A stretch of DNA of 64,000 nucleotides from contig NZ_JAFLNC010000001.1 in assembly GCF_017313765.1 (NCBI RefSeq), positions 62,001-126,000 on the forward strand, given 5' to 3'. Positions 1-64,000 of this stretch are shown piece after piece; position 1 is the stretch's first letter, and the number at the start of each line of letters is the position of its first letter. The notes under the pieces are model-generated. The model saw only the letters and a program-made list of their open reading frames with translations, ran no database searches and was not told where the DNA came from. Position numbers and translations under genes: made by a program. The DNA comes from Sneathiella sedimenti (GTDB taxonomy: Bacteria > Pseudomonadota > Alphaproteobacteria > Sneathiellales > Sneathiellaceae).

Positions 1-41
1 AAAAAGGATAGAAGAGTAAGGCCGACAAGTTGTTTAACCAT
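1..41 (-). CDS. N-terminus of an unidentified, possibly secreted protein (partial, runs off left edge)
   Basis: An ATG on the minus strand at 41-39 follows a good ribosome binding site (AGAGGAAAA) and opens a frame reading MVKQLVGLTLLSF to the edge of the window. The Lys followed by a hydrophobic run resembles the start of a signal peptide or membrane anchor. It lies about 17 bp beyond the T-run of the terminator of the OmpA-type gene, so it would depend on read-through or on a promoter inside that region. Only 13 residues are visible, so no function can be given, and the call itself is tentative. Confidence 0.4.
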   Translation of the reverse strand, partial: MVKQLVGLTLLSF

Positions 42-53
42 GTTTTCCTCTCA

Positions 54-92
54 AGATAAAAAAAGGACGGGGCGCATAGTTGCGTCCCGTCC
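54..92 (-). terminator. Rho-independent terminator of the OmpA-type lipoprotein gene
   Basis: On the minus strand a GC-rich stem (GGACGGG/CCCCGTCC, extended by TGCG pairing, arms about 65-76 and 81-92) is followed by seven T residues at 64-58. It begins 17 bp after the stop codon of the OmpA-type gene. Confidence 0.8.
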
Positions 93-108
93 CTTCCAAT
101 TGTCAAGA

Positions 109-984
109 TTACTTGCTTTCGACGGTGATGACCACGCGACGGTTTGCCGCGTTTTTGACACCATCAGCAGTCGGAACCTTGAGGTCCTTCTTACCATAGG
201 AGCGCATGATAATCCGCTTCGGTTCCATGCCCTGGTCTATTCCCATGAAGGCAACGTTTTCAGCACGGCGTTCACCAAGCTTATCGTTGTAGGCGACGCT
301 ACCGACGGTATCCGTATAACCGGCAATGGTAATTTTCGGATCCTTGAATTTCTTCATGTATTCAGCAGCAGCCTTAACTTCTTCCATGGAACCAGGCAGA
401 GGCGTATCGGAATCGAAATCGAAGTTCACTTCGAAAGATTTCGGCTCCATCATCGGCTCTTTCTTTTCCACGACAACTACTTTTTCTTCAACAACAACGA
501 CCGGCGCCATTGCTGCTTCAATTTCTTCCATCGCTAAGACGAAGGCATCACGGCAAGCTGCGATGTCTTTAGGCTGCCGGTTTTCTTCCTGTTCCTGAAC
601 CCAGCAATCAAAGCTGGTCTGGGCTCTAGCTGCCTGCATTGGAAGCTTTTCACCTGCGCCTGCATTGAGAACGTCCATCAAACGTTCCCGCGCGCCCATC
701 AAGACCGGCTCTCTATCTGTCGGAAGGTGCCATTCTTCAGGATGGTAGGGATCAACCTGTTCCCCGCGCGTCGCCGCCATTGCTTTTTCTGCAAAGCGGT
801 CGGAATCAATATAGTCGCCTTCGTTATATTCAGCTTTCGCCAATTCAATATAACCCGTATACAGCGCCTGCTGGAATTCAGTACCGCTGGGGCTTAGTCT
901 TTCAGCCTGTTCCAACTTACCACCACAGGCCGCAAGCACGAGCGAGGCTGCGCCAACTATCGCGAATCTAAACATATTTTTCAT
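109..984 (-). CDS. OmpA-family outer-membrane lipoprotein
   Basis: A 291-residue lipoprotein predicted to link the outer membrane to peptidoglycan. The signal peptide ends in a lipobox (LAAC, Cys20). The middle (about residues 25-160) is helical and not recognised, and is followed by a Val/Glu/Lys-rich linker near 160-175. The C-terminal OmpA domain (about 180-290) carries the peptidoglycan-binding pattern: ITIAGYTDTVGS with its Asp, then LGERRAENV and a terminal NRRVVI with the conserved Arg. I chose the ATG at 984 because GAGGGG sits just upstream and the lipobox then falls at the usual place. The longer frame from 1029 adds only non-signal residues. A promoter-like sequence lies 55 bp upstream and a strong terminator follows, so it is probably monocistronic. 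Confidence 0.9.
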   Translation of the reverse strand: MKNMFRFAIVGAASLVLAACGGKLEQAERLSPSGTEFQQALYTGYIELAKAEYNEGDYIDSDRFAEKAMAATRGEQVDPYHPEEWHLPTDREPVLMGARERLMDVLNAGAGEKLPMQAARAQTSFDCWVQEQEENRQPKDIAACRDAFVLAMEEIEAAMAPVVVVEEKVVVVEKKEPMMEPKSFEVNFDFDSDTPLPGSMEEVKAAAEYMKKFKDPKITIAGYTDTVGSVAYNDKLGERRAENVAFMGIDQGMEPKRIIMRSYGKKDLKVPTADGVKNAANRRVVITVESK

Positions 985-1397
985 AATATTCCCCTCAACC
1001 CTTTTCAAGGTGCACTGGTATGACACCAAGCATGGTTAATACTAGTACGTTGCAAAGCAGCAAACAATAAGAATTGCTATCGTAAACTCAAATAAGTTAT
1101 TTACGCACCATTTCAACTCTTAATTTGCATTCACATAGTAAAAGCTAGGCAGTAAACATGTCCTAATTACGGCAACTAACGACCATAATTATGGTTTTAC
1201 CAGCCATACTTATGAAACATTCGTTACTGTTTCTTGACCATCTACTTTTCCAAATAAAAGATAGATATTCTGGTAACACCGAAGTCATACCCTACACCAA
1301 GACGCGGCAAATTGCCTCTTTATGTCAAAATGCTATGGACAATATATGCCCAAACCCTGTCTAATTAGCCAAAATACTGTTTATAACGGTCAATTTA
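985..1397. other. Divergent intergenic region, AT-rich
   Basis: This 413 bp gap separates the divergent OmpA-type and cation-exporter genes. It is clearly richer in A and T than the flanking genes and holds no convincing open frame, tRNA or strong hairpin. It should contain both promoters. I can propose only the one for the OmpA-type gene. A TTGACC at about 1234 could be a -35 for the exporter, but I see no good -10 at the right distance. Confidence 0.5.
1039..1067 (-). promoter_or_regulatory. Candidate sigma-70 promoter for the OmpA-type lipoprotein gene
   Basis: On the minus strand TTGTTT (-35) and TAGTAT (-10) are separated by exactly 17 bp and end about 55 bp before the start codon. The match is partial and based only on consensus and position. 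Confidence 0.35.
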
Positions 1398-2336
1398 ATG
1401 ACATCACCCCATTCTCATGATGAGAGCGACGGCGCGGCACACAGTCATTCCCACGACCATGCGCCAACGGTAACAGAAGATAGCGAGCGCCGCATCTTCT
1501 GGGTCATGTGCATGACCGGCGGCTATATGATCTTGCAGGCATTGGGAGGATTACTCTCCGGCTCTCTCGCGCTACTCGCTGACTCCGGTCATATGCTGTC
1601 CGACACGGCCGCACTCGGTCTCGCCTGGTTTGCCTTTCGACTTGCATCCAAACCTGCGGACAGCAAGCGTTCCTATGGCTACCATCGATTTCAGATTCTG
1701 GCGGCGTTCACCAATGGCCTGACCCTATTTTTCATTGCCGGCTGGATCATTTTTGAGGCAATCGAACGCCTGATGCAGCCGGGCGAGGTGCTCGGGGGTA
1801 TGATGCTTGTCATCGCTTGTGGTGGACTGGTGATCAATATTGTCGGCTTTTACCTGCTCCATCGCGGTGATCGGCATAATGTGAATATGCAAGGAGCGCT
1901 TCTTCATATAATGGGGGATTTGCTGGGCTCAGTTGCCGCCATTGTCGCCGCAATCATCATTCTTATGACCGAATGGATGGCGGCAGACCCACTCCTTTCT
2001 ATATTGGTCGCGGTCATAATTCTTAAAAGTGCCTACTCCCTTATTCGTCGGTCCGGACATATCCTGCTGGAAGGTACGCCGGAAAATCTGGATATGGCTC
2101 TTATCCGGGAAAAGCTGATCGCCTACCTGCCCGAAATCATTGACGTCCATCATATGCACGCCTGGTCGCTAACGGTGGAGAAACCGATTGTGACCATGCA
2201 TGTCCAGGTCAAGTCCTCCGCCGATCTTGAAACAATGCTTCGTGCTATCAACGCCTTTTTGCTCTCTGAGTTTGAGATTGATCATGCAACCTTACAGCTT
2301 GAGCACAACAACTGCCCGACAGAAGAAATAATATAA
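1398..2336 (+). CDS. Cation diffusion facilitator (zinc-type efflux transporter)
   Basis: A 312-residue inner-membrane cation/proton antiporter of the CDF family (CzcD/ZitB-like). The N-terminus is rich in His (HSHD, HSHSHDH), as in zinc exporters. About six membrane segments cover residues 33-220 and a cytoplasmic domain follows. The transport site is visible as His65/Asp69 in TM2 (ADSGHMLSD) and His170/Asp174 in TM5 (LLHIMGD). This His-Asp/His-Asp set is known for zinc and cadmium carriers, while DD-HD is the YiiP type. No metal-responsive regulator is adjacent. Export of excess zinc is the likely role, and the exact metal is inferred. Confidence 0.92.
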   Translation: MTSPHSHDESDGAAHSHSHDHAPTVTEDSERRIFWVMCMTGGYMILQALGGLLSGSLALLADSGHMLSDTAALGLAWFAFRLASKPADSKRSYGYHRFQILAAFTNGLTLFFIAGWIIFEAIERLMQPGEVLGGMMLVIACGGLVINIVGFYLLHRGDRHNVNMQGALLHIMGDLLGSVAAIVAAIIILMTEWMAADPLLSILVAVIILKSAYSLIRRSGHILLEGTPENLDMALIREKLIAYLPEIIDVHHMHAWSLTVEKPIVTMHVQVKSSADLETMLRAINAFLLSEFEIDHATLQLEHNNCPTEEII

Positions 2337-2346
2337 AGAACAGGAC

Positions 2347-2754
2347 TTATTGCCAAAGGGGGCGCGCGGCGCTCGCTGCTCCTTTTGCTGCTCCCCAGGG
2401 GCCAATGCTGATCATGGAAAGCCAGCGCATGGGAGGCGGGCTTTCCTGGCGGAGTTCAACCACCCCTCCCCTGGATATCCGTCCTATCAGCCGGAGATTC
2501 AGGCTCGATTTTTCAAAACTGCACCGAATTGCTTCGGCCGGAAGCCAGTATTTCGCTGGGGTTTTGCCCTGAACGCGATACCGCTTTTCCAGCTTTCCGG
2601 CGGTCAGTATGCGACAGTCACCGGCAAAGGCCGCACCGGGATCTCCGGTGATTTCCAACTCGATTAAATTCTGTTTTACGGCTGAGGCCGGCAGACCCGA
2701 AAATTGCGCCAGTGCCAACAATCCCAAGACCCAAATTATATGTCCCGTTCGCAT
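2347..2754 (-). CDS. Small secreted protein of unknown function
   Basis: A 135-residue protein with a clear signal peptide (MRTGHIIWVLGLLALA..., probable cleavage after PASA at about 25). The mature part contains two Cys residues that could pair (GDCRILTAG and AIRCSFEK) around a short basic, beta-rich stretch, and ends in a Pro/Trp/Ala-rich tail. I do not recognise the family. It is favoured over an opposing 105-residue frame because of the signal peptide and the Cys spacing. Its stop is 11 bp from the convergent CDF gene, and its start has only a weak ribosome site (GAG). Confidence 0.6.
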   Translation of the reverse strand: MRTGHIIWVLGLLALAQFSGLPASAVKQNLIELEITGDPGAAFAGDCRILTAGKLEKRYRVQGKTPAKYWLPAEAIRCSFEKSSLNLRLIGRISRGGVVELRQESPPPMRWLSMISIGPWGAAKGAASAARPLWQ

Positions 2755-2782
2755 TTACTCAGCATATGAGAACATGGTTAAC

Positions 2783-2819
2783 AAATAAAAAACCCGATTG
2801 CATCAAATACAACCGGGTT
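2783..2819 (-). terminator. Terminator after the cold-shock/DUF3126 operon
   Basis: On the minus strand AACCCGGTTG pairs with CAATCGGGTT around a 9-base loop and is followed by a T-rich tract (TTTTTATTTGTT). It lies 26 bp after the DUF3126 stop codon and ahead of the next minus-strand gene. Confidence 0.8.
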
Positions 2820-2844
2820 CAAACGCGTCAGATCATCACGCTTT

Positions 2845-3063
2845 TCAGGAGGTCGGCGGCAGATCCATATCAAGAATGGTCATGTGAAAGGCAAATGATA
2901 CTTCGCCTTCATCCTCGTCCCGATAGACTACCCCGATGAATTCATCGCCCAGCATGACTTCCGCGGTTCCATCAGATGGCCGTCGCTCTTTGACAACGAA
3001 ATCTTCATTGCCAAATTTTTCCCGCAGGTAACGCTGCACCCGCAATGTTTCCGTTCTTGTCAT
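2845..3063 (-). CDS. DUF3126 family protein
   Basis: A 72-residue protein matching the small alphaproteobacterial DUF3126 family: an N-terminal helix (RVQRYLREKFGN), then a beta-rich core with the characteristic EVMLGDEFIGVVYRDEDEGE and a final ILDMDLP. The family has no established function. The ATG at 3063 was chosen because the longer frame to 3132 runs into the upstream gene, while this start has a GC-rich purine site and leaves a 16 bp gap. It is therefore the second gene of an operon with the cold-shock protein, which suggests a link to RNA or growth control. That link is inference only. Confidence 0.8.
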   Translation of the reverse strand: MTRTETLRVQRYLREKFGNEDFVVKERRPSDGTAEVMLGDEFIGVVYRDEDEGEVSFAFHMTILDMDLPPTS

Positions 3064-3079
3064 TTTCGCCCCGCGCTCC

Positions 3080-3562
3080 TTATAGAATTTCCAGTGAGTC
3101 GGCGATCGGCCCTTTGACGCCCATACGGACAACGCATTTCACCTTTGTATCCAACGCGATATCCTCGGGGTTAATGTCGGAACGCTCCAGCATGTTGACA
3201 TGGATAAAAACATCCTCGCCACCGCCGTCCGGCGTTACGAATCCATACTTATGTTCGGGTACGTATGTGGTCACGACACCGGTCACCTCGATGTCTGCGC
3301 CAACAGCAACCTCTTCTTCCTCTTCCGGCTCATGAATCGCCACCACCTGCTGGCCACGATCGCCATCGGCGAGGTCACAATTGATCTGCATCCCTTCCCG
3401 CAGTTCGGTATAGGACGTATTCTGGAGGACAGAAATATGGACAAAGGCATCCGGTGACCCATCGGCGGGCGAGACGAAACCAAATCCTTTGGCTTCGTCG
3501 AAAAATTTCACAGTCGCCGATATATTCTTACGGACGGGTTTGGACGGCTTACGATCATTCAT
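3080..3562 (-). CDS. Two-domain cold-shock protein
   Basis: A 160-residue nucleic-acid chaperone with two cold-shock domains, an arrangement common in Alphaproteobacteria. Domain 1 (about 14-80) has the RNP1 motif KGFGFV and the RNP2-like AFVHISVL. Domain 2 (about 91-160) has KYGFVTPDG and DVFIHVNML. An acidic Glu-rich linker (EPEEEEEV, about 78-85) joins them. These domains bind single-stranded RNA or DNA and melt secondary structure during translation and transcription. It is the first gene of a pair with the DUF3126 gene. The 145 bp upstream region is AT-rich and may act as a 5' leader, but I cannot show a cold-shock structure in it. Confidence 0.92.
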   Translation of the reverse strand: MNDRKPSKPVRKNISATVKFFDEAKGFGFVSPADGSPDAFVHISVLQNTSYTELREGMQINCDLADGDRGQQVVAIHEPEEEEEVAVGADIEVTGVVTTYVPEHKYGFVTPDGGGEDVFIHVNMLERSDINPEDIALDTKVKCVVRMGVKGPIADSLEIL

Positions 3563-3707
3563 CCTTAAAGGACCTCATTATTTATAACAGACAGTGCAAT
3601 ACCCAATTTAGGGGCAAAGCTCAAATATTTCCGTGATTTTGTATCAGATCATAGAGCGGCTGTCTGCAATGATATTTGCGCGACCCCGCCATATGCCTTT
3701 CAGATAT

Positions 3708-4469
3708 TCAGATTCTGCGGAATTTTGCAGCACATCGGGAAATGCTGTGCTGAATCAACTTGACGATCTCTGGGCGCGTTCCAACAGCTCCTGCATAATG
3801 GGCCGGCAGCTTGCTTCCGGTCATTTTGCGCCATTTTGCAATCGCGCCCGGAACATCCTCTGTTGCATGTGGTCCCTCGGCGGCAAACAAGCCCACGAGC
3901 ACAAGCGGGCTTCCATCCTCAGGTTGATCATACAGCCATTTATCGAGGAACGGCGCTTCATTCAAGAATGCGACAGAGACCTTGCCAAATTCTTTCCTGC
4001 TTTCGACTGTCTTCTGCTGAAGGTACGTTGCTTCTGCCGATGCCCTTGATTTCTCCGACCCATGGGCGACGAGCACAAGATGGATGTCAGCAGGTGCATA
4101 ACCTTGCTCAGCGCAAACATCCCGCGCCATGGAAGAGATTATTCCGGCCAGCTCCGGATCGATTCCAAGCGCATCACACTGGTATAGCTGGCGATCAGCA
4201 CAAATCCGAAGTCCTTCGTTCAATCCAAACAGGTCTGGAACTCGCCGGGTGACGAAATATCCGTTGCTCATGAAAAAAGGCAGCAGAAATACCTCTCCTT
4301 TTGGTAGATTAGGCGTCACATGATCCCGTACAAGAAAGCAAACGTCGACATGGCCATAACGATTACTTTGCTGTAATGTCAATGCATGCTGCATGGCGGC
4401 CTCCTGCGCTCCATCGGAAACACTGGAGCCATGGGCAATTATCATTACTGAGGGGCGCGTAGGTAGCAT
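3708..4469 (-). CDS. Two-domain CbiX/SirB-like protein (sirohydrochlorin chelatase family)
   Basis: A 253-residue soluble protein built of two class II chelatase-like (CbiX) repeats. Each begins with the family signature containing the metal-site His: VMIIAHGSS (His13) and LVLVAHGSEKS (His136). The N-terminal half also has FLLPFFMSNGYF, matching the LPFFMSxGxH-type strand, although the second His is replaced by Tyr-Phe. CbiX/SirB proteins insert cobalt or iron into sirohydrochlorin. This gene stands alone, with no siroheme or cobalamin genes in the window, so the substrate is uncertain. It could be a ferrochelatase for siroheme or a family member of other function. Confidence 0.75.
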   Translation of the reverse strand: MLPTRPSVMIIAHGSSVSDGAQEAAMQHALTLQQSNRYGHVDVCFLVRDHVTPNLPKGEVFLLPFFMSNGYFVTRRVPDLFGLNEGLRICADRQLYQCDALGIDPELAGIISSMARDVCAEQGYAPADIHLVLVAHGSEKSRASAEATYLQQKTVESRKEFGKVSVAFLNEAPFLDKWLYDQPEDGSPLVLVGLFAAEGPHATEDVPGAIAKWRKMTGSKLPAHYAGAVGTRPEIVKLIQHSISRCAAKFRRI

Positions 4470-4721
4470 AGAAAAAACTTGTTAAAAATTATGAGTAGTA
4501 TTGTCAAAATTTGGTGATGGCGCTGTATTTACTTTTTTTCGGCCAAAACGAGATAAAATATCACTTTTCTTGCACTTTACCTGCTAAGCCAACCTAGGTA
4601 TTTACATTTTTGTAATCCCTGAGTATTGAAGTATGTGATAATGTTATTTCTTGAAAGTGGCAAAAAAATAAAGCTAAGGCCACGACTTATTTAAATGGTT
4701 CCAATCGGGAGGAAGATAAAA

Positions 4722-5768
4722 ATGATCAAACGTACAGTTATGTCGATTGCTGCGATTTCCGCGGCGTCGATGATGGCGTTCAGCGTTTCCGCAGCTGATG
4801 TTGTGGACGGGCCGAACGTCAACTGGAATTTATCCATATGGGGCAAAGAAAGAGCGTTTACATCTAGTGTCGAAGCTATCAGAGATTATGTTGATGAACG
4901 CACTGGCGGAAAATTCAAAATCAAGATTCATTACGGTGAAGCGCTGTCCAAGGCCAAAGAGAATCTCGACGGCATTAAGCTTGGTGCTTTCCAGATGGCC
5001 GCACTTTGCTCCGCCTACCATCCGGCAAAACATCCGACTCTTTCAGGGCTGGACCTGCCGTTTCTTCCTTTCCCGAATTTGAAAGTTCAAACCGCAGTGC
5101 ATGAAGCGTATTACGCCGATCCAGCGGTTAAGAAGGATCTTGCTCGGTGGGATGCAATGACTCTCATGAGCTCATTGTTGCCTCAGTATGAATTTACAGG
5201 TGTCGGTGAACCGCCGCTTACGATGGAAGACTGGAACGGCATGCGCGTTCGTGCTCTTGGCGGAATTGGTGAAGCCATGAAGAAAATTGGCGCGGTTCCA
5301 ACAACGGTGCCTGCACCTGAAGTCTACACGTCATTGGAACGCGGAACAATTGAAGCTGCGTCCTTCCCCTTCACCTATGCGCATGTGGCCTACCGTCTGA
5401 CTGACATAGGCGAATGGTATACGGCGAACATGTCTCCAGGCGCGAACAACTGCCCGGTTGTTGTCAACATCCCGGCGTATGAAAAGCTCCCGCCTGAATA
5501 TCAGAAGCTCCTGGAAGAGGCGAAGCCTTCTGCCTATGAAGCTCTTTACGCAGCATATGACGCGGCTGATAAGAAAAACTTCCCGCTTATGAAAGAAAAG
5601 GGAATGCAGCCGATCACGTACTCTGATGAAGAGATTGCAAGGTTCCGTGAAGTTGGCGCCAAGCCGGTTTGGGATGAATGGATCGCGAAAATGAATGCCG
5701 ATGGGTATCCTGGCGACCATCTTTTTGAATTGATCATGACGACTTCAAAAGAAGCCGCCAGCAATTAA
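4722..5768 (+). CDS. dctP: TRAP transporter solute-binding protein (DctP family)
   Basis: A 348-residue periplasmic receptor for a TRAP carboxylate importer. The signal peptide (about 1-24) ends at VSA/AD. The core shows the DctP fold with the ligand-carboxylate Arg region (WNGMRVRALGG) and the conserved segment GTIEAASFPFTYA. The ATG at 4722 was chosen because GGGAGGAAG lies 5-12 bp upstream and the signal peptide then starts with Met-Ile-Lys-Arg. A longer frame from 4695 is unlikely. It heads the cluster P-Q-M with acyl-CoA enzymes downstream, so the ligand is probably an organic acid degraded as a CoA ester. The 252 bp upstream is AT-rich and probably holds the operon promoter. No regulator gene is adjacent. 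Confidence 0.92.
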   Translation: MIKRTVMSIAAISAASMMAFSVSAADVVDGPNVNWNLSIWGKERAFTSSVEAIRDYVDERTGGKFKIKIHYGEALSKAKENLDGIKLGAFQMAALCSAYHPAKHPTLSGLDLPFLPFPNLKVQTAVHEAYYADPAVKKDLARWDAMTLMSSLLPQYEFTGVGEPPLTMEDWNGMRVRALGGIGEAMKKIGAVPTTVPAPEVYTSLERGTIEAASFPFTYAHVAYRLTDIGEWYTANMSPGANNCPVVVNIPAYEKLPPEYQKLLEEAKPSAYEALYAAYDAADKKNFPLMKEKGMQPITYSDEEIARFREVGAKPVWDEWIAKMNADGYPGDHLFELIMTTSKEAASN

Positions 5769-5781
5769 ACCTTTGAATAGG

Positions 5782-5810
5782 GGGCCTGGCGTACGCGCCA
5801 GGCCCTCTTT
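5782..5810 (+). terminator. Hairpin between dctP and dctQ (partial terminator/mRNA stabiliser)
   Basis: A perfect 10 bp stem, GGGCCTGGCG (5782-5791) and CGCCAGGCCC (5796-5805), with a TACG loop, is followed by a short T-run (TCTTT). It lies 14 bp after the binding-protein stop codon. In transport operons such hairpins usually allow more binding protein than permease to be made. The weak T-tract fits partial read-through. Confidence 0.75.
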
Positions 5811-5828
5811 CAGTATTAAGAAAAAATC

Positions 5829-6497
5829 ATGACATCAACCAATCCCCCAAAGGGTTCGGCATCCGGGTCAGCATTTGCAGCCTTTGACCGCGGATATTCC
5901 AAACTCGAAAATTTTCTGAACGGAATTTCCGCGCTCGCGATCTTTTTCGTGATGCTTCTTGGCGTTAGCCAGGTTTTGAGCCGAAAATTGCTCAACTTTC
6001 CGATTCTCGGCTATATCGATTTTATCGAACAGAGCATGGTGATATTCGCGTTTTTCGGAATAGCGTATTGCCAGCGTCAAGGTGGCCATGTCCGAATGGA
6101 TTTGTTCATGGCCAAGTTCAGTGCCCGCCCGCTCTATTTCTTTGAAGCGCTGGCAACACTGGTGGGTCTGGTTGTCGTAACTATTCTAATTGACACAAGC
6201 TGGCTCCATTTTCTTCGCGCCTATCAACTCGGCGATTCGACGATTGATATCGGGCTGCCAATTTGGCCAGCCAAGCTCGTCATTCCGCTGGCGTTCGGGG
6301 TCCTCTGGATCCGCTTCGCCTTACAGCTCGTCGGATTTTTACGTCTGTTTTTATATCCGAACGCAGAAATTATCGCCGTCCCTGTCATTGAAGATGTCAC
6401 GGCGATCGCACGTCACGAAATTGAAGATGCCCTCGGTGAAGAGGCGGCCAAACAAGCAAAGTTTGACGAAACATATATTAAAAAGGGGAAAAAATAA
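5829..6497 (+). CDS. dctQ: TRAP transporter small permease (DctQ family)
   Basis: A 222-residue inner-membrane protein, the four-helix small subunit of a TRAP transporter. Hydrophobic segments lie near 35-57, 70-90, 112-135 and 150-175. A typical Q-subunit segment, GIAYCQRQGGHVRMDL, follows the second. The C-terminal 40 residues are charged and cytoplasmic. The stop codon overlaps the dctM start (TAATG), showing translational coupling. In this family Q and M pair to form the sodium-coupled carrier fed by the P protein. Confidence 0.9.
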   Translation: MTSTNPPKGSASGSAFAAFDRGYSKLENFLNGISALAIFFVMLLGVSQVLSRKLLNFPILGYIDFIEQSMVIFAFFGIAYCQRQGGHVRMDLFMAKFSARPLYFFEALATLVGLVVVTILIDTSWLHFLRAYQLGDSTIDIGLPIWPAKLVIPLAFGVLWIRFALQLVGFLRLFLYPNAEIIAVPVIEDVTAIARHEIEDALGEEAAKQAKFDETYIKKGKK

Positions 6498-7804
6498 TGG
6501 GAGTCGATCCTCTTTTGGCCGGTCTTATCGGTATGGGCGCCCTTATTGTCATGGTGTTTCTGGGTGTACGAGTCTATATCGCGGCAACCCTTGTCGGCAT
6601 GCTTGGCATTGTCTCAATTATCGGATGGGACGCCGGTACCGGTATCGTCGGAACCATTCCCCATTCAAAATCAACGCTCTATTCCTTGAGCGTATTGCCA
6701 ATGTTCATTTTGATTGGCTTTCTCGCGTTTCATGCGGGAATCACGACATCCGCCTTTGATGCGGCGAAGAAATGGATAGGATGGGTCCCGGGTGGCCTTG
6801 CAGTAGCGACGGTATTTTCGGCGGCCGGATTCGCCGCGGTTTCAGGCGCAAGTACCGCCACAGCGGCAGTGTTTAGCCGTGTGGCCATCCCCGAAATGCT
6901 GGCCAATGGGTATGACAAGCGGCTTGCCGCAGGTGTTGTCGCCGCGGGCGGCACACTCGCATCCCTGATCCCGCCCAGCGCCATCCTCGTAATTTATGCG
7001 ATTATCGTTGAAGAATCTGTGGGCGCACTGCTGCTCGCAGGTTTTATCCCCGGCATTGTTTCCGCGCTTATATATGCGCTGATCATTATGGGGCGGGCAA
7101 CCGTCAACCCTAAACTGGGCCCTCCCGTTCGTGGCTTTACGATGGGCGACAGAATGAAATCTCTGCCGGGTACGTTTCCCATTATCGCGGTCATCGGGAT
7201 TATTTTCAGCGCTATTTACGGTGGCTGGGCAACACCAACAGAAGCCGGCGCACTTGGAGCTTTCGTCGTTCTTATCCTCGCCTTCATTCATGGCATGCGT
7301 ACGAAAGAACTGAAGGACGCGCTGTTCGAAACCGCCAAGCTCACTGTGATGATTTTTTCGATCATCTGGGGTGTGCTGGTATTTGTCCGGTTTCTCGGAT
7401 TTTCGGGCCTTCCCGAAGCATTCGCGGAGTGGATCCTCGGCTTGCCCCTGCCACCAACGGCGATCATCATTCTAATTCTGTGCGGATATGCTATTCTCGG
7501 TATGTTCATGGACGCCATCGGAATGTTGCTTCTTACGCTTCCAGTTGTATTTCCGGCGGTTATCGCGCTTGGCTATGACCCGATCTGGTTCGGTATTATT
7601 GTTGTGAAAATGGTAGAAATCTGCCTGATCACCCCGCCGATCGGACTCAATTGCTATGTCGTTAATGGTGTCCGGCCGGATATACCACTCTCGGACGTTT
7701 TCCGGGGAATTGGTCCTTTCTTTGTTGCCGATGTGTTAACTGTAGCCCTGTTCATTGCCTTTCCATGGCTTATTACTTGGCTGCCGCAAACCATGTTAAA
7801 CTAA
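6497..7804 (+). CDS. dctM: TRAP transporter large permease (DctM family)
   Basis: A 435-residue membrane protein with about 12 helices, the transport subunit of the TRAP system. Diagnostic segments include GASTATAAVFSRVAIPEM, GGTLASLIPPSAILVIYA, GGWATPTEAGALGA and EICLITPPIGLNCYVV, which form the two hairpin substrate/Na+ sites in this family. The length is normal. The start ATG at 6497 overlaps the dctQ stop. The next gene begins 56 bp downstream on the same strand, so transport and CoA metabolism genes are probably co-transcribed. Confidence 0.93.
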   Translation: MGVDPLLAGLIGMGALIVMVFLGVRVYIAATLVGMLGIVSIIGWDAGTGIVGTIPHSKSTLYSLSVLPMFILIGFLAFHAGITTSAFDAAKKWIGWVPGGLAVATVFSAAGFAAVSGASTATAAVFSRVAIPEMLANGYDKRLAAGVVAAGGTLASLIPPSAILVIYAIIVEESVGALLLAGFIPGIVSALIYALIIMGRATVNPKLGPPVRGFTMGDRMKSLPGTFPIIAVIGIIFSAIYGGWATPTEAGALGAFVVLILAFIHGMRTKELKDALFETAKLTVMIFSIIWGVLVFVRFLGFSGLPEAFAEWILGLPLPPTAIIILILCGYAILGMFMDAIGMLLLTLPVVFPAVIALGYDPIWFGIIVVKMVEICLITPPIGLNCYVVNGVRPDIPLSDVFRGIGPFFVADVLTVALFIAFPWLITWLPQTMLN

Positions 7805-7860
7805 CCAACACCATATTTTCCGGCTTCCTGCCAAAATCAAAAATAAAAAGGAGTAGGCAA

Positions 7861-9027
7861 ATGGATTTTACGCTCACTGAAGAGCAGCATGCCATTGTAG
7901 AGAATGTCGAAGCGCTGTGCGCGCGCTTCGACGATAACTATTGGAGAGAAAAAGATCGGACTGGAGACTTCCCGTTTGATTTTCACGCAGCGATGGCGGA
8001 GGCCGGGTGGCTCGGCATTACCATGCCAGAGGAATTCGGCGGCGCGGGACTAGGCGTTGTAGAAGCAGCGCTGATGATGCATACAGTGGCTAAGTCCTCC
8101 GGCGGCATGTCTGCGGCGTCAGCCATTCACATCAATATTTTTGGCCCCCACCCGATCGTTGTATTCGGGAATGACGAGCAAAAGAACCGGTGGCTTCCCC
8201 AACTTATCAAGGGCGAAGTTAAAACCTGTTTCGGGGTGACCGAGCCAAACGCCGGCCTGAACACAACGGCCCTTGAAACGCGAGCCGAAAAAACATCCGA
8301 CGGCTATGTTGTAAATGGCCGGAAGATATGGACCACAACGGGGCAGGAAGCAGACAAAATCATGCTCCTGGTTCGCACCACGCCAAAGGAAAACTGCAAG
8401 AAGGCGACCGATGGTCTGTCCCTCTTCTACACGGACATGAACCGTGACTACATGGATGTTCGCGTTATTGATAAAATGGGCCGCAAGGCTGTTGATTCAA
8501 ACGAAGTGTTTATCGACAACCTGCCGGTTCCCGAAGAAGACCTGATCGGCGAAGAAGGCAAGGGCTTTTACTACCTCCTGCACAGCCTGAACCCCGAACG
8601 CGTCCTCGTCGGCATGGAAGCAATCGGTATCGGCATGAATGCCCTCGGCCGCGCCGCGAAATATGCCCGGGAAAGAGAAGTCTTTGGTCGGCCAATCGGC
8701 AAGAACCAGTCTATTCAGCATCCACTCGCTGAAAACTGGATGGAGCTGGAGGCCGCCTATCTGATGGCTATGAAAGCAGCTTCAAACTACGACGCCGGGC
8801 TTGAAGCCGGGGTTTATGCCAACGCCGCCAAATATCTCGGTGGTGAAGCAGGATTCAAGGCATGTACACAAGCGGTTATGACCCATGGTGGCATGGGCTA
8901 TGCCAAGGAATTCACTGTTGAACGATTGATGCGAGAGGTCATGATCTGTCGAATCGCGCCTGTCAGCCCGCAGTTGGTGCTGTGTTATGTTGCCGAAAAG
9001 GCGCTTGGGTTGCCGAAGTCCTACTAA
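7861..9027 (+). CDS. Acyl-CoA dehydrogenase
   Basis: A 388-residue FAD-dependent acyl-CoA dehydrogenase that introduces an alpha-beta double bond and passes electrons to ETF. The N-terminal helical domain starts MDFTLTEEQHAIVENV. The FAD-binding signature CFGVTEPNAGLNTT is followed by WTTTGQEADKIMLL. The C-terminal domain has RALGRAAKYARERxxFGRPIG-type sequence and THGGMGYAKEFTVERLMRE. The ATG at 7861 has AAGGAGTAGG just upstream, and the frame extending to 7765 is inside dctM and rejected. It lies between the TRAP genes and two CoA-activating enzymes. The substrate is probably the CoA ester of the imported acid, chain length unknown. Confidence 0.93.
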   Translation: MDFTLTEEQHAIVENVEALCARFDDNYWREKDRTGDFPFDFHAAMAEAGWLGITMPEEFGGAGLGVVEAALMMHTVAKSSGGMSAASAIHINIFGPHPIVVFGNDEQKNRWLPQLIKGEVKTCFGVTEPNAGLNTTALETRAEKTSDGYVVNGRKIWTTTGQEADKIMLLVRTTPKENCKKATDGLSLFYTDMNRDYMDVRVIDKMGRKAVDSNEVFIDNLPVPEEDLIGEEGKGFYYLLHSLNPERVLVGMEAIGIGMNALGRAAKYAREREVFGRPIGKNQSIQHPLAENWMELEAAYLMAMKAASNYDAGLEAGVYANAAKYLGGEAGFKACTQAVMTHGGMGYAKEFTVERLMREVMICRIAPVSPQLVLCYVAEKALGLPKSY

Positions 9028-9058
9028 TAATAAAAATACTACCGGATACAGGTGACAA

Positions 9059-10267
9059 ATGAGTAAACCGAATCACGGGCCTCTTACGGGCGTAAGAGTC
9101 GCTGATCTTACGTCTGTCCTGCTCGGCCCATATGCCGCCCAAATCCTGGGCGATATGGGCGCAGACGTCATTAAAATCGAAGGACCAGAAGGCGATACAA
9201 CCCGTGATCTCGGTCCACGCCGTTCTCCCGGGATGGCGGCGGTTTATCTGAATGCCAACCGCAACAAACGGGCGCTTGGTATCGATTTGAAGTCAGAGGA
9301 AGGCCGCGCAGCCTTCCTCAAGCTCCTGGAAACTGTTGATGTCTTCCTCCACAATATGCGGCCAACCGCGATTAAGCGGTTACGCCTTACCTATGAAGAT
9401 GTAAAAGCCGTTAATCCAAACATCATCTATTGCGGCGCGTACGGGTTCGGACAGGACGGCCCATATGCGAATAAACCGGCTTATGATGATATGATTCAAG
9501 GGGTAAGCGGTCTTGCCGCAACGCAATCAACCTTGATGGGCCGACCAGGATATATGCCGACCGTGATTGCCGACAAAGCAACAGCACTGACGGCGGTATA
9601 TTCGATGACCATGGCATTGTATCATCGCGAACGGACAGGCGAAGGACAGGAAGTCAAGATTCCGATGTTCGAGACGATGGTGCAGTTTCACATGCTGGAA
9701 CATCTATATGGCGGGAATTTCGACCCCCCAATAGGGTCCGTTGGCTATCCACGGGCTATTTCCCCTAACCGCCATCCTTACAAGACAAAAGACGGTATGA
9801 TTGGCGTACTTCCCTATGTCGACAAGCATTGGCGAGCATTCTTTGACATGGCTGGCCAACCTGAGTTGATGCAAGACCCGCGTTTTTGCAATATTGAAGC
9901 GCGGCTCGATAATATCGACGCACTTTATGAAGTCCTTGGTGACATCATCAAAACGCGAACATCCGCTGAATGGCTTGCCGATCTGGATGCAGCCAGTATT
10001 CCCGCAGTGCCGATCAACAGCCCCGAGGACCTTCTCGAGGACGAACATCTCAAATCAGTGAATTTCTGGAAAACGATGGATCATCCGTCCGAAGGTAAAC
10101 TCGTATATCCGGGAATCCATACAGAGTTTTCTGCGTCTCCCGGGGACGTACGTCGTCACGCTCCACGACATGGAGAACATAACCGGGAAATCCTGCAGGA
10201 AATCGGCATCTCTGACGCGGAAATTGACAGTCTCACTTCCTCGGGTATTCTTTGTTCCAAGACATGA
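9059..10267 (+). CDS. CaiB/BaiF family III CoA-transferase
   Basis: A 402-residue cytoplasmic enzyme that moves CoA from an acyl-CoA donor to a carboxylic acid. The family start (GVRVADLTSVLLGPYAAQIL), the GADVIKIE segment and the motif PAYDDMIQGVSG are present. Asp143 in that motif is the position of the acyl-anhydride-forming Asp of formyl-CoA transferase. The length is normal. It lies 31 bp after the dehydrogenase with AGGTGA before the ATG, and 36 bp before an acyl-CoA ligase. Two different CoA-activating enzymes in one cluster suggest one initiates the pathway and the other recycles CoA or accepts a second acid. That division is inference. Confidence 0.92.
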   Translation: MSKPNHGPLTGVRVADLTSVLLGPYAAQILGDMGADVIKIEGPEGDTTRDLGPRRSPGMAAVYLNANRNKRALGIDLKSEEGRAAFLKLLETVDVFLHNMRPTAIKRLRLTYEDVKAVNPNIIYCGAYGFGQDGPYANKPAYDDMIQGVSGLAATQSTLMGRPGYMPTVIADKATALTAVYSMTMALYHRERTGEGQEVKIPMFETMVQFHMLEHLYGGNFDPPIGSVGYPRAISPNRHPYKTKDGMIGVLPYVDKHWRAFFDMAGQPELMQDPRFCNIEARLDNIDALYEVLGDIIKTRTSAEWLADLDAASIPAVPINSPEDLLEDEHLKSVNFWKTMDHPSEGKLVYPGIHTEFSASPGDVRRHAPRHGEHNREILQEIGISDAEIDSLTSSGILCSKT

Positions 10268-10303
10268 TGTTCGGCCCATAATAAGCAGAAAAAGAAACAG
10301 GCT

Positions 10304-11845
10304 ATGCATATACGAGAATTTGCGAAAAAAACACCGGAAAAGCCGGCTATCATTATGGCTGGCAGCGGTAAAACAATTACGTATAAACAGCTTAACGATC
10401 GTTCAAATCAAGGCGCCCGATATTTTCGGGATATGGGACTGAAAGTCGGCGACCATATCGCCTTTCTTCTTGAAAATAATCCCAGATTCTATGAAATATG
10501 CTGGGCCGCGCAGCGCGCGGGTCTTTATTATACCGCCATCAGCAGCCGCCTTACAGCGGAAGAGGCAGCCTATATCATAAACGATTGTGGCGCTCGGATT
10601 TTCATCACCTCAAATTACAAATCAGAACTTGCCGGACAGTTGGTGGAACGAACGCCAAATGTTGAGGAACGGCTGATGATCGACGGCACGCTGCCCGGCT
10701 ATAAGTCTTTTGAAGACATTGTCGGCACCTATTCCTCGGACCCGCTCGCGGATGAATGCGAAGGGTCGGACATGCTTTATTCCTCAGGCACTACCGGACG
10801 TCCAAAAGGCATTAAGCCATTGGAGATCGGTAATCCGATCGGAACAGAGGACAACCTGTTTAACCTTTTAAAAACACAGTATAAGGTTACTGAGGATACA
10901 ATGTACCTCTCCCCGGCACCCCTCTATCACGCCGCCCCATTACGATACAACATGCGCACTCAACGCTTTGGCGCCACCTGCGTTATCATGGAGCATTTTG
11001 ATGCGGAGGAATATCTGCGCCTTGTTGAAAAGTACAAAATAACGCATTCGCAGCTCGTCCCGACCATGTTCGTTCGGATGTTGAAATTACCCGAAGAGGT
11101 GCGGAAAAAATACGACGTCAGCAGTCTGCAGGTCGCTATTCATGCTGCGGCCCCTTGCCCCGAGAAAGTAAAACATCAGATGATGGAATGGTGGGGACCC
11201 ATTTTGTATGAATATTACGCTGGCACGGAAGGAAACGGGTATTGCGCCGTTACGCCTGAAGAGTGGTTGACGCATCCAGGAACAGTTGGCCGGGCATTGA
11301 CCGGCATCGTCCATATCGTCGACGAGGATGGGGAAGAGCTTCCCGCCGGGAAAACCGGAGCAATTTACTTTTCTGACGGACGGGAGTTCACCTACCACAA
11401 TGATCCGGAACGGACGGCGGAGAGCTTCAACGACAAGGGATGGAGCACTCTGGGTGATGTCGGGTATCTGGATGACGATGGCTTTCTCTATCTAACCGAC
11501 CGCCAGACTTACATGATCATTTCCGGCGGCGTGAATATCTATCCGCAGGAAATCGAGGACATGCTCCTGACCCACCCGAAGGTTTATGACGCCGCCGTTA
11601 TCGGCGTACCAAATGAAGACTTCGGGGAAGAAGTTAAAGCCGTTATTCAGCCCGTTGATATGAACCTCGTCGGCGAGGATCTGGAAGCAGAGCTGATAGA
11701 GTTCTGCCGTGCGAATATCAGTCACATTAAATGCCCCCGGTCCGTTGACTTTGAGGCAGAGCTTCCCCGCCATCCGACGGGAAAACTCTACAAAAGACTT
11801 CTCAAAGACAAATACTGGGGCGATAAAAAATCCCGGATCGTTTAA
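10304..11845 (+). CDS. AMP-forming acyl-CoA synthetase
   Basis: A 513-residue member of the ANL superfamily that activates a carboxylic acid with ATP and CoA. The phosphate loop (YSSGTTGRPKGIK, about 160-172), the acyl-pocket region YYAGTEGNG, the hinge segment STLGDVGYLDDDGF and the C-terminal PTGKLYKRLL with the catalytic Lys are all present. Length and order are normal for a short or medium-chain or aromatic acid ligase. It is the last gene of the cluster that begins with dctP. Its stop codon is 2 bp from the stop codon of the convergent ribH gene, with no terminator in between. Confidence 0.93.
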   Translation: MHIREFAKKTPEKPAIIMAGSGKTITYKQLNDRSNQGARYFRDMGLKVGDHIAFLLENNPRFYEICWAAQRAGLYYTAISSRLTAEEAAYIINDCGARIFITSNYKSELAGQLVERTPNVEERLMIDGTLPGYKSFEDIVGTYSSDPLADECEGSDMLYSSGTTGRPKGIKPLEIGNPIGTEDNLFNLLKTQYKVTEDTMYLSPAPLYHAAPLRYNMRTQRFGATCVIMEHFDAEEYLRLVEKYKITHSQLVPTMFVRMLKLPEEVRKKYDVSSLQVAIHAAAPCPEKVKHQMMEWWGPILYEYYAGTEGNGYCAVTPEEWLTHPGTVGRALTGIVHIVDEDGEELPAGKTGAIYFSDGREFTYHNDPERTAESFNDKGWSTLGDVGYLDDDGFLYLTDRQTYMIISGGVNIYPQEIEDMLLTHPKVYDAAVIGVPNEDFGEEVKAVIQPVDMNLVGEDLEAELIEFCRANISHIKCPRSVDFEAELPRHPTGKLYKRLLKDKYWGDKKSRIV

Positions 11846-11847
11846 CC

Positions 11848-12360
11848 CTATGACGCGAGCTTAAGTTCCTTGAGCCCGCGCATATTTTTGAGCGTCTGAT
11901 GACAGGCTTTCGCAGCTTCCTGCCCTTTCACTACGAAATGCTCCTTGAAGAATCCCATATGAGCCTGGGTTTCCTGAAAATGATGCGGTGTCAGAACAAC
12001 TGATAAAATCGGGACACCGCGATCAAGCTGTACGCGCATCATTGCATCGAGAACGGTCCGGGCAACGAAGTCATGGCGATAGATGCCCCCATCAACGATC
12101 AGACCCGTTGCCATGATCAGGTCATAGCGCCCGGTTTCAGCGAGCTTCTGTGCCATCAAAGGAATTTCGAGGCTGCCCGGCACATCGTGGATATCAAAGC
12201 AATCCGCGTCATATCCGTACCTGACCAGTTCCTCCATGAAGGACTTGCTGGCTTCATGGACAATATCTGCATGCCAGTTCGCCTGGATGATAGCGATACG
12301 GTTATGACTTTTGTGAATGCTGGGGGTTTTATTGTCAGATGTCGTGTTTTTGATTTTCAT
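11848..12360 (-). CDS. ribH: 6,7-dimethyl-8-ribityllumazine synthase, type II (RibH2-like)
   Basis: A 170-residue enzyme that condenses 5-amino-6-ribitylaminouracil with dihydroxybutanone phosphate in riboflavin synthesis. It matches the decameric RibH2 form of Brucella and Mesorhizobium: Trp29 in QANWHADIV stacks on the substrate, and it has the family segments DVPGSLEIPLMAQKLA, IVDGGIYRHDFVA and VVLTPHHFQE. A 20-residue polar N-terminal extension precedes the fold. The ATG at 12360 was chosen because the longer frame to 12411 lacks homology and AAGG lies 8 bp upstream. An FMN riboswitch precedes it, so flavin level controls it. No other rib gene is nearby. Confidence 0.93.
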   Translation of the reverse strand: MKIKNTTSDNKTPSIHKSHNRIAIIQANWHADIVHEASKSFMEELVRYGYDADCFDIHDVPGSLEIPLMAQKLAETGRYDLIMATGLIVDGGIYRHDFVARTVLDAMMRVQLDRGVPILSVVLTPHHFQETQAHMGFFKEHFVVKGQEAAKACHQTLKNMRGLKELKLAS

Positions 12361-12454
12361 TTTTGGGCCTTGTTTATTCAAGTTGACAAAAACCCAAGGC
12401 AAATAGGTCAAAGGCTAGCTCAGGCCTAATTCAGCCTTCCTTACCCTTTATCCT

Positions 12455-12592
12455 GTTCTCTTCCATCCGGACTATCACCGTCGGCTTCGGATTTACACCG
12501 AATCTGCTGACCCCGCCGAAGCGGGCGCTCGCGGGCTTGAACAAAATTCTGTTCTTTACCGCCGGTAGGGACTTGCACCCTGCCCTGAGAAC
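12455..12592 (-). promoter_or_regulatory. FMN riboswitch (RFN element) controlling ribH
   Basis: On the minus strand the sequence shows the conserved RFN blocks in order: GTTCTCAGGGCAGGGTG, then AGTCCCTACCGGCGGT, a variable arm with CCCGCGAGCGC, then GGTCAGCAGATTCGGTG, AATCCGAAGCCGACGGT and ATAGTCCGGATGGAAGAGAAC. The GTTCTC and GAGAAC ends form helix P1. It ends about 95 nt before the ribH start. No strong terminator hairpin with a T-run is visible between the aptamer and the gene, so control at translation initiation is more likely than attenuation. Confidence 0.95.
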
Positions 12593-12648
12593 ATTCCCTC
12601 AATATGGGGAGGGAATATCACCCCCTATATTAGGGATGTTTTCCCGAT

Positions 12649-13062
12649 TTGCAAGACGCTGGATATGTATTACGTTGGCGCTCGATATTCACCCTGCTGA
12701 GCCTCGAGGACCTGTTGACCGAACAAGCATTCACGGCATTATTGAAAGATGCTATTCGCTATAACCAGCTGGAACGTTACTTCAAGGTCAGCAGTGGCTC
12801 GATTGAAGAGATCGCTAGCCACTACGATCTCGCACCGGATATCGACGCGATAAAGCGCGACCTGTCGGATAGCGGCGGTCTCAAGCTATCCCATGCGCAA
12901 CGACGGATGTTGATGACACTTGTTGCCCTGTTTGACGGGTACACGGCCGATGACCTGTTTGAAGAAGGTCTTGGCAGCCTGTCTCGGATTATACAGTCAA
13001 TGGATCGGAATAACCGGGAACTTATGGCGGACCTGATCCTTTCCTATCCTGGCTGGGGCTGA
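12649..13062 (+). CDS. Hypothetical protein
   Basis: A frame of 137 codons with an acidic, helical product containing repeated aliphatic heptads (EIASHYDLAPDIDAIKRDL, RRMLMTLVALFDG, LGSLSRIIQSMDRN) and no signal peptide or membrane segment. I do not recognise the family. The only upstream start is a TTG at 12649, and the first in-frame ATG (MLMTLVALF) is well inside. The N-terminus is therefore uncertain, and a start among the CTG/TTG codons near 12706-12718 is possible. It is divergent from the riboswitch-controlled ribH, so the two would share the short region near 12600-12650. dgt follows on the same strand after about 97 bp. Confidence 0.5.
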   Translation: MQDAGYVLRWRSIFTLLSLEDLLTEQAFTALLKDAIRYNQLERYFKVSSGSIEEIASHYDLAPDIDAIKRDLSDSGGLKLSHAQRRMLMTLVALFDGYTADDLFEEGLGSLSRIIQSMDRNNRELMADLILSYPGWG

Positions 13063-13159
13063 ACATTTTGAGAGAAGCGAACGGCATTGATAATTGAATT
13101 TATGCCCAGCCCGACAAATATTCATTCTATAGTAAGTAGTTATGAGGTAGTTTACCCCG

Positions 13160-14494
13160 ATGATGGACTGGAATAAGCTTCTCTCGACCCGGCGCTACGG
13201 ACAGGATCGCCATGATCCCGTTATCGCCGCGCGTAGCCCGTTCCACAAGGACCAGGATCGCATCGTTTTTTCCTCGGCCTTTCGGCGCCTGCAGGACAAG
13301 ACCCAGGTTCATACACTGGCGGAAAGCGATTATGTGCGGACTCGCCTCACCCATTCCATGGAAGTGGCGTCCGTTGGCCGCTCACTTGGCGCAAATGCCG
13401 GACAGGTCATTATCGACCGCCATTTGAAAGGCAGTGAGTACAGCCCCGCGGATTTCGGCCATATCGTATCCGCCGCCTGTCTTGCCCATGACATCGGCAA
13501 CCCGCCATTTGGGCATTTTGGCGAAGAGATTATCCGCCATTGGTTCAAAAAAGGACACGGCGCAGCGGAACGGGTGGAAGGCCTAACCGATGCCGAGGCA
13601 CGGGACCTTGAAATGTTTGAAGGGAATGCGCAGGGATTTCGCATTTTGACGAAGCTGCAGAACTGGCGAAACTCCGGAGGATTGCGGCTGACCTACGCCA
13701 CGCTCGGCACGTTCATGAAATATCCAAGGACATCCATCGTTACGGCACCGATGCCGGGTGATAGTGGCGGTAAAAAATTCGGTGTTATGCAGTCTGAATT
13801 GGAAGCCTTCCGGGAAATCGCCGAGGAGATCGGCCTTTTGCAGCGTGGGAATGAGGCCTACTGGTGTCGTCACCCTCTCGCCTATCTCGTTGAGGCTGCG
13901 GATGATATCTGCTACAGCGTTGTCGATATTGAGGACGGGTTTAAACTCGGTCGCCTTGCCTACGGGGAGACCGAGGATTTGATGATCCGCATTCTTGGCG
14001 GCTTGCCGAAACGCTATGCGGAAGTCGATGACCCCTCAGAACGGATTTCCTACCTTCGCGCAAAATGCATTGGACAGCTCATCGGCGAGGTCTCGGATAT
14101 CTTCAAGGAATGTGAAGGAGAAATACTCGCCGGTACCTTTAAGGGCGACCTACTGCATCACTCGCGTCATGCAAAACTCTTCGACGAAATATATGCGCTT
14201 TGCCAGCGTGAAATCTACCGTCACCCGGAACGGATCCAGGCGGAATTGAGTGGATCGGAAATCTTAACGACGTTGCTGGATGCTTTTTATGACGCAAACC
14301 TTGACTGGGAAAAGTTCATTCGCGATGGCACAGAAATGAACCCCCGGTCTTCCGTTCTGATGACCCTTTTTCCTGATGGCAACGAGCATCCCCGCAAACG
14401 TTATGATTGGCTTCTCGGAATTACCGATTTTGTTTCTGGCATGACTGATTCTTTCGCGGTACGCCAATTTCGCGATATCAGGGGCATTGTTTAA
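13160..14494 (+). CDS. dgt: Deoxyguanosinetriphosphate triphosphohydrolase-like protein
   Basis: A 444-residue HD-domain enzyme that splits dNTPs into nucleoside and triphosphate. The start (RRYGQDRHDP), the AFRRLQDKTQVH block and the HD metal residues are clear: His65 in RTRLTHSMEVA, His110-Asp111 in CLAHDIGNPPFGHFGE, plus Asp in EAADDICYSVVDIEDGF. The family keeps dNTP pools in balance and may limit foreign DNA. Two ATGs (13160 and 13163) are possible. The first is used here. The gene is not obviously in an operon: 97 bp precede it and 91 bp follow. Confidence 0.93.
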   Translation: MMDWNKLLSTRRYGQDRHDPVIAARSPFHKDQDRIVFSSAFRRLQDKTQVHTLAESDYVRTRLTHSMEVASVGRSLGANAGQVIIDRHLKGSEYSPADFGHIVSAACLAHDIGNPPFGHFGEEIIRHWFKKGHGAAERVEGLTDAEARDLEMFEGNAQGFRILTKLQNWRNSGGLRLTYATLGTFMKYPRTSIVTAPMPGDSGGKKFGVMQSELEAFREIAEEIGLLQRGNEAYWCRHPLAYLVEAADDICYSVVDIEDGFKLGRLAYGETEDLMIRILGGLPKRYAEVDDPSERISYLRAKCIGQLIGEVSDIFKECEGEILAGTFKGDLLHHSRHAKLFDEIYALCQREIYRHPERIQAELSGSEILTTLLDAFYDANLDWEKFIRDGTEMNPRSSVLMTLFPDGNEHPRKRYDWLLGITDFVSGMTDSFAVRQFRDIRGIV

Positions 14495-14541
14495 CTCAAT
14501 TTTCATCGGGTTTCCGCATATGGTAACCCCCTATTAACGTG

Positions 14542-14554
14542 ATTCTAATAGAAT
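14542..14554. promoter_or_regulatory. Perfect inverted repeat upstream of the DUF2336 gene
   Basis: ATTCTA-A-TAGAAT is a perfect 6+1+6 palindrome 32 bp before the DUF2336 start codon, in an AT-rich gap. It could be an operator. No cognate regulator is known to me and no second copy was noted in the window. Confidence 0.35.
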
Positions 14555-14585
14555 TATTCTTTTAGATATCAGGTTAATAACGTCC

Positions 14586-15698
14586 ATGTTGGTTGATTCC
14601 ACCTTATATGGCGACCGGATCGCCGCGATGTTTGCCAAAATGCCGGCACCGTTGCGCGTGAATACTGCACGCAAGGCAGCAGAGGGGTTTGTCGCGCAGC
14701 AATTGGCAAATGACGATCTGGAACTGACCGAAGCCATCATCAGCTATTTTGTCAATGATATCGATACGGCTGTGCGCCAAACCATCGCGGAAACTGTCAA
14801 GGAATGCGAGTTCCTGTCTCATGAAATTGCCATGAAGCTAGCGCTGGACGTGGATGAAATATCCTTGCCCATCGTCACCTGTTCACCAATCCTTTCCGAT
14901 GAGGATTTATGGACGATTCTGCAAAGCGCCAGCAACCGCATTCAAACTGCCATTGCTGAGCGACCACATCTTGGCGTTAAATCCTCCGCCTGCATCGCCG
15001 AAAGCGGTTGCTATTCTGCGATCAAGGCCTGCCTGAGAAATGAAACCGCCATTATCGGCAAGGCTGCCTATGACCACATTCTTGGACGTTTTGGCGACAT
15101 CGATCCTATTCAGGAACTCATGGTCCACCGCCCTTTCCTTCCCGAAGAGATCGTTTCGCGGCTGTTTGATTTCATTTCTGAGGAATATAAACAGATCCTC
15201 ATTGAGAGAAACCCTGTATCTGAAACGACGTCTGTCCATAAAATTCTCAATGCTCGTGAAAAGGCGCTCGCCAAGAACCTTGACCGGAGAATGACCGATC
15301 ACGAGCAGAAAAAGAAAGCAATCGCCCTGGATCGCGAAGGTCGCCTGACAGCGACGCTGATGCTTCGCCTGTTGATTGCAGGCAATCATTCCTTCTTTGC
15401 TGCCGCTCTTGGCCATGCATCCGGCATTTCTAAGAAGCGTGTCATATCGCTCACGTCCGGTCGGGGGTTTCTCGGCTTCCAGCGCCTGTATGAGCGGGCC
15501 CAGCTACCTTCATATCTATACAGCGCCTTGCGAACGGCCATGGAGGAGCAACGCAAGGCCACCCATTATCATCCACGTGCCGATCTAGATAATTTCCGCC
15601 AACGCCTAATTGACCGGATCGCAGAAACATACGGATGGGAAGATGATATGTCTCTTGAAGAATTGATGGAAAAACTACTTCCCAAACGCCTCCATTGA
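14586..15698 (+). CDS. DUF2336 domain-containing protein
   Basis: A 370-residue soluble protein of a family found mainly in Alphaproteobacteria, with no established role. It is nearly all helical and reads as degenerate HEAT-like repeats: LANDDLELTEAIISYFVND, LDVDEISLPIVTCSPILSD and HRPFLPEEIVSRLFDFIS. Each contains the recurring pattern of a helix ending in a bulky residue, then a Pro or Asp turn and a second helix. The C-terminal region (RLTATLMLRLLIAGNHSFF, GISKKRVISLTSGRGFLGF) is typical for the family. No signal peptide. Such repeats usually make protein contacts, so a scaffold or regulator role is inferred. Confidence 0.8.
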   Translation: MLVDSTLYGDRIAAMFAKMPAPLRVNTARKAAEGFVAQQLANDDLELTEAIISYFVNDIDTAVRQTIAETVKECEFLSHEIAMKLALDVDEISLPIVTCSPILSDEDLWTILQSASNRIQTAIAERPHLGVKSSACIAESGCYSAIKACLRNETAIIGKAAYDHILGRFGDIDPIQELMVHRPFLPEEIVSRLFDFISEEYKQILIERNPVSETTSVHKILNAREKALAKNLDRRMTDHEQKKKAIALDREGRLTATLMLRLLIAGNHSFFAAALGHASGISKKRVISLTSGRGFLGFQRLYERAQLPSYLYSALRTAMEEQRKATHYHPRADLDNFRQRLIDRIAETYGWEDDMSLEELMEKLLPKRLH

Positions 15699-15743
15699 CC
15701 TTTACACTCTAGGCAATTCAAAATAACAAAACGGAATGGCCCA

Positions 15744-16340
15744 GTGACAAAATCCATCGATTACTATCTGACTCTCGTTTCCCCCTGGGCTTTTCTTGGC
15801 CATGACCGCTTCGTAAAGATTGCCGAGGAGAGTGGTGCCAAGATCAATGTCATTCCTGTTAATTATGGGAAGATATTCAGTGCAACAGGGGGACTGCCGC
15901 TTGGCAAACGAAGTGAACAACGGAGAAGCTACCGACTGATGGAACTCGCCAGATGGCGTGAGGAACTGAATGTCCCGATTAACATTCATCCGAAGTTCTT
16001 TCCCGCGTCGGACCTTATTGCTGCCTTGATGGTCACCGTGGTTGCTCAGCGCGGTGGCGACGCCATTGGCCTTACCGGAATGTTTCAGCGACTTGTCTGG
16101 ATTGAAGATGGCAATATCGCGGATGAAGCCACGGCAATCGAGGTTGCCAATAAGGCAGGCCTGAACGGTAAAGAGTTGTTGACTGAAAGTCAGGCACCCG
16201 AAATCAAGGCGTTGTATGAAAAGAACACCGATGATGCAATCGCACGGGGAGTGTTTGGCGCGCCGACCTATATCATCGGAGACGAACTTTTCTGGGGTCA
16301 GGATCGGCTTCAGTTTGTAGAGAAGGCCCTCAAAAAATAA
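15744..16340 (+). CDS. 2-hydroxychromene-2-carboxylate isomerase family (DsbA-fold, kappa-GST-like)
   Basis: A 198-residue cytoplasmic protein of the DsbA/kappa-GST group. The N-terminal strand-turn YYLTLVSPWAFLG puts Ser13 at the catalytic/GSH-contact position known from NahD-type isomerases. The C-terminal segment ARGVFGAPTYIIGDELFWG is the cis-Pro loop plus the FWGQDRL signature. Known members isomerise a chromene carboxylate in naphthalene breakdown using glutathione, but most genomic members have unknown substrates. The start is GTG. It is 22 bp from a following esterase gene, so the two are probably co-transcribed. No aromatic dioxygenase is nearby. Confidence 0.85.
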   Translation: MTKSIDYYLTLVSPWAFLGHDRFVKIAEESGAKINVIPVNYGKIFSATGGLPLGKRSEQRRSYRLMELARWREELNVPINIHPKFFPASDLIAALMVTVVAQRGGDAIGLTGMFQRLVWIEDGNIADEATAIEVANKAGLNGKELLTESQAPEIKALYEKNTDDAIARGVFGAPTYIIGDELFWGQDRLQFVEKALKK

Positions 16341-16361
16341 TCTGAATTAAGGAGACGGGGA

Positions 16362-17300
16362 ATGGCTTTAGATCCACAGGCCAAATGGGTGCTTGATATC
16401 TCTGAAGAAAAGGGTTTGCCGTCGCTCGATGAGTTGACGCCAGCCGAGTCCAAAGCTGCCTATGAAGAGAGAGCATTGACCTTGACTTTCAAGGATGTGG
16501 ATATCGGCAAATCAGTCGATATCGATATTCCGGGGCCGCTCGGCGATATCCCGATCCGCATCTACCACCCCGTCGGAATGACCTCTCCCTTGCCTGTTCT
16601 TGTCTATTATCACGGAGGTGGATGGGTTGTCGGCAGTCGGAACACCCATGACAGCCTGTGCCGCCTGATTGCCAATTCCGGCCCATTTGTAGTTGTCTCC
16701 GTGGATTACCGTATGGGCCCGGAACATCCTTTCCCGGCCGCCGTTCAGGATTCCATCGCCGCCCTCGACTGGATCGTCGAAAATATCGCCGACCATAACG
16801 GGATACCGGATAAAATAGCTGTCGGAGGCGACAGCGCGGGCGGAAACCTTTCTGCCGTTGTCTCCTTGATTGCGCGGGATGAGAAATCCTACTTGCCAAA
16901 ATTCCAATGGCTGATTTATCCCGCAACCCAGATGGAAATGACGACCCCTTCCCATGAAAAATTTTCGGAAGGATACTTCCTGACCCGCCCTCTGATGGAA
17001 TTTTTCCAGAGCCATTACCTGAAGAATGAATCTGATAGAAAAGATTGGCGAGCCTCTCCCCTCCTGGCGGAAAGCCTGGCTGGTTTGCCGCCCGCCCTGG
17101 TACAGACCGCCGGTTTCGACCCGCTACAGGATGAAGCGATTGCCTATGCGGAACGCATGAACAAGGAAGGAAGCGAAGCGAAACACACCCATTACGAAGG
17201 TATGATACATGGCTTTCTGAATCTTGGCGGAGTAATCGACAAGGCGACGGACTGTGTCAATGAAGGGGTCGTCGCCCTCCGGGAAGCCTTCTCTAAATAA
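16362..17300 (+). CDS. Alpha/beta hydrolase, hormone-sensitive-lipase type esterase
   Basis: A 312-residue carboxylesterase of the HSL family (bacterial family IV). The oxyanion motif HGGGW begins at His84, and the nucleophile elbow VGGDSAGGN places Ser158. The acid residue is likely in AGFDPLQDEA and the His in EGMIHGFLNL. It lacks a signal peptide and is probably cytoplasmic, hydrolysing short-chain esters. It has a good ribosome site (AAGGAG) and lies directly after the DsbA-fold isomerase. A bidirectional terminator follows. Confidence 0.93.
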   Translation: MALDPQAKWVLDISEEKGLPSLDELTPAESKAAYEERALTLTFKDVDIGKSVDIDIPGPLGDIPIRIYHPVGMTSPLPVLVYYHGGGWVVGSRNTHDSLCRLIANSGPFVVVSVDYRMGPEHPFPAAVQDSIAALDWIVENIADHNGIPDKIAVGGDSAGGNLSAVVSLIARDEKSYLPKFQWLIYPATQMEMTTPSHEKFSEGYFLTRPLMEFFQSHYLKNESDRKDWRASPLLAESLAGLPPALVQTAGFDPLQDEAIAYAERMNKEGSEAKHTHYEGMIHGFLNLGGVIDKATDCVNEGVVALREAFSK

Positions 17301-17310
17301 CAAAATCTAA

Positions 17311-17335
17311 AAAAGGGGCCATCCGGCCCCTTTTT
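17311..17335. terminator. Bidirectional terminator between esterase and ferric-binding protein genes
   Basis: AAAAGGGGCC-atcc-GGCCCCTTTTT forms a perfect stem with an A-run before and a T-run after, so it can stop both convergent transcripts. It starts 11 bp after the esterase stop codon. Confidence 0.9.
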
Positions 17336-17354
17336 CATTCTTATCTTTTGCGCT

Positions 17355-18380
17355 TTACCGCCAGCCGACTCGGTCGAAAATCCGGACAGCTTCGGCCTGG
17401 GCATCCGCCACCTTGTCAAGTCCGACATTATCTGCCTTGAACTCTCCCCAGCTTTTAACTGTTTCATCCAGCTGTACGCCGGGCTTCACCGGGAATTCAT
17501 AGTTTGTGGAGGCATAGAATTCCTGGGCTTTGGTATCGGAAAGATACTCAATCAGCTTCACAGCCGCGTCCTTGTTCTTCGCCGATTTAGTAACACCCGC
17601 ACCGGAAATATTGAAATGGGCACCGCGACCATCCTGGTTCGGCCAGAACAGGGCAACCTGTTCTGTCGCTTCCACCTGTTTCGCATCATCAGAATTCTGC
17701 ATCGCGCCATAATAGTAGGTATTGGCAATGGCGATATCACATTCACCCGCAGCAACCGCCTTGATCTGATCCCGATCGCCACCCTGCGGCTTGCGCGCAA
17801 GATTGTCCTTTATTCCCTGTGCCCATTTTTCTGCGGCTTCCGGTCCATTGTGAACGACCAGGGACGCCAACAATGACTGGTTATAGGCGTTGCTGGAAGA
17901 ACGGACGCAAATACGGCCCTTCCATTTTGGATCCGCCAGATCCTCATATGTAGAAAGCTCGGACGGCTTTACACGATCTTTAGAGTAAAACACGACACGG
18001 CTTCTTGCAGATAGCCCGTACCATTCACCGGCTGGGTCGCGAAAATGCGCCGGGATGTTCGCGTTCAGCTTTTCAGAGTCGATCGGTTGCAGTACACCTG
18101 CTTCCTTGTGGGCCGCGATACGACTTATATCAACCGTTAGAACGACGTCTGCGGGGCTGTTCATCCCTTCGGATTTCAGGCGCTCCAACATGCCGCTTTT
18201 TGCAAAAACGACATTTACCTTAATACCCGAGTCCTTTTCGAATTCGTCTAGAATTGGACGGATCAGGCTCTCCTGACGTGTGGAATATAGATTAACCTCT
18301 TCCGCCGAGAGCGCGGGCGTCGCTATGGATGTCAAGGCAACTGCCGCCAAAGCAAAGGGCGCAGAAATTTTCAAGCGCAT
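17355..18380 (-). CDS. Periplasmic ferric-iron-binding protein (FbpA/FutA type ABC receptor)
   Basis: A 341-residue receptor with a signal peptide (about 1-26, cleavage near LSA/EE). The mature start EEVNLYSTRQESLIRPILD matches the first iron-binding loop of FutA/FbpA proteins, and IANTYYYGAM holds the consecutive tyrosines that ligate ferric iron. It should deliver Fe3+ to an inner-membrane ABC importer, but no FbpB/FbpC-type genes are adjacent, so the partner must lie elsewhere. A Fur-box-like sequence lies 15-33 bp upstream of the start codon, supporting iron-repressed expression. The ribosome site GAGGAT precedes the ATG. Confidence 0.92.
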   Translation of the reverse strand: MRLKISAPFALAAVALTSIATPALSAEEVNLYSTRQESLIRPILDEFEKDSGIKVNVVFAKSGMLERLKSEGMNSPADVVLTVDISRIAAHKEAGVLQPIDSEKLNANIPAHFRDPAGEWYGLSARSRVVFYSKDRVKPSELSTYEDLADPKWKGRICVRSSSNAYNQSLLASLVVHNGPEAAEKWAQGIKDNLARKPQGGDRDQIKAVAAGECDIAIANTYYYGAMQNSDDAKQVEATEQVALFWPNQDGRGAHFNISGAGVTKSAKNKDAAVKLIEYLSDTKAQEFYASTNYEFPVKPGVQLDETVKSWGEFKADNVGLDKVADAQAEAVRIFDRVGWR

Positions 18381-18394
18381 ATTGTATCCTCATC

Positions 18395-18413
18395 GATAAT
18401 GAAAACTATTCTC
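18395..18413 (-). promoter_or_regulatory. Fur-box-like operator upstream of the ferric-binding protein gene
   Basis: On the minus strand GAGAATAGTTTTCATTATC matches 14 of 19 positions of the classical Fur consensus GATAATGATAATCATTATC by my alignment. It is centred about 24 bp upstream of the start codon, where bound Fur would block transcription. In some alphaproteobacteria iron control uses Irr or RirA instead, so the regulator is inferred. Confidence 0.65.
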
Positions 18414-18491
18414 AATTAATGGCGGAGTCATAAACCGGAATGGCTGCGATTGCAAGTCATTCTGACTTTCATTGTCATGGAAAAATATTGC

Positions 18492-18518
18492 AAAAAAAAC
18501 GGAGGCGAAATCGCCTCC
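18492..18518 (-). terminator. Terminator of the class III aminotransferase gene
   Basis: On the minus strand GGAGGCGA-ttt-CGCCTCC forms a tight hairpin followed by a run of eight T residues (plus-strand A-run 18492-18499). It lies about 60 bp after the aminotransferase stop codon. Confidence 0.88.
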
Positions 18519-18577
18519 GTCCGGAGATCAGTTATGCAGAAAACTGGCTGATATTGGGAAGATTGTCGGGGAAACCG

Positions 18578-19906
18578 TCAAGCCACCTCCTTCAATACCG
18601 TGCGCAGCGTATCAAATATCTGGTCGATATGGCTTTTCTCAACAATCAACGGCGGCGACAAAGCGATGATGTCGCCCGTCGTCCGGATCATCAAACCTTT
18701 CTCATAGCATTTGAGAAACGCCTCAAATGCCCGTGCCGTGGGCTTGCCCGGAATGGGTTCCAGCTCGATGGCCCCGATCAGGCCGAGGTTGCGCAAATCG
18801 ATGACATGGGGGACATCTTTGAGCGAATGAACGGCGTCCTCCCAGTAAGGTGCAATCTCGTTCGCGCGCTCAAAAAGCCCATCGTCCTTATAGCAATCGA
18901 GCGTCGCGAGCGCGGCGGCGGCTGCGACCGGATGACCGGAATAGGTATAACCGTGGAAAAGCTCGATCATATTTTCCGGGCCGGTCATGAAGGCATCGTA
19001 GATCCCCTTCGAGCAAACGACACCACCCATCGGGATCGTGCCGCTGGTAAGGCCTTTCGCCAGCGTCACCAGGTCCGGCTTCACCCCGAAATAGTCAGTT
19101 GCGAACGGTGCGCCAAGCCGGCCAAATCCCGTGATCACCTCATCAAAAATCAGCAGGATACCGTGCTTGTCACAAATTGCCCGAAGCCGCTCCAAATAGC
19201 CTTTGGGTGGCAAAATGACGCCGGTGGAACCCGCAACCGGCTCAACGATGACCGCAGCGATGGTGGAGGCGTCATGCAAGGTTACAAGCCTTTCCAGCTC
19301 GTCCGCAAGCTCAGCACCATGTTCTGGTTGACCGCGTGAAAATGCATTCTTTTCCGGCAAATGCGTATGCGGAAGATGATCCACACCCGTCAGCATGGTT
19401 CCAAACGTTCGCCTGTTCGCGACAATGCCGCCAACGGAAATACCGCCAAACCCGGTACCGTGATAGCCGCGCTCCCGGCCGATCAGGCGGGTCCGGGCGC
19501 CATCTCCACGCGCCCGATGGTATGCCAGCGCAATTTTAAGCGCAGTATCAACTGACTCGGAACCCGAATTGGTGAAGAACATGTGATCAAGGCCGCTGGG
19601 AAACATTCCAGTGACGCGGGCAGCCAGTTCGAATATTTTCGGATGGCCCATCTGGAATGCGGGCGCATAGTCCATTTCCGCAATCTGCTGGCTGACGGCA
19701 TTGACGACGCGTGGATCGCCGTGGCCGGCGTTGCAACACCATAGGCCAGCCGTCCCGTCGAGAATCGACTGCCCTTCGGCATTCTTGTAAAACATCCCTT
19801 TCGCACTGACGAGCATGCGCGGATTAGATTTGAATTGCCTGTTCGCCGTAAAGGGCATCCAGAAGGCATCGAGATTATTCGGACTTGAAGCTGCGGTATT
19901 GGACAT
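18578..19906 (-). CDS. Class III PLP-dependent aminotransferase (omega-amino acid:pyruvate type)
   Basis: A 442-residue aminotransferase that moves an amino group from an omega-amino acid or amine to pyruvate. It resembles beta-alanine:pyruvate transaminase at its start (FWMPFTANRQFKSNPRMLV). PLP site features are FFTNSGSESVDTALKIA, the aromatic GRERGYHGTGFGG, the Asp in LLIFDEVITGFGR and the Schiff-base Lys in LAKGLTSGTIPMGG. The ATG at 19906 has GGGAG upstream. It is divergent from an XRE-cupin regulator of the PuuR type, which suggests inducible use of an amine, beta-alanine or taurine-like compound. The exact substrate is not decided by sequence. Confidence 0.92.
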   Translation of the reverse strand: MSNTAASSPNNLDAFWMPFTANRQFKSNPRMLVSAKGMFYKNAEGQSILDGTAGLWCCNAGHGDPRVVNAVSQQIAEMDYAPAFQMGHPKIFELAARVTGMFPSGLDHMFFTNSGSESVDTALKIALAYHRARGDGARTRLIGRERGYHGTGFGGISVGGIVANRRTFGTMLTGVDHLPHTHLPEKNAFSRGQPEHGAELADELERLVTLHDASTIAAVIVEPVAGSTGVILPPKGYLERLRAICDKHGILLIFDEVITGFGRLGAPFATDYFGVKPDLVTLAKGLTSGTIPMGGVVCSKGIYDAFMTGPENMIELFHGYTYSGHPVAAAAALATLDCYKDDGLFERANEIAPYWEDAVHSLKDVPHVIDLRNLGLIGAIELEPIPGKPTARAFEAFLKCYEKGLMIRTTGDIIALSPPLIVEKSHIDQIFDTLRTVLKEVA

Positions 19907-20021
19907 ATTGAAACACTCCCGGAGTTTTGTTTCCCCTACCCTAAGCAGGGCATTTATTTACACAAGATGAATTTTCTCTGGCGGAAATTCACGTATTCCT
20001 GATTGTCACGGCGATGTTTAT

Positions 20022-20037
20022 GTTTAAAAATCTAAAC
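20022..20037. promoter_or_regulatory. Candidate operator between aminotransferase and XRE-cupin regulator
   Basis: GTTTA-AAAATC-TAAAC is an inverted repeat in the 161 bp divergent gap, with an extra GTTTA copy immediately before it (20016-20020). Its place, 31 bp before the regulator start, suits autoregulation plus control of the divergent aminotransferase. Based on symmetry and position only. Confidence 0.4.
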
Positions 20038-20067
20038 ACTACGGCGAATCATGAAAGGGGCTGTGTT

Positions 20068-20616
20068 ATGGAATTTGATCTTGGGGCGCGACTGAGAAGC
20101 CTGCGAGAACAACATGGTCTGTCACAACGTGAACTCGCGAAGCGGGCTGGCGTTACCAATGGCACGATTTCTATGATTGAACAAAACCGTACAAGCCCAG
20201 CCGTTGGTTCGCTCAAGAAAGTCCTGGACGGCTTTCCAATTGGTCTTTCCGATTTCTTCGCCAACGATTTTTCATCCCGTCGCAAGATTTTTTATGAGCG
20301 TGACGAACTGACGGATATCTCCGAAGGCAAAATATCCTACAAGCAGGTAGGACGAGACCTGACCGGGAAAGCATTGCAGGTCTTGCATGAAGTCTACTCC
20401 CCGGGGGCAGATACGGGACGCAATATGCTCTCCCATCAGGGGGAGGAAGCTGGCGTCATCGTCCAGGGAAAGCTGGAAGTGACAGTCGGCGCGGACAAGA
20501 AAGTTCTGAAGGCGGGTGATGCGTACTACTTCGAAAGCCATCGCCCACATCGCTTTCGGGCCGTGGGCGAAGAGGAAGTCGTCGTTGTTAGCGCGTGTAC
20601 ACCACCAAGTTTTTGA
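20068..20616 (+). CDS. XRE-family regulator with C-terminal cupin (PuuR-like)
   Basis: A 182-residue transcription factor. The N-terminal helix-turn-helix (LRSLREQHGLSQRELAKRAG, then NGTISMIEQNRTSPAVGSLK) is of the XRE/SinR class. The C-terminal cupin_2 domain (about 105-180) has SHQGEEAGVIVQGKLEV and DAYYFESHRPHRF, and senses a small ligand. PuuR, the best-known relative, represses putrescine use genes. Here the divergent gene is an omega-aminotransferase, so control of amine or beta-amino-acid catabolism is likely. The ATG at 20068 follows AAAGGGG. The 18 extra codons upstream are not conserved-looking. Its stop lies 2 bp from the convergent pyrD stop. Confidence 0.88.
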   Translation: MEFDLGARLRSLREQHGLSQRELAKRAGVTNGTISMIEQNRTSPAVGSLKKVLDGFPIGLSDFFANDFSSRRKIFYERDELTDISEGKISYKQVGRDLTGKALQVLHEVYSPGADTGRNMLSHQGEEAGVIVQGKLEVTVGADKKVLKAGDAYYFESHRPHRFRAVGEEEVVVVSACTPPSF

Positions 20617-20618
20617 GT

Positions 20619-21686
20619 TTAGAGCGGTGTGTCAACGCCGACAGCCGCCTCAATCGTCTCGAATTTGTCGTCTCGCAACAATTGAGCAAGACCTTTCGCG
20701 ATTTCAGCCGCGACATAGGGGCCCTTGTAGACCATCGCGGTATAGAGCTGTAAAAGGGACGCCCCTGCCCGGATACGCATATAGGCATCTTCCGCATTTT
20801 GAATGCCGCCTACACCGATGATGGGAAGTTTTCCATGCACCGCCCTATACATTTCTTTCAATACGCCGAGAGAGATATTTTTCAGCGGCTGACCGCTCAA
20901 CCCTCCCGTTTCCCCTCTTTGTGAATCCTGGAGACTGCCGGGGCGAGTGATTGTTGTATTGCTGATAATCAAACCATCAATGTTATGGTCTAAAACGGCC
21001 GCCGCGATATCCGCCTTATCCGTATCCGTCAGGTCCGGTGCGATCTTTAGCAGAATGGGAAAGAAGGACGCGCCGTTGTCAATCATGCTGCTCCGCTTTT
21101 CGCCGATCCGGCCGAGCAGTTCTTCGAGCTCCCCCCGGCCCTGAAGCGCCCTGAGACCCGGCGTATTGGGGGAGGAAATATTGACAGTCACGTAGCTTGC
21201 GCGCGGAGCGAGTTTTTCCATCCCCGTCACATAATCCGCAATCCTGTCCGTGCTGTCCTTGTTCGCCCCGAGGTTTGCCCCGACGATCAGAGACGAGGGT
21301 CTTTTGTCGAAATTCCGGGCTGCAACCTCCAGCCCCTTATTATTGAATCCGAGCCGGTTGATAACAGCTTCGTCCTGTGTCAGGCGGAATATTCTGGGCC
21401 TGGGGTTACCGGGCTGCGGTTTCGGGGTAACGCTACCTGCCTCAAGAAACCCAAACCCCAGTCCGGACAAGCCGGACAGCACCTCTGCATTCTTGTCATA
21501 TCCGGCGGCCAATCCAATGGGATTGGGAAATTGTAGACCAAGGACCCTGGTTTCGAGGACAGGATCAATTGCGTTGTCAACCCGGGGGAGCAACCCATTC
21601 CTCAACGCGCGGATAGACAGGTTATGCGCCTTTTCCGCCTCAAACGAGAAGAGGAAAGGCCGAGCAATTTTATAGAAGTTGACCAC
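20619..21686 (-). CDS. pyrD: Dihydroorotate dehydrogenase, quinone-dependent (class 2)
   Basis: A 355-residue membrane-associated flavoenzyme that oxidises dihydroorotate to orotate in pyrimidine synthesis and reduces ubiquinone. The N-terminal helical extension (FLFSFEAEKAHNLSIRAL) marks class 2. FMN/substrate motifs are GLAAGYDKNAE, FLEAGSVTPKPQPGN, INRLGFNN, TVNISSPNTPGLRALQ (with the catalytic Ser position) and IIGVGGIQNAEDA. The start is GTG at 21686, with GGAG about 14 bp upstream inside the end of the DUF952 gene, so the two form an operon with a 3 bp gap. Confidence 0.95.
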   Translation of the reverse strand: MVNFYKIARPFLFSFEAEKAHNLSIRALRNGLLPRVDNAIDPVLETRVLGLQFPNPIGLAAGYDKNAEVLSGLSGLGFGFLEAGSVTPKPQPGNPRPRIFRLTQDEAVINRLGFNNKGLEVAARNFDKRPSSLIVGANLGANKDSTDRIADYVTGMEKLAPRASYVTVNISSPNTPGLRALQGRGELEELLGRIGEKRSSMIDNGASFFPILLKIAPDLTDTDKADIAAAVLDHNIDGLIISNTTITRPGSLQDSQRGETGGLSGQPLKNISLGVLKEMYRAVHGKLPIIGVGGIQNAEDAYMRIRAGASLLQLYTAMVYKGPYVAAEIAKGLAQLLRDDKFETIEAAVGVDTPL

Positions 21687-21689
21687 TTG

Positions 21690-22031
21690 CTATTCCAGCT
21701 CCGGGAAAATATGAAGGTTATCGGGACCAAGCGGCAATGACACCGCATCTTTCACCAGGGAGGGGTCGAGCGGCCCGTAAAGATGTGGAAACAGTATTCC
21801 TCCACGCGCCGGCTCCCATTTCAAATCCTCGCCAAGAATATTGGAATCGACGGATATCAGAACCAGATTTTCCACGCCCGCCCGATGCTTTGCCGCGCTT
21901 TCCGCGACAGTTTCGCGCGTGGAAAAATGAATAAAACCATCGGACTTATCCACGGCAGTACCTTCATAAGCCCCGGTTTCCAGAGCCGCCTGCCAGTCCG
22001 TCTTGTCTGCCATATGATAGATTATCGTCAT
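21690..22031 (-). CDS. DUF952 family protein
   Basis: A 113-residue protein of the DUF952 family, which has the fold of some ADP-ribosyltransferase-like or glutathione-S-transferase-associated proteins but no proven activity. Typical blocks are IYHMADKTDWQAALETGAY, DGFIHFSTRETVAE, LVLISVDSNIL and the metal/ligand-rich RGGILFPHLYGPL. The start ATG at 22031 was chosen since the frame extending to 22373 reads as non-coding composition. It lies just upstream of pyrD and may be co-transcribed. Confidence 0.85.
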   Translation of the reverse strand: MTIIYHMADKTDWQAALETGAYEGTAVDKSDGFIHFSTRETVAESAAKHRAGVENLVLISVDSNILGEDLKWEPARGGILFPHLYGPLDPSLVKDAVSLPLGPDNLHIFPELE

Positions 22032-22195
22032 TAAATACTCTTTCCGTCTCGCTTGCAAAATACCTACAGGATGCCCTGACATTTGAGAAGGAAAAACAAT
22101 CAAATGTGACGGATGTCGCCCGCGCGACGCTTGCCTGTGCTGACGATTATCTGGTACAGGTTTAAAATGACATGACTTAAATAGGTGCTCTGACA

Positions 22196-23041
22196 ATGGC
22201 AGGTGTCTTTTTCTACAACGGCGATTGGTATGATGAAAGCCCGCGGGTGACCGGCCCGATGGACCATGCATTCTGGATGTCGTCAACGGTTTTTGACGGT
22301 GCGCGATCTTTTCAGGGCATGGCCCCCGATCTGGATAAACATTGTGCCCGCCTGGCCCGCTCTGCCAGAGCACTCGGTTTTGAGCCGACCATGGAAACCG
22401 GGGAGGTGCTGGACCTTTGCACGCAAGCCGTTCGAAAACTCCCCAAGGAATCAGAGCTCTATATTCGTCCCATGTATTTTGCCCGTGGTGGATTTATCGA
22501 CCCGGAGCCGGATAGTGCGGAGTTTATTCTCGCTGTTTATGACAGCCCAATGCCCGATGCCAGTGGCTTCTCCGCCCATTTTGCGAAAGAACGTCGTCCT
22601 GCACGGGACATGGCGCCAACGGATGCGAAAGCCTCCTGCCTGTACCCGAATTCCGGACGCGCCGTCGCGGCAGCCCGCAAAGCTGGTTTCGACAATGCGA
22701 TCCTGATGGATGCGAATGACAATGTGGCGGAATTCGCCACCGCGAATATCTGGATAGCCAAGGATGGTGTGCTCTTCACTCCTGCCGCAACCGGCTGTTT
22801 CCTGGCCGGCATCACGCGGGAGCGGGTCAAGATTCTCGCAGAAGCCGCAGGTATTGAGGTACAGGAAACATTCATGTCACGCGAGGATGTCATGAATGCG
22901 GATGAAATCTTCAATAGCGGTAATTTCGGCAAGATCATGCCCGTCACCCGCATCGAAAACCGTGAACTGCAACCCGGTCCCGTCGCCGCGAAGCTACGTA
23001 AAATGTATATGGAATTCGCCCGCGACAGCCAGCTTTTCTAG
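22196..23041 (+). CDS. Class IV aminotransferase (branched-chain amino acid aminotransferase-like)
   Basis: A 281-residue PLP enzyme of the IlvE/DAAT/ADCL fold. Visible marks are the start VFFYNGDWYDES, STVFDGARSFQG, the PLP-Lys region ATDAKASCLYPNSGRA-like (Lys in DAKASCL) and FATANIWIAKDGVLFTP, followed by GCFLAGITRERV. BCATs transfer amino groups between Leu, Ile or Val and 2-oxoglutarate. Related members handle D-amino acids or (R)-amines, so substrate choice is less certain than the fold. It stands alone on the plus strand and converges with the lysyl-tRNA synthetase gene. Confidence 0.85.
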   Translation: MAGVFFYNGDWYDESPRVTGPMDHAFWMSSTVFDGARSFQGMAPDLDKHCARLARSARALGFEPTMETGEVLDLCTQAVRKLPKESELYIRPMYFARGGFIDPEPDSAEFILAVYDSPMPDASGFSAHFAKERRPARDMAPTDAKASCLYPNSGRAVAAARKAGFDNAILMDANDNVAEFATANIWIAKDGVLFTPAATGCFLAGITRERVKILAEAAGIEVQETFMSREDVMNADEIFNSGNFGKIMPVTRIENRELQPGPVAAKLRKMYMEFARDSQLF

Positions 23042-23047
23042 AGGAGT

Positions 23048-23065
23048 GGGCGGATTACTCCGCCC
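23048..23065. terminator. Hairpin shared by convergent stop codons (weak terminator candidate)
   Basis: GGGCGGA-ttac-TCCGCCC is a perfect 7 bp stem that includes the stop codon of the minus-strand LysRS gene (23055-23057) and lies 7 bp after the class IV aminotransferase stop. There is no T-run on either side, so it is at best a weak intrinsic terminator. Confidence 0.35.
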
Positions 23066-24644
23066 CCAGATCCTCGCCTGCCAAAACCCGCTCGATAAGC
23101 TGGATGGTTTCCTGAATGCCATACAACGCAATGAAGGATCCCATGCGTGGGCCCTGAGACTGCCCTAACAGGGTTTCATACAGTGCCTTGAACCAGTCAC
23201 GCAGATTTTCAAATTCGTTCTCGTTACCAACCTTGAAAACCTCATTCTGGATATCCGCCGCCTCTGCTCCGTCTGGTAGGTCTTTCAGCGATGCCACCAG
23301 CTGCTCCAGCGCCTTGCGTTCTTTTTCCGACGGCAAGCGGTACTGCTTCGTCGGTTTCACAAAGTCATGATAATAAGCGATCGCGTAGCCGACGAGCTTA
23401 TCCAGTTCGGGGTTGGTTTCCGGCGTCGCACCGTCCACATAGCGGGAGATGAAGCCCCACAATACGGAGGGTTCATGAGCATTCACGACGGCTGCCAGGT
23501 TGAGCAGGATACCAAAGGTAATTGGCAGGCCCTCACTCGGCGGGTTGCCGGAATGGATGTGCCAGACCGGGTTGGCATATTGTTGCTTCGCTTCCAGCGT
23601 GGGGAATTTCTCCAGGAATGAGAAATACTCATCGACAGCCTTCGGGATCACATCGAAATGCAACCGTTTTGCCTTCTTCGGATTCTGGTACATGTAGAGC
23701 GAAAGGCTCTCCGGTGAAGCATATTTCAGCCATTCCTCAATGGTGATGCCATTACCCTTCGACTTCGAGATTTTCTTCCCTTCCTGATCGAGGAAGAGTT
23801 CATAGTTAAATCCTTCCGGCGGCCGTTTGCCCAAGATCCGGACGATCTTGCTGGAAAGCGTCACACTATCGATCAGGTCCTTGCCCGCCATTTCATAGTC
23901 AACATCGAGGGCATGCCAGCGCATCGCCCAGTCGACCTTCCATTGCAGCTTGCAATGACCACCCGTCACAGGAACGGATACATCTTCATCTGTTTCCGGA
24001 TCCTTGTAAGTGACAGTATCGGCCTTCTCATCTCTGGCAATGATCGGCACCTGCAGCACTACGCCAGTGCGAGGGCAGATGGGCAGGAAAGGCGAATAGG
24101 TCGCGCGCCGCTCTGGTCCCAGGGTCGGCAGGATCACATTGATGATCGCATCATAATGCTTCAGGACCAGCAATAAACTCTCATCGAACAGCCCTGCCTT
24201 ATAACACTCGGTTGATGAGCGGAATTCATAGTCAAATCCGAACTGGTCTAGAAAGGCTTTCAGGCGGGCATTATTGTGCTCACCGAAACTGTTATGCGTT
24301 CCGAACGGGTCCGGCACCTGCGTCAGGGGCTTGTTAAGATTGGCGGCGAGTAATTCCTGATTGGGAACATTATCCGGTACCTTTCGAAGACCATCCATGT
24401 CATCGGAGAAGGCAATCAGTCGTGTCGGGATATCTGACAGGATAGTGAAGGCATGGCGGACCATGGACGTCCGCGCCACCTCCCCGAATGTACCGATATG
24501 AGGAAGGCCGGACGGGCCGTATCCGGTCTCGAACAGGACATAACCTTTTTCCGGAGATTCTTTTGCATAGCGATCCACGAGTTTTTTTGCCTCGACAAAA
24601 GCCCAGGAGTTGCTGGATAGTGCAATTTCCGCGTTCGATGACAT
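23055..24644 (-). CDS. lysK: Lysyl-tRNA synthetase, class I
   Basis: A 529-residue class I LysRS, the archaeal-type enzyme that most Alphaproteobacteria use in place of the class II LysS. The HIGH-type motif is [13 protein letters not shown] near the N-terminus and the KMSKS-type motif is [10 protein letters not shown]. The acceptor-binding region ([15 protein letters not shown]) and the C-terminal helical cage, rich in charged residues, are present. The ATG at 24644 has GAGGG 6 bp upstream, and the four extra residues of the longer frame are not needed. It is divergent from the helicase gene across about 106 bp. Confidence 0.95.
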
Positions 24645-24750
24645 TATAACCCTCATTGGAAGAATGGATCACTAGAAAGCGCGGAATGTAGGCGCACAAA
24701 CGAGTGCCGTCAACGATCGCAAGGCAATTTTGCGCGTGCAATTGGAAAAA

Positions 24751-27534
24751 ATGACCGAGAAAAGTGACAACAACCCCACCCAAGGTGAAATCAAGCTACC
24801 CGATGCACCGGTTTTAGTGCTCGGCGGAGACGGCGGATACTGGCTGACTCCCGATGGGGAAATGGCAAAAACCAGCATTGACGAGGCCGCCGCACGGGTT
24901 GTTGATCGCCCTCCTTTGCTCGTTCATCGGCTGAATGTCGCGCGACGACTCGGCATCAATCCATTTCCCGCGTTCGACCTGCTGGAACTTTACGCCTTCG
25001 CTTTTCCTGCGCAACACTGCTTACCGACAGTGCGCGGTATTGCCCGCTCCCTCGGCCTGGAACTGACTGCGGACCCGGAGCAACAAACCCTTGTCCTGTT
25101 CGAGGCCGCAAATTCTATATTAAGTTATTTAACCGGTTTAAATGAAAATAAAAGGAAAGAAGCTTCAGCCATTGCCATGACAATGGGACAGGCCGGATGG
25201 AACTGGGCTCCCGCTGTTCTGGCGGCGGTTGGACTTCCCGAAAACCGGGAACGCTTTGGCGGCCTGGATGCCTGGCGTACTCTGGCAGAATGGGCGGATT
25301 ATGCTCCGGAACCACCCCCTGATGATATCGCCGTCAGCGAAATAGAGGCACGGGAGCGTCTCAAGGAAATGCTCGGCAACAATTCAGAGGCTAGACCACA
25401 GCAGGCGGATTTCAGTGCCCTCTCCTCCCACGCCTTTGTCCCACGCGATCAGGCCGATGCCCCGACGCTTGTCCTCGCCGAGGCCGGGACCGGCACAGGA
25501 AAAACACTCGGATATATCGCCCCGGCGAGTCTTTGGGCGGAAAAGAATGGCGCCGCGGTCTGGATTTCCACCTATACAAAAAACCTGCAGCGCCAGATCG
25601 ATGATGAACTGAACCGGCTTTATCATGATCCCACGGACAAGGCGGAGAAGGCGGTTATCCGGAAAGGCCGGGAAAACTACCTTTGCCTTCTTAATTTCGA
25701 GGAAGCCCTGCAAGGTGGTGCGGCCGCCAAATCAGAACAGATTGTCCAGGGCCTTGTCGCAAGATGGATTTCGGCGACCCGCGATGGTGATATGGTGGGA
25801 GGCGATTTTCCCAGCTGGCTGCTGGAGCTTGAAGGCCGGTCAAGGATTACACGTCTTGCCGACCGCCGGGGCGAATGCATCTATTCCGCCTGCCCCCACT
25901 ATCGCAAATGCTTTATCGAGAAATCGAGCCGCAAAGCGCGCAAGGCGGATATTGTCATTGCCAATCATGCCCTTGTGATGATCAATGGGGCGACACGTCC
26001 CGATGACCCCTATCTTCCAAAGCGCTATGTATTCGATGAAGGCCACCACCTGTTCGACGCAGCCGACAGTGCCTTCGCCGCCCACTTAACCGGACAGGAA
26101 ACCGCAGAGCTACGACGCTGGATCGCCGGGAGCGATACCGGCCGAAAAAGCAGGATGCGCGGCCTTGAAAACCGTATCGGTGATTTGATCGGCGATGATG
26201 AAAAGGGAATTGAGGCCCTTCAGAAGGCCATGCGCGCCGCGCGCAGGCTACCCACTGACGGCTGGCTGACCCGCGTACGCGACGGGGCGCCAAACGGCCC
26301 AATGGAAGAGTTGCTGATCTTTATTCGCAGCCAGGTTCTTGCGAGATGTCGTCAGCCCGACAGCCCGTACTCGATAGAATGCACGATTAATGACATCCTG
26401 CCCGAATTGAGCGAAGCCGCAGAAAAGCTTGATAAAGCACTTGCCGGTTTGGCTGGTCCAATGACCGCGCTTGGGAAAATTCTGCTGAACCGTCTGGATA
26501 CGGAAGCGGAGGATCTCGATAGCGCCACGCGTCACCGGATCGAAGCCGCAGTTCAGGGCATTACGCGCCGCGTCTCAATGAATATTGCGCCGTGGCGAGC
26601 CATGCTGAAGGAAATTGGCAATCATACCCCTGACGGGTTTGTAGATTGGTTCGCCATAGAACGCATCGGCGGACGGGAACTCGATCTGGGATATTACAGA
26701 AGCTATATCGATCCGACCCTTCCCTTTGCGGAGACAATTCTGAAAAAGGCTCATGGCGCTGTGATCACCTCCGCAACGCTACGCGACAATCATGATGGCG
26801 AGGAAAGCTGGCAGTCTGCGGATATGCGAACTGGCGCGCATCATATGATCCTTCCACCAAAGAGATATCATTTCGCGTCCCCCTTTGATTTTGCCGAGCA
26901 AACCCGCGTCATTGTCGTGACGGACGTCCGGCGGGATCACATGAAGGAAGTATCCGCAGCCTACCGAGAATTATTCCTAGCCAGCGGTGGGGGTGCTCTC
27001 GGACTCTTTACCGCAATCTGGCGGTTGCGTGCCGTGCATGAGAATATCAAAGGTCCTCTCGCCGCCGCCGGATATGACCTTTATGCCCAACATCAGGATG
27101 CGCTCGATACCTCCACCCTCGTCGATATTTTCCGGGAGGAGGAAAACTCGATCCTACTCGGTACGGATGCCGTTCGCGATGGCGTCGACGTGCCGGGCCG
27201 GTCGCTGCGCCTTCTAGTCTTTGACAGGCTTCCGTGGCCGCGCCCCGACATCAAGCATAAAGCCCGCAAGAAGGCTTTTGGCGGTAGTAAATTTGATGAC
27301 AAGCTGACCCGGCTTAAACTAAAGCAGGCCTTCGGAAGATTGCTCAGGCGGGAAAATGACTTCGGAGTCTTCGTGATGCTCGATAGCATGATGCCGTCCC
27401 GACTTGCCTCCGCCTTTCCACCAGAAGTCGAAATCCACCGGCTGGGACTGAAAGATGCGATTGCCCTTACCCGGAACTTTATTTCCGAAAAAGAACAGGG
27501 ATTAAAGAAAATATCATTGGATAATCGAGATTGA
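24751..27534 (+). CDS. DinG/XPD-like superfamily 2 DNA helicase
   Basis: A 927-residue ATP-dependent helicase. Residues 1-230 form an N-terminal region seen in alphaproteobacterial members. Walker A is LAEAGTGTGKTLGY, and the DEAH-type box is VFDEGHHLFDAADS. Four Cys (YLCLLN, GECIYSACPHYRKC) match the iron-sulphur cluster of XPD/DinG proteins. Motif III-VI parts are AVITSATLR, LGTDAVRDGVDVPG and KQAFGRLLRRENDFG. Such helicases unwind 5' to 3' at forked DNA, R-loops or G-quadruplexes during repair. The ATG at 24751 is preferred over a TTG at 24730, but its ribosome site is weak. A TerB-like gene follows within 52 bp. Confidence 0.9.
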   Translation: MTEKSDNNPTQGEIKLPDAPVLVLGGDGGYWLTPDGEMAKTSIDEAAARVVDRPPLLVHRLNVARRLGINPFPAFDLLELYAFAFPAQHCLPTVRGIARSLGLELTADPEQQTLVLFEAANSILSYLTGLNENKRKEASAIAMTMGQAGWNWAPAVLAAVGLPENRERFGGLDAWRTLAEWADYAPEPPPDDIAVSEIEARERLKEMLGNNSEARPQQADFSALSSHAFVPRDQADAPTLVLAEAGTGTGKTLGYIAPASLWAEKNGAAVWISTYTKNLQRQIDDELNRLYHDPTDKAEKAVIRKGRENYLCLLNFEEALQGGAAAKSEQIVQGLVARWISATRDGDMVGGDFPSWLLELEGRSRITRLADRRGECIYSACPHYRKCFIEKSSRKARKADIVIANHALVMINGATRPDDPYLPKRYVFDEGHHLFDAADSAFAAHLTGQETAELRRWIAGSDTGRKSRMRGLENRIGDLIGDDEKGIEALQKAMRAARRLPTDGWLTRVRDGAPNGPMEELLIFIRSQVLARCRQPDSPYSIECTINDILPELSEAAEKLDKALAGLAGPMTALGKILLNRLDTEAEDLDSATRHRIEAAVQGITRRVSMNIAPWRAMLKEIGNHTPDGFVDWFAIERIGGRELDLGYYRSYIDPTLPFAETILKKAHGAVITSATLRDNHDGEESWQSADMRTGAHHMILPPKRYHFASPFDFAEQTRVIVVTDVRRDHMKEVSAAYRELFLASGGGALGLFTAIWRLRAVHENIKGPLAAAGYDLYAQHQDALDTSTLVDIFREEENSILLGTDAVRDGVDVPGRSLRLLVFDRLPWPRPDIKHKARKKAFGGSKFDDKLTRLKLKQAFGRLLRRENDFGVFVMLDSMMPSRLASAFPPEVEIHRLGLKDAIALTRNFISEKEQGLKKISLDNRD

Positions 27535-27585
27535 ACCTCATATCCTGTGAGTAATTGTTTCATTCCAGACCGGAGATACTGTCGC

Positions 27586-27996
27586 ATGACGACGCTTAAC
27601 CTGCACACCGCCCTAATTTCTACTATGGTAATTGTATCCGCAGCAGATCGTGAAATGACGGACCGGGAGTTGTTTACAATTGGCGAAATTGTCCGCACCC
27701 TTCCTGTATTTGCCGATTATGAGGAAGAGCATCTTCCGGACGACGCGGCGACTTGCGTCGATATGCTGAACGGGGACCAGAAGCTGGAGGAAATTATCGG
27801 GAAGATCCGCGCTGTCCTGCCGAAAAAGATTTATGACACGGCCTATGCCCTCGCCTGCGACGTCGCAGTATCAGATGGCCAGCTGAGCCAGGAAGAGCTA
27901 CGCATGCTTGAAATGCTGCGCCATGGCCTGGATGTAGACCGGCTGACCGCCGCCGCCATCGAGCGCGGTTCCGCGGTCCGATATGCGCGCATCTGA
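27586..27996 (+). CDS. TerB-like protein
   Basis: A 136-residue soluble helical protein of the tellurite-resistance TerB/TerB-like superfamily. Characteristic are the two helical repeats beginning with an acidic loop: ISTMVIVSAADREMTDREL and ACDVAVSDGQLSQEELRML, where the Asp/Glu residues resemble a metal-binding site. Stand-alone TerB-like proteins have no defined role, and no other ter genes are present here, so tellurite resistance should not be assumed. The ATG at 27586 was chosen for homology and has GGAG 10-13 bp upstream. It probably shares a transcript with the helicase gene. Confidence 0.82.
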   Translation: MTTLNLHTALISTMVIVSAADREMTDRELFTIGEIVRTLPVFADYEEEHLPDDAATCVDMLNGDQKLEEIIGKIRAVLPKKIYDTAYALACDVAVSDGQLSQEELRMLEMLRHGLDVDRLTAAAIERGSAVRYARI

Positions 27997-28069
27997 TCCA
28001 ACTAATATTTGCCAAAAGACTGCCTTCCGATAATAATCCTTTTTAATAATAAAAGAGGGAGGGATATTG

Positions 28070-28615
28070 ATGGCTAGTCTAACAGGGATTTCTGTCGGCT
28101 TTTTGGGGCTCGGCGATGTCGGTCGACCGGTACTGCGCCGGTTGAAAGCGTGCGGTGCGAATGTGCATGCAACAAGTCGCTCGCCCGCATTGCGGTATAA
28201 GATGGCCCGAGATGCGGTCAATTTATACAAGGCACCGAGTGAAGTGAACGATCAGGTAAAAGACGGCATCATTTTTCTGATGTTGTCCAAGCAGGGGCTG
28301 ATCGATGCTTTTCTCAATGGACCGGACGGATTACTTTCCAACCTGGCGAGTAGTGCGCTGATCGTAGACCTTGGCCAGACTTCACTCGACGCCACTCAAA
28401 AATATGCGAAAATTGTTGAGGCCAGTGGCGCGCACTGGATGGACGCTCCCGCAATTGGCAGCGAACAGGACGCGATGGAGGGCCGCCTCAGTATTCGTGT
28501 CGGCGGCCGCAAAGAGGATTTTGATCGCGCCCGGCCACTTCTTGAGGCAATTGGCAGAGACATCAAGCATATGGGAGAGATCGGTTCGGGTCAGGCGGCA
28601 GTACCCACCACCTAG
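28070..28615 (+). pseudogene. Truncated beta-hydroxyacid dehydrogenase (3-hydroxyisobutyrate dehydrogenase family), N-terminal domain only
   Basis: A 181-residue product that matches only the Rossmann domain of the family: the NAD loop GFLGLGDVGRPV near residue 12, FLMLSKQGLIDAFL, LIVDLGQTSLDATQK, and the substrate loop MDAPAIGSEQDAMEGRLSIRVGG. It stops at MGEIGSGQAAVPTT, just where the family has GSGxxxKxxNN with the catalytic Lys, and the whole helical C-terminal domain (about 110 residues) is absent. No continuation is found in other frames before the next gene at 28754, so this is a deletion remnant or an unusual single-domain protein. It keeps a good ribosome site (GAGGGAGGG). Confidence 0.75.
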
Positions 28616-28753
28616 TTCTTCTACATTTTTGCATAATGGGAAATTACGGAATTTCGTGGCAGTTCACTTTTTCGCCATGTCCGTGATTTCAATGGTTATT
28701 TTAACAGGCACGCCCTATTTTGTCAGAGGTATGAAGGAGACTTTGACAAAATA

Positions 28754-29557
28754 ATGCTGGATTTCATTGCGAACCATGAGCCTACAGTTCGCCTGAGCTT
28801 TTTTCTGGGCACGCTTGGCGCCGTCGGCATATGGCAGGCATTTGCGCCCAAACGCCCGCCAAGCGTTTCAATCCTGTGGCGATGGCTGAACAACTTTGGC
28901 GTGACGTTCCTGAATACCCTTCTTCTCAGATTGTTGTTCCCTATCCTGGCGGTCGGACTGGCCGTCACCGCAACTGAAAATGGCTGGGGCCTCCTCAATG
29001 TCGTGGAATTGCCAATTGCTTTTTCCATCGTAATTGCTGTCATCCTGCAGGACCTGGTGATTTATTGGCAGCATGTTATCTTTCATCGCGTAGGTTTTCT
29101 GTGGAAATTTCATAAAATGCATCACGCGGATGTTGACTATGATGTGTCAACCGGTGCCCGTTTCCATCCTGTAGAGATCCTACTTTCGATGGTCCTCAAA
29201 CTTGTGGTCGTCCTGTTAATAGGACCACCCGTCGTCGCGGTGATCATCTTCGAGATCCTTTTAAGCTCGATCGCCATGTTTAATCATGCGAATGCCGGCC
29301 TGCCAGAAAAAATCGATAATTTCGCCCGGAAATTTATTGTTACCCCGGATATGCACCGCGTCCATCACTCCGTGATCCGGGACGAACATAACAGTAATTA
29401 CGGCTTTAACCTGCCCTGGTGGGATTATATGTTCAGCACCTACCGGCCCCAGCCCTCCGCTGGCCATGACAAAATGACCATCGGCCTCAATGAATACCAG
29501 TCGCACCGTAAACAAAGCATCTTCTGGATGCTGCGGCTCCCTTTTGCGAAACGGTAA
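28754..29557 (+). CDS. Sterol desaturase/fatty acid hydroxylase family di-iron membrane enzyme
   Basis: A 267-residue integral membrane protein with about four to five helices and the three histidine boxes of the fatty acid hydroxylase superfamily: HVIFH (after VIYWQ), HKMHHAD and the C-terminal HRVHHS, with an extra FNHANAGLP. These ligate a non-haem di-iron centre for oxygen-dependent hydroxylation or desaturation of lipids. The substrate cannot be told from sequence: hydroxylation of fatty acids, carotenoids or ornithine lipids are known activities in relatives. The stop is 7 bp from the convergent CHAD gene. Confidence 0.9.
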   Translation: MLDFIANHEPTVRLSFFLGTLGAVGIWQAFAPKRPPSVSILWRWLNNFGVTFLNTLLLRLLFPILAVGLAVTATENGWGLLNVVELPIAFSIVIAVILQDLVIYWQHVIFHRVGFLWKFHKMHHADVDYDVSTGARFHPVEILLSMVLKLVVVLLIGPPVVAVIIFEILLSSIAMFNHANAGLPEKIDNFARKFIVTPDMHRVHHSVIRDEHNSNYGFNLPWWDYMFSTYRPQPSAGHDKMTIGLNEYQSHRKQSIFWMLRLPFAKR

Positions 29558-29563
29558 ACCGCG

Positions 29564-30520
29564 TCAGACGGCTTTCCTCAAATCCTTTTTATCGATAGTG
29601 AAATCCTCGAACTTCCGCCAAAGGGCGCGAAATTCTGCCAGATTATGTTCCACTTCCTTGCTGGCATCACCATAAACCCGCGCGTTAAAGCGGAGTGTCT
29701 CTGCGAAATAATCGGCGCGGATAGCAGCGCTTAACTGGCTCAGAATGATCATGCCTTCCTTAACGTCATTAATATGGCCAAGATAGTCCTGCATTCTGAC
29801 CAGAAGGTCATATCCTTCATCTATTTTTTCCTGGCGAAACAATGAAGAGAAGAAGCGCAAATGATAGCGGGTCCGCTTTATATATTTACGCAAATCATGC
29901 AGTTCGTCAGCCGAGAGATTTTCCACATCCGCCCCCCTGTTCAAAAGCTCAATCCCACCTTCCTCGATTGCGTTCAACGCAAAGGGCGCAATAGGACTGC
30001 TCATGATTTTACGCGCAGATCTGCCCAGTTTTGTCGACCAGTTTCCCTGCAACCATTTATCAAAGGATTTCGAAAGCCTTTCAAAGTGGCCGCCGGAGAT
30101 TTCATGAATGATGATGTCATATTCCTCTGCGCGAAAGATCTCCCCAAGCCGCAGCAGCTCTTTCGATACCTTTTTGAAATCCTTTGTTTTGATTTCAGGC
30201 ATGAGTGTACTGTTAAGGAATACGTCCATATTGCGGGCATCCCCGAGCAGGTTGCCGAAATAACGGAATTCACGGTTAAAATTCGAGCGGACTTCCTTTG
30301 GAATAATCGATCGGAATATATAGAGTGCAACGCGCATGCGCCTTACTCCGATACGAATTTGCATCAATGCCATTGAGTCCCCCTCTTCCTTGAACTGGCG
30401 GAAGTTCTCTCTCAGATGAAGGGCGCAACCACGAAAAATAACCTTTGCCGCTGTCTCTACGTCCATACTTCCCACAAGGTCGATATGCGATAACTTAAGA
30501 ACTTTCGACTTTGCTGACAT
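29564..30520 (-). CDS. CHAD domain protein
   Basis: A 318-residue soluble helical protein with a full CHAD domain. The first conserved helix is ALMQIRIGVRRMRVALYIF and the internal repeat is ELHDLRKYIKRTRYHLRFF, both lined with Arg and Lys. Known CHAD proteins bind inorganic polyphosphate through this basic channel and localise to polyP granules. There is no CYTH (triphosphatase) domain attached or next door, so a polyphosphate-binding, non-catalytic role is most likely. The ATG at 30520 opens a region divergent from the HTD2-type hydratase gene. Confidence 0.9.
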   Translation of the reverse strand: MSAKSKVLKLSHIDLVGSMDVETAAKVIFRGCALHLRENFRQFKEEGDSMALMQIRIGVRRMRVALYIFRSIIPKEVRSNFNREFRYFGNLLGDARNMDVFLNSTLMPEIKTKDFKKVSKELLRLGEIFRAEEYDIIIHEISGGHFERLSKSFDKWLQGNWSTKLGRSARKIMSSPIAPFALNAIEEGGIELLNRGADVENLSADELHDLRKYIKRTRYHLRFFSSLFRQEKIDEGYDLLVRMQDYLGHINDVKEGMIILSQLSAAIRADYFAETLRFNARVYGDASKEVEHNLAEFRALWRKFEDFTIDKKDLRKAV

Positions 30521-30612
30521 GATGGCTCACTAGTTAAAATTTTTGTCCCCGACAATAATGCACATATGCTATTCAAATGATCACGTGAAAAGCAATCAAG
30601 AGATAAAAACAA

Positions 30613-31443
30613 ATGAAAAAACTTGAAAACTGGATTGGCAATCAGATTTCCCAACAAGAAATCATACATCAACACGCACTTAACGGTTTCGCTGCCATCA
30701 TGGATGAAGAGGGCCCGGCCTCCGACATCGTTCCCCCTGGGGGCCATTGGATGTATTTTCTGCCGACCGACAAGCAATCACGAATCGGCCCGGACGGCCA
30801 TGGGATCAGAGGGGACTTCCTGCCACCTGTAGAGCTACCGCGGCGGATGTGGGCTGGTGGGCGACTTGAATTTCACGCTCCCCTTCGCGCCGGAGACACC
30901 GCCGAAAAGACTTCCACCATCAAGAGTGTGGTGCAAAAACAAGGCCGGACCGGTACCCTGGTTTTTGTCACAGTCGAGCATCAGGTGAAAAGTGCGGCCG
31001 GTTTATGCCTTACTGAAGAGCATGATATTGTTTATCGTGAAGCGGCAGGCCAGACCAGCGGTGGCAAGAAAGATCCGCAATTGGCACCCACGGACGGCAT
31101 ATGGGAAGAAACAGTCGTCCCGGACCCGGTATTACTATTCCGTTATTCAGCACTCACTTTTAACGGACACCGGATCCATTACGACCTTGACTATTGCTTG
31201 AAAGAGGAAGGTTATCCCGGCCTTGTCGTGCATGGCCCGCTGCTTGGGACCCTGCTAATGCGTCTCGCCGTCAACAAAATGGATGGACGGCCGCTTCGCA
31301 AGTTCAGTTTTCGCAATTTCAACCCGATTTTTGATACCGCGCCCTTTACCTTGAGTGGGAAGCCAGAAAATTCGGACGAATGCAGTGTGTGGGTCCGGGG
31401 ACCGGCAGGCGAACTTGCGGTCAAGGCAACGGCGGAATTTTAA
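30613..31443 (+). CDS. HTD2/mesaconyl-CoA hydratase-like MaoC-type dehydratase
   Basis: A 276-residue double hot-dog protein of the family that contains mitochondrial HTD2 and bacterial mesaconyl-C4-CoA hydratases. The N-terminal hot-dog includes PPGGHWMYFLP and LPRRMWAGGRLEFHAPL. The C-terminal hot-dog holds the hydratase site LLFRYSALTFNGHRIHYD, with the Asn and His characteristic of R-hydratases, then GLVVHGPLLGTLLM. It would add or remove water at an acyl-CoA or thioester double bond. The neighbourhood gives no pathway, but other CoA genes in the window fit organic-acid use. A bidirectional terminator follows. Confidence 0.88.
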   Translation: MKKLENWIGNQISQQEIIHQHALNGFAAIMDEEGPASDIVPPGGHWMYFLPTDKQSRIGPDGHGIRGDFLPPVELPRRMWAGGRLEFHAPLRAGDTAEKTSTIKSVVQKQGRTGTLVFVTVEHQVKSAAGLCLTEEHDIVYREAAGQTSGGKKDPQLAPTDGIWEETVVPDPVLLFRYSALTFNGHRIHYDLDYCLKEEGYPGLVVHGPLLGTLLMRLAVNKMDGRPLRKFSFRNFNPIFDTAPFTLSGKPENSDECSVWVRGPAGELAVKATAEF

Positions 31444-31446
31444 GAA

Positions 31447-31475
31447 AAAAAGGGGCCGTGCGAGCGGCCCCTTTT
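31447..31475. terminator. Bidirectional terminator between hydratase and PCu(A)C genes
   Basis: GGGGCCG-tgcgag-CGGCCCC is flanked by an A-run (31445-31451) and TTTT (31472-31475), so it can end both convergent transcripts. Confidence 0.85.
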
Positions 31476-31494
31476 AACAACCTAAAATGCCAGA

Positions 31495-31998
31495 CTAATT
31501 ATGTTTATGCTTTTGATTATGCATATCCATATCCATAGCACCGGCATCCTTCACCTGCACAGTAACCGTAATCTCACCCGCCCGGGCAAATTTAAGTGTT
31601 ACCGGAAATTCAGTTCCCTTGGCGAGCGGCTTCTTCAACCCCATAAGCATGATATGAAATCCGCCCGGTTTCAGGGCGATCATTTCGCCTGATGGAATAA
31701 GCAGCTTCTCCATATGCATCATGCTCATAACCCCATCCTTCATGACGCTGTTATGGACTTCGACGCGATCCGCAATCGGGCTTGATGCGGCAACAAGGCT
31801 ATCCGCCTCACTTTCCATATTATGGATGGTCATAAATGCACCGCCTACCGCGGCATTGGCTGGACGCGCCCGGGACCAGGCTTCCGTTACGGCCATGCCA
31901 TTTTTCTCTGCGGCATGGGAGACGAATAGATCGGATTCCGCGTTAGCTATTAAAACCCCAACCAATAAAACGAAGGGTAAGTATTTGAGATATTTCAT
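31495..31998 (-). CDS. Periplasmic copper chaperone PCu(A)C
   Basis: A 167-residue exported protein that carries Cu(I) toward the CuA centre of cytochrome oxidase. The signal peptide is about 1-23. The family motif is present: His and Met in VEVHNSVMKDGVMSMMHM, then HIML after a Gly-Phe turn (PGGFHIMLMGL). The C-terminus (MDMDMHNQKHKHN) is rich in Met and His, typical of copper acceptors. Two adjacent ATGs exist (32001, 31998). The second is used because AAGGAAG sits at a better distance. The upstream gene on the same strand is a SCO protein, 14 bp away, so both form a copper-delivery operon. Confidence 0.92.
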   Translation of the reverse strand: MKYLKYLPFVLLVGVLIANAESDLFVSHAAEKNGMAVTEAWSRARPANAAVGGAFMTIHNMESEADSLVAASSPIADRVEVHNSVMKDGVMSMMHMEKLLIPSGEMIALKPGGFHIMLMGLKKPLAKGTEFPVTLKFARAGEITVTVQVKDAGAMDMDMHNQKHKHN

Positions 31999-32015
31999 CA
32001 TTCTTCCTTAACAGA

Positions 32016-32630
32016 TTACAGTTGCTCGCGTACTTTTGACGCCATTTCCTCTGCGGGCACACCAAAGGAGAAAACGGTTATCAGGTCACCATCCCGCCCC
32101 ATCAAATAAGTGAAAGAGGTATGATCCACCAGATAATAGTCCGGATCGTCGTTATCCTGTTTCTGCGAATAGACGCGGTACTTCTTCTTCATATCATTGA
32201 TCGATTCTTCACTGCCCGTAAGCCCTACAATGGCAGGATGGAAGGCCGAGACAAAGCTGGCCAAAATTTCGGGTGTGTCTCTTGCTGGATCAACGGTGAC
32301 AAACAACGGCACCACTTCCTTGGCATCATCACCAAGCTCCTGCATGGCAACAGAGATTGTCTGCATTTCTGTCGGGCAAACATCGGGGCAGTTCGTAAAA
32401 CCAAAAAAGACAAGGAAAAGTTTTCCCTCGAGATCCTCATCAGTAACCGTCTCTCCCTTGTGGTTAACAAGCGAAAAAGGGCCGCCAATCTGCGGCACCC
32501 CGACAAGCACCGAAGAGCCTTCTGATTTTTCCTGTCCAATACCAGGCAAATTACCCGTAAACCAGAACCCGATGACCACAGCACTGGCCAGCAGGAAGAA
32601 GGCGATACAGAATGCAAATATCTTGTTCAT
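32016..32630 (-). CDS. SCO1/SenC family copper-delivery protein
   Basis: A 204-residue thioredoxin-fold protein anchored to the inner membrane by an N-terminal helix (about 5-25) with the domain in the periplasm. The copper site is CPDVC in FFGFTNCPDVCPTEM plus the distant His in YLVDHTSFTYLM. SCO proteins insert copper into, or reduce the cysteines of, the CuA site of cytochrome c oxidase. The adjacent PCu(A)C gene supplies copper in the same pathway. No oxidase subunit gene lies in the window. Confidence 0.94.
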   Translation of the reverse strand: MNKIFAFCIAFFLLASAVVIGFWFTGNLPGIGQEKSEGSSVLVGVPQIGGPFSLVNHKGETVTDEDLEGKLFLVFFGFTNCPDVCPTEMQTISVAMQELGDDAKEVVPLFVTVDPARDTPEILASFVSAFHPAIVGLTGSEESINDMKKKYRVYSQKQDNDDPDYYLVDHTSFTYLMGRDGDLITVFSFGVPAEEMASKVREQL

Positions 32631-32768
32631 ATTAAAAATATCTTGAAGTTACCAATAAACACAAATTATCAAATGTCTTGCATAAATCGGCCGCACCGCG
32701 GCGACAAGGCTAAATTATCTGCTGCGTCATTCTATCGCACAAAGCATTAGGGACGCCGGGATCAGAGA

Positions 32769-32797
32769 TTGACCCTTCAACTTTCTGACGATACCCT
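32769..32797 (+). promoter_or_regulatory. Candidate promoter of the peptide-type ABC importer operon
   Basis: TTGACC and TACCCT are separated by 17 bp, about 60 bp upstream of the first permease start. The -35 is good and the -10 weak. Position supports it, nothing else. Confidence 0.3.
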
Positions 32798-32858
32798 GTT
32801 TATGCGCAAAAAAATCAATTGTCTGCTCCGCGCGTAATGTTTGGCACCAAGTAACTAT

Positions 32859-33809
32859 ATGAGCGTTTTTATTGCGAAGCGAGTTCTGACGTTGTTGGCT
32901 ACCCTGATCGGAGCCTCAATCGTAATCTTTCTCGTTATGGAAATACTGCCGGGCGACCCCGCCCTCGTTATATTGGGCGTTGATGCGTCTGATGAAGCCG
33001 TTCGCGCACTGACGATAGAACTCGGCCTTGATCGTCCCCCACTTGAGCGCTACTGGGACTGGATGACCGGGATTTTAACTGGGGAGTTGGGCAATAGCTA
33101 TGCCTATAAGGTCCCTGTCTGGGAGCTGGTAGAAGGTGCACTCCTCATCACCATACCCCTCGCCCTGATGTCCATTACACTCAGCATTGTCCTGGCACTC
33201 TCCATCGGCCTGTATGCCGCCGCCAATCATAACAAGGCGGGAGATATCACCCTGATGGGGATAAGTCAGCTCGGTATTTCTGTCCCGAACTTCTGGCTTG
33301 CCATCCTGCTGATCATCCTGTTTGCAATTGAGTTGCGCTGGTTGCCGGCTGGCGGTTTTCCGGGATGGAAAGAGGGCTTTTGGGTTTGCCTGAAAGCACT
33401 GTTGCTGCCGTCCCTGGCCCTTGCCACTGTCGTTGGCGCCATATTAGCCCGCATCACACGCTCATCCGTGCTGGAAGTGTTTAGAGAGGATTATGTCCGT
33501 ACCGCCCGCGCCAAGGGGCTGAGCCAGCAGGCGACGCTTTGGCGACATGTCCTGCGCAATGCATTGATCCCCGTCCTGACAGTCACGGGCATACAGTTCT
33601 CTGCGCTACTGACGGGTACGGTTGTCGTGGAAAATGTGTTCCATATTCCGGGCCTTGGCTCTCTTGTTCTTAAGGCAATCAATAACCGCGATACTATTGT
33701 TGTCGAGAATGTCGTGCTGTTGCTGGCCACCATGATCATTGTGGTAAACTTTGTTGTCGATATTCTTTATGCGGTCATCGATCCGCGACTCAAGGCGCAT
33801 GATATATGA
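32859..33809 (+). CDS. ABC importer permease 1 (DppB/OppB/NikB family)
   Basis: A 316-residue inner-membrane permease with six helices for peptides, nickel or related solutes. The N-terminal family sequence is FIAKRVLTLLATLIGASIVIF, LPGDPA follows, and the coupling loop reads EDYVRTARAKGLSQQATLWR. The ATG at 32859 is used. The TTG frame from 32841 adds six unsupported residues. Its stop overlaps the next start (ATGA). It is the first of four coupled genes (permease, permease, ATPase, ATPase), yet no extracytoplasmic binding protein precedes or follows, so the substrate is unknown. Confidence 0.93.
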   Translation: MSVFIAKRVLTLLATLIGASIVIFLVMEILPGDPALVILGVDASDEAVRALTIELGLDRPPLERYWDWMTGILTGELGNSYAYKVPVWELVEGALLITIPLALMSITLSIVLALSIGLYAAANHNKAGDITLMGISQLGISVPNFWLAILLIILFAIELRWLPAGGFPGWKEGFWVCLKALLLPSLALATVVGAILARITRSSVLEVFREDYVRTARAKGLSQQATLWRHVLRNALIPVLTVTGIQFSALLTGTVVVENVFHIPGLGSLVLKAINNRDTIVVENVVLLLATMIIVVNFVVDILYAVIDPRLKAHDI

Positions 33810-34657
33810 GTGACAATCAATCCCTGTCATTTCTTAGCAGATGCCGCCGTAGCCGCAGCTTTATGGTTGGAGGAACCATGACCGCGTTCTTGCTGATTTG
33901 CGCGGCGATATCCCTCTTCTGGACTCCCGGATCAGCCTACGACATCACGATCACTAACCGCTTCCTGCCCCCCTCCGCAGATCATTGGCTCGGTACGGAT
34001 CAGTTTGGACGGGATATCGCCTCCATGCTGATGACAGGGACGCAAAACTCGATCGTCGTCGCCGTTGTGGCGGTCTCAATCGGGCTGTTTATCGGGGTCA
34101 GTCTCGGGCTGCTCGCGGCGGCAAAGCGCGGATGGACGGAAGAGATCATCATGCGATTTTCGGATTTTTCCTTCGCCTTTCCCGCGATACTTTCCGCGAT
34201 TATGCTCACAGCCATCCTGGGGCCCGGTGGGGTGAATTCAATTCTCGCCATTGGGCTTTACAATATCCCGGTTTTTGCGCGACTAACCCGCGGATCGGCC
34301 AACTCAATATGGGCACGGGAATTCGTGATGGCTGCCCGTGCGTCGGGCAAGGGACGGTTTCGTATCACCTTTGAGCATATCCTGCCTAATGTCCTCTCTC
34401 TCATTATCGTGCAGGCGACCATTCTCTTTGCCATCGCCATTCTGGCGGAGGCCGCGCTTTCATATCTCGGTCTCGGCACTCAGCCGCCGGAACCGTCCTG
34501 GGGGCGTATGCTGAATGAGGCTCAAACGCTGATGTTCCTCGACCCGATGCAGGCTATTTACCCGGGCCTTGCCATCGCGATTGCTGTGTTCGGCCTGAAC
34601 CTGCTTGGCGATGGCTTACGGGATGTACTGGACCCCAGATTGTCAAGGAAACGCTGA
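33806..34657 (+). CDS. ABC importer permease 2 (DppC/OppC/NikC family)
   Basis: A 283-residue permease partner of the preceding gene. The N-terminal segment before the first helix is typical, and the family marker HWLGTDQFGRDIASML occurs near residue 52. The EAA coupling loop is REFVMAARASGKGRFRITFEHILPN. The end has WGRMLNEAQ and GLNLLGDGLRDVLDPRL. Start and stop overlap or abut both neighbours, indicating a tight operon. Confidence 0.94.
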   Translation: MSDNQSLSFLSRCRRSRSFMVGGTMTAFLLICAAISLFWTPGSAYDITITNRFLPPSADHWLGTDQFGRDIASMLMTGTQNSIVVAVVAVSIGLFIGVSLGLLAAAKRGWTEEIIMRFSDFSFAFPAILSAIMLTAILGPGGVNSILAIGLYNIPVFARLTRGSANSIWAREFVMAARASGKGRFRITFEHILPNVLSLIIVQATILFAIAILAEAALSYLGLGTQPPEPSWGRMLNEAQTLMFLDPMQAIYPGLAIAIAVFGLNLLGDGLRDVLDPRLSRKR

Positions 34658-35653
34658 ATGAGCTTACTTAGCGTCAAGAACCTGTCTGTAATTTTGGCGA
34701 CCAATGACGGGCCGGCGCGCGCCGTTCGCAATCTTAATTTCCGCCTGAACCGGGGGGAAACGCTGGGCATTGTTGGGGAGAGCGGTTGCGGTAAATCCAT
34801 GGCGGCCCTAGCGTTAATGGGGCTGTTGCCGGAGCGAAGCGAAACAGAGGGTGAAATTACGCTCGACGGCGAGAATCTGTTGGAGAAATCCGATGCCGAG
34901 ATGTGTCGGATCCGGGGTAACCGGCTCGCCATGATATTCCAGGAACCGATGACCTCCCTCAATCCTGTTCATACAGTGGGTAACCAGATCATGGAACCGT
35001 TGCAGTTGCACCGGAATATGTCGGACAGCGACGCTAGGGCAGAAACCCTCCGCCTCCTCGATCGGGTCGGCATTCCAAACCCCAAGGCGCGGATCGATAA
35101 TTACCCGCATCAACTCTCTGGTGGTCAACGTCAACGGGTGATGATTGCCATTGCGCTGTCATGCCAACCGGATATTTTGATCGCGGACGAACCCACCACG
35201 GCGCTGGATGTGACAATCCAGGATCAAATACTGGAGCTGATTCAAACGCTTGTCCGGGAAGAAGGGATGTCGCTGATCCTTATTTCCCATGATCTCGGCG
35301 TTATTTCCGAGAACACGGACAACATTTTGGTGATGTATGGTGGCGCGGCCGTTGAAATGGGCAGCACAGCCCAGATTTTCGATGAGTTGATCCACCCATA
35401 CACCCAAGGTTTATTTGCGGCAATGCCAAAGCTTGGACGGGCCCGGGCGAGGCGCCTTGTTACTATTCCAGGCACAGTTCCGGACCTGATCAGCCTTCCA
35501 GCCGGTTGTACTTTTACGGATAGATGCCCCCTTGCGACAGATATCTGCCGAAATACAGTGCCCCCCAACGTCGAGGTTAAGGCAAAGCACTTTGTCGCCT
35601 GCCATCATCTCGACGAAGCTCGCCACCGTAAGACGGAGGAACTCTTCTCATGA
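34658..35653 (+). CDS. ABC importer ATP-binding protein 1 (DppD/OppD family)
   Basis: A 331-residue ATPase. Walker A is [16 protein letters not shown], the Q-loop is [13 protein letters not shown], the signature [15 protein letters not shown], Walker [13 protein letters not shown], and the switch His is in LILISHDLG. The C-terminal oligopeptide-type extension has the Cys cluster [14 protein letters not shown] and a later Cys-His pair, which binds an iron-sulphur cluster in related proteins. It pairs with the next gene to power import. Confidence 0.95.
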
Positions 35654-36651
35654 CAACAGAGAGCCATCCAGTCCCGGTTCTGGAAGTTCATGACCTCGTA
35701 CGCCACTATCGGCTGCCGCGGGAAAGCCTGTTAGCCGAGCCAGGTCACGTCTTCGCCCTGAACGGCGTCACTTTCGAGATATACAAGGGAAAAAGTTTCG
35801 GTATCGTCGGAGAAAGCGGCTGTGGCAAGTCCACTCTCGCACGCAACGTCATGGCGCTCGAACCAACAGACTCTGGATCCGTCAAGATACTCGGAAAGGA
35901 AGTTGTCGGCCTCAGTTTCGATCAGCTCCGCCCGCTTCGTCGTCATTTTCAGATGGTCTTTCAGGATCCGTACGGCTCCCTGGACCCGCATCACAATGTC
36001 GGACGCATTGTCGCAGAACCCCTCGCGGCTCTCGGCCCTATTTCCAAGGCTGAACGTGAAAGCCGGGTGCGCAATGTGCTCCAGTCCGTCGGCTTGAAAC
36101 CACACGATGTGTCCAAATACCCACATGAATTCTCGGGCGGGCAGCGCCAGAGGATAGCGATAGCCCGCGCACTGATCACCCACCCTGAACTCATTATTGC
36201 GGACGAGCCAGTCTCGGCGCTTGACGTGTCTGTTCAGGCGCAGGTCCTTAACCTTCTAAAAGACCTGCAAGACGAATTTGGCGTGACCTATATGTTCATC
36301 AGCCATGACCTCGCCGTCGTTGAGTATCTGTGCGACGAGGTTGCAGTCATGTATCTTGGGGAAATTGTCGAAAAGGGCCGGACGGAGGATTTATTCAATA
36401 CCCCGGCCCATCCCTATACCCGCATCCTGCTTGATGCCGTGCCAAAGCCCGGGTCCGGACAGAAGCGCGAACGCATCAAGCTTAAAGGTAACGTAACCGG
36501 CCAGACAGAACGGCGTGTGGGTTGTTCGTTCCAGGACCGTTGCCCGATGGCCCAGGATATTTGCCGGGAAGTCAAGCCACCGCTCAGCCCCGTCGCAGCA
36601 GATCATCTTGCGGCCTGCCATTTTTCGGACACTGTCATGAAGACTGGCTAA
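35650..36651 (+). CDS. ABC importer ATP-binding protein 2 (DppF/OppF family)
   Basis: A 333-residue ATPase. Walker [18 protein letters not shown]-loop MVFQDPYGSLDPH, signature FSGGQRQRIAIARAL, Walker B LIIADEPVSALD and switch MFISHDLAVV are complete. The C-terminus has CSFQDRCPMAQDICR and ACHF. The start overlaps the stop of ATPase 1 by 4 bp. This is the last gene of the operon, and a convergent cupin gene ends 12 bp away. Confidence 0.95.
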   Translation: MTTESHPVPVLEVHDLVRHYRLPRESLLAEPGHVFALNGVTFEIYKGKSFGIVGESGCGKSTLARNVMALEPTDSGSVKILGKEVVGLSFDQLRPLRRHFQMVFQDPYGSLDPHHNVGRIVAEPLAALGPISKAERESRVRNVLQSVGLKPHDVSKYPHEFSGGQRQRIAIARALITHPELIIADEPVSALDVSVQAQVLNLLKDLQDEFGVTYMFISHDLAVVEYLCDEVAVMYLGEIVEKGRTEDLFNTPAHPYTRILLDAVPKPGSGQKRERIKLKGNVTGQTERRVGCSFQDRCPMAQDICREVKPPLSPVAADHLAACHFSDTVMKTG

Positions 36652-36662
36652 GCAGTGATTGC

Positions 36663-37148
36663 CTAATAAGGCGTGCCATCCTTGTGGGTGAACTGCCATT
36701 GACCATCAGGGCCAAGCTTAGCCATGAGGTCGTCCTTGGGATAACTTCCCTCATCTCCTTTGGTACGATCTCCGATTTCAAGATACAGGACATCCGCTTC
36801 TGTCCGGTTAACAAGCTGATGCGCAACACCCTGTGCCGGAAATCCGGCGCAGTCCCCCGGGGACAAAACGACTTCCTCCTGATCGGTAACCAGGGTCGGT
36901 GTGCCTTCAAGTATATAAATAAACTCGTCCTGCTTGCTGTGGCGATGAAGCAAAGCGGACTCTCCGCCGGGGAAAAGGCGGGTCAGGTTTACCCCGAAAT
37001 TGTTAATGCCAAAGGCATCCCCTAGCTGGCGCTTCTCCCGCCCGCTCACACGGCTGTAAAATGGTTCCGGATAGTTCGAGGGCTTTTTCCGCGGCGCTAC
37101 GTCAAGCGCTCTCAATGCGAGGCTGCCGGCTGGCATTTCCTTATCCAT
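36663..37148 (-). CDS. Cupin-domain protein
   Basis: A 161-residue single-domain cupin. Motif 1 is SALLHRHSKQDEFIYILEG, with His-His-Glu metal ligands. Motif 2 is LSPGDCAGFPAQGVAHQLVN, with the last His. The fold may be a metal-dependent sugar, thiol or small-molecule enzyme, or just a ligand sensor. The family is too broad to choose. It lies 29 bp downstream of msrB on the same strand and may be co-transcribed. Confidence 0.85.
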   Translation of the reverse strand: MDKEMPAGSLALRALDVAPRKKPSNYPEPFYSRVSGREKRQLGDAFGINNFGVNLTRLFPGGESALLHRHSKQDEFIYILEGTPTLVTDQEEVVLSPGDCAGFPAQGVAHQLVNRTEADVLYLEIGDRTKGDEGSYPKDDLMAKLGPDGQWQFTHKDGTPY

Positions 37149-37177
37149 GGCACATACTCCTTAATTATCGTTGTCCG

Positions 37178-37576
37178 TTATTCTTCTTTCTTGAAATCAA
37201 GGGCTGCAGAGTTCAGGCAATATCGAAGGCCCGTCGGCTCGGGTCCATCGGGGAAGACATGACCCAGATGCCCATCGCACTTGTTGCAGACAACTTCCGT
37301 GCGGCGCATAAAGAAACTCCTGTCCTCAATTTCGCCGACTTTGGCGGGATCGATCGGCTCCCAAAAGCTCGGCCAGCCGGTTCCGGAATCAAACTTCGTC
37401 GCTGATGTGAAAAGTGGTTCATTGCAGCAAATGCAATGGTAGGTACCTTTTTCCTTGTTGTCATGATATTCGCCGGTAAAGGCGCGCTCTGTTCCCTTCT
37501 TCCGGGCGACGTTAAATTGCTCAGGCGTCAGTTGGGCCCGCCATTCTGCCTCGCTTTTTGTCAGTTTTTCAGTCAT
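37178..37576 (-). CDS. msrB: Peptide methionine-(R)-S-oxide reductase
   Basis: A 132-residue enzyme that repairs methionine R-sulfoxide in proteins. The zinc-binding Cys pairs are in [12 protein letters not shown] and [14 protein letters not shown]. The catalytic Cys is at about 120 in [11 protein letters not shown]. The family block [14 protein letters not shown] is present. The ATG at 37576 was chosen for the good site GAAAGAGGA and because the longer frame to 37621 adds a basic, unconserved stretch. It has no signal peptide, so acts in the cytoplasm. The cupin gene follows. Confidence 0.95.
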
Positions 37577-37666
37577 TTCGAAAGTCCTCTTTCTCTTGCG
37601 CCCATTGACCTGTATCCACACTTATCACATATGACAGATATGACCGCAGGGCAAAATTCTCAATAC

Positions 37667-37695
37667 TTGACGAATTAAAATACATGGCAGAGAAT
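37667..37695 (+). promoter_or_regulatory. Candidate promoter of the DUF2794 gene
   Basis: TTGACG (37667-37672) and GAGAAT (37690-37695) are separated by 17 bp and lie 28 bp upstream of the start codon. The -35 matches the sigma-70 consensus at five of six positions and the -10 at four. Confidence 0.45.
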
Positions 37696-37722
37696 AATCC
37701 CGTAAGTTAAGCAGGAGTGAAA

Positions 37723-38103
37723 ATGAGCGAGGTTGTAAGCTTCGACGACCACTATTTGACCCGATCTGCCAAAAACGCAAGATCGGGAATGCAGCAACCG
37801 AACGTATTTTTCAACCGAAACGAACTCAGCCAGATATTGCAGGTCTATGGCCGTATGGTCGCAAAGGCGGAATGGCGCGATTATGCCATTGGCGAGACTA
37901 AAACCGCCTGCATCTTCGCCATTTTCCACAGAACGGCGGACCGCCCCCTTTTCAAGATTTACAAGGAGCCCCGACTGGCGGCGAAGCAGGGCGCCTATTC
38001 GGTCATCGGGCAGAGCGGCCGCATCCTGAAGCGAGGCAAGACACTCTCGCAGGTATTGAGGGTATTTGATAGCAAGCGGTTCCAGGCAGTTGACACCGAA
38101 TGA
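37723..38103 (+). CDS. DUF2794 family protein
   Basis: A 126-residue soluble protein of the alphaproteobacterial DUF2794 family, with no known function. The recognisable core is FFNRNELSQILQVYGRMVAK, WRDYAIGETKTACIFAIF, LFKIYKEPRLAAKQGAYSV and SGRILKRGKTLSQVLRVFD. The frame opens with a GTG at 37717, but the ATG at 37723 with AGGAG 5 bp upstream is better. It stands alone on the plus strand, divergent from msrB. Confidence 0.85.
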   Translation: MSEVVSFDDHYLTRSAKNARSGMQQPNVFFNRNELSQILQVYGRMVAKAEWRDYAIGETKTACIFAIFHRTADRPLFKIYKEPRLAAKQGAYSVIGQSGRILKRGKTLSQVLRVFDSKRFQAVDTE

Positions 38104-38204
38104 CCTTCTCACGGAACGGTGAAACCACGTGATTTGTAAATTTTGAAATTTCGACGAAATTCTGGTTCGTACCCTAAACCCTCTTCAGGAAACGGATCAA
38201 AATT

Positions 38205-38699
38205 ATGAAATGGAATTCCTCTCTTCTTTTCTCCGGCTTGACAGCCCTGATGTTTTTACCTCTTCTTGCTGCCCCCTCACATGCCGCTGGCGAAGATGTC
38301 ACGGTTATTACCCTCACCCAGACTGCCTGCCAGTTCGTTGAATCGGAAAATGGCGTTGACCATGGCTATACGTCTGCTGAAATGGCGGATTGCGAGAAAA
38401 TCAATGCAGAAACTGGTGAGGAACGGCTTGCGAACTCAGAGGTCCTCACGCTGAAGCCCGGAAAGTATATCTTCCGCGTAACCAACAAGAATGTGCCCTA
38501 TTCGCTCGGCTTCTGGGTCCGTGAACAAGATTATAATTGGGCGAACCCTCTGCATAAGCTCAACAAGACCAGCGTTTCTGGCGGCGGCCTCGATATCGGT
38601 ACGACGCTGGACTATGAGGTGGAGCTGAAGGAAGGAGAATATCTCTATTCCTGCCCGCTGAATACCACGCCAGACTATAAGCTCGTCGTCAAAGCCTAG
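38205..38699 (+). CDS. Secreted, possibly cupredoxin-like protein
   Basis: A 164-residue exported protein. The signal peptide is about 1-27 (cleavage near SHA/AG). The mature part is beta-rich with LTLKPGKYIFRVTNKNVPYSLGFWV, a pattern of the cupredoxin strand pair. It ends with GEYLYSCPLNTTPDYKLVV, which resembles the C-terminal Cys-loop that ligates copper in plastocyanin-like proteins, though the His and Met ligands of true blue-copper proteins are not all visible. Two further Cys (TACQF, ADCEK) may form a disulphide. Function is unknown. A copper or structural role is only suggested. Confidence 0.7.
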   Translation: MKWNSSLLFSGLTALMFLPLLAAPSHAAGEDVTVITLTQTACQFVESENGVDHGYTSAEMADCEKINAETGEERLANSEVLTLKPGKYIFRVTNKNVPYSLGFWVREQDYNWANPLHKLNKTSVSGGGLDIGTTLDYEVELKEGEYLYSCPLNTTPDYKLVVKA

Positions 38700-38700
38700 G

Positions 38701-39207
38701 CTAAACCGGAATACTCAGCTTGCGGTAAATAAAGCTCATCAACCAGGCAGGCCCGATCAGCAGGAACTGGACGTCCTTAAAGAACGAGGGTTTCTTGCCC
38801 TCGATCTTGTGGCCGATGAACTGAAAAACCCAGGCCACCACGAAAGCGCCAACCGCAAACTGCCAGAGCGGGAGACCGAGGAGTGGCGCACTCGAGTAAG
38901 CCAGCACCGCCCAGATGCACAGGAGGGCAAACAACACCATCCCGATTGCCAGCGTCCAGGATAGAACCGCGTAATATATGATCGTCAGCAATAGTGCGAG
39001 GGTCGCCCAGTTAAGGTATGGCACGCGCGCAAACGCGTCCGGTACGGGGATCGCCCAAAGGAGCGCAACGACAGTCCAGGCGATGACCGGTACCGCTATC
39101 CAGTGAATAAACTTGTTCGTGCCGTTCTGGTGGCTCTCGCCATACTCGTTTAGCAGGGAAAATATACGGCGGTTCCCGCTTTTTGGCGCAACATCCGGTT
39201 TATCCAT
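38701..39207 (-). CDS. Mpo1/DUF962-like membrane protein
   Basis: A 168-residue protein with four to five membrane helices, matching the Mpo1-like (YGL010w, DUF962) family. The N-terminus has LLNEYGESHQNGTNKFIHW, where the His pair (SHQN, IHW) corresponds to the Fe-binding histidines of yeast Mpo1, a dioxygenase acting on 2-hydroxy fatty acids. The C-terminal His is in WVFQFIGHKIEG. The bacterial role is not established. The ATG at 39207 has GGGGAGGG upstream, and the longer frame is part of the preceding gene. Only 28 bp separate it from the upstream TTC38-like gene, so an operon is likely. Confidence 0.85.
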   Translation of the reverse strand: MDKPDVAPKSGNRRIFSLLNEYGESHQNGTNKFIHWIAVPVIAWTVVALLWAIPVPDAFARVPYLNWATLALLLTIIYYAVLSWTLAIGMVLFALLCIWAVLAYSSAPLLGLPLWQFAVGAFVVAWVFQFIGHKIEGKKPSFFKDVQFLLIGPAWLMSFIYRKLSIPV

Positions 39208-39235
39208 GTCACCCTCCCCATTGCCGCTGCTGTCG

Positions 39236-40549
39236 TTAAGTGCGACCGTTCGCCCGCGCAAGTAGCCGGGCGTCCATGGGGACATTTTGCCGGAAATTCA
39301 CGCGCGCTTCAAGGACCGGCCGTACCTCTTCGAATTTCCTGGCCTCCAGCAGGCTGGTCACCCAGGCAAGCTCAAACAAATCGCGCTGGGCATGACTGCC
39401 GCCGATTTCCTGAAACCGCGGCCGCGCCTTTGAAAGCCAGCGAACCGCGTCATCGAATTTCCCCTCGGCGATCGCGATGAAACCACGGGTCGCAGGCAAT
39501 GCCACCTCCGCCCATGATTTGCGCGTTACGTCAGGGGCTTCGTGCGCCATTTTTTCCATCCCCACCATCAATCGGTCAAGTGCTTCTGTTTGACCACCCC
39601 GCGCCAAGGCATAGCCGTAATGCATGTCAAAAAACGGTTGATCGTTCACCAGACGGCGGTCGGCGACATGATCGCTGACATCCTGCCAGCGGTCCCCGAC
39701 ATCCACACCCAGCTGTTCCAGGCGCCAAAGAAGTGAAATGGCATTGACCTGATCGAGACTGTAGGTCTTGTCAACGCCCCAGACCTTCTCGTCATACAGC
39801 TTAAGAGGCGTATCAAAGTCCTCCTGTTCCAGATAGAAAAGTGCCTGATGCCACCAGTTATGGGTAAACATGAAGCTGTTGCGATCATCCCATTCATTGG
39901 AGAGATCCTGCATCCATTTGATACCCTCGCCATGGCGCCCCTGCGTCAGCATGACATGCGCCACTGCATGATGGGCCCAGGGTTCCTTCCGCTGCATTTC
40001 AGTCGCCCTGCGGCCGTCCTCCTCGGCGAGATCAAACATACTGGATTGCTCACGGCCGAAGGCGCGCATCCCGTAGGCATAGGCGCATCCTTTATGACGA
40101 TCAATCACCGAGTCAGCTATCCAGAGCAGGGTTTTATCATCGCCGATATTGAAGTAGGAATTCTGAGCGAGCTTTGCCGAGAAGAGATCTCCCGGAAACT
40201 CAATGACAAGCTGACGCAGTTTCTGGAGCAGGTTTCCAATTTTATTGTCATAAAGGTCAAGAATAGCGGAAATAAAAAGCTGCTCTCTTTCCTTCGCCTT
40301 GCTCATCCCCTCTTGCGCACGGACAGAGTATTTCCGGGCAATTTCCCGCCCCTCAGGCGTTTCCATGAATATGCCAAGCAAGGCGGCATAAGCGGCCGCA
40401 ATGGCACAATCCGGCTCGCTATCTGAGGCATCAAAAATCGGCAGGAAGTCCGTTCCGAAACCAATATAGCTCTCGATAAAACTGTTAATCGCACCTACTG
40501 TTTGCTCAGATTGGGTGCTTAGCTGGTTCCCGAACATATCCTCGCGCAT
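39236..40549 (-). CDS. TTC38-like tetratricopeptide repeat protein
   Basis: A 437-residue helical protein resembling the human TTC38 family. Diagnostic is PWAHHAVAHVMLTQGRHGEGI, followed by SFMFTHNWWHQALFYLEQEDFD, with further repeats to the end (ALARGGQTEALDRLM). Typical TPR motifs are degenerate. No signal peptide or enzymatic motif is seen, so a scaffold or peptide-binding role is inferred. Its ATG at 40549 lies 3 bp after the stop of the MlrC peptidase gene, so translation is probably coupled. The Mpo1-like gene follows. Confidence 0.8.
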   Translation of the reverse strand: MREDMFGNQLSTQSEQTVGAINSFIESYIGFGTDFLPIFDASDSEPDCAIAAAYAALLGIFMETPEGREIARKYSVRAQEGMSKAKEREQLFISAILDLYDNKIGNLLQKLRQLVIEFPGDLFSAKLAQNSYFNIGDDKTLLWIADSVIDRHKGCAYAYGMRAFGREQSSMFDLAEEDGRRATEMQRKEPWAHHAVAHVMLTQGRHGEGIKWMQDLSNEWDDRNSFMFTHNWWHQALFYLEQEDFDTPLKLYDEKVWGVDKTYSLDQVNAISLLWRLEQLGVDVGDRWQDVSDHVADRRLVNDQPFFDMHYGYALARGGQTEALDRLMVGMEKMAHEAPDVTRKSWAEVALPATRGFIAIAEGKFDDAVRWLSKARPRFQEIGGSHAQRDLFELAWVTSLLEARKFEEVRPVLEARVNFRQNVPMDARLLARANGRT

Positions 40550-40552
40550 CGC

Positions 40553-42031
40553 TTAAGCCTCGTTTAGCAAATCAAGGGGATAAACCGGTCGACGGACTTT
40601 CTCATACCGCAGGAGATTGTTGTCGGAAGTTGTAACCCCTTTACCATCCAGAGTAAGCGTTGCCTTGCCGATAGGCGCAAAACCGGCGCGATAGTGAATG
40701 CGGCTTTTCAGGATCAGATAGCGCTTGTATTCCGGCTGTATCCCAACCGATGTAAAGACACCCGTGTCCCACGGCTCGTGATGGTTGGAAACGATGACAA
40801 TTTCCATATTACCTGTGTCCAGCACCGCCGTTGGCCCCATAAAGACTTTCACGCCCGTGTACATGGGTCCGCGGACGATCCATTCCCCGTTTGTCAACGT
40901 CTTGACCGTTCCCGTGACAGTAAGCGGCTCTCCGGGTTCACCAATGGAGGGCATATCCGTCTTGCCGCCGAGTTTGATGGTAATTTCATTGCCGATGCCG
41001 GCTTTCTGCATTTCCTGCACGGCTACGGGATCCCAGACGGCAGCAACGGCCACATCTTCAAGGCCCTGCCGCAGCACTTCCTCAATCACCGTCATTACAT
41101 CCTGCGTTGCGCCGGATCCACAGTTATCTGCGTGATCGAGAAGAAGGACGGGCCCTTCCGTCATTGTTTTCGCCTTGGCAACCTGCTCTTCAAGCGGAGC
41201 ATGCTCGTAGATGAAGTCCTCTTTCAGCTCCCATGCTTTTTCAAGAATACGATCCCTAACCTCATCTGCCTTTGCCTGATCCCCATCCGTCACGATGATC
41301 ACAGAATTTCCGGCGTCGCGCATATCCGCGAGCGCAAACCCGCCAAAGGCCGTTGCGGCCAGAACTCCGGGTTCTTTTTCCGCTTCCCGGCACATCTGGA
41401 TCAGGGTCGCCATGGGTTCATCATCGGTACCCTGGCGCAGGGTCTGGCTCAATAACGGCGCATTGCCCCAGGACATGACCGGCTTGACCTTGCCTGCCAA
41501 TGAGTCGAACAACACCTGTCCAATCTGTTTGCCCACCTCATACATATCAACATGCGGATAGGTCTTATAGCCAATTAAAGCGGTACAGTTTTCCACCATA
41601 TTGGCGGTCAGGTTACAATGAAGGTCGAGAGTGACGGCAATCGGGAGATCCGGATCGATCTCGCGCATTTTCTTGAGCAGTGTTCCCTCACCGTCATCCG
41701 TATGTTCGGCGACCATCGCCCCATGGAGGTCCAGCAAAGCCACGTCAACACCTTCCCTTACCGCCTCCAATATAGGTTCCGCCATTTGGGTATAGGCATC
41801 CCTTGTCACAGGGCCCGAGGGCATGGCCTCCGCTGCGACCGGGGTTATGATTTCGGCGCCAGCCTCACGGGCGAGCTCCACATAGGCGCCAAAGGGCATA
41901 CCTGTGCCTTCATAGGCCTTTAGCGCATCTTCCCCGAGATAAGCACCCCAGTCCTGAAATCTTTTCCAGTCCGCGACAATGGGTGAAAAGGTATTCGTTT
42001 CATGTTTCATCATCGCGATAAGAATACGCAT
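40553..42031 (-). CDS. MlrC/M81 family metallopeptidase
   Basis: A 492-residue protein of the M81 family, named for microcystinase C, which opens linear microcystin peptides. Visible conserved blocks are MMKHETNTFSP, VALLDLHGAMVAEHTDDGEG, VTLDLHCNLTANMVENC, LLLDHADNCGSGATQDV and the C-terminal GFAPIGKATLTLDGKG. The Asp-x-His pairs are the likely zinc ligands. Many environmental bacteria carry such genes without degrading toxin, so a general peptide or amide hydrolase is the safer call. It has an AAGGG ribosome site and is first in an operon with the TTC38-like and Mpo1-like genes. Confidence 0.9.
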   Translation of the reverse strand: MRILIAMMKHETNTFSPIVADWKRFQDWGAYLGEDALKAYEGTGMPFGAYVELAREAGAEIITPVAAEAMPSGPVTRDAYTQMAEPILEAVREGVDVALLDLHGAMVAEHTDDGEGTLLKKMREIDPDLPIAVTLDLHCNLTANMVENCTALIGYKTYPHVDMYEVGKQIGQVLFDSLAGKVKPVMSWGNAPLLSQTLRQGTDDEPMATLIQMCREAEKEPGVLAATAFGGFALADMRDAGNSVIIVTDGDQAKADEVRDRILEKAWELKEDFIYEHAPLEEQVAKAKTMTEGPVLLLDHADNCGSGATQDVMTVIEEVLRQGLEDVAVAAVWDPVAVQEMQKAGIGNEITIKLGGKTDMPSIGEPGEPLTVTGTVKTLTNGEWIVRGPMYTGVKVFMGPTAVLDTGNMEIVIVSNHHEPWDTGVFTSVGIQPEYKRYLILKSRIHYRAGFAPIGKATLTLDGKGVTTSDNNLLRYEKVRRPVYPLDLLNEA

Positions 42032-42108
42032 TGGATCATCCCTTTCTCATTGATTTCAAGGGTTGTTTGCAGACAAACAAGTTTACCAATTTCAACTGCG
42101 CGCACAAC

Positions 42109-42135
42109 AAAAAACCCGGCACAAGGCCGGGTTTT
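42109..42135 (-). terminator. Terminator of the Bax inhibitor-1 gene
   Basis: AAAACCCGGC-acaag-GCCGGGTTTT is a perfect stem. On the minus strand the T-run (42114-42109) follows it, 21 bp after the gene's stop codon. A shorter T-run on the plus side makes it partly bidirectional. Confidence 0.85.
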
Positions 42136-42156
42136 CGTTTTAACAGCAATTCTGCG

Positions 42157-42864
42157 TTACTCTCGATTGCCGAGCAGGCTCAACAGCATCATGAACAGGT
42201 TCAGGAAATTCAGATACATGGAGACTGCGCCCATAACCGCGCCCTTCTCCAGCACTTCCTGACTATGACCGTGATAATACTCAGACTTTATGCGCTGTGT
42301 ATCGAAAGCCGTCAGGCCGGTGAAGATCAGCACACCCAGGACGGAGACGACGAAATGCATCATCGTAGACGCCAAGAAGATATTCACCACCGATGCGATG
42401 ATGATGCCGATCAGCCCCATGAAAAGGAAGCTGCCCATCCCCGTCAGGTCGCGCTTCGTTACATAACCATAAAGGCTGGCTGACCCAAAGGTAGCCGAGG
42501 TTATAAAGAAGACCCGTACGATGCTTTCAGCTGTATAGATCTGGAAAATATAGGAAATCGACACACCGAATGTCGCCACCATGATCCAGTAGAGGATTTT
42601 CGTTGTACTCGCGCTCGTCCGTGACATGGCGAACAACAGGCCAAGCGGAGCCAGCATCACAACCCACTGCAACGGCGTGCCGAAAACAGCATTGTAAATT
42701 GCCGGCGTTGAAGCCGTCAGCGCGGCCGTAATGCCACTCAAGGCAAGGCCGGATGCCATATAATTATAGACCTTCAGCATATAGCTGCGCAGGCCCTCAT
42801 CAAGAACTGCTTGATCTTGCGTACCTGTTCTTGCCGTATGTAATTTCGAAAAATCTGTTGCCAT
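42157..42864 (-). CDS. Bax inhibitor-1/YccA family membrane protein
   Basis: A 235-residue inner-membrane protein with seven helices of the TMBIM/BI-1 family. Typical are the N-terminal LRSYMLKVYNYMASGLALSG, a FITSATFGSASLYGYVTKRDL segment and the C-terminal GLTAFDTQRIKSEY with the Asp of the BsYetJ pH sensor, then LYLNFLNLFMMLL-type ending. Bacterial relatives are calcium-leak channels or FtsH-associated proteins (YccA). Role here is inferred from family. The ATG at 42864 has AGGGGAA at a normal spacing. Confidence 0.93.
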   Translation of the reverse strand: MATDFSKLHTARTGTQDQAVLDEGLRSYMLKVYNYMASGLALSGITAALTASTPAIYNAVFGTPLQWVVMLAPLGLLFAMSRTSASTTKILYWIMVATFGVSISYIFQIYTAESIVRVFFITSATFGSASLYGYVTKRDLTGMGSFLFMGLIGIIIASVVNIFLASTMMHFVVSVLGVLIFTGLTAFDTQRIKSEYYHGHSQEVLEKGAVMGAVSMYLNFLNLFMMLLSLLGNRE

Positions 42865-43218
42865 CTATAATTCCCCTGAAGGTACCTAACTCTGCATTGA
42901 TATTGTATTTTTCTATAAGATTTTCAAGGAAAATCGGCGTTATTATATGGCATTAACCGGAATTAATAAAGAACCGGCATATACAGCTCATAATATAGCC
43001 TTTTGCGCGCAATTTTAGGTAACGCTGTCACAAATTGCCCAGATTATTCCTTTAACTAGCCCAAATGACGGCGTTTTACCGCCACAAAGAATGATCAATC
43101 TTCTCCATAGAACATCGATTGACCGATTTTACTGATTTTCGGTCCTTCGGTAGTTCGGCGGACCTGCATCGATAATTCGGTGCTGAACCGTCCTACATTA
43201 AATTGAATGGAGATTATT
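42865..43218. other. Divergent intergenic region, AT-rich
   Basis: This 354 bp gap separates the Bax inhibitor-1 and EF-hand genes. It is AT-rich and holds short imperfect hairpins, for example GGCG...CGCC near 43072 and GGTCC...GGACC at 43141-43164, but no convincing gene or known RNA. It should contain both promoters. Confidence 0.45.
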
Positions 43219-43449
43219 ATGAGAAAACTGCTTATATCCACTGCCACGATTACGCTTCTTGCAGCTGCGCCGGCGTTGGCAGCAGCACCAGATTTCAAAA
43301 CAGTTGATGCGGATGGGAATGGTTCGGTTTCCTTCGAGGAACTTATTGTTGTCATGCCTGACACCAGCAAGGAGCAGTTCGCTGCGGTCGATCTCGACAA
43401 AAGCGGTGAGTTGTCGATGGAAGAATATATCGCGGCTACGAAAAGCTAA
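43219..43449 (+). CDS. Secreted EF-hand protein
   Basis: A 76-residue exported protein with a signal peptide (about 1-21, cleavage near ALA/AA) and two calcium-binding EF-hand loops: DADGNGSVSFEEL and DLDKSGELSMEEY, both with Asp/Asn/Ser at positions 1, 3 and 5 and Glu at 12. It probably acts as a periplasmic calcium-binding or buffering protein. The ATG at 43219 with GGAG 7 bp upstream is chosen over 43207. A terminator follows, so it is a single-gene unit. Confidence 0.88.
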   Translation: MRKLLISTATITLLAAAPALAAAPDFKTVDADGNGSVSFEELIVVMPDTSKEQFAAVDLDKSGELSMEEYIAATKS

Positions 43450-43485
43450 CCTTCTAGACCCATTCCGGGTTTAGTCCATCAAAGT

Positions 43486-43530
43486 GAGGCCGTCAGGGGA
43501 GTTCCATTCCTTTGGCGGCCTCCTTTTTTT
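43486..43530 (+). terminator. Terminator of the EF-hand gene
   Basis: GAGGCCG (43486-43492) pairs with CGGCCTC (43516-43522), with AGGGGA/TCCT pairing inside the loop, and is followed by seven T residues (43524-43530). Confidence 0.8.
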
Positions 43531-43537
43531 GCTCCCT

Positions 43538-46084
43538 TCAGTCAGACCTTAAGGCGGGCGCGACTTTCGTTCCAAGCGCGCGCCATGAACCCAACAGACC
43601 AAACAACAATGTCACCAGAACACTGATCAGGATCGTCGCGACTATCGTGAACGGCAGACTGATCCACTTTGCTTCCAGAATATCCGTGATGACCATGTAG
43701 GCTGCGAACCAGCCTGTCGCCGCAGCGATGACAGAGGTGACCAGCCCCAGCAAGGCATATTCCAGGAGGAAAGTAGCGAAAATATCTTTTCGCGTTGCCC
43801 CGAGAACCTTCAGAATTACGGCATCATAGACCCGCTTGCGATGTCCCGCCGCAAAGGCGCCGGCAAGGACCAGTACGCCGGTCACCAATGTAATTGAGGA
43901 AATGGCCGACACTGCAGAGGAAAGCTGCTCCAGAATGCGGCTGACTGTCTGCAAGGCTTCCTTCATCCGGATTACGGAAACATTCGCAAACTTGTTCGTG
44001 ATCGCACTGAAAAGTTTGTTCTCGGCGTCACCATCCGCGCGCGCTGTCGCAAGATGAGAATGCGGCGCCCCCTGCAGGCTGTGACTATCAAAAACAAGGA
44101 CGAAATTAATCGCCATCGTGGTCCAGTCTATTTCCCGCAGGTTGGCAATTTTCGCCTCGATTTCCCGGCCCATGACATTCACGGTCAAGCTATCCCCGAT
44201 TTCAAGCCCCATTCCCAGGGCTATCTCGCGGTCCATGCTGACCAGGGGTGGCCCCGCATAATCTTCCGGCCACCAGCTTCCCGCAACGACCACGGCCCCT
44301 TCGGGGGGTGTCGCGGCATAAGTGATGCCGCGATCCCCGCGCAATGCCCATCTCGCTTCGGGCGCGACGGTCACCTGGTCTGCCGGGACGCCCGCGACCT
44401 TGGTGATACGGCCCCGCATATTGGGAACATGGTTGATCTCGCTGACATCGATTACGGATTCGGCCGTTGAAACGAAATCATTCAACTGATTTGACTGTAT
44501 ATCGATAAAGAAAAAGGCAGGTGCTTTCTCCGGGAGTTGCTCCTGCACCTGCCGGGTGAGGTTTCCTTCAATCAAGGCGACAGTAACAAAAAGGGTCAGT
44601 CCAAGACCCATCGAAAGGATGATACTGTTCGTTGCCGCCCCGGGACGATAGAGGTTGGCAATAGCAAGACGCAACGACGGAATACGGGAGCGAGGAAGAC
44701 GCCGCGCAATGAACTGAACGCCGTAACCAACCAGGATGAGGACCGAAAAAATTCCGATAATGGAAATGGTGAAAACGGCGGCAAACCAGGTTTCCTGGCT
44801 GGTCAGAATGGCGAGGGCGACGAGTGTTGCAAAACAGGCAGCTAGCGTCACAAGGTATTTCGACCGGGGACGCCGATGGCTGGACACGACATCGCGGAAC
44901 AGGGCCGCGGCCGGAGTTTCCCGAGCCCGCGCGAGAGGCCAAATCGTAAACAGGGTCGCCGTCAGCAATCCATAGGCGGTCGCCAGAAGCAGCGGCCCGG
45001 CCTTGATCGTAATTTCGGGAGGTACCGGAAGCGTACTTGCCAGAAACTGTGCGGCCACGACAGAGCCGCCAACCCCGAGAAGAAGGCCAATCAAAGACCC
45101 CGCGACTGCGAGGATAAGGACCTGAAGATAATGAACCCGGAAAATGAAACTGCTGCTGGCGCCGAGACATTTCAACGTCGCAATCGTTGTGATTTTCCCT
45201 TCCAGATACGCCCGCACGGCGTTGCCGACACCGACACCCCCGACGACCAGCGCCGTAAGGCCCACTAAAGTGAGGAAGAGCGCCACCCGATCGACAAAGC
45301 GCTTAATGCCCGGCGCACCGTTAGACGCATCCCTTATCCGCCACCCAGTATCCGGAAAAGCAGCTTTTGCGTCTTCGTAAAATCCAGCAACAGTTTTCCC
45401 AGGTGCCAGCGCGATACGGTAATGATACCGGATCAGGCTCCCTGGCTGAACCAAGCCGGTTTCATTCAATGCGGCAGAGGAAATAATCGTACGTGGGCCA
45501 AGGGCCATCCCCTGCGAAGCCTTGTCGGGCTCCGACAATATAATCCCTCGCACTTCAAAATTGAGTTCCCCAATCCGGACTTGCCCATTGATTGGCAGTT
45601 CAAGACGGTCACTCAGGCTTTTCTCAATCAGGACACCATAGAGCCCATTCTTTTGTTGAAGGAGCGCATCGGGATTTTCCGTTCCGGTCTCCGATGCCAA
45701 CGTCAACATTCCAAACAAGGGATAGGCGTTGTCGATTGCCTTTAGCTCCGAAAGGGTCCGACGGTCACTGGATAAGTCGCGAACCATGGCCCGCAAGGTC
45801 TGTATCTCGGAAACACGCCCCTGCTCCTCGACCCAACGCCGCTCATCTTCTACAGCGCCCCGGTGAGTGAGGCGGATATCAATATCGCCCCCTAGAATAA
45901 CCTGGCCATTTGCCCGCAAACCTGCCGTGATGGAACTGGAAAGCGTCCCCACACCGGCAATGGCGGCCACCCCCAAGATGAGGCAAGCAAGGAAAATGCG
46001 AAAGCCCTTTAAATTTCCGCGCAGATCTCGCCGAGCAAACCTTAGGGCGAGCGTCAAGGATTCTGGATTTCGCCCCCTACTCAC
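43538..46084 (-). CDS. ybbP: FtsX-type ABC transporter permease (YbbP-like)
   Basis: An 848-residue permease of the MacB/FtsX fold in the two-module YbbP arrangement. The N-terminal helix (FRIFLACLILGVAAIAGVG) is followed by a periplasmic domain, then helices near 265-420, a second set of helices, another periplasmic domain and the last three helices (VTGVLVLAGAFAAGHRKRVYDAVILKVLG). I start it at GTG 46084, which overlaps the ATPase stop (GTGAGTAG) and has AGAGG upstream. An ATG at 46138 would lie 62 bp inside the ATPase gene with non-homologous sequence. It works with the next gene, perhaps exporting or releasing lipids, as TesA is divergent. Confidence 0.9.
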   Translation of the reverse strand: MSRGRNPESLTLALRFARRDLRGNLKGFRIFLACLILGVAAIAGVGTLSSSITAGLRANGQVILGGDIDIRLTHRGAVEDERRWVEEQGRVSEIQTLRAMVRDLSSDRRTLSELKAIDNAYPLFGMLTLASETGTENPDALLQQKNGLYGVLIEKSLSDRLELPINGQVRIGELNFEVRGIILSEPDKASQGMALGPRTIISSAALNETGLVQPGSLIRYHYRIALAPGKTVAGFYEDAKAAFPDTGWRIRDASNGAPGIKRFVDRVALFLTLVGLTALVVGGVGVGNAVRAYLEGKITTIATLKCLGASSSFIFRVHYLQVLILAVAGSLIGLLLGVGGSVVAAQFLASTLPVPPEITIKAGPLLLATAYGLLTATLFTIWPLARARETPAAALFRDVVSSHRRPRSKYLVTLAACFATLVALAILTSQETWFAAVFTISIIGIFSVLILVGYGVQFIARRLPRSRIPSLRLAIANLYRPGAATNSIILSMGLGLTLFVTVALIEGNLTRQVQEQLPEKAPAFFFIDIQSNQLNDFVSTAESVIDVSEINHVPNMRGRITKVAGVPADQVTVAPEARWALRGDRGITYAATPPEGAVVVAGSWWPEDYAGPPLVSMDREIALGMGLEIGDSLTVNVMGREIEAKIANLREIDWTTMAINFVLVFDSHSLQGAPHSHLATARADGDAENKLFSAITNKFANVSVIRMKEALQTVSRILEQLSSAVSAISSITLVTGVLVLAGAFAAGHRKRVYDAVILKVLGATRKDIFATFLLEYALLGLVTSVIAAATGWFAAYMVITDILEAKWISLPFTIVATILISVLVTLLFGLLGSWRALGTKVAPALRSD

Positions 46085-46787
46085 CCGCCAGAACCTCTTC
46101 TTGACTTGTTTCCCGGGAAACAACGCGCCCATCTTCAAGTCTCACCTGATGGGTGCATTTTCGAGCCAGGGCGTCATCATGCGTAATCAAGACCATCGTT
46201 GTTCCCTCTTTCTCATGAAGGCGGAACATAAGATCAATAATGATTTCACCGGTTTTACCATCCAAGTTACCGGTGGGCTCATCGGCAAGCAGTATACGGG
46301 GCGTTGTCGACATCGCACGCGCCAGCGCAACTCGCTGTTGTTCCCCGCCGGAAAGCTGGGCGGGATAGTGTGTGGCCCGATCGGCGAGACCAACAGCCTC
46401 CAGCCTATCTGCGGCAGCGGAGAATGCATCCTTCTCACCCGCCAACTCTAACGGAATGGCGACATTTTCCAGGGCCGTCATTGTCGGGATCAAATGAAAC
46501 GACTGAAAGACGATGCCGATATTGGCTCGGCGAAAACGGGCAAGCGCGTCTTCATCCAGATTCTCGAATTTTTGGCCCACAATCTCAACGGAGCCGGAAG
46601 TTGGAAGCTCTAGGCCCGCCATTATCGACATCAGGGTAGACTTTCCTGATCCCGACGGACCGACGATTCCGACAGTTTCCCCTTGTTGTACTGTCAAATC
46701 TATACCACGTAGAATATTGACGGGGCCGGCATCGGACTTAAGTGTTAAATGGATATCTGATAATTTGATGATAGGTTCTTGAAGCAA
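46077..46787 (-). CDS. ybbA: ABC transporter ATP-binding protein (YbbA/LolD type)
   Basis: A 236-residue ATPase of the LolD/MacB class that pairs with the YbbP-like permease. Walker A is [15 protein letters not shown]-loop [17 protein letters not shown], signature [15 protein letters not shown], Walker [13 protein letters not shown] and switch MVLITHDD. The start codon is TTG at 46787, since no in-frame ATG precedes the first beta strand ([11 protein letters not shown]). The divergent tesA gene is 57 bp from the TTG, the same gene order as tesA-ybbA-ybbP in enterobacteria. Confidence 0.92.
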
Positions 46788-46844
46788 AGTAGTTCCAGTG
46801 CAGAAGACGACAGACGCTGATTTATGGGATATGGCGGTTATACA

Positions 46845-47462
46845 ATGAAATTCAACATTTTAGCGCTGTTAATCGCAGCTTTTTGCATCACATCATATGT
46901 CCGGGCCGAAGAAACGCTGCGAATTGTCGCAATCGGGGATAGTCTGACAGCGGGTTATGGCCTTCCAACGGGGGAGGATTTTGTCACCCAGCTGGAAACT
47001 GCCTTACAGGCCGACGGGTATAATGTCGAAATAGAGAATGCCGGCGTTTCTGGCGATACGACCGCCGGCGGGCTGCAAAGAATCGACTGGGCCATCGGAA
47101 AGGGTGCCGATTTTGTTATTCTTGAACTTGGCGCCAACGACGCGCTGCGGGGAATAGAGCCAGACGAGACACGGCGCAACTTAAGCCAGATTATTGAACT
47201 AATACAGCAAAAGGATATTCCCATTCTGCTGGCCGGAATGCGCGCGCCCCCCAACATGGGATCTGAATATGCAAACGCGTTCGATCAGATTTTCCCCGAT
47301 CTTGCCAGTCGCTACAAAACCGGGTATTACCCCTTTTTTCTAGAGGGCGTGGCCGCCGATCCGGCATTGAACCAGGATGATTATATACATCCTAACGCTG
47401 AAGGCGTAAAAGTTATAGTTGGCAACATGTTGCCCTATGTGACCGAGTTTATAGAGCGATAG
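46845..47462 (+). CDS. tesA: Exported SGNH/GDSL arylesterase-lysophospholipase (TesA-like)
   Basis: A 205-residue periplasmic esterase/thioesterase of the TesA family. The signal peptide is 1-21 (cleavage near VRA/EE). The four SGNH blocks are IGDSLTAGYGLP (catalytic Ser), GVSGDTTAGG, ELGANDALRG and DYIHPNAEG (catalytic Asp and His). The ATG at 46845 is chosen because it gives a normal signal peptide. The frame extends to an ATG at 46824. The divergent ybbA-ybbP genes suggest shared handling of acyl chains or lysolipids, but this link is only contextual. thpR follows after 36 bp. Confidence 0.92.
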   Translation: MKFNILALLIAAFCITSYVRAEETLRIVAIGDSLTAGYGLPTGEDFVTQLETALQADGYNVEIENAGVSGDTTAGGLQRIDWAIGKGADFVILELGANDALRGIEPDETRRNLSQIIELIQQKDIPILLAGMRAPPNMGSEYANAFDQIFPDLASRYKTGYYPFFLEGVAADPALNQDDYIHPNAEGVKVIVGNMLPYVTEFIER

Positions 47463-47498
47463 GGCTACATTCGACTCTCTGCTATAAGGACAATTCCG

Positions 47499-48047
47499 AT
47501 GCGTCTTTTCGTTGCCATCGCATTGCCGGAGGAAATCAAGGAACGCATCGGTGCTTTACGGGGCGGCATACCCGAAGCACGCTGGATCGCTTCGGAAAAT
47601 GCCCATGTAACCCTTGCCTTTATTGGCGAAGTGCAAAGCCCGATGATGATGGATATTTCACTGGCGCTCGGACGGATAAAATACCCGTCTTTCGACATCG
47701 ATATTGAGGGCGTCGGCGTTTTTGGCAGCAACAAGCGGCCGCGCATTCTATGGGCTGGTGTGCGCCCCACGGCTGCCATCAACCTCTTGCACCAGAAAAT
47801 AGTGACCGCAATCGAATCCGTTGGGGCAACGGTCGACGACCGTCGTTTTCGCGCACATATCACGCTCGCGCGCGTTCACAACTCACCCTATGAGAGGGTT
47901 CGCAATTTCCTGACCGACCACGCATTGTTTAGAACGGAGACGTTGCCGGTCACCAGCTTTACGCTTTTCTCCAGCCACCTTTCTTCTTCCAGCGCAATTT
48001 ACCAGGAAGAAGTCAGCTTTGATCTGCTGTCGCCTGTATCATCATAA
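47499..48047 (+). CDS. thpR: RNA 2',3'-cyclic phosphodiesterase
   Basis: A 182-residue two-histidine (2H) phosphodiesterase. The motifs are HVTLAFIGEV and HITLARVH, each starting a strand, as in ThpR/LigT. The enzyme opens 2',3'-cyclic phosphates on RNA ends. The good AAGGA site precedes the ATG at 47499. Its 3' end overlaps the convergent rsmJ gene by 35 bp (48013-48047), so the two transcripts are complementary at their ends. Confidence 0.92.
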   Translation: MRLFVAIALPEEIKERIGALRGGIPEARWIASENAHVTLAFIGEVQSPMMMDISLALGRIKYPSFDIDIEGVGVFGSNKRPRILWAGVRPTAAINLLHQKIVTAIESVGATVDDRRFRAHITLARVHNSPYERVRNFLTDHALFRTETLPVTSFTLFSSHLSSSSAIYQEEVSFDLLSPVSS

Positions 48048-48630
48048 AGACATCGTATCGTGTTGATTTTCCGATAATCTGATGCGAAGGCTTAATGAGC
48101 CCTTCAATTTCCTTGGCCCGTCGTGGCCATTTCAGGACAACCCGTTTTAATGTCGTTGCAAGTGCGACTCGCATTAGTTCTGCACAGTCAGTATCCGATC
48201 CCACGAGATCGCGCAATTGTCGCATTTCATTTTTTACCAGCGCTGATTTACCCCGTGGCGGATGCATTGGATCAATCAGCACCGTTTCGGGTTTTAACTC
48301 CGGCAAAATATCCTTCGCATCCCCTTTTATCAGAGTCATCCGCGCGATAATGGCGGCATGGGTATTGCTCGTGTCACTGGCCCGCACCATCGCCTCTTGC
48401 AGAAGGTCATGAACAAGATCATTTCGCTCCAACATGGTGACTTTGGCGCCAAGCGTGGCAAGCAGAAAGGCATCTCGCCCGAGACCCGCCGTCGCATCAA
48501 CGATATCTGGAGTAATCCCCGGGCGAAATCCCAATGCCCTGGGAAGGGCCTGTCCGCGGCCGCCTCCCTTGCGCCGTCGGTAATCAACAGCGCCAGAGAC
48601 AAAATCCACTGTTAGCGGCGTTTCCGTCAT
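48013..48630 (-). CDS. rsmJ: 16S rRNA (guanine1516-N2)-methyltransferase
   Basis: A 205-residue SAM-dependent methyltransferase of the RsmJ family, which modifies G1516 of 16S rRNA. The N-terminal block VDFVSGAVDYRRRKGGGRGQ and the SAM loop DATAGLGRDAFLLATLG are diagnostic, and the catalytic-loop motif is LIDPMHPPRGKSALVKNEM. The ATG at 48630 is chosen because the family starts near the TVDF segment. The longer frame to 48708 overlaps speE. The ribosome site is poor. It follows speE by 13 bp on the same strand. Confidence 0.9.
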   Translation of the reverse strand: MTETPLTVDFVSGAVDYRRRKGGGRGQALPRALGFRPGITPDIVDATAGLGRDAFLLATLGAKVTMLERNDLVHDLLQEAMVRASDTSNTHAAIIARMTLIKGDAKDILPELKPETVLIDPMHPPRGKSALVKNEMRQLRDLVGSDTDCAELMRVALATTLKRVVLKWPRRAKEIEGLIKPSHQIIGKSTRYDVFMMIQATADQS

Positions 48631-48643
48631 ATGCACAATATCA

Positions 48644-49531
48644 TTAAAATCCCAGATTCTCCCGCCACCAGGTCGGCAGCGCAAAAGCCGCCCGGTGAAG
48701 ATCTTCATTATAGTGACGGCCCGTCAAGGCTTCCACGGGATTGGAATAGTCATGGCCGTCTTTGCTATACAGAAAGAAACCAAATTCGGCTGCCGGATAA
48801 AGCTGCACGATGGAGCGGTAGCCTGCCACATGCGGGAGCAGCTTTTCGCGCTGCATGATCGAGACGAGGTTCTGATCCTTGTCGCCACAAAGTTCCTGCA
48901 GAAAGTACGCCCGGTCCTTTCCGACAAAAATACTGTCACTGTCGAGAACAACACCATCGTCCGTGATGCAGGCGGAAAAATCTTCACAAAAACCACGAGT
49001 GAATACGCTGGAGGATGGTCCGACCGGCTCACTCAAATCCAGAATGATCAGATCGAACTTATCGCCCGCCAACCGTGCATTACGCATATAGTCTGCGGCA
49101 TCGCCAATAACCAGCTCAGCCCGCGGATCGTTATAATCACCATTGATGGCAAGATATTCCTTCGATAGCTCCACAACTCTTTGATCGATCTCCACCATGA
49201 CGACGCGGGTGACGAACTTATGACGCAATACCTCACGCAGGATGCCGCCATCCCCACCGCCAACGATAAGCACACTTGCCTGCTCTCGTTTGCGACCCAA
49301 AAGCGGCACATGCACCGCCATCTCGTGATACATGAACTCATCCGCATGGGAAGCCTGAACAAGATCATCCAGCGTCAGAACACGACCAAAAACCGAATGC
49401 TCATAAATCTCAATTTTCTGAAACGGGCTTTGCTCGGAATGCAACAGTTTCATATCAAGGGCATGGGTAAAGGCAATTCCTTCCGTCTCCTCATGCCACC
49501 AGTTCCGGCTTACCTCACTAATTTTTGTCAT
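48644..49531 (-). CDS. speE: Spermidine synthase (polyamine aminopropyltransferase)
   Basis: A 295-residue enzyme that transfers an aminopropyl group from decarboxylated SAM to putrescine. The signature is VLIVGGGDGGILREVLRH, followed by VVMVEIDQRVVELSKEYL. The substrate loop LIILDLSEPVGPSSSVFT has the catalytic Asp. The length is typical. The ATG at 49531 matches the family start (WWHEE). The longer frame to 49591 is not conserved-looking. The SAM decarboxylase (speD) is not in this window. rsmJ is next on the same transcript. Confidence 0.93.
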   Translation of the reverse strand: MTKISEVSRNWWHEETEGIAFTHALDMKLLHSEQSPFQKIEIYEHSVFGRVLTLDDLVQASHADEFMYHEMAVHVPLLGRKREQASVLIVGGGDGGILREVLRHKFVTRVVMVEIDQRVVELSKEYLAINGDYNDPRAELVIGDAADYMRNARLAGDKFDLIILDLSEPVGPSSSVFTRGFCEDFSACITDDGVVLDSDSIFVGKDRAYFLQELCGDKDQNLVSIMQREKLLPHVAGYRSIVQLYPAAEFGFFLYSKDGHDYSNPVEALTGRHYNEDLHRAAFALPTWWRENLGF

Positions 49532-49614
49532 CGGTTTGTTTTCTCGCTCTAGACATCCATTGACGGCGTCAACATAGTTATCCGGCGTCATAACCTGTTA
49601 ACGGGAGAATATCC

Positions 49615-49905
49615 ATGACTGTTAGACTAAGCACGGAAGAAATTGAAGAGGCGCTACGTGGACTGGACGGCTGGAAGACGGTTGACGGACGAGAGGCAAT
49701 CGAGAAGTCTTTCAAATTCGCGAACTTCAACCAAGCATTCGCCTTCATGACCCGCGTCGCTCTCAAGGCGGAAAAGATGGATCATCACCCGGAATGGTTC
49801 AATGTCTATAGCCGGGTAGATGTCACCCTTGCCACCCATGACGTTGAGGGCCTGAGCAGCAAGGATGTCGCGTTAGCAACTTTTATGAATAAAATCGCCA
49901 GCTAG
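49615..49905 (+). CDS. phhB: Pterin-4a-carbinolamine dehydratase
   Basis: A 96-residue enzyme that recycles 4a-hydroxytetrahydrobiopterin after pterin-dependent hydroxylation. The active-site segment is [19 protein letters not shown], with its paired His, and [18 protein letters not shown] completes the fold. The length is normal. No phenylalanine hydroxylase gene is adjacent, so it may also serve molybdopterin- or folate-type pterins, as suggested for some bacterial homologues. Its stop is 2 bp from the convergent SDR gene. Confidence 0.92.
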
Positions 49906-49907
49906 AA

Positions 49908-50669
49908 TTATTTCGGCGCCATCCGTATAGCCCCATCGAGACGGATAACTTCGCCGTTCAGCATCTGATTCTCCATGATCTGCCGCGCGAGCGCCGCATA
50001 TTCGGACGGGTAACCAAGACGGCTCGGGAAAGGGACGGAAGCGCCAAGGGCCGCCTGTACGTCATCGGGCAGGCTTTTAAGGAGCGGTGTTTCAAATAAT
50101 CCGGGCGCAATGGTGACGACGCGAACTCCAATCGACGCGAGATCCCGCGCAACCGGCAAGGTCATGCCAACAATACCGCCTTTCGACGCGGCGTAGGCTG
50201 CCTGCCCGATCTGACCGTCATACGCCGCAACAGAGGCCGTGTTGATACAGATTCCCCTCTCTCCGCTTTCCATGGGTTCAAGGACGGCCATATCCGCCGA
50301 CGCACGACGAAGACAATTGAATGTGCCAACCAGATTAACGGCGATCACCTGCTCAAATTTGTCCAGTGGGTGCATGCCCTTGCTGGAATAGGTTTTTGCC
50401 GCCGGGCCGATCCCTGCACAGTTGACGAGAATTCGTGCCGCACCGTGGGCTTCACGCGCCTTGTCGAACGCCGCCTCCACCGAACTATCGTCGGCAACGT
50501 TCGTAATGCAGGCAACGCCACCGATTTCCGACGCGACCTTTTCCGCCAGTTCCGTATTCATATCAAAAATTGCAACTTTGGCACCCGCCGCTGCCAGCAT
50601 CCGGGCGGTTGCCTCACCTAGGCCTGAGGCTCCGCCCGTCACTATTGCGGATTTATCGGAAATATCCAT
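49908..50669 (-). CDS. Short-chain dehydrogenase/3-hydroxyacyl-CoA dehydrogenase (HSD17B10-like)
   Basis: A 253-residue NAD-dependent SDR. The cofactor loop is [15 protein letters not shown], with Asp36 (IFDMN) pointing to NAD rather than NADP. Active-site residues are Ser in [10 protein letters not shown] and Tyr/Lys in [11 protein letters not shown]. Its pattern, including [14 protein letters not shown], resembles the HSD17B10 (type 2 hydroxyacyl-CoA dehydrogenase) group, which oxidises branched or short 3-hydroxyacyl-CoAs. It has GGAG before the ATG. CoA-transferase genes nearby at 51.3 kb fit a role in acid breakdown. Confidence 0.88.
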
Positions 50670-50791
50670 TTGTTTTCTCCGGTATATTTTAGGGATGATC
50701 CTGAATTAGATACCTCTCCTTATACTGTTGACTCAAAATTGTGAAGATACGCCGTCTTGCAATGCGACTGAGGTCTCTACATATTACCAGT

Positions 50792-51172
50792 ATGACAGAA
50801 CAGAATGACGAAGATATCTCAGCATTTGATGAGTCCAAGCTTGAAAGCGACAAGCGCCTTGTCATGCGTGAGTTTGCTCAAAAACTGCGCCGGAATTTCG
50901 GCAAGATTCCCTTTGCTGATGATGTGACGGCAAGCTTCTATTGCGCCGTTGACGGCAAGAGTCCTGCCTTCGTAAAGGCTGTTCTTTTTGGCGCGCTTGC
51001 CTATTTCATCATGCCAGCCGACGTCATTCCCGATTTCCTTGCGGGTATCGGCTTTACGGATGACGCCAGTGTTCTCATGGCCGCGATGGCAACCGTCAAG
51101 AAATATGTCAATGAGGAACACCGGAAAAAGGCTCGCGTTTTTCTCGAAAAGGAACCCGCCTCCGCGGAATAG
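50792..51172 (+). CDS. DUF1232 (YkvA-type) small membrane protein
   Basis: A 126-residue protein with one DUF1232 domain: SPAFVKAVLFGALAYFIMPADVIPD, a membrane helix ending in the family's PxDxIPD motif, then GFTDDASVLMAAMATVKKYV. The role is unknown; relatives are small inner-membrane proteins. The start is uncertain: MTEQNDED at 50792 gives the usual acidic lead, but no ribosome site is obvious, and ATG 50762 or GTG 50741 are possible. Its neighbours on the same strand are the CoA-transferase genes, 129 bp away. Confidence 0.8.
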   Translation: MTEQNDEDISAFDESKLESDKRLVMREFAQKLRRNFGKIPFADDVTASFYCAVDGKSPAFVKAVLFGALAYFIMPADVIPDFLAGIGFTDDASVLMAAMATVKKYVNEEHRKKARVFLEKEPASAE

Positions 51173-51301
51173 TTCCGAAATCACCCCCCTATCGGAATTA
51201 GAAATGGCCGCAATTTTAAATAATTGTGCGTAGCAGCAAGTTTTTTGTTATATAGCTTTCTTATTCAACGAAATTGACATCCGTTTGATAAGGAACTTGG
51301 A

Positions 51302-52018
51302 ATGAGTGACAGGAAGATTTACGCCGACGCGACGGCGGCGTTGGACGGCATACTGAAAGACGGCATAACGCTGATGTCCGGTGGATTTGGTCTTTGCGGT
51401 ATACCGGAAACTTTAATCGAGGCCGTGAAAGCATCTGGCATAAAGGGCCTGACTGTCATTTCCAACAATGCCGGTGTTGATGGCATCGGCTTGGGCGTGC
51501 TCCTGGAAAGCAAACAGATTTCGACGATGGTTTCTTCCTATGTTGGTGAGAACAAGATGTTTGCCGAACAGTATCTGAACGGTGATCTGGAAGTCGTTTT
51601 CACACCGCAAGGCACGCTTTCCGAGCAAATCCGTGCCGGTGGCGCCGGTATCCCTGCGTTCTTCACCAAGACGGGCGTCGGCACGCTGGTTGCGGAAGGC
51701 AAGGAAGTCCGTAACTTTGACGGCGAGGACTATGTGATGGAACGCGGCCTTACCGCCGATATCGCGCTGGTCCATGCCTATATGGCTGACAAGGAGGGCA
51801 ATCTCGTTTTCCGCAAGACGGCCCGTAACTTCAATCCGATGATGGCAACAGCCGGGCGAATAACGGTCGCCGAGGTTGAGCATCTGGTTGAACCGGGTGA
51901 GATCGATCCGGATCATATCGTCGTTCCGGGGGTTTATGTACAGCGGATCGTCCATGTGCCCAACCCCGTGAAACATATTGAACAGCGGACCACCCGCCCC
52001 CGTAATCAGGTTTCCTGA
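51302..52018 (+). CDS. scoA: 3-oxoacid CoA-transferase, subunit A
   Basis: A 238-residue alpha subunit of a SCOT-type CoA-transferase. The family segments are GITLMSGGFGLCGIPETLIEA, LTVISNNAGVDGIGLGVLL and FVHAY-type ALVHAYMADKEGNLVF. It has a good GATAAGGA site before the ATG. The enzyme moves CoA from succinyl-CoA to acetoacetate or a related 3-oxo acid, linking ketone-body and branched-chain acid breakdown to the TCA cycle. Subunit B follows after 24 bp, in the same transcript. Confidence 0.94.
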   Translation: MSDRKIYADATAALDGILKDGITLMSGGFGLCGIPETLIEAVKASGIKGLTVISNNAGVDGIGLGVLLESKQISTMVSSYVGENKMFAEQYLNGDLEVVFTPQGTLSEQIRAGGAGIPAFFTKTGVGTLVAEGKEVRNFDGEDYVMERGLTADIALVHAYMADKEGNLVFRKTARNFNPMMATAGRITVAEVEHLVEPGEIDPDHIVVPGVYVQRIVHVPNPVKHIEQRTTRPRNQVS

Positions 52019-52042
52019 CCGAGAGAGATAGAGGACTTACAC

Positions 52043-52684
52043 ATGGCTTGGACAAGAGAACAAATGGCGCAGCGCGCCGCACAGGAACTTGAAGACGGCT
52101 TCTACGTCAATCTCGGTATCGGTATCCCGACCCTCGTTTCCAACTATATTCCCGACAGCATGGAAATCCAGCTTCAGAGCGAAAATGGCATGCTCGGCAT
52201 GGGTCCTTTTCCCTATGAAGGAGAGGAAGACGCCGATCTGATAAATGCCGGCAAGCAGACGGTAACGGAACTGCCAACGACAAGTTATTTTTCCAACGCG
52301 GACAGCTTCGCGATGATCCGTGGCGGTCATATCAACCTGTCAATCCTTGGGGCAATGCAGGTTGCCCAGAATGGGGATCTGGCCAACTGGATGATCCCGG
52401 GGAAAATGGTCAAGGGCATGGGCGGCGCCATGGACCTGGTCGCCGGCGTGAAAAAAGTGATTGTGGTCATGGAGCATACGGCGAAAGGCGACCCTAAGCT
52501 CCTGAAAACCTGTAACCTCCCATTAACCGGCAAAGGCGTCGTTGACATGGTGATTACGGATATGGCGGTTTTCGAGTTCGTAAAGGAAGGCGAAACCACG
52601 ATGAAACTTATCCAGCTAGCCGACGGCGTGACACTGGACGAGGTGAAGGCTGCAACCGAGGCCGAATTCGACGTCGCCCTTTAG
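52043..52684 (+). CDS. scoB: 3-oxoacid CoA-transferase, subunit B
   Basis: A 213-residue beta subunit. The catalytic Glu lies in [14 protein letters not shown] (SENG motif), where it forms the CoA thioester intermediate. Other family marks are [34 protein letters not shown] and [17 protein letters not shown]. The length is typical of the bacterial two-subunit form. The 3' end forms a hairpin that covers its stop codon, and a convergent DMT transporter gene ends 8 bp away. Confidence 0.94.
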
Positions 52685-52693
52685 GGCGGCGTC
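52670..52693. terminator. Hairpin overlapping the scoB stop codon
   Basis: GACGTCGCCC-ttta-GGGCGGCGTC forms a 10 bp stem with one mismatch (52670-52679 with 52684-52693) and includes the scoB TAG and the stop region of the convergent transporter gene. The following sequence is AACTTTCC, so the T-run is weak. It is the only terminator-like element between the two genes. Confidence 0.45.
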
Positions 52694-53615
52694 AACTTTC
52701 CAGAACTGCGGGTTTCTTCTTGCCCAGTCCGGCTTCGCGTCGAACGATATAGAGACTGGATGCGACAATAATTCCGGCGCCGATCAACATGGCAAGCGTC
52801 GGAATTTCCGCAAATACAAAAAATCCCAAAATTCCGGAGAATATCAGGCGCGTGTAGTCGAATGGCGCGACTGCAGTTGCTTCTCCGACTGAAAAAGCGC
52901 GGATTGCGCAGAAATTCGCACCTGAGCCAAAACAGGCCAAGAGAACAAGTATTGCCAGATCCTCAAAACTCGGCGGGGTCCAGACGATCATCGCCGGAAA
53001 TGCAGATATGACTGAAGCGATCAGGCCGAAATAAAACATCATCGTTGTTGGGGCTTCAGTCACGCTCAGCTTTTTCAGAAAGACGGACACCAGCGCGACC
53101 ATCAGCGCCCCGAAGAGCGCAACAAGGGACGCAAACTCGAACTCGCCTTGCGACTGAACCATCACCAATACCCCGACGAATCCGACAGCCGTCGCCGTCC
53201 AGCGCCGCCATCGTATCATTTCCCCAAGAAACAGAACCGCTAGAAGGATCAGAAAGAGGGGTCGGGTAAAAGTGAGAGCCACCGCGTCAGCAAGGGGCAA
53301 ATGCGTAATCGCATAGAAAATGGACAGCATGCCAAGAATGCCGACAACCCCACGGGCTAAATGGAGCTTGAGTACACGGGTTTTAAGTCCCGAGAGACCG
53401 CGACGAAGCGCGAAGGGCAAGATGACGATAAAACCGAACAGGGCACGCAAGAAGGCTATCTGGAAACTATTCATTTCGGCACCCAGAAACTTGATGCCGA
53501 CTCCCATACAGGAAAAGAAAAATCCCCCGAGCAACATCCATAGTGCACCCTGACCGTTGGCCGGTATCCTAGAAAAGAAACCCTGCGGAAAGATGCCGTG
53601 GTCAGGCGATCTCAT
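52692..53615 (-). CDS. DMT/EamA family transporter (second of a tandem pair)
   Basis: A 307-residue inner-membrane protein with ten helices, built of two EamA repeats. The repeat marks are MLLGGFFFSCMGVGIKFLG, DAVALTFTRPLFLILLAVLFL and AVAPFDYTRLIFSGILGFFVF in the second half. Such carriers export or import amino acids, sugars or metabolites, and substrate cannot be read from sequence. The start overlaps the stop of the previous DMT gene by 4 bp (ATGA). The two products are similar, pointing to an old tandem duplication or a heteromeric pair. Confidence 0.9.
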   Translation of the reverse strand: MRSPDHGIFPQGFFSRIPANGQGALWMLLGGFFFSCMGVGIKFLGAEMNSFQIAFLRALFGFIVILPFALRRGLSGLKTRVLKLHLARGVVGILGMLSIFYAITHLPLADAVALTFTRPLFLILLAVLFLGEMIRWRRWTATAVGFVGVLVMVQSQGEFEFASLVALFGALMVALVSVFLKKLSVTEAPTTMMFYFGLIASVISAFPAMIVWTPPSFEDLAILVLLACFGSGANFCAIRAFSVGEATAVAPFDYTRLIFSGILGFFVFAEIPTLAMLIGAGIIVASSLYIVRREAGLGKKKPAVLES

Positions 53616-54580
53616 TTTGTTGGCCCTGAACGGGTCTCTGCCTTTATTTGCGCCAGTATCTCCTTCTCTTTCGCGTTGTTACGCGCATTGCTCACCCGGG
53701 CTTCCCGGATTGCAATGTAGATTGAAGAGGCAAAAATAATTGCGGCCCCGATATAGGTGAAAAGATCGGGCTCCTGCATAAAAAAGATAAAGCCGATAAG
53801 CGCCGAGAATATGAGCCGGAAAAAATCGAAGGGCATAACAATAGACGCATCTGCGAGCGTATAGGCTTTCGTAAAACACAGATGTCCAATCGTCGCCAGC
53901 AACCCGATAATCAAAATGGCTACAAGCTGCGCCATCGTCGGGGTTTCCCAGACGAAAATCGCCGGGATGAGAGACATTGGTATAATCAAAATCTGGTTCA
54001 GGGCGACCATCGCGGCTGTATTTTCAGACCGTGACAAGAGCTTCACCATCGTCATCGAACATGCCATGGTGACGGCGGAAAAAATAGCGGAATAGGATCC
54101 TACGCTCATTTCTGTCAGGCCAGGCCGCAGAATTATCATGGCACCGATAAAGCCAACGATCATCGCGGCACCGCGGCGGATACCGACCACTTCGTGCAGG
54201 ACGACGATCGCTAATATGGTGCCGAAAATCGGGGCCGTAAAATTGAGCGCCACCGCATCGGCAAGCGGCAACACGCTCACGGCGTAGAACCAGCTCAGCA
54301 TTGACGCAAAGCCGAATAGACTTCGCAGCCCAAAAGCACCAATGCGTTTCGTTTTTAAAACGCCCAATCCTGCCTGGAAGAACCAGGGCAGAAAAAAAAG
54401 TATGCCCGCTACATTCCGTAAAAACACTACCTGGAAAATATGCATGCCGCTATCTGACACGTAACGGATAACCCCTGCCATCAGGGAGAAAAAAAGGCAC
54501 GCGATTATCATCAGACCCGCCGCCTGTAACACCGGAGAGAAATTTAGAAAGGGTTTAATCAGAACACGTAAAAATACCAT
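53612..54580 (-). CDS. DMT/EamA family transporter (first of a tandem pair)
   Basis: A 322-residue protein with ten helices and the same EamA layout as its neighbour: MIIACLFFSLMAGVIRYV, DAVALNFTAPIFGTILAIVVL and IVMPFDFFRLIFSALIGFIFF. The C-terminus has a charged tail of about 35 residues (KEKEILAQIKAETRSG) absent from the neighbour. A two-gene unit is clear from the ATGA overlap. No regulator or enzyme gene hints at a substrate. Confidence 0.9.
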   Translation of the reverse strand: MVFLRVLIKPFLNFSPVLQAAGLMIIACLFFSLMAGVIRYVSDSGMHIFQVVFLRNVAGILFFLPWFFQAGLGVLKTKRIGAFGLRSLFGFASMLSWFYAVSVLPLADAVALNFTAPIFGTILAIVVLHEVVGIRRGAAMIVGFIGAMIILRPGLTEMSVGSYSAIFSAVTMACSMTMVKLLSRSENTAAMVALNQILIIPMSLIPAIFVWETPTMAQLVAILIIGLLATIGHLCFTKAYTLADASIVMPFDFFRLIFSALIGFIFFMQEPDLFTYIGAAIIFASSIYIAIREARVSNARNNAKEKEILAQIKAETRSGPTK

Positions 54581-54662
54581 CCCGAACAGAATAAGTCGGC
54601 GGCTGTTAAAGGCAAAGCACTAAAACTGCAATACTGCTGTGCATTTTATGCGCGCTATGTTT

Positions 54663-55901
54663 TTAACTCGACTTAAGCCAAAGAAGGTTAAGGCCCTGCA
54701 GCATTTTATATACGGGAGCAAAAGCCGTTCGGAAATTTGGCCAGGTCATGGACATTTCGGACTGAATTTCCCGCAAATTTCTTTGATTATTAATATAGCG
54801 AACAAAATCCGCCGCCCCGTCCGGAATGTCGAGCGTTACCGGATCCGTATCAAAATGCACCGTCAAAGACGAACGCGCGGCGAGTGTGCGAGAGAGAATT
54901 TCCGCATTATTATCTTTTAGAACGGGGATCATTTCGGGATCGAACCTCGCCTCGCCTGCGGCCGTACCATGCAATTTCCTGGCGTAAAATGTATGCGTTT
55001 TAATTGATCCGGACAGATTCTCGGCGAGGGCCGCACGTGCCCCTGTGTCCAGTTTCCGGGCCCGTTTGCGAAGCTCCGGGTCTTTTAAGTACATCTCCGG
55101 CTCATACCGTACCGGCTCAATAAATCTGACAAGCTGCATGCCTGTCTCGGTCAGAAGGTCCAGAACTTCAGGCACAAGATAGCTCCTGTCCCGTGGGTGC
55201 AGTAACAAATCATAGAGCGCCGCATCCTCGCCCAGCTTGTGATCGCCGAGTACCTTGTTCTTGTTGAGCCAATTGGCCGGTGGAAGATCTTTGAGGAGAT
55301 TTTTCGCGAGCTTGACCTGATTGCCCACACTGTCTCCTTCCGTAAGCGATCGCAGGGCATTCTGGACCGGGTACACACCTGTTCGACCAAGTGTCGCATA
55401 AACCATAAGACCCATACCGCCGTCGTCGGCCAGACAGGAAACAAGCGCCGCGAGACCGGCCACTGGCTCTTCCAGGTGGTGGAGCACTCCACAACAATCA
55501 ATATAATCGAAAGGTGCGAGGTTCAGGGACGGTAAATCAAGAAGGGAGCCGGTCAGGAAATCTATATTGTCAAGACCGCGGGCCTCTGCCCGGGCCTCTG
55601 CCACTTGACGGCTCGCTGACGACAGATCGAGATAGGTGACATGCCCAGCCTTTCCCCGGTCCGCCAGATGCTGCGCCAGCATAATAGCGGCATCGCCGGT
55701 TCCTCCACCCGCGACAAGCGCGCGAAAAGGCTGTGAAAAATCGCGTTTCCCGGCGAAAAGGTAATGATTAAGCTCATCGAGATGGCTCGGGCTTCCTTCA
55801 ATCAGCCGCGCCGCCTCGTCTTTCGGGTCGCGAGGGGGATAGGGAAGAGTCTCATACTGGCGCTTAACGGCCGCATCGCGCTTGCCCTTCCCCTTCGCCA
55901 T
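54663..55901 (-). CDS. Class I SAM-dependent methyltransferase
   Basis: A 412-residue protein. A methyltransferase domain lies at about 50-180: the SAM loop is RALVAGGGTGDAAIMLAQHL, with the acidic residue in VTYLDLSSAS and the post-motif DYIDCCGVLHHLEEP. The N-terminal start (KRQYETLPYPPRDPKDE) and the C-terminal 230 residues, ending in a small helical region (YINNQRNLREIQSEMSMTWPNF), resemble uncharacterised methyltransferases of similar length. The substrate (protein, RNA or small molecule) is unknown. It follows the quinone oxidoreductase gene by 6 bp and is likely co-transcribed. Confidence 0.8.
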   Translation of the reverse strand: MAKGKGKRDAAVKRQYETLPYPPRDPKDEAARLIEGSPSHLDELNHYLFAGKRDFSQPFRALVAGGGTGDAAIMLAQHLADRGKAGHVTYLDLSSASRQVAEARAEARGLDNIDFLTGSLLDLPSLNLAPFDYIDCCGVLHHLEEPVAGLAALVSCLADDGGMGLMVYATLGRTGVYPVQNALRSLTEGDSVGNQVKLAKNLLKDLPPANWLNKNKVLGDHKLGEDAALYDLLLHPRDRSYLVPEVLDLLTETGMQLVRFIEPVRYEPEMYLKDPELRKRARKLDTGARAALAENLSGSIKTHTFYARKLHGTAAGEARFDPEMIPVLKDNNAEILSRTLAARSSLTVHFDTDPVTLDIPDGAADFVRYINNQRNLREIQSEMSMTWPNFRTAFAPVYKMLQGLNLLWLKSS

Positions 55902-55907
55902 GAAAGA

Positions 55908-56888
55908 TCAATCCTTAACGGTAATGATGACCTTGCCTGTGGTTTTGCGAGACAGCAACGCCTTCATTGCATCCGCACCTTTTTCCAGCGGGAAATGCAT
56001 GGAGACATGCGGCTTGATCTTGCCGCTTTCGACCATGTCCAACATCGCCTGGAAATTCGCGCGATTCTGTTCCGGGTAGCGGCGGGCAAATTCGCCCCAG
56101 AACACACCAACAACGGAGCAGCCCTTGAGCAGCGCCAGGTTGGTTTTAAGTTCCGCAATTCGGCCCGACGCGAACCCGATCACCAGCAGGCGACCATTCC
56201 AGTTGATGCAGCGCATGGACTGATCAAACGCATCGCCACCAACCGGATCATAAATCACGTCCGCACCCTTGCCATCCGTCAGCTCCTTGACACGGTCACG
56301 GATGCTTTCCGTTGAGTAGTTGATAACATGCTCCGCGCCATATTGCTTGACGATATCCATCTTGTCATCAGAACCGACCGTTCCGATGACCGTCGCACCA
56401 AGCGCCTTGCCAAGCTCAACCGCATTAAGGCCGACGCCACCTGCCGCGCCATGTACCAGCAGTACTTCGCCTGGTTTCAAATCACCGCGATCGACGAGGG
56501 CATGATAGGTTGTGCCATAAGTTACCGGAAAACCTGCCGCCTGGTCATAAGGCATGTTGTCAGGAATTTTGTAGGTGCCGTTCTCGGGCGCCAGCACGTA
56601 TTCCGCAAAGCCGCCCACACCATGGTTGGCCATTACCCGATCACCAACTGCTACCTTGGTGACGCCTTCGCCAACTTCGGTCACGATACCAGAAGATTCC
56701 ATACCCGGAGAGAACGGAAAGGGCGGCTTGAACTGATATTTGCCGGCAATCATCAGGGTGTCCGGAAAGTTAAGACCAACGGAATGAACCTCGATCTTGA
56801 CCATTCCCTTTTTGACTTCAGGCTCTGGAACATCTTCCATCACCAGAATATCCGGATCCCCAAATTCCTTGCAAACAAGAGCTTTCAT
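55908..56888 (-). CDS. Zinc-independent quinone/NADPH oxidoreductase (MDR family)
   Basis: A 326-residue medium-chain reductase of the QOR group. The N-terminal GroES-like domain has HSVGLNFPDTLMIAGKYQ, a normal zinc-less form, and FSPGMESSGIVTEVGEGV. The NADPH loop is LLVHGAAGGVGLNAVELGK and the end is GKVIITVKD. No structural or catalytic zinc ligands are seen. It would reduce quinones, enals or acryloyl-type CoA esters with NADPH. The methyltransferase gene lies downstream on the same strand. Confidence 0.92.
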   Translation of the reverse strand: MKALVCKEFGDPDILVMEDVPEPEVKKGMVKIEVHSVGLNFPDTLMIAGKYQFKPPFPFSPGMESSGIVTEVGEGVTKVAVGDRVMANHGVGGFAEYVLAPENGTYKIPDNMPYDQAAGFPVTYGTTYHALVDRGDLKPGEVLLVHGAAGGVGLNAVELGKALGATVIGTVGSDDKMDIVKQYGAEHVINYSTESIRDRVKELTDGKGADVIYDPVGGDAFDQSMRCINWNGRLLVIGFASGRIAELKTNLALLKGCSVVGVFWGEFARRYPEQNRANFQAMLDMVESGKIKPHVSMHFPLEKGADAMKALLSRKTTGKVIITVKD

Positions 56889-56974
56889 GATTTTTTCCTA
56901 AATGTCTTTTTTGTTGTTATTGCGATGCAGAAACTTACCCTTCAACAAAAGCCGAGGTCAATCACCGAGATACT

Positions 56975-58003
56975 TTAGTCGTTAAAAGTGGCCGTGATTT
57001 CCCCAACGGTAATGTTATTCCTGTTACGCAGGATTGGACGAACGAACGGATCAATCGCGCGATGGATGTCATCGTCGAGAATTCCAATCTCATCCAGAAT
57101 TGCCCCGAGCGCGACGTCTACAGCCCGCGTTGTACCATCGACTGCCTTGATTGCAATACCAATACCTGCTTTGGGAAGCGCTGCCAGATAGACCCCTTCT
57201 GCGCCGACTTTCGCGACAATTCGGCCGTTCGCCGCGCCGTTGATTGCGGTGCAAAGGCGGTCGGAACCGGCAATCATCTCTGGATATTTCGAGATGGCTT
57301 TTTGCAGTCGTGCGCAGGCCGCCGCCCTGTCAGCGCTGAGTTTGGAGGGGTCCGCAAACCGGGCAAATGCCAGTGCCGCCTGTTGCAGCGGTATACCGAT
57401 CGTCGGAATGGAGCACCCATCGATCCCGACCGGAGCGTTTGACAGGTCGAGATCGGTAAAATCCTCCAGAACGGTCACAATGCGCCGCTGCACCGGATGG
57501 TCGCGGTCGATATATCCTTTGATCGATTCTTTCAGATGAACGGCCGTACACAAAAAGCCGGAATGCTTACCCGAACAATTGTTATGCGCGGCTGTTGGCT
57601 CCTGTCCTGAGGAGGCGAGGGCGCGCGCTGCGGGATCATAAGTCGGCCAATGCGTGCCACATTCAAGGGCGTCGATCGTGAGACCCAGCCTGTCTAACCA
57701 GGCCGTTACCGCCTCGACGTGAACCGGCTCTCCTGTATGGGACGCACAGGCGAGAGACAATTCCTTTTCACTCACATTAAACGCATCGGCCGCCCCACTT
57801 TCGATGAGTTGCAACGCCTGCAACGGTTTGATTGCAGATCGGAGATATACCGGATCTTCAACATTCCCCCAACTGCGCACAATCTTGCCGGACGAATCGG
57901 AAACAGCAGCAGAAACCACATGGCGGCTTTCCACCATGGGCCCGCGTGTGACCTCAACGGTGAAAGGAGGGCTTGCAGAATTATTGGAGGAATGGTTAAT
58001 CAT
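56975..58003 (-). CDS. Asparaginase II family protein (Rhizobium-type, thermolabile)
   Basis: A 342-residue protein of the Rhizobium etli AnsA/asparaginase II type, which differs in fold from E. coli asparaginases and hydrolyses asparagine to aspartate and ammonia. Conserved parts are RGPMVESRHVVSAAVSD, YLRSAIKPLQALQLIESGAAD, LACASHTGEPVH, HNNCSGKHSGFLCTAVH (Ser, Lys and Cys catalytic region) and the C-terminal IGIAIKAVDGTTRAVDVALG. The ATG at 58003 is preferred over a TTG at 58015. The gene is monocistronic, divergent from the SPOUT methyltransferase. Confidence 0.9.
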   Translation of the reverse strand: MINHSSNNSASPPFTVEVTRGPMVESRHVVSAAVSDSSGKIVRSWGNVEDPVYLRSAIKPLQALQLIESGAADAFNVSEKELSLACASHTGEPVHVEAVTAWLDRLGLTIDALECGTHWPTYDPAARALASSGQEPTAAHNNCSGKHSGFLCTAVHLKESIKGYIDRDHPVQRRIVTVLEDFTDLDLSNAPVGIDGCSIPTIGIPLQQAALAFARFADPSKLSADRAAACARLQKAISKYPEMIAGSDRLCTAINGAANGRIVAKVGAEGVYLAALPKAGIGIAIKAVDGTTRAVDVALGAILDEIGILDDDIHRAIDPFVRPILRNRNNITVGEITATFND

Positions 58004-58072
58004 GTTCTGGACCAAATTGGATTTGTAAATCGTGGATTTCTATCAGGATTCCGGTCAGGAGAGTAGAGAATT

Positions 58073-58612
58073 ATGGCAATTTCCCGGGGTTATTTTGGTA
58101 TCGGGGTTGAGGGAATCAGCAAGCCGATGAATGCAGGCAACCTTTTCCGTACGGCCCATGCGTTCGGTGCGAGTTTTGTTTTTACAATCGGCGCAGATTA
58201 TTCCGTTCGCAAGGCCTGCTCGGACACCTCCGTTGCGCCAAAAAATATCCCTTGGTACGATTACGATAATCTAGAGGAAATGCAATTGCCAAAAGGGTGC
58301 AAGATTGTCGGGGTCGAGCTTCTCGATGAGGCGACGGAACTGCCAAGTTTTTTTCATCCCATAAGTGCAGCCTATGTCCTGGGTCGCGAACGCGGCTCCC
58401 TCTCCCCGGCAATGCAAGAAAAATGCGACTACTTCATCAAAATTCCGACAAAGTTCTGTCTGAATGTTGCAACCGCAGGGGCAATTGTTATGTATGACAG
58501 AATAGTCACCCACGGGCGATTTGCCCGGCGACCAACCGGTGAGCTCGGCACGCCGGAACCCCTAAAGGCGCATGTCCAGGGGGCGCCCATAAAACGGCGC
58601 GAAACGGATTGA
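58073..58612 (+). CDS. SPOUT-class RNA 2'-O-methyltransferase (TrmH/SpoU family)
   Basis: A 179-residue SAM-dependent RNA methyltransferase with the trefoil-knot signature: MNAGNLFRTAHAFGA (motif 1), AYVLGRERGSLSPAM (motif 2) and IPTKFCLNVATAGAIVMYDR (motif 3). It is short, with no L7Ae-type RNA-binding domain, as in TrmL-like tRNA methylases. The target is not known, and the final 25 residues are basic and may bind RNA. It has GGAGAG upstream of the ATG. The IalB-like gene follows on the same strand. Confidence 0.88.
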   Translation: MAISRGYFGIGVEGISKPMNAGNLFRTAHAFGASFVFTIGADYSVRKACSDTSVAPKNIPWYDYDNLEEMQLPKGCKIVGVELLDEATELPSFFHPISAAYVLGRERGSLSPAMQEKCDYFIKIPTKFCLNVATAGAIVMYDRIVTHGRFARRPTGELGTPEPLKAHVQGAPIKRRETD

Positions 58613-58688
58613 TGAGATGCGGAAAAAACAACAGGTTGAGTGGATGTTCCAGTTTGAAGAAAAATTGAAGGTGTCGGGGGTAGAAAAA

Positions 58689-59234
58689 ATGGCGTTGGCC
58701 CGGTATCCTCTAAGAATGTATAGATTGACCGCCAGTTTGTTTCTGACCCTTTCCCTGCTTCTATCCCTTTCGGGACAAGCCGCCGCACAACAGGCGGAGC
58801 CCCGGGCACTTGGCACTTTTAACGACTGGCTCGCCTATAGCTGGGTCGAGAATGACAATAAAGTCTGCTACATGCTTTCGCGACCGCTTAAATCCACGCC
58901 GCAAGGGGTCAAGCGCGGCGATATCTATGTCATGGTTGCCTATCGGCCCAAATCAAAATCCAAGGAAGAAGTCAGCCATGTTGCTGGATATCCTTATCAG
59001 GACAAATCAACCGTCGAGGCTTTGATCGGCAGCAACAAGTTCCTGCTTGCGACAAACAATGAAGTTGCCTGGGTTCCCGAAGGCGGCAGCGATGAAAAGC
59101 TGATCAGCGCCATGCGCAGCGGATCGAAGATGATTGTCAAGGGGACCTCCAGTCGTGGGACCCTGACCGTCGACACCTATTCCCTGCAAGGCTTCACTGC
59201 CGCTTACAAGCAGATTAGAAAAAGCTGTACTTGA
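58689..59234 (+). CDS. Invasion-associated locus B (IalB)-like exported protein
   Basis: A 181-residue protein with a signal peptide (cleavage near AAA/QQ at about 34) and a beta-rich mature domain typical of IalB-family proteins: [24 protein letters not shown], then a middle with [15 protein letters not shown] and a C-terminal [21 protein letters not shown]. The Cys pair (KVCYM and the last KSC) could form a disulphide. In Bartonella, IalB affects erythrocyte entry, but in free-living bacteria its role is unknown. The ATG at 58689 is chosen for the GGGGG site; the longer frame from 58617 has a charged, non-signal start. Confidence 0.82.
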
Positions 59235-59280
59235 TCGGCCAGACAAGAGTATAAGCCGTTTTTTAAGAAAGCTGGAAGCT

Positions 59281-60447
59281 ATGGATCATTTGATTCCCGA
59301 TGTTGATGCCGTTGACCGGCAACCCGAACTGCTCGCCATCCGCAAAAGCCTGATCGGGCTCGACCGGAGCGAAATGGCGGCTGCGCTGATTGAGGCCGGA
59401 ATCGATGAGAAAGCTGCCCGGATGAGGGCGCGCCAGCTTTTTCACTGGCTTTACTATCGTGGCGCCAGCAAGTTCGAGGATATGACGTCTATCTCGAAAG
59501 AGATGCGTGGCTGGCTGCCCGAGAAATTCACAGCAGAACGGCCTGAGATTACCTCCCTCCAGGAATCGACTGATGGCACCCGCAAGTGGCTAGTGAAATT
59601 CCAGGACGGGCAGGAAGTTGAATCAGTCCATATCCCTGAGGAAGATCGTGGCGCTCTTTGCGTTTCAAGCCAGGTTGGATGCACCTTGACGTGCAGTTTC
59701 TGCCATACCGGGACTATGAAGCTCGTCCGGAACCTGACTGCTGGGGAAATTATCTCGCAGATGCTGGTGGCGCGCGACACGATTAACGAGTGGCCGAGCC
59801 CGAAGGGCGATCGGATGATCTCCAATATCGTCATGATGGGTATGGGCGAACCGCTGCTGAATTATGACAATGTCGCCAAGGCACTGAAAATCATTATGGA
59901 CGGCGAGGGCATATCCCTTTCCAAGAGGCGCATCACCCTTTCGACATCCGGCGTCGTGCCTAAAATCCGCCAATGCGGTGAAGAACTTGGCGTCAACCTC
60001 GCCATTTCACTCCACGCTGTAACGAACGAAATCCGGGATATCCTTGTCCCGATCAACAAGCGCTATCCGATCAAGGAACTCCTGCAGGCTTGCAAGGAAT
60101 ACCCAGGCAGCAACAATGCCCGCCGGATCACTTTTGAATATGTCATGTTGGACGGCATCAATGACAGCCCGTCGGACGCGCGGGAGCTTGTCCGGTTGTT
60201 GAAGGATATTCCGGCGAAGGTCAACCTGATCCCCTTCAATCCCTGGCCCGGCACGCAGTATCAATGTTCCAGCAACAACGCGATGCATCGATTTGCGAAA
60301 ATCGTCAATGACGCCGGGTACTCCTCGCCCATCCGGGTACCGCGCGGTCGCGACATCATGGCGGCCTGCGGCCAGCTCAAATCCGCAAGCAAGAAAGCGC
60401 CCGCTTCTGCTCGCCGCAAGGAAGCCGGGGCTGAAGCAAGCCTATAA
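59281..60447 (+). CDS. rlmN: 23S rRNA (A2503-C2)/tRNA (A37-C2) methyltransferase
   Basis: A 388-residue radical-SAM methyltransferase. The cluster motif is [11 protein letters not shown] (CxxxCxxC), preceded by [10 protein letters not shown], and the second methyl-carrying Cys is in the C-terminal DIMAACGQL. It also has the [17 protein letters not shown] and [12 protein letters not shown]-type blocks of RlmN. It methylates C2 of A2503 in 23S rRNA and A37 in some tRNAs to improve accuracy. The length is normal. Its stop overlaps that of the convergent GNAT gene by 6 bp. Confidence 0.96.
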
Positions 60448-60912
60448 TTCAAGCTGCATGGTGATACTGGTGGGGCGATCATAGCCTTCATGGGCGGTAG
60501 TGCCGCTCTGACGAAAGCCGCAGCGGCGGAAAAAGTCATGCACTTCGACCAGTTCGATGCGCGATTGAAGCTCTATTAGCTTTTTCTCGCGTGTTCGGCA
60601 TAAATCTATAGCGGAGTTCACGACCGCAATACCAATGCCGGAGTGCTGCGCCTTGGGATCGACCGCGAGTTTGCCGAGATACATCTTCTCCCCCAAATTC
60701 TTGAGAAAGCAGCAGCCGACCAGCCTGCCTCCGTCACGCGCCAGCAACAATGTCTCCTCTGTCGCCTTTTGGGCAATTGTCTCCTCGTTCAGGAGATGAA
60801 GGGAGGACGGTGGGTCAATCCGGCATTCCATATAGGTAAATGCCTCGAACAGGAGCGCAAGCAATGCCTGCCAGTCGCTGAACCCCTCCTCTTTTACTGT
60901 AACCGTTACCAT
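60442..60912 (-). CDS. GNAT-family N-acetyltransferase
   Basis: A 156-residue acetyltransferase of the GNAT superfamily. The cofactor-binding motif A is [22 protein letters not shown], with Q-x-x-G-I-G. The N-terminal strand pair and [16 protein letters not shown] are typical, and the end has [11 protein letters not shown]. The substrate (amine, amino acid or protein N-terminus) cannot be told. BenE-like gene starts upstream on the same strand with a 35 bp gap, so they may form an operon under the regulator at 62.2 kb. Confidence 0.88.
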
Positions 60913-60947
60913 CTAGAATCTCTGAGTGTTAATTCAGCGGTGATATT

Positions 60948-62120
60948 TTATTCTTTTATCGCCTGCGTAAAGTGCTTCCGAAAAAGATAGGCACTCATCC
61001 CAATAACAAGGCCCCAAAAAGGCGCCCCGATGGAGAGAAGTGTCATGCCCGATGCGGTAACGGCGAAGGTCAGAATTGCCGCGTCGCGCTCCGCCTCTAC
61101 TTTGAGCGCGGCGTCTAGGCTGTTGGCAATCGTTGACAGGAGTGCGAGGCCCGCTATCGCCATGACCAGCGCTGCCGGGAAGGCAATGAATAGAGCGGTG
61201 ATAGCTGCGCCAAAGAGCCCGGCAAGACAATAGAAGACAGAGGCCCAGATAACCGCAGGATAGCGCCTCGCAGGATCCGGGTGAACCTCGGGACTCATGC
61301 ACAGGGCGGCGGTGATTGCGGCGAGGTTAAAGGCAAAGCCCCCGAAGGGAGCGAGCACGATTCCCGTAAAACCAGACCAACCGATCAAGGGCGACGCCGG
61401 CACATCATAGCCATGTGCCCGAAGGGCCGCGATACCCGGTACATTCTGGGACGCCATGGTAACGATAAAAAGCGGAATGCCGACACCGATCAGGGTGGTG
61501 ATCTCAAAGGCAGGCATGACGAAAACTGGCCGGGTGAGCGTAAATTCCGCTTCAACTGCGGAGATCTGTCCTCCAGCCAGCGCAATAACGATACCGGTCA
61601 AAACAGTGAGCGGTATGACATAGCGTGGCAGGAACTGCTTGGCTGCCAAGAAGACAATTACCATGGCGCCGACCATCAGCACATCTGCCTCCAGCGCGAC
61701 AAAGGCATCTAGGCCAAAGCGCAGCAGCACCGCCGCCAACAAGGCGGAAGCAAGCGATTGCGGTACGAAAGTCATGATTTTCTGGAAAAGGCCGGTTACA
61801 CCGCAAAGGGTGAGAAGGACTGAACTAAAGATAAAGGCACCGATCGCATCCCCCATCGGTATTCCCGGCAGGCTGGTCGCAAGCAGGGCGGCACCAGGCG
61901 TTGACCAGGCAATAAGAACCGGTTGGCGATAGTAAAGGGTCAGACCGAGACTACTAATCCCCATTCCGAGCCCAACCGCCCAGAGCCAGGAACTGATCTG
62001 CTCAGGGCTCGCCCCCGCCGCATTCGCCGCCTGAAAGACAATGGCGCCCGCCCCGGTGTACCCTACCAGGACAGCGACGAACCCCGCAGAAATATAACTC
62101 GGAGAGAAGAAACGAAGCAT
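60948..62120 (-). CDS. BenE-family (benzoate/proton symporter-like) transporter
   Basis: A 390-residue membrane protein with 12 or so helices, matching BenE: SPSYISAGFVAVLVGYTGAGA, LALLATSLPGIPMGDAIGAFI-type segment, GIPLFIVTMASQNVPGIAALRAHGYD and GFTGIVLAPFGGFAFNLAAITAALCM. In Acinetobacter BenE imports benzoate, but the family is broad (nucleobase-ascorbate fold) and no aromatic catabolism gene is present here. It is divergent from an XRE-cupin regulator, with palindromic sites between, so it is inducible by an unknown ligand. The ribosome site is GGAAGG. Confidence 0.9.
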   Translation of the reverse strand: MLRFFSPSYISAGFVAVLVGYTGAGAIVFQAANAAGASPEQISSWLWAVGLGMGISSLGLTLYYRQPVLIAWSTPGAALLATSLPGIPMGDAIGAFIFSSVLLTLCGVTGLFQKIMTFVPQSLASALLAAVLLRFGLDAFVALEADVLMVGAMVIVFLAAKQFLPRYVIPLTVLTGIVIALAGGQISAVEAEFTLTRPVFVMPAFEITTLIGVGIPLFIVTMASQNVPGIAALRAHGYDVPASPLIGWSGFTGIVLAPFGGFAFNLAAITAALCMSPEVHPDPARRYPAVIWASVFYCLAGLFGAAITALFIAFPAALVMAIAGLALLSTIANSLDAALKVEAERDAAILTFAVTASGMTLLSIGAPFWGLVIGMSAYLFRKHFTQAIKE

Positions 62121-62148
62121 TTTGATCTGTACCTTCCACCAGAATATA

Positions 62149-62161
62149 CGTTATAACGCAC
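62149..62161. promoter_or_regulatory. Operator-like palindrome, BenE side
   Basis: CGTTATAACGCAC contains the perfect 10 bp palindrome CGTTATAACG. The second arm lies at 62184-62196 in opposite orientation. Confidence 0.6.
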
Positions 62162-62183
62162 AAGCGGCGCCAATCTAACAGAT

Positions 62184-62196
62184 GTGCGCTATAACG
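62184..62196. promoter_or_regulatory. Operator-like palindrome, regulator side
   Basis: GTGCGCTATAACG is the reverse complement, with one mismatch, of the sequence at 62149-62161, 22 bp away. The paired sites sit in the 96 bp gap between BenE and the XRE-cupin regulator, as expected for dual control. Confidence 0.6.
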
Positions 62197-62216
62197 CTCA
62201 ATCGAAAAATGGACGA

Positions 62217-62786
62217 ATGATGCAAGATCTGAAAGATCACCTTTGCGCCACCTTGAAGAAACTTCGTAAGGAACGCGGCTGGAGCCTGGATGCAACGGCG
62301 GCGGCAACTGGCGTCAGCAAAGCCATGCTGGGACAGATTGAACGAGGCGAATCAAGCCCGACAACGGCTGTTCTCTGGAAACTGGCGACAGGATTTCAGG
62401 TTTCGGTTTCCTCCCTGATGGAACCTTTACCCGAGATCGCGGCGGACACGGTTATTCGAGATGCCAATGAAATCCGCTATGTTCCCGGTGACAAAGGGAT
62501 GGCCGTTGCGCCTCTATTTCCGTTTGAACCGCGTTTTGGATTTGATTTGATGGAACTTACCTTCCTTCCCGGCTATGAACGTTTATCTGAACCGCATGAG
62601 CCGGGAGTAATTGAGCATATCACCCTCATTTCCGGGGATATGGAGATTCTGACAGATGATATCTGGCATTCGCTTGAAAAAGGACAAACAATCCGATTTC
62701 GTGGTGACCGGCCCCATGGCTATCGAAACCAAGGTGATGAAAAGGCCGTTACCCTATCGGTGATCCATTATCCGCATCGCACCTGA
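62217..62786 (+). CDS. XRE-family regulator with C-terminal cupin
   Basis: A 189-residue transcription factor with an N-terminal helix-turn-helix (LRKERGWSLDATAAATGVSK, AMLGQIERGESSPTTAVLWK) and a C-terminal cupin (about 105-185; EPHEPGVIEHITLISGDME, FRGDRPHGYRNQG). It probably senses a small molecule and controls the divergent BenE transporter and itself through the palindromes at 62149-62196. A GTG at 62184 opens a longer frame, but it lies inside the operator. The ATG at 62217 or 62220 with GGA just upstream is more likely. Confidence 0.88.
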   Translation: MMQDLKDHLCATLKKLRKERGWSLDATAAATGVSKAMLGQIERGESSPTTAVLWKLATGFQVSVSSLMEPLPEIAADTVIRDANEIRYVPGDKGMAVAPLFPFEPRFGFDLMELTFLPGYERLSEPHEPGVIEHITLISGDMEILTDDIWHSLEKGQTIRFRGDRPHGYRNQGDEKAVTLSVIHYPHRT

Positions 62787-62885
62787 TGTTTGCGGAAATC
62801 TGCCCCTTGCGAAGCCCCCACTTTTCCCCTAGTTTGCGCCCTGCAAAGTTGCCTGAATATAAGATTCCCTATTGAGGTCCCAGTG

Positions 62886-64000
62886 ATGTCCCAAGAAATC
62901 AAAAAAGTCGTTCTCGCCTATTCCGGCGGTCTAGATACTTCCGTCATTCTGAAATGGCTGCAGACGACTTATAACTGCGAAGTCGTTACCTTCACAGCTG
63001 ACCTCGGTCAGGGCGAGGAACTGGAACCAGCCCGTGCGAAGGCGGAGATGCTGGGTATCAAGGAAATCTATATCGATGACCTGCGCGAGGAATTCGTCCG
63101 TGACTTTGTCTTCCCGATGTTCCGCGCCAATACCGTCTATGAAGGTCAGTATCTGCTCGGCACCTCGATTGCCCGCCCGCTGATTTCTAAGCGGCAGATC
63201 GAGATTGCGAAAGAGGTTGGTGCTGATGCGGTTGCCCATGGCGCAACCGGCAAAGGCAATGACCAGGTCCGCTTTGAGCTTGGCTACTATGCGCTTAACC
63301 CGGATATCAAGGTGATTGCCCCCTGGCGGGAATGGGACCTCAACTCCCGTACCAAGCTGATTGAATTCGCCGAGAAGAACCAGATCCCTATCCCGAAAGA
63401 CAAGCGCGGGGAAGCCCCGTTCTCTGTGGATGCAAACCTCCTCCATATCTCGGCAGAAGGCAAGGCGCTGGAAGATCCGTGGGAAGAGGCCGGGGAATAT
63501 GTATATTCCCGCACCGTAGCACCTGAAGACGCCCCGGATACACCAACCTATATCGAGATCGATTATGAAAAAGGCGATCCGGTCGCCATCGATGGCAAGC
63601 GGATGAGCCCTGCGGACCTCCTGACGGCGCTCAACAAGCTCGCAGGCGATAACGGTATTGGCCGACTTGATCTGGTGGAAGGCCGCTTTGTCGGCATGAA
63701 GTCACGCGGCATTTACGAGACGCCGGGCGGTACCATTATGCTGGAAGCCCATCGCGGTATAGAGCAGATCACGCTTGATCGTGGTGCGATGCATTTAAAA
63801 GATGACATTATGCCGCGCTATGCTGAGCTGATCTATAACGGCCTCTGGTTCTCGCCGGAACGGGAAATGCTGCAGGCTCTTATCGACAAGAGCCAGGAAA
63901 AAGTGACCGGAACTGTCCGCCTCAAGCTCTATAAAGGCCGCGTAAGCGTTGTTGGCAGGAAAAGCCCCTACTCGCTCTATTCCATGGAACATGTCACCTT
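62886..64000 (+). CDS. argG: Argininosuccinate synthase (partial, runs off right edge)
   Basis: The first 371 codons of ArgG, which joins citrulline and aspartate with ATP in arginine synthesis. The PP-loop is [18 protein letters not shown] at residues 8-25. Then come [21 protein letters not shown], the start of the citrulline/aspartate site, and [16 protein letters not shown]. The frame stays open to the window end, with about 30 residues missing from the normal 400-odd. The ATG at 62886 follows a GAGG 7-10 bp upstream; a GTG is immediately before it. No other arg gene is in view. Confidence 0.96.

Follow-up and report, generated by a model that had tools for sequence, protein, structure and literature searches.

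What would a TRAP importer and three CoA-ester enzymes, kept side by side in Sneathiella, do together, and do they belong together at all? The genes lie in a stretch of 64,000 nucleotides from the marine bacterium Sneathiella sedimenti (the window), for which the initial annotation had described six genes on one strand, never more than 60 bp apart and without a regulator, as one route that imports, activates and begins to oxidise an acid. ORF calls and a Pfam scan confirm this arrangement (the last feature listed lies outside the block):

4722..5768, + strand: DctP-type TRAP substrate-binding protein, 348 aa (Pfam DctP 115 bits; signal-peptide-like start)
5829..6497, + strand: DctQ, small TRAP membrane subunit (Pfam DctQ 82 bits)
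6497..7804, + strand: DctM, large TRAP membrane subunit (Pfam DctM 245 bits)
7861..9027, + strand: acyl-CoA dehydrogenase (ACAD), placed in the sister subfamily of mcd-type (Pfam, residues, identities, tree)
9059..10267, + strand: class III (CaiB/BaiF-type) CoA-transferase (CoAT; Pfam CoA_transf_3 378 bits)
10304..11845, + strand: AMP-forming acyl-CoA ligase, FadD4-like (Pfam AMP-binding 229.5 bits and AMP-binding_C 60.9 bits)
30613..31443, + strand: HTD2-like (FAS1_DH_region) protein, itaconyl-CoA hydratase homologue, outside the block (PDB 8khg match)

All six block proteins exceed the Pfam gathering scores, and with the starts chosen here the intergenic gaps from dctP to the ligase gene are 60, -1 (an overlap), 56, 31 and 36 bp. 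The dctP start at 4722, judged by eye from its ATG, the GGAGG-like sequence that precedes it and an N-terminus resembling a signal peptide, was preferred to 4695, a longest-ORF artefact, and the ACAD was taken to start at 7861, preceded by GGAG, in place of the mechanical call at 7765. On the opposite strand the block is flanked by a CbiX-like gene (3708-4469) and that of lumazine synthase RibH (11848-12411). Pfam identified no transcription regulator among the genes scanned from 112 to 17300 save a cold-shock protein (3080-3562), in agreement with the earlier description; Pfam matched neither of the ORFs at 2350-2754 and 12649-13062, and the nearest helix-turn-helix protein encountered is encoded at 20014-20616.

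A search for the gene order in other genomes, suggested by the initial annotation, located the block at one syntenic site and in identical order in 22 of the 24 Sneathiella genomes compared; its gaps, measured from tblastn ends, are below 200 bp with one exception. Because the same order recurs at the same place, the block is more than a chance arrangement. The CoAT is absent from five of these 22 genomes, its presence changing four times across the genus tree (starred branches force three or more of these changes), whilst the ligase is retained in all 21 genomes whose contig extends to its position. The CoAT is thus dispensable, having been lost at least three times in the genus, and the ligase was never lost, a pattern that fits the two ways of activation proposed earlier. 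DctM is 90-97% identical across the Sneathiella loci having it, except in G004 (73%) and G011 (69%), where a TRAP transporter of a different type accompanies an ACAD and a ligase of the usual type.

Relatives of the six genes outside Sneathiella

Neighbourhoods were counted by tblastn, gene calls in G+C-rich loci being based on codon-position G+C. Only 7 of 80 ACAD relatives have, within 6 kb, a DctM of either the window's or the paralogues' type; of the stretches examined around TRAP relatives, 20 in all, not one encodes an ACAD more than 31% identical, and two encode a CoAT above 36%; and around all 71 close ligase relatives outside the block (seven of these stretches being shorter than 10 kb) ACAD matches do not exceed 34%, CoAT matches do not exceed 28%, and neither DctP nor DctM has a match. 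The initial annotation had itself named the separate occurrence of enzyme and transporter genes as evidence against their linkage, and outside the genus this is largely what the counts give (7/80, 0/20 and 0/71). The combination of TRAP, ACAD and CoAT does recur in one other family (L194), and the genome itself carries it twice more in paralogous cassettes (L232, L233; some gene labels in L232-L234 were assigned by eye, and part of them confirmed with Pfam). Since the parts are mostly apart outside Sneathiella, where none of the 71 ligase relatives accompanies the other genes, the set of six took shape at the level of the genus, a ligase having been added to an older association of TRAP, ACAD and CoAT.

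The proposal that the six genes form one route accordingly holds for their co-directional arrangement and retention throughout the genus, but not for relatives elsewhere, most of which are separate. This separation, together with the other TRAP type found beside the usual ACAD and ligase in G011 and G004, would be expected if the genes were neighbours by inheritance only, with transporter and enzymes serving different purposes; we consider this improbable, given the recurrence in L194 and the paralogous cassettes and the single strand and short gaps maintained throughout the genus.

The acyl-CoA dehydrogenase subfamily and its neighbours

The N-terminal, middle and C-terminal ACAD domains are all present. 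Of the two positions known for the catalytic glutamate, the canonical one is occupied by Pro367, and Glu246, within an 'ER' site, stands at the other, the isovaleryl-CoA-dehydrogenase-type (IVD/LCAD) position. Both residues are found in 88/88 rows of the ACAD family and 4/4 mcd rows; a glutamate of the Glu246 type is also present in all five other ACADs compared, and therefore does not single out mcd. The window ACAD is 40-45% identical to four ACADs of ich/ict/ccl-type clusters versus 27-30% to the five others, and 19 positions common to its family and mcd occur in none of those five. In a quick tree, a branch with SH-aLRT 99 separates family and mcd together from the other ACADs, the family's own branch reaching only 91 and long branches joining at the split between mcd and the others. 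By sequence the enzyme is therefore placed in a sister subfamily of the mcd-type (methylsuccinyl-C4-CoA dehydrogenase) ACADs, where mcd-type was judged by cluster content rather than by the characterised PA0879 and Q0K3E4 sequences. Its assignment as the mcd orthologue was rejected on this identity and sister-clade position, another gene of the genome (C2:894238) being 73% identical to a Sinorhizobium mcd-type gene.

Within 6 kb of the 80 family members outside Sneathiella (19 of whose stretches have a short flank) we found a CoAT 29 times, a MaoC hydratase 24 times and a CitE-type lyase 20 times, compared with 4, 0 and 0 for 28 control ACADs. The loci are not independent, and the small control set derives partly from TRAP-anchored loci, where CoAT, DctM and AtuA counts are inflated. 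None of the three is near 40 of the 80. AtuA was dropped as a part of the module, being near only 1/80 ACAD relatives and 5/28 controls; it is present in the stretches of TRAP relatives L199, L202 and L211 and of ACAD relatives L198 and L300. The MaoC hydratase and CitE-type lyase near this subfamily may replace the hydratase and thiolase that had been noted as missing, although neither is among the six block genes; a CitE relative is found in 22/24 Sneathiella genomes. The neighbourhood of a Paraburkholderia family member (L299) counts against a lyase-dependent reading: its 19 kb include ETF and transhydrogenase genes around the ACAD, but neither a CoAT nor a lyase is annotated there. In L321 and L328 the family ACAD and a CoAT stand behind a carboxylase set like those that act on 3-methyl-branched acids.

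Of the genes earlier proposed to finish the job, those for SDR and SCOT are about 38-40 kb from the block, and the MaoC and CitE that accompany the ACAD subfamily are better candidates. The HTD2-like protein stands up as a hydratase homologue: it matches PDB 8khg, 'Itaconyl-CoA hydratase' (E 1e-71), shares 51% identity with the ich-position protein of L325, and has a match in 24/24 Sneathiella genomes (partial in G017 and G009, with a stop in G009). It is, however, unlinked to the block, from which it is 19 kb away, and a hydratase of this type occurs within 6 kb of 0/80 ACAD relatives, so that it was rejected as a block member.

Transporter, activating enzymes and characterised systems

TRAP importers take up carboxylates, and the adjoining genes for DctP, DctQ and DctM domains identify the transporter as such. 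The receptor scores above the NCBIfam TRAP_S1 cut-off (78/50) and below that of the C4-dicarboxylate model TIGR00787 dctP (65.4 vs 175.05 bits). Its Arg177 is invariant in 50/50 aligned rows, including the window protein; in IctP, ligand residues beside the arginine include K41, K94, N209 and V234 (PMC12599236). The closest solved chains are 4nap/4pgn (E about 5e-20), and a structure model built from 8 Sneathiella sequences (m0ab346c73388; mean pLDDT 44.6, pTM 0.40) was too poor for a fold search. The CoA_transf_3 domain (378 bits) identifies the CoAT as class III, and the AMP-binding and AMP-binding_C domains mark the ligase as AMP-forming (ANL), with an NCBIfam FadD4 score under the model cut-off (672/850). 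A FadD-like ligase and a receptor failing the C4-dicarboxylate model fit a hydrophobic monocarboxylate better than a dicarboxylate.

These two features, the absence of MaoC and CitE from the block and the broad beta-oxidation capacity of a genome with 32 ACAD N-domain matches are what would be expected of an ordinary entry into beta-oxidation, by which a straight-chain or aromatic-side-chain monocarboxylate, once activated by the ligase and oxidised by the ACAD, is passed to general hydratases, dehydrogenases and thiolases, and the MaoC/CitE link is irrelevant in Sneathiella. We regard this as rather unlikely, since the ACAD is closest to the mcd-type subfamily and since CitE stands near 20/80 of its relatives as opposed to 0/28 controls.

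Among characterised systems the nearest is the operon for the branched short-chain dicarboxylates itaconate and methylsuccinate, ich-mcd-ict-ccl with the IctPQM TRAP, which couples TRAP, class III CoAT and ACAD (PMC9875883, PMC12290011, PMC12599236). As in the window block, all three are grouped in P. aeruginosa PA0878-PA0886, and class III CoAT and ACAD in a related Cupriavidus necator cluster; the dehydrogenases belong to sister subfamilies, and an Ich homologue lies in the window. The block nevertheless lacks ich, ccl and mmgE and has a ligase in addition. Its CoAT is only 27-31% identical to four ict-position proteins, and was rejected as the ict orthologue, another gene of the genome (C2:840571) being 49% identical to the L325 ict-position protein, to which the window CoAT is 32% identical. 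Relatives of mcd and ict elsewhere in the genome, and a receptor score under the C4-dicarboxylate cut-off, make it probable that the substrate is neither itaconate nor methylsuccinate but a different acid, perhaps a 3-branched one. We accordingly downgraded the idea that the block is the cell's own uptake and entry system for those acids, and consider it very improbable.

Resemblance to carnitine metabolism was also considered. The block has a transporter, an ACAD, a class III CoAT and a ligase in the order caiT-A-B-C of the E. coli caiTABCDE operon, and NCBIfam cai models match all three enzymes. The ligase could prime with ATP and the CoAT pass CoA from the product to the next substrate, with the ACAD perhaps running as a reductase. 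Such a system is quite doubtful here, the scores being far under the cut-offs (CaiA 166.8/540, CaiB 162.5/413, CaiC 213.8/651), the carrier TRAP instead of BCCT, the hydratase gene absent from the block and the CoAT dispensable.

The statement that the set is not a described pathway stands in so far as the exact six genes were not found described in the titles and abstract openings of open-licence PMC literature, and is qualified both by the itaconate/methylsuccinate operon as a characterised relative and by named plasmid records that group the same four functions with other transporters. In transporter, CoAT and ACAD clusters of such records (Roseomonas L298, Cupriavidus L326, Pseudosulfitobacter L322, Roseibium L321, Nitratireductor L328 and Palleronia L300) the ACAD is of the same subfamily (60-65%) and directly adjoined by a CoAT in all but L300 (5/6), the five CoATs being 52, 42, 26, 29 and 30% identical to that of the window. 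An AMP-binding protein and an ABC transporter are also encoded in L321 and L328; L322 has a gene of the acetate-CoA-ligase family, with a fused TRAP permease 7 kb off. The clusters differ from the block in their transporter or receptor (TTT, TAXI/fused TRAP or ABC) and in AMP-binding proteins that match the window ligase over a part only (33-37%). The system of PMC11659651 was set aside as a comparison, its CoA-transferase being of family I.

Proposed route and its meaning

The block is a real functional unit and a new variant related to the itaconate/methylsuccinate route, but not that route, and most likely imports an organic acid, attaches CoA and begins its oxidation. The TRAP importer would take up a carboxylate, to be converted to its CoA ester by the ligase and, in the majority of species, by the class III CoAT as well; because it has been repeatedly lost, the CoAT would be an extra, dispensable route that spares ATP by reusing the CoA of another CoA ester. 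The ACAD would then make the enoyl-CoA. Because the ACAD is sister to mcd-type enzymes and has a glutamate of the isovaleryl-CoA-dehydrogenase type, the acid most likely carries a branch or substituent at C3. Hydration would give a tertiary 3-hydroxyacyl-CoA, to be cleaved by a CitE-type lyase, so that neither a 3-hydroxyacyl dehydrogenase nor a thiolase would be needed; in this genome the C2 cluster has MaoC and CitE genes that could act here, with hydration alternatively provided by the Ich-like gene at 30613. From the genes alone, we tentatively favour, at somewhat less than an even chance, this catabolic entry module for a C3-branched or C3-substituted acid, finished by MaoC and CitE.

A wider reading, speculative and on balance unlikely, is that this ACAD subfamily marks a widespread alphaproteobacterial 'lyase-type' oxidation of 3-branched carboxylates, comprising transporter, CoAT or ligase, ACAD, MaoC and CitE, and dispensing with carboxylase, 3-hydroxyacyl dehydrogenase and thiolase. 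Methylsuccinate breakdown would be a characterised example related to it, with the Sneathiella block dedicated to taking up and activating some other acid. Many of the records examined here contain a transporter clustered with a CaiB-type CoAT and an ACAD. The placement of this ACAD beside methylsuccinate dehydrogenase, together with the MaoC/CitE link, provides a testable rule for the thiolase-free cleavage of 3-branched acids, and narrows the acids to be tried on a single receptor protein.

Organisation and variation of the block in Sneathiella

The block comprises genes for a TRAP importer (DctPQM), an acyl-CoA dehydrogenase (ACAD), a class III CoA-transferase (CoAT) and an AMP-forming acyl-CoA ligase, separated from dctP to the ligase gene by gaps of 60, -1, 56, 31 and 36 bp, whilst its neighbours on either side, a CbiX-like gene and that for lumazine synthase (RibH), lie on the opposite strand.

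Features of the block and its flank in the window (first six rows from open reading frames and Pfam)
4722-5768, plus strand, dctP
5829-6497, plus strand, dctQ
6497-7804, plus strand, dctM
7861-9027, plus strand, ACAD
9059-10267, plus strand, class III CoA-transferase
10304-11845, plus strand, AMP-forming ligase
11848-12411, minus strand, lumazine synthase gene (RibH), preceded by an FMN riboswitch
12451-12596, minus strand, FMN riboswitch (RF00050, 119 bits; searched for in the window)

A consensus promoter scan of 4400-12700 returned 6 sites against a shuffle mean of 8.2, i.e. no excess, and none in the 250 bp ahead of dctP. A riboswitch-led flavin gene here adjoins a block that encodes a flavoenzyme, the ACAD.

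The genus sample consisted of 24 genomes, that of the window included. The closest named genomes for the ligase are Sneathiella (87-90% identity); an orthologue (at least 68%) is present in 21 of the 24, and a 22nd genome, G016, carries dctPQM, the ACAD and a partial CoAT gene before its contig ends. The block thus stands at one place in 22 genomes, between the CbiX-like gene and RibH in every stretch long enough to show both (in L044, a contig of G021, an extra ORF separates the former from dctP), with the lumazine synthase gene behind it in 21 of 21 genomes whose contig is long enough. It was not found in G002 (91% complete; best ACAD 58%) or G006 (66% complete; best ACAD 61%), and in the sister-genus genome G024 dctPQM-ACAD (48-77% identity) is followed by neither CoAT nor ligase.

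The CoAT gene lies between those for ACAD and ligase in 17 of the 22 genomes (one copy cut short where its contig stops) and is missing from the block in five (G004, G007, G010, G011 and G012), whose best CoAT elsewhere is just 47-51% identical; the ligase is present in every block whose contig extends that far. In a tree of 21 loci, from 20 of the 22 genomes plus the record L047 (G016 and G017, on short contigs, being left out), six loci have no CoAT and the presence label changes four times, at least three changes being forced by starred branches. The five genomes resemble some itaconate clusters, which PMC12290011 describes as likewise missing the CoA-transferase gene. An additional ACAD, about 30% identical to the first, follows dctM in G010, G011, G013, G021 and G022, and in two other families (L199, L202) its relatives (63-66%) occur in stretches that also contain CoAT, AtuA and dctPQM. 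In G011 (L223) and G004 (L231) more distantly related TRAP genes (DctM 69-73%) stand beside the usual ACAD and ligase, and the original TRAP genes appear to have been replaced in place.

Occurrence of the gene combination outside the genus

A ligase scan of 84,980 species genomes gave 264 relatives, of which the best 80 were kept. Nine of these (L039-L047), titled Sneathiella, Sneathiellales or merely Alphaproteobacteria or Proteobacteria, hold the block or as much of it as the contig contains. Around the other 71 (60-67% identity; seven stretches under 10 kb) no ACAD exceeded 34%, no CoAT exceeded 28%, and neither DctP nor DctM had a match longer than 150 residues. Among 385 genomes of the class, searched at E 1e-125, close matches to the ACAD occur in 89 and to DctM in 56; among the matches listed, G116 is the only genome outside the genus in which the two adjoin, its locus L194 reading DctPQM, one other gene, ACAD (64%) and CoAT (45%). 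In these scans the initial annotation's single six-gene route finds a parallel beyond Sneathiella for the importer, ACAD and CoAT, and none for the ligase.

Amongst 20 stretches around relatives of the TRAP genes, a CoAT at 51-55% occurs in two (L199, L202) and an ACAD above 31% in none. AtuA-family genes share stretches with relatives of the window's TRAP or ACAD in L198, L199, L202, L211 and L300. Genes of the M81/MlrC peptidase type lie in the window at 40553-42031 (29 kb away from the block) and near TRAP relatives in L194 (16657-18111) and, by eye only, L213 (5100-6581).

The ACAD subfamily and its genomic company

Alignment with the five best solved ACADs puts the Glu of their GEGT-like motif opposite the window enzyme's Pro367, wherever coverage extends that far, and a non-Glu residue opposite the window enzyme's Glu246; we take Glu at the latter position to mark the isovaleryl-CoA/long-chain type, which accepts branched substrates. 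Glu246 and Pro367 occur together in 88 of 88 rows of the window enzyme's subfamily (the family) and 4 of 4 methylsuccinyl-C4-CoA dehydrogenase-type (mcd-type) rows, whereas five other ACADs share the Glu246 and carry Gly at 367. The mcd-type enzymes come from plasmid clusters carrying the ich/ict/ccl set (L325, with MmgE/PrpD; L327; L323; L324, without lyase). Their mcd-type label reflects cluster content rather than comparison with the characterised P. aeruginosa or C. necator sequences. The window ACAD is 40-45% identical to them, versus 27-30% to the five others. In a quick tree a branch with SH-aLRT 99 sets the 4 mcd-type and 88 family rows apart from the remainder; SH-aLRT for the branch of the family itself is 91, with a program warning that long branches meet there. 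ACAD matches in 299 genomes of the phylum (E 1e-70) form bands at 51-69% (the window's own aside) and 36-46%; by eye, among the matches listed, at least 21 of 68 places in the lower band lie within about 2.5 kb of an MmgE/PrpD match, and none in the upper band has such a neighbour.

From 100 non-Sneathiella places listed, 80 stretches were fetched, 19 with a flank under 6 kb. Within 6 kb of these 80 family ACADs we found CoAT in 29, MaoC in 24, CitE in 20 and MaoC with CitE in 16; 40 had at least one of the three and 40 had none. The corresponding counts for 28 control ACADs were 4, 0 and 0 (Fisher p 0.03, 0.0004 and 0.0015 for CoAT, MaoC and CitE), the control being small and drawn from loci fetched for other reasons, and the loci non-independent. 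On the ACAD tree, MaoC and CitE neighbours are scattered over many branches.

Of the named plasmid records that contain a family ACAD, nine were examined, chosen rather than random. The CoAT directly adjoins the ACAD in five (Roseomonas L298, Roseibium L321, Pseudosulfitobacter L322, Cupriavidus L326, Nitratireductor L328), and two others (Azoarcus L301, Methylobacterium L303) have MaoC and a CoA ester lyase nearby; downstream of the ACAD in Palleronia L300 lie a TAXI-type TRAP and AtuA, and Paraburkholderia L299 has ETF genes without CoAT or lyase. L321 and L328 bring together on one strand a transporter (ABC), an AMP-binding protein, CoAT and ACAD, the group sitting behind a biotin-carboxylase set; in L322 CoAT, ACAD and an acetate-CoA-ligase-family gene are consecutive. 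The combination of transporter, CoAT, ACAD and ligase therefore recurs, with transporters and ligases that are unrelated or partly similar.

Proposed completion of the pathway and the candidate acid

In the known route (PMC12290011), methylsuccinate is loaded by the itaconate CoA-transferase Ict and converted by an ACAD to mesaconyl-C4-CoA, then via citramalyl-CoA to acetyl-CoA and pyruvate; such acids, according to PMC9875883 and PMC12599236, enter P. aeruginosa through the IctPQM TRAP importer (PA0884-0886). Methylsuccinyl-C4-CoA is a 3-branched acyl-CoA. Hydration after the ACAD step would give a tertiary alcohol, which is not oxidisable, so that a lyase must stand in for thiolase; this chemistry would explain MaoC and CitE near the ACAD subfamily, and would account for the gap that the initial annotation saw at the hydratase and thiolase steps.

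The hydratase and thiolase steps described initially as missing are indeed not supplied within the block, but candidates exist elsewhere: a CitE relative in 22 of the 24 genus genomes and, in all 24, a match to the HTD2-like gene at 30613-31443 of the window, an itaconyl-CoA hydratase (Ich) homologue (8khg, E 1e-71). By eye, the neighbours of this gene appear unrelated. We infer that a lyase may complete the pathway in Sneathiella.

Contig C2 of the window's own genome carries two further cassettes, some of their labels assigned by eye: CoAT-ACAD(61%)-DctPQM (L232) and, at about 176-195 kb, a larger one (L233) with an ACAD (58%), divergent DctPQM, enoyl-CoA hydratase, two class III CoATs, CitE lyase, MaoC, a thiolase-like gene, IclR, SDR and HTD2. 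As a candidate for a complete lyase-type pathway, L233 is better than the block. Two Sneathiella genomes (L234, L320; by eye and tblastn) have a paralogue of the window's ligase, 53-54% identical to it, in the vicinity of a Liv-type ABC transporter.

Since a separate mcd-type gene (C2:894238, 73% identical to that of Sinorhizobium) and an ict relative (C2:840571) are present in this genome, the acid of the block is probably not methylsuccinate. The DctP receptor fails the C4-dicarboxylate model and keeps Arg177, presumably its carboxylate Arg, in 50 of 50 rows; the ligase is nearest FadD4, at 672 below the cut-off of 850. A 3-branched monocarboxylate as the acid would reconcile these parts.
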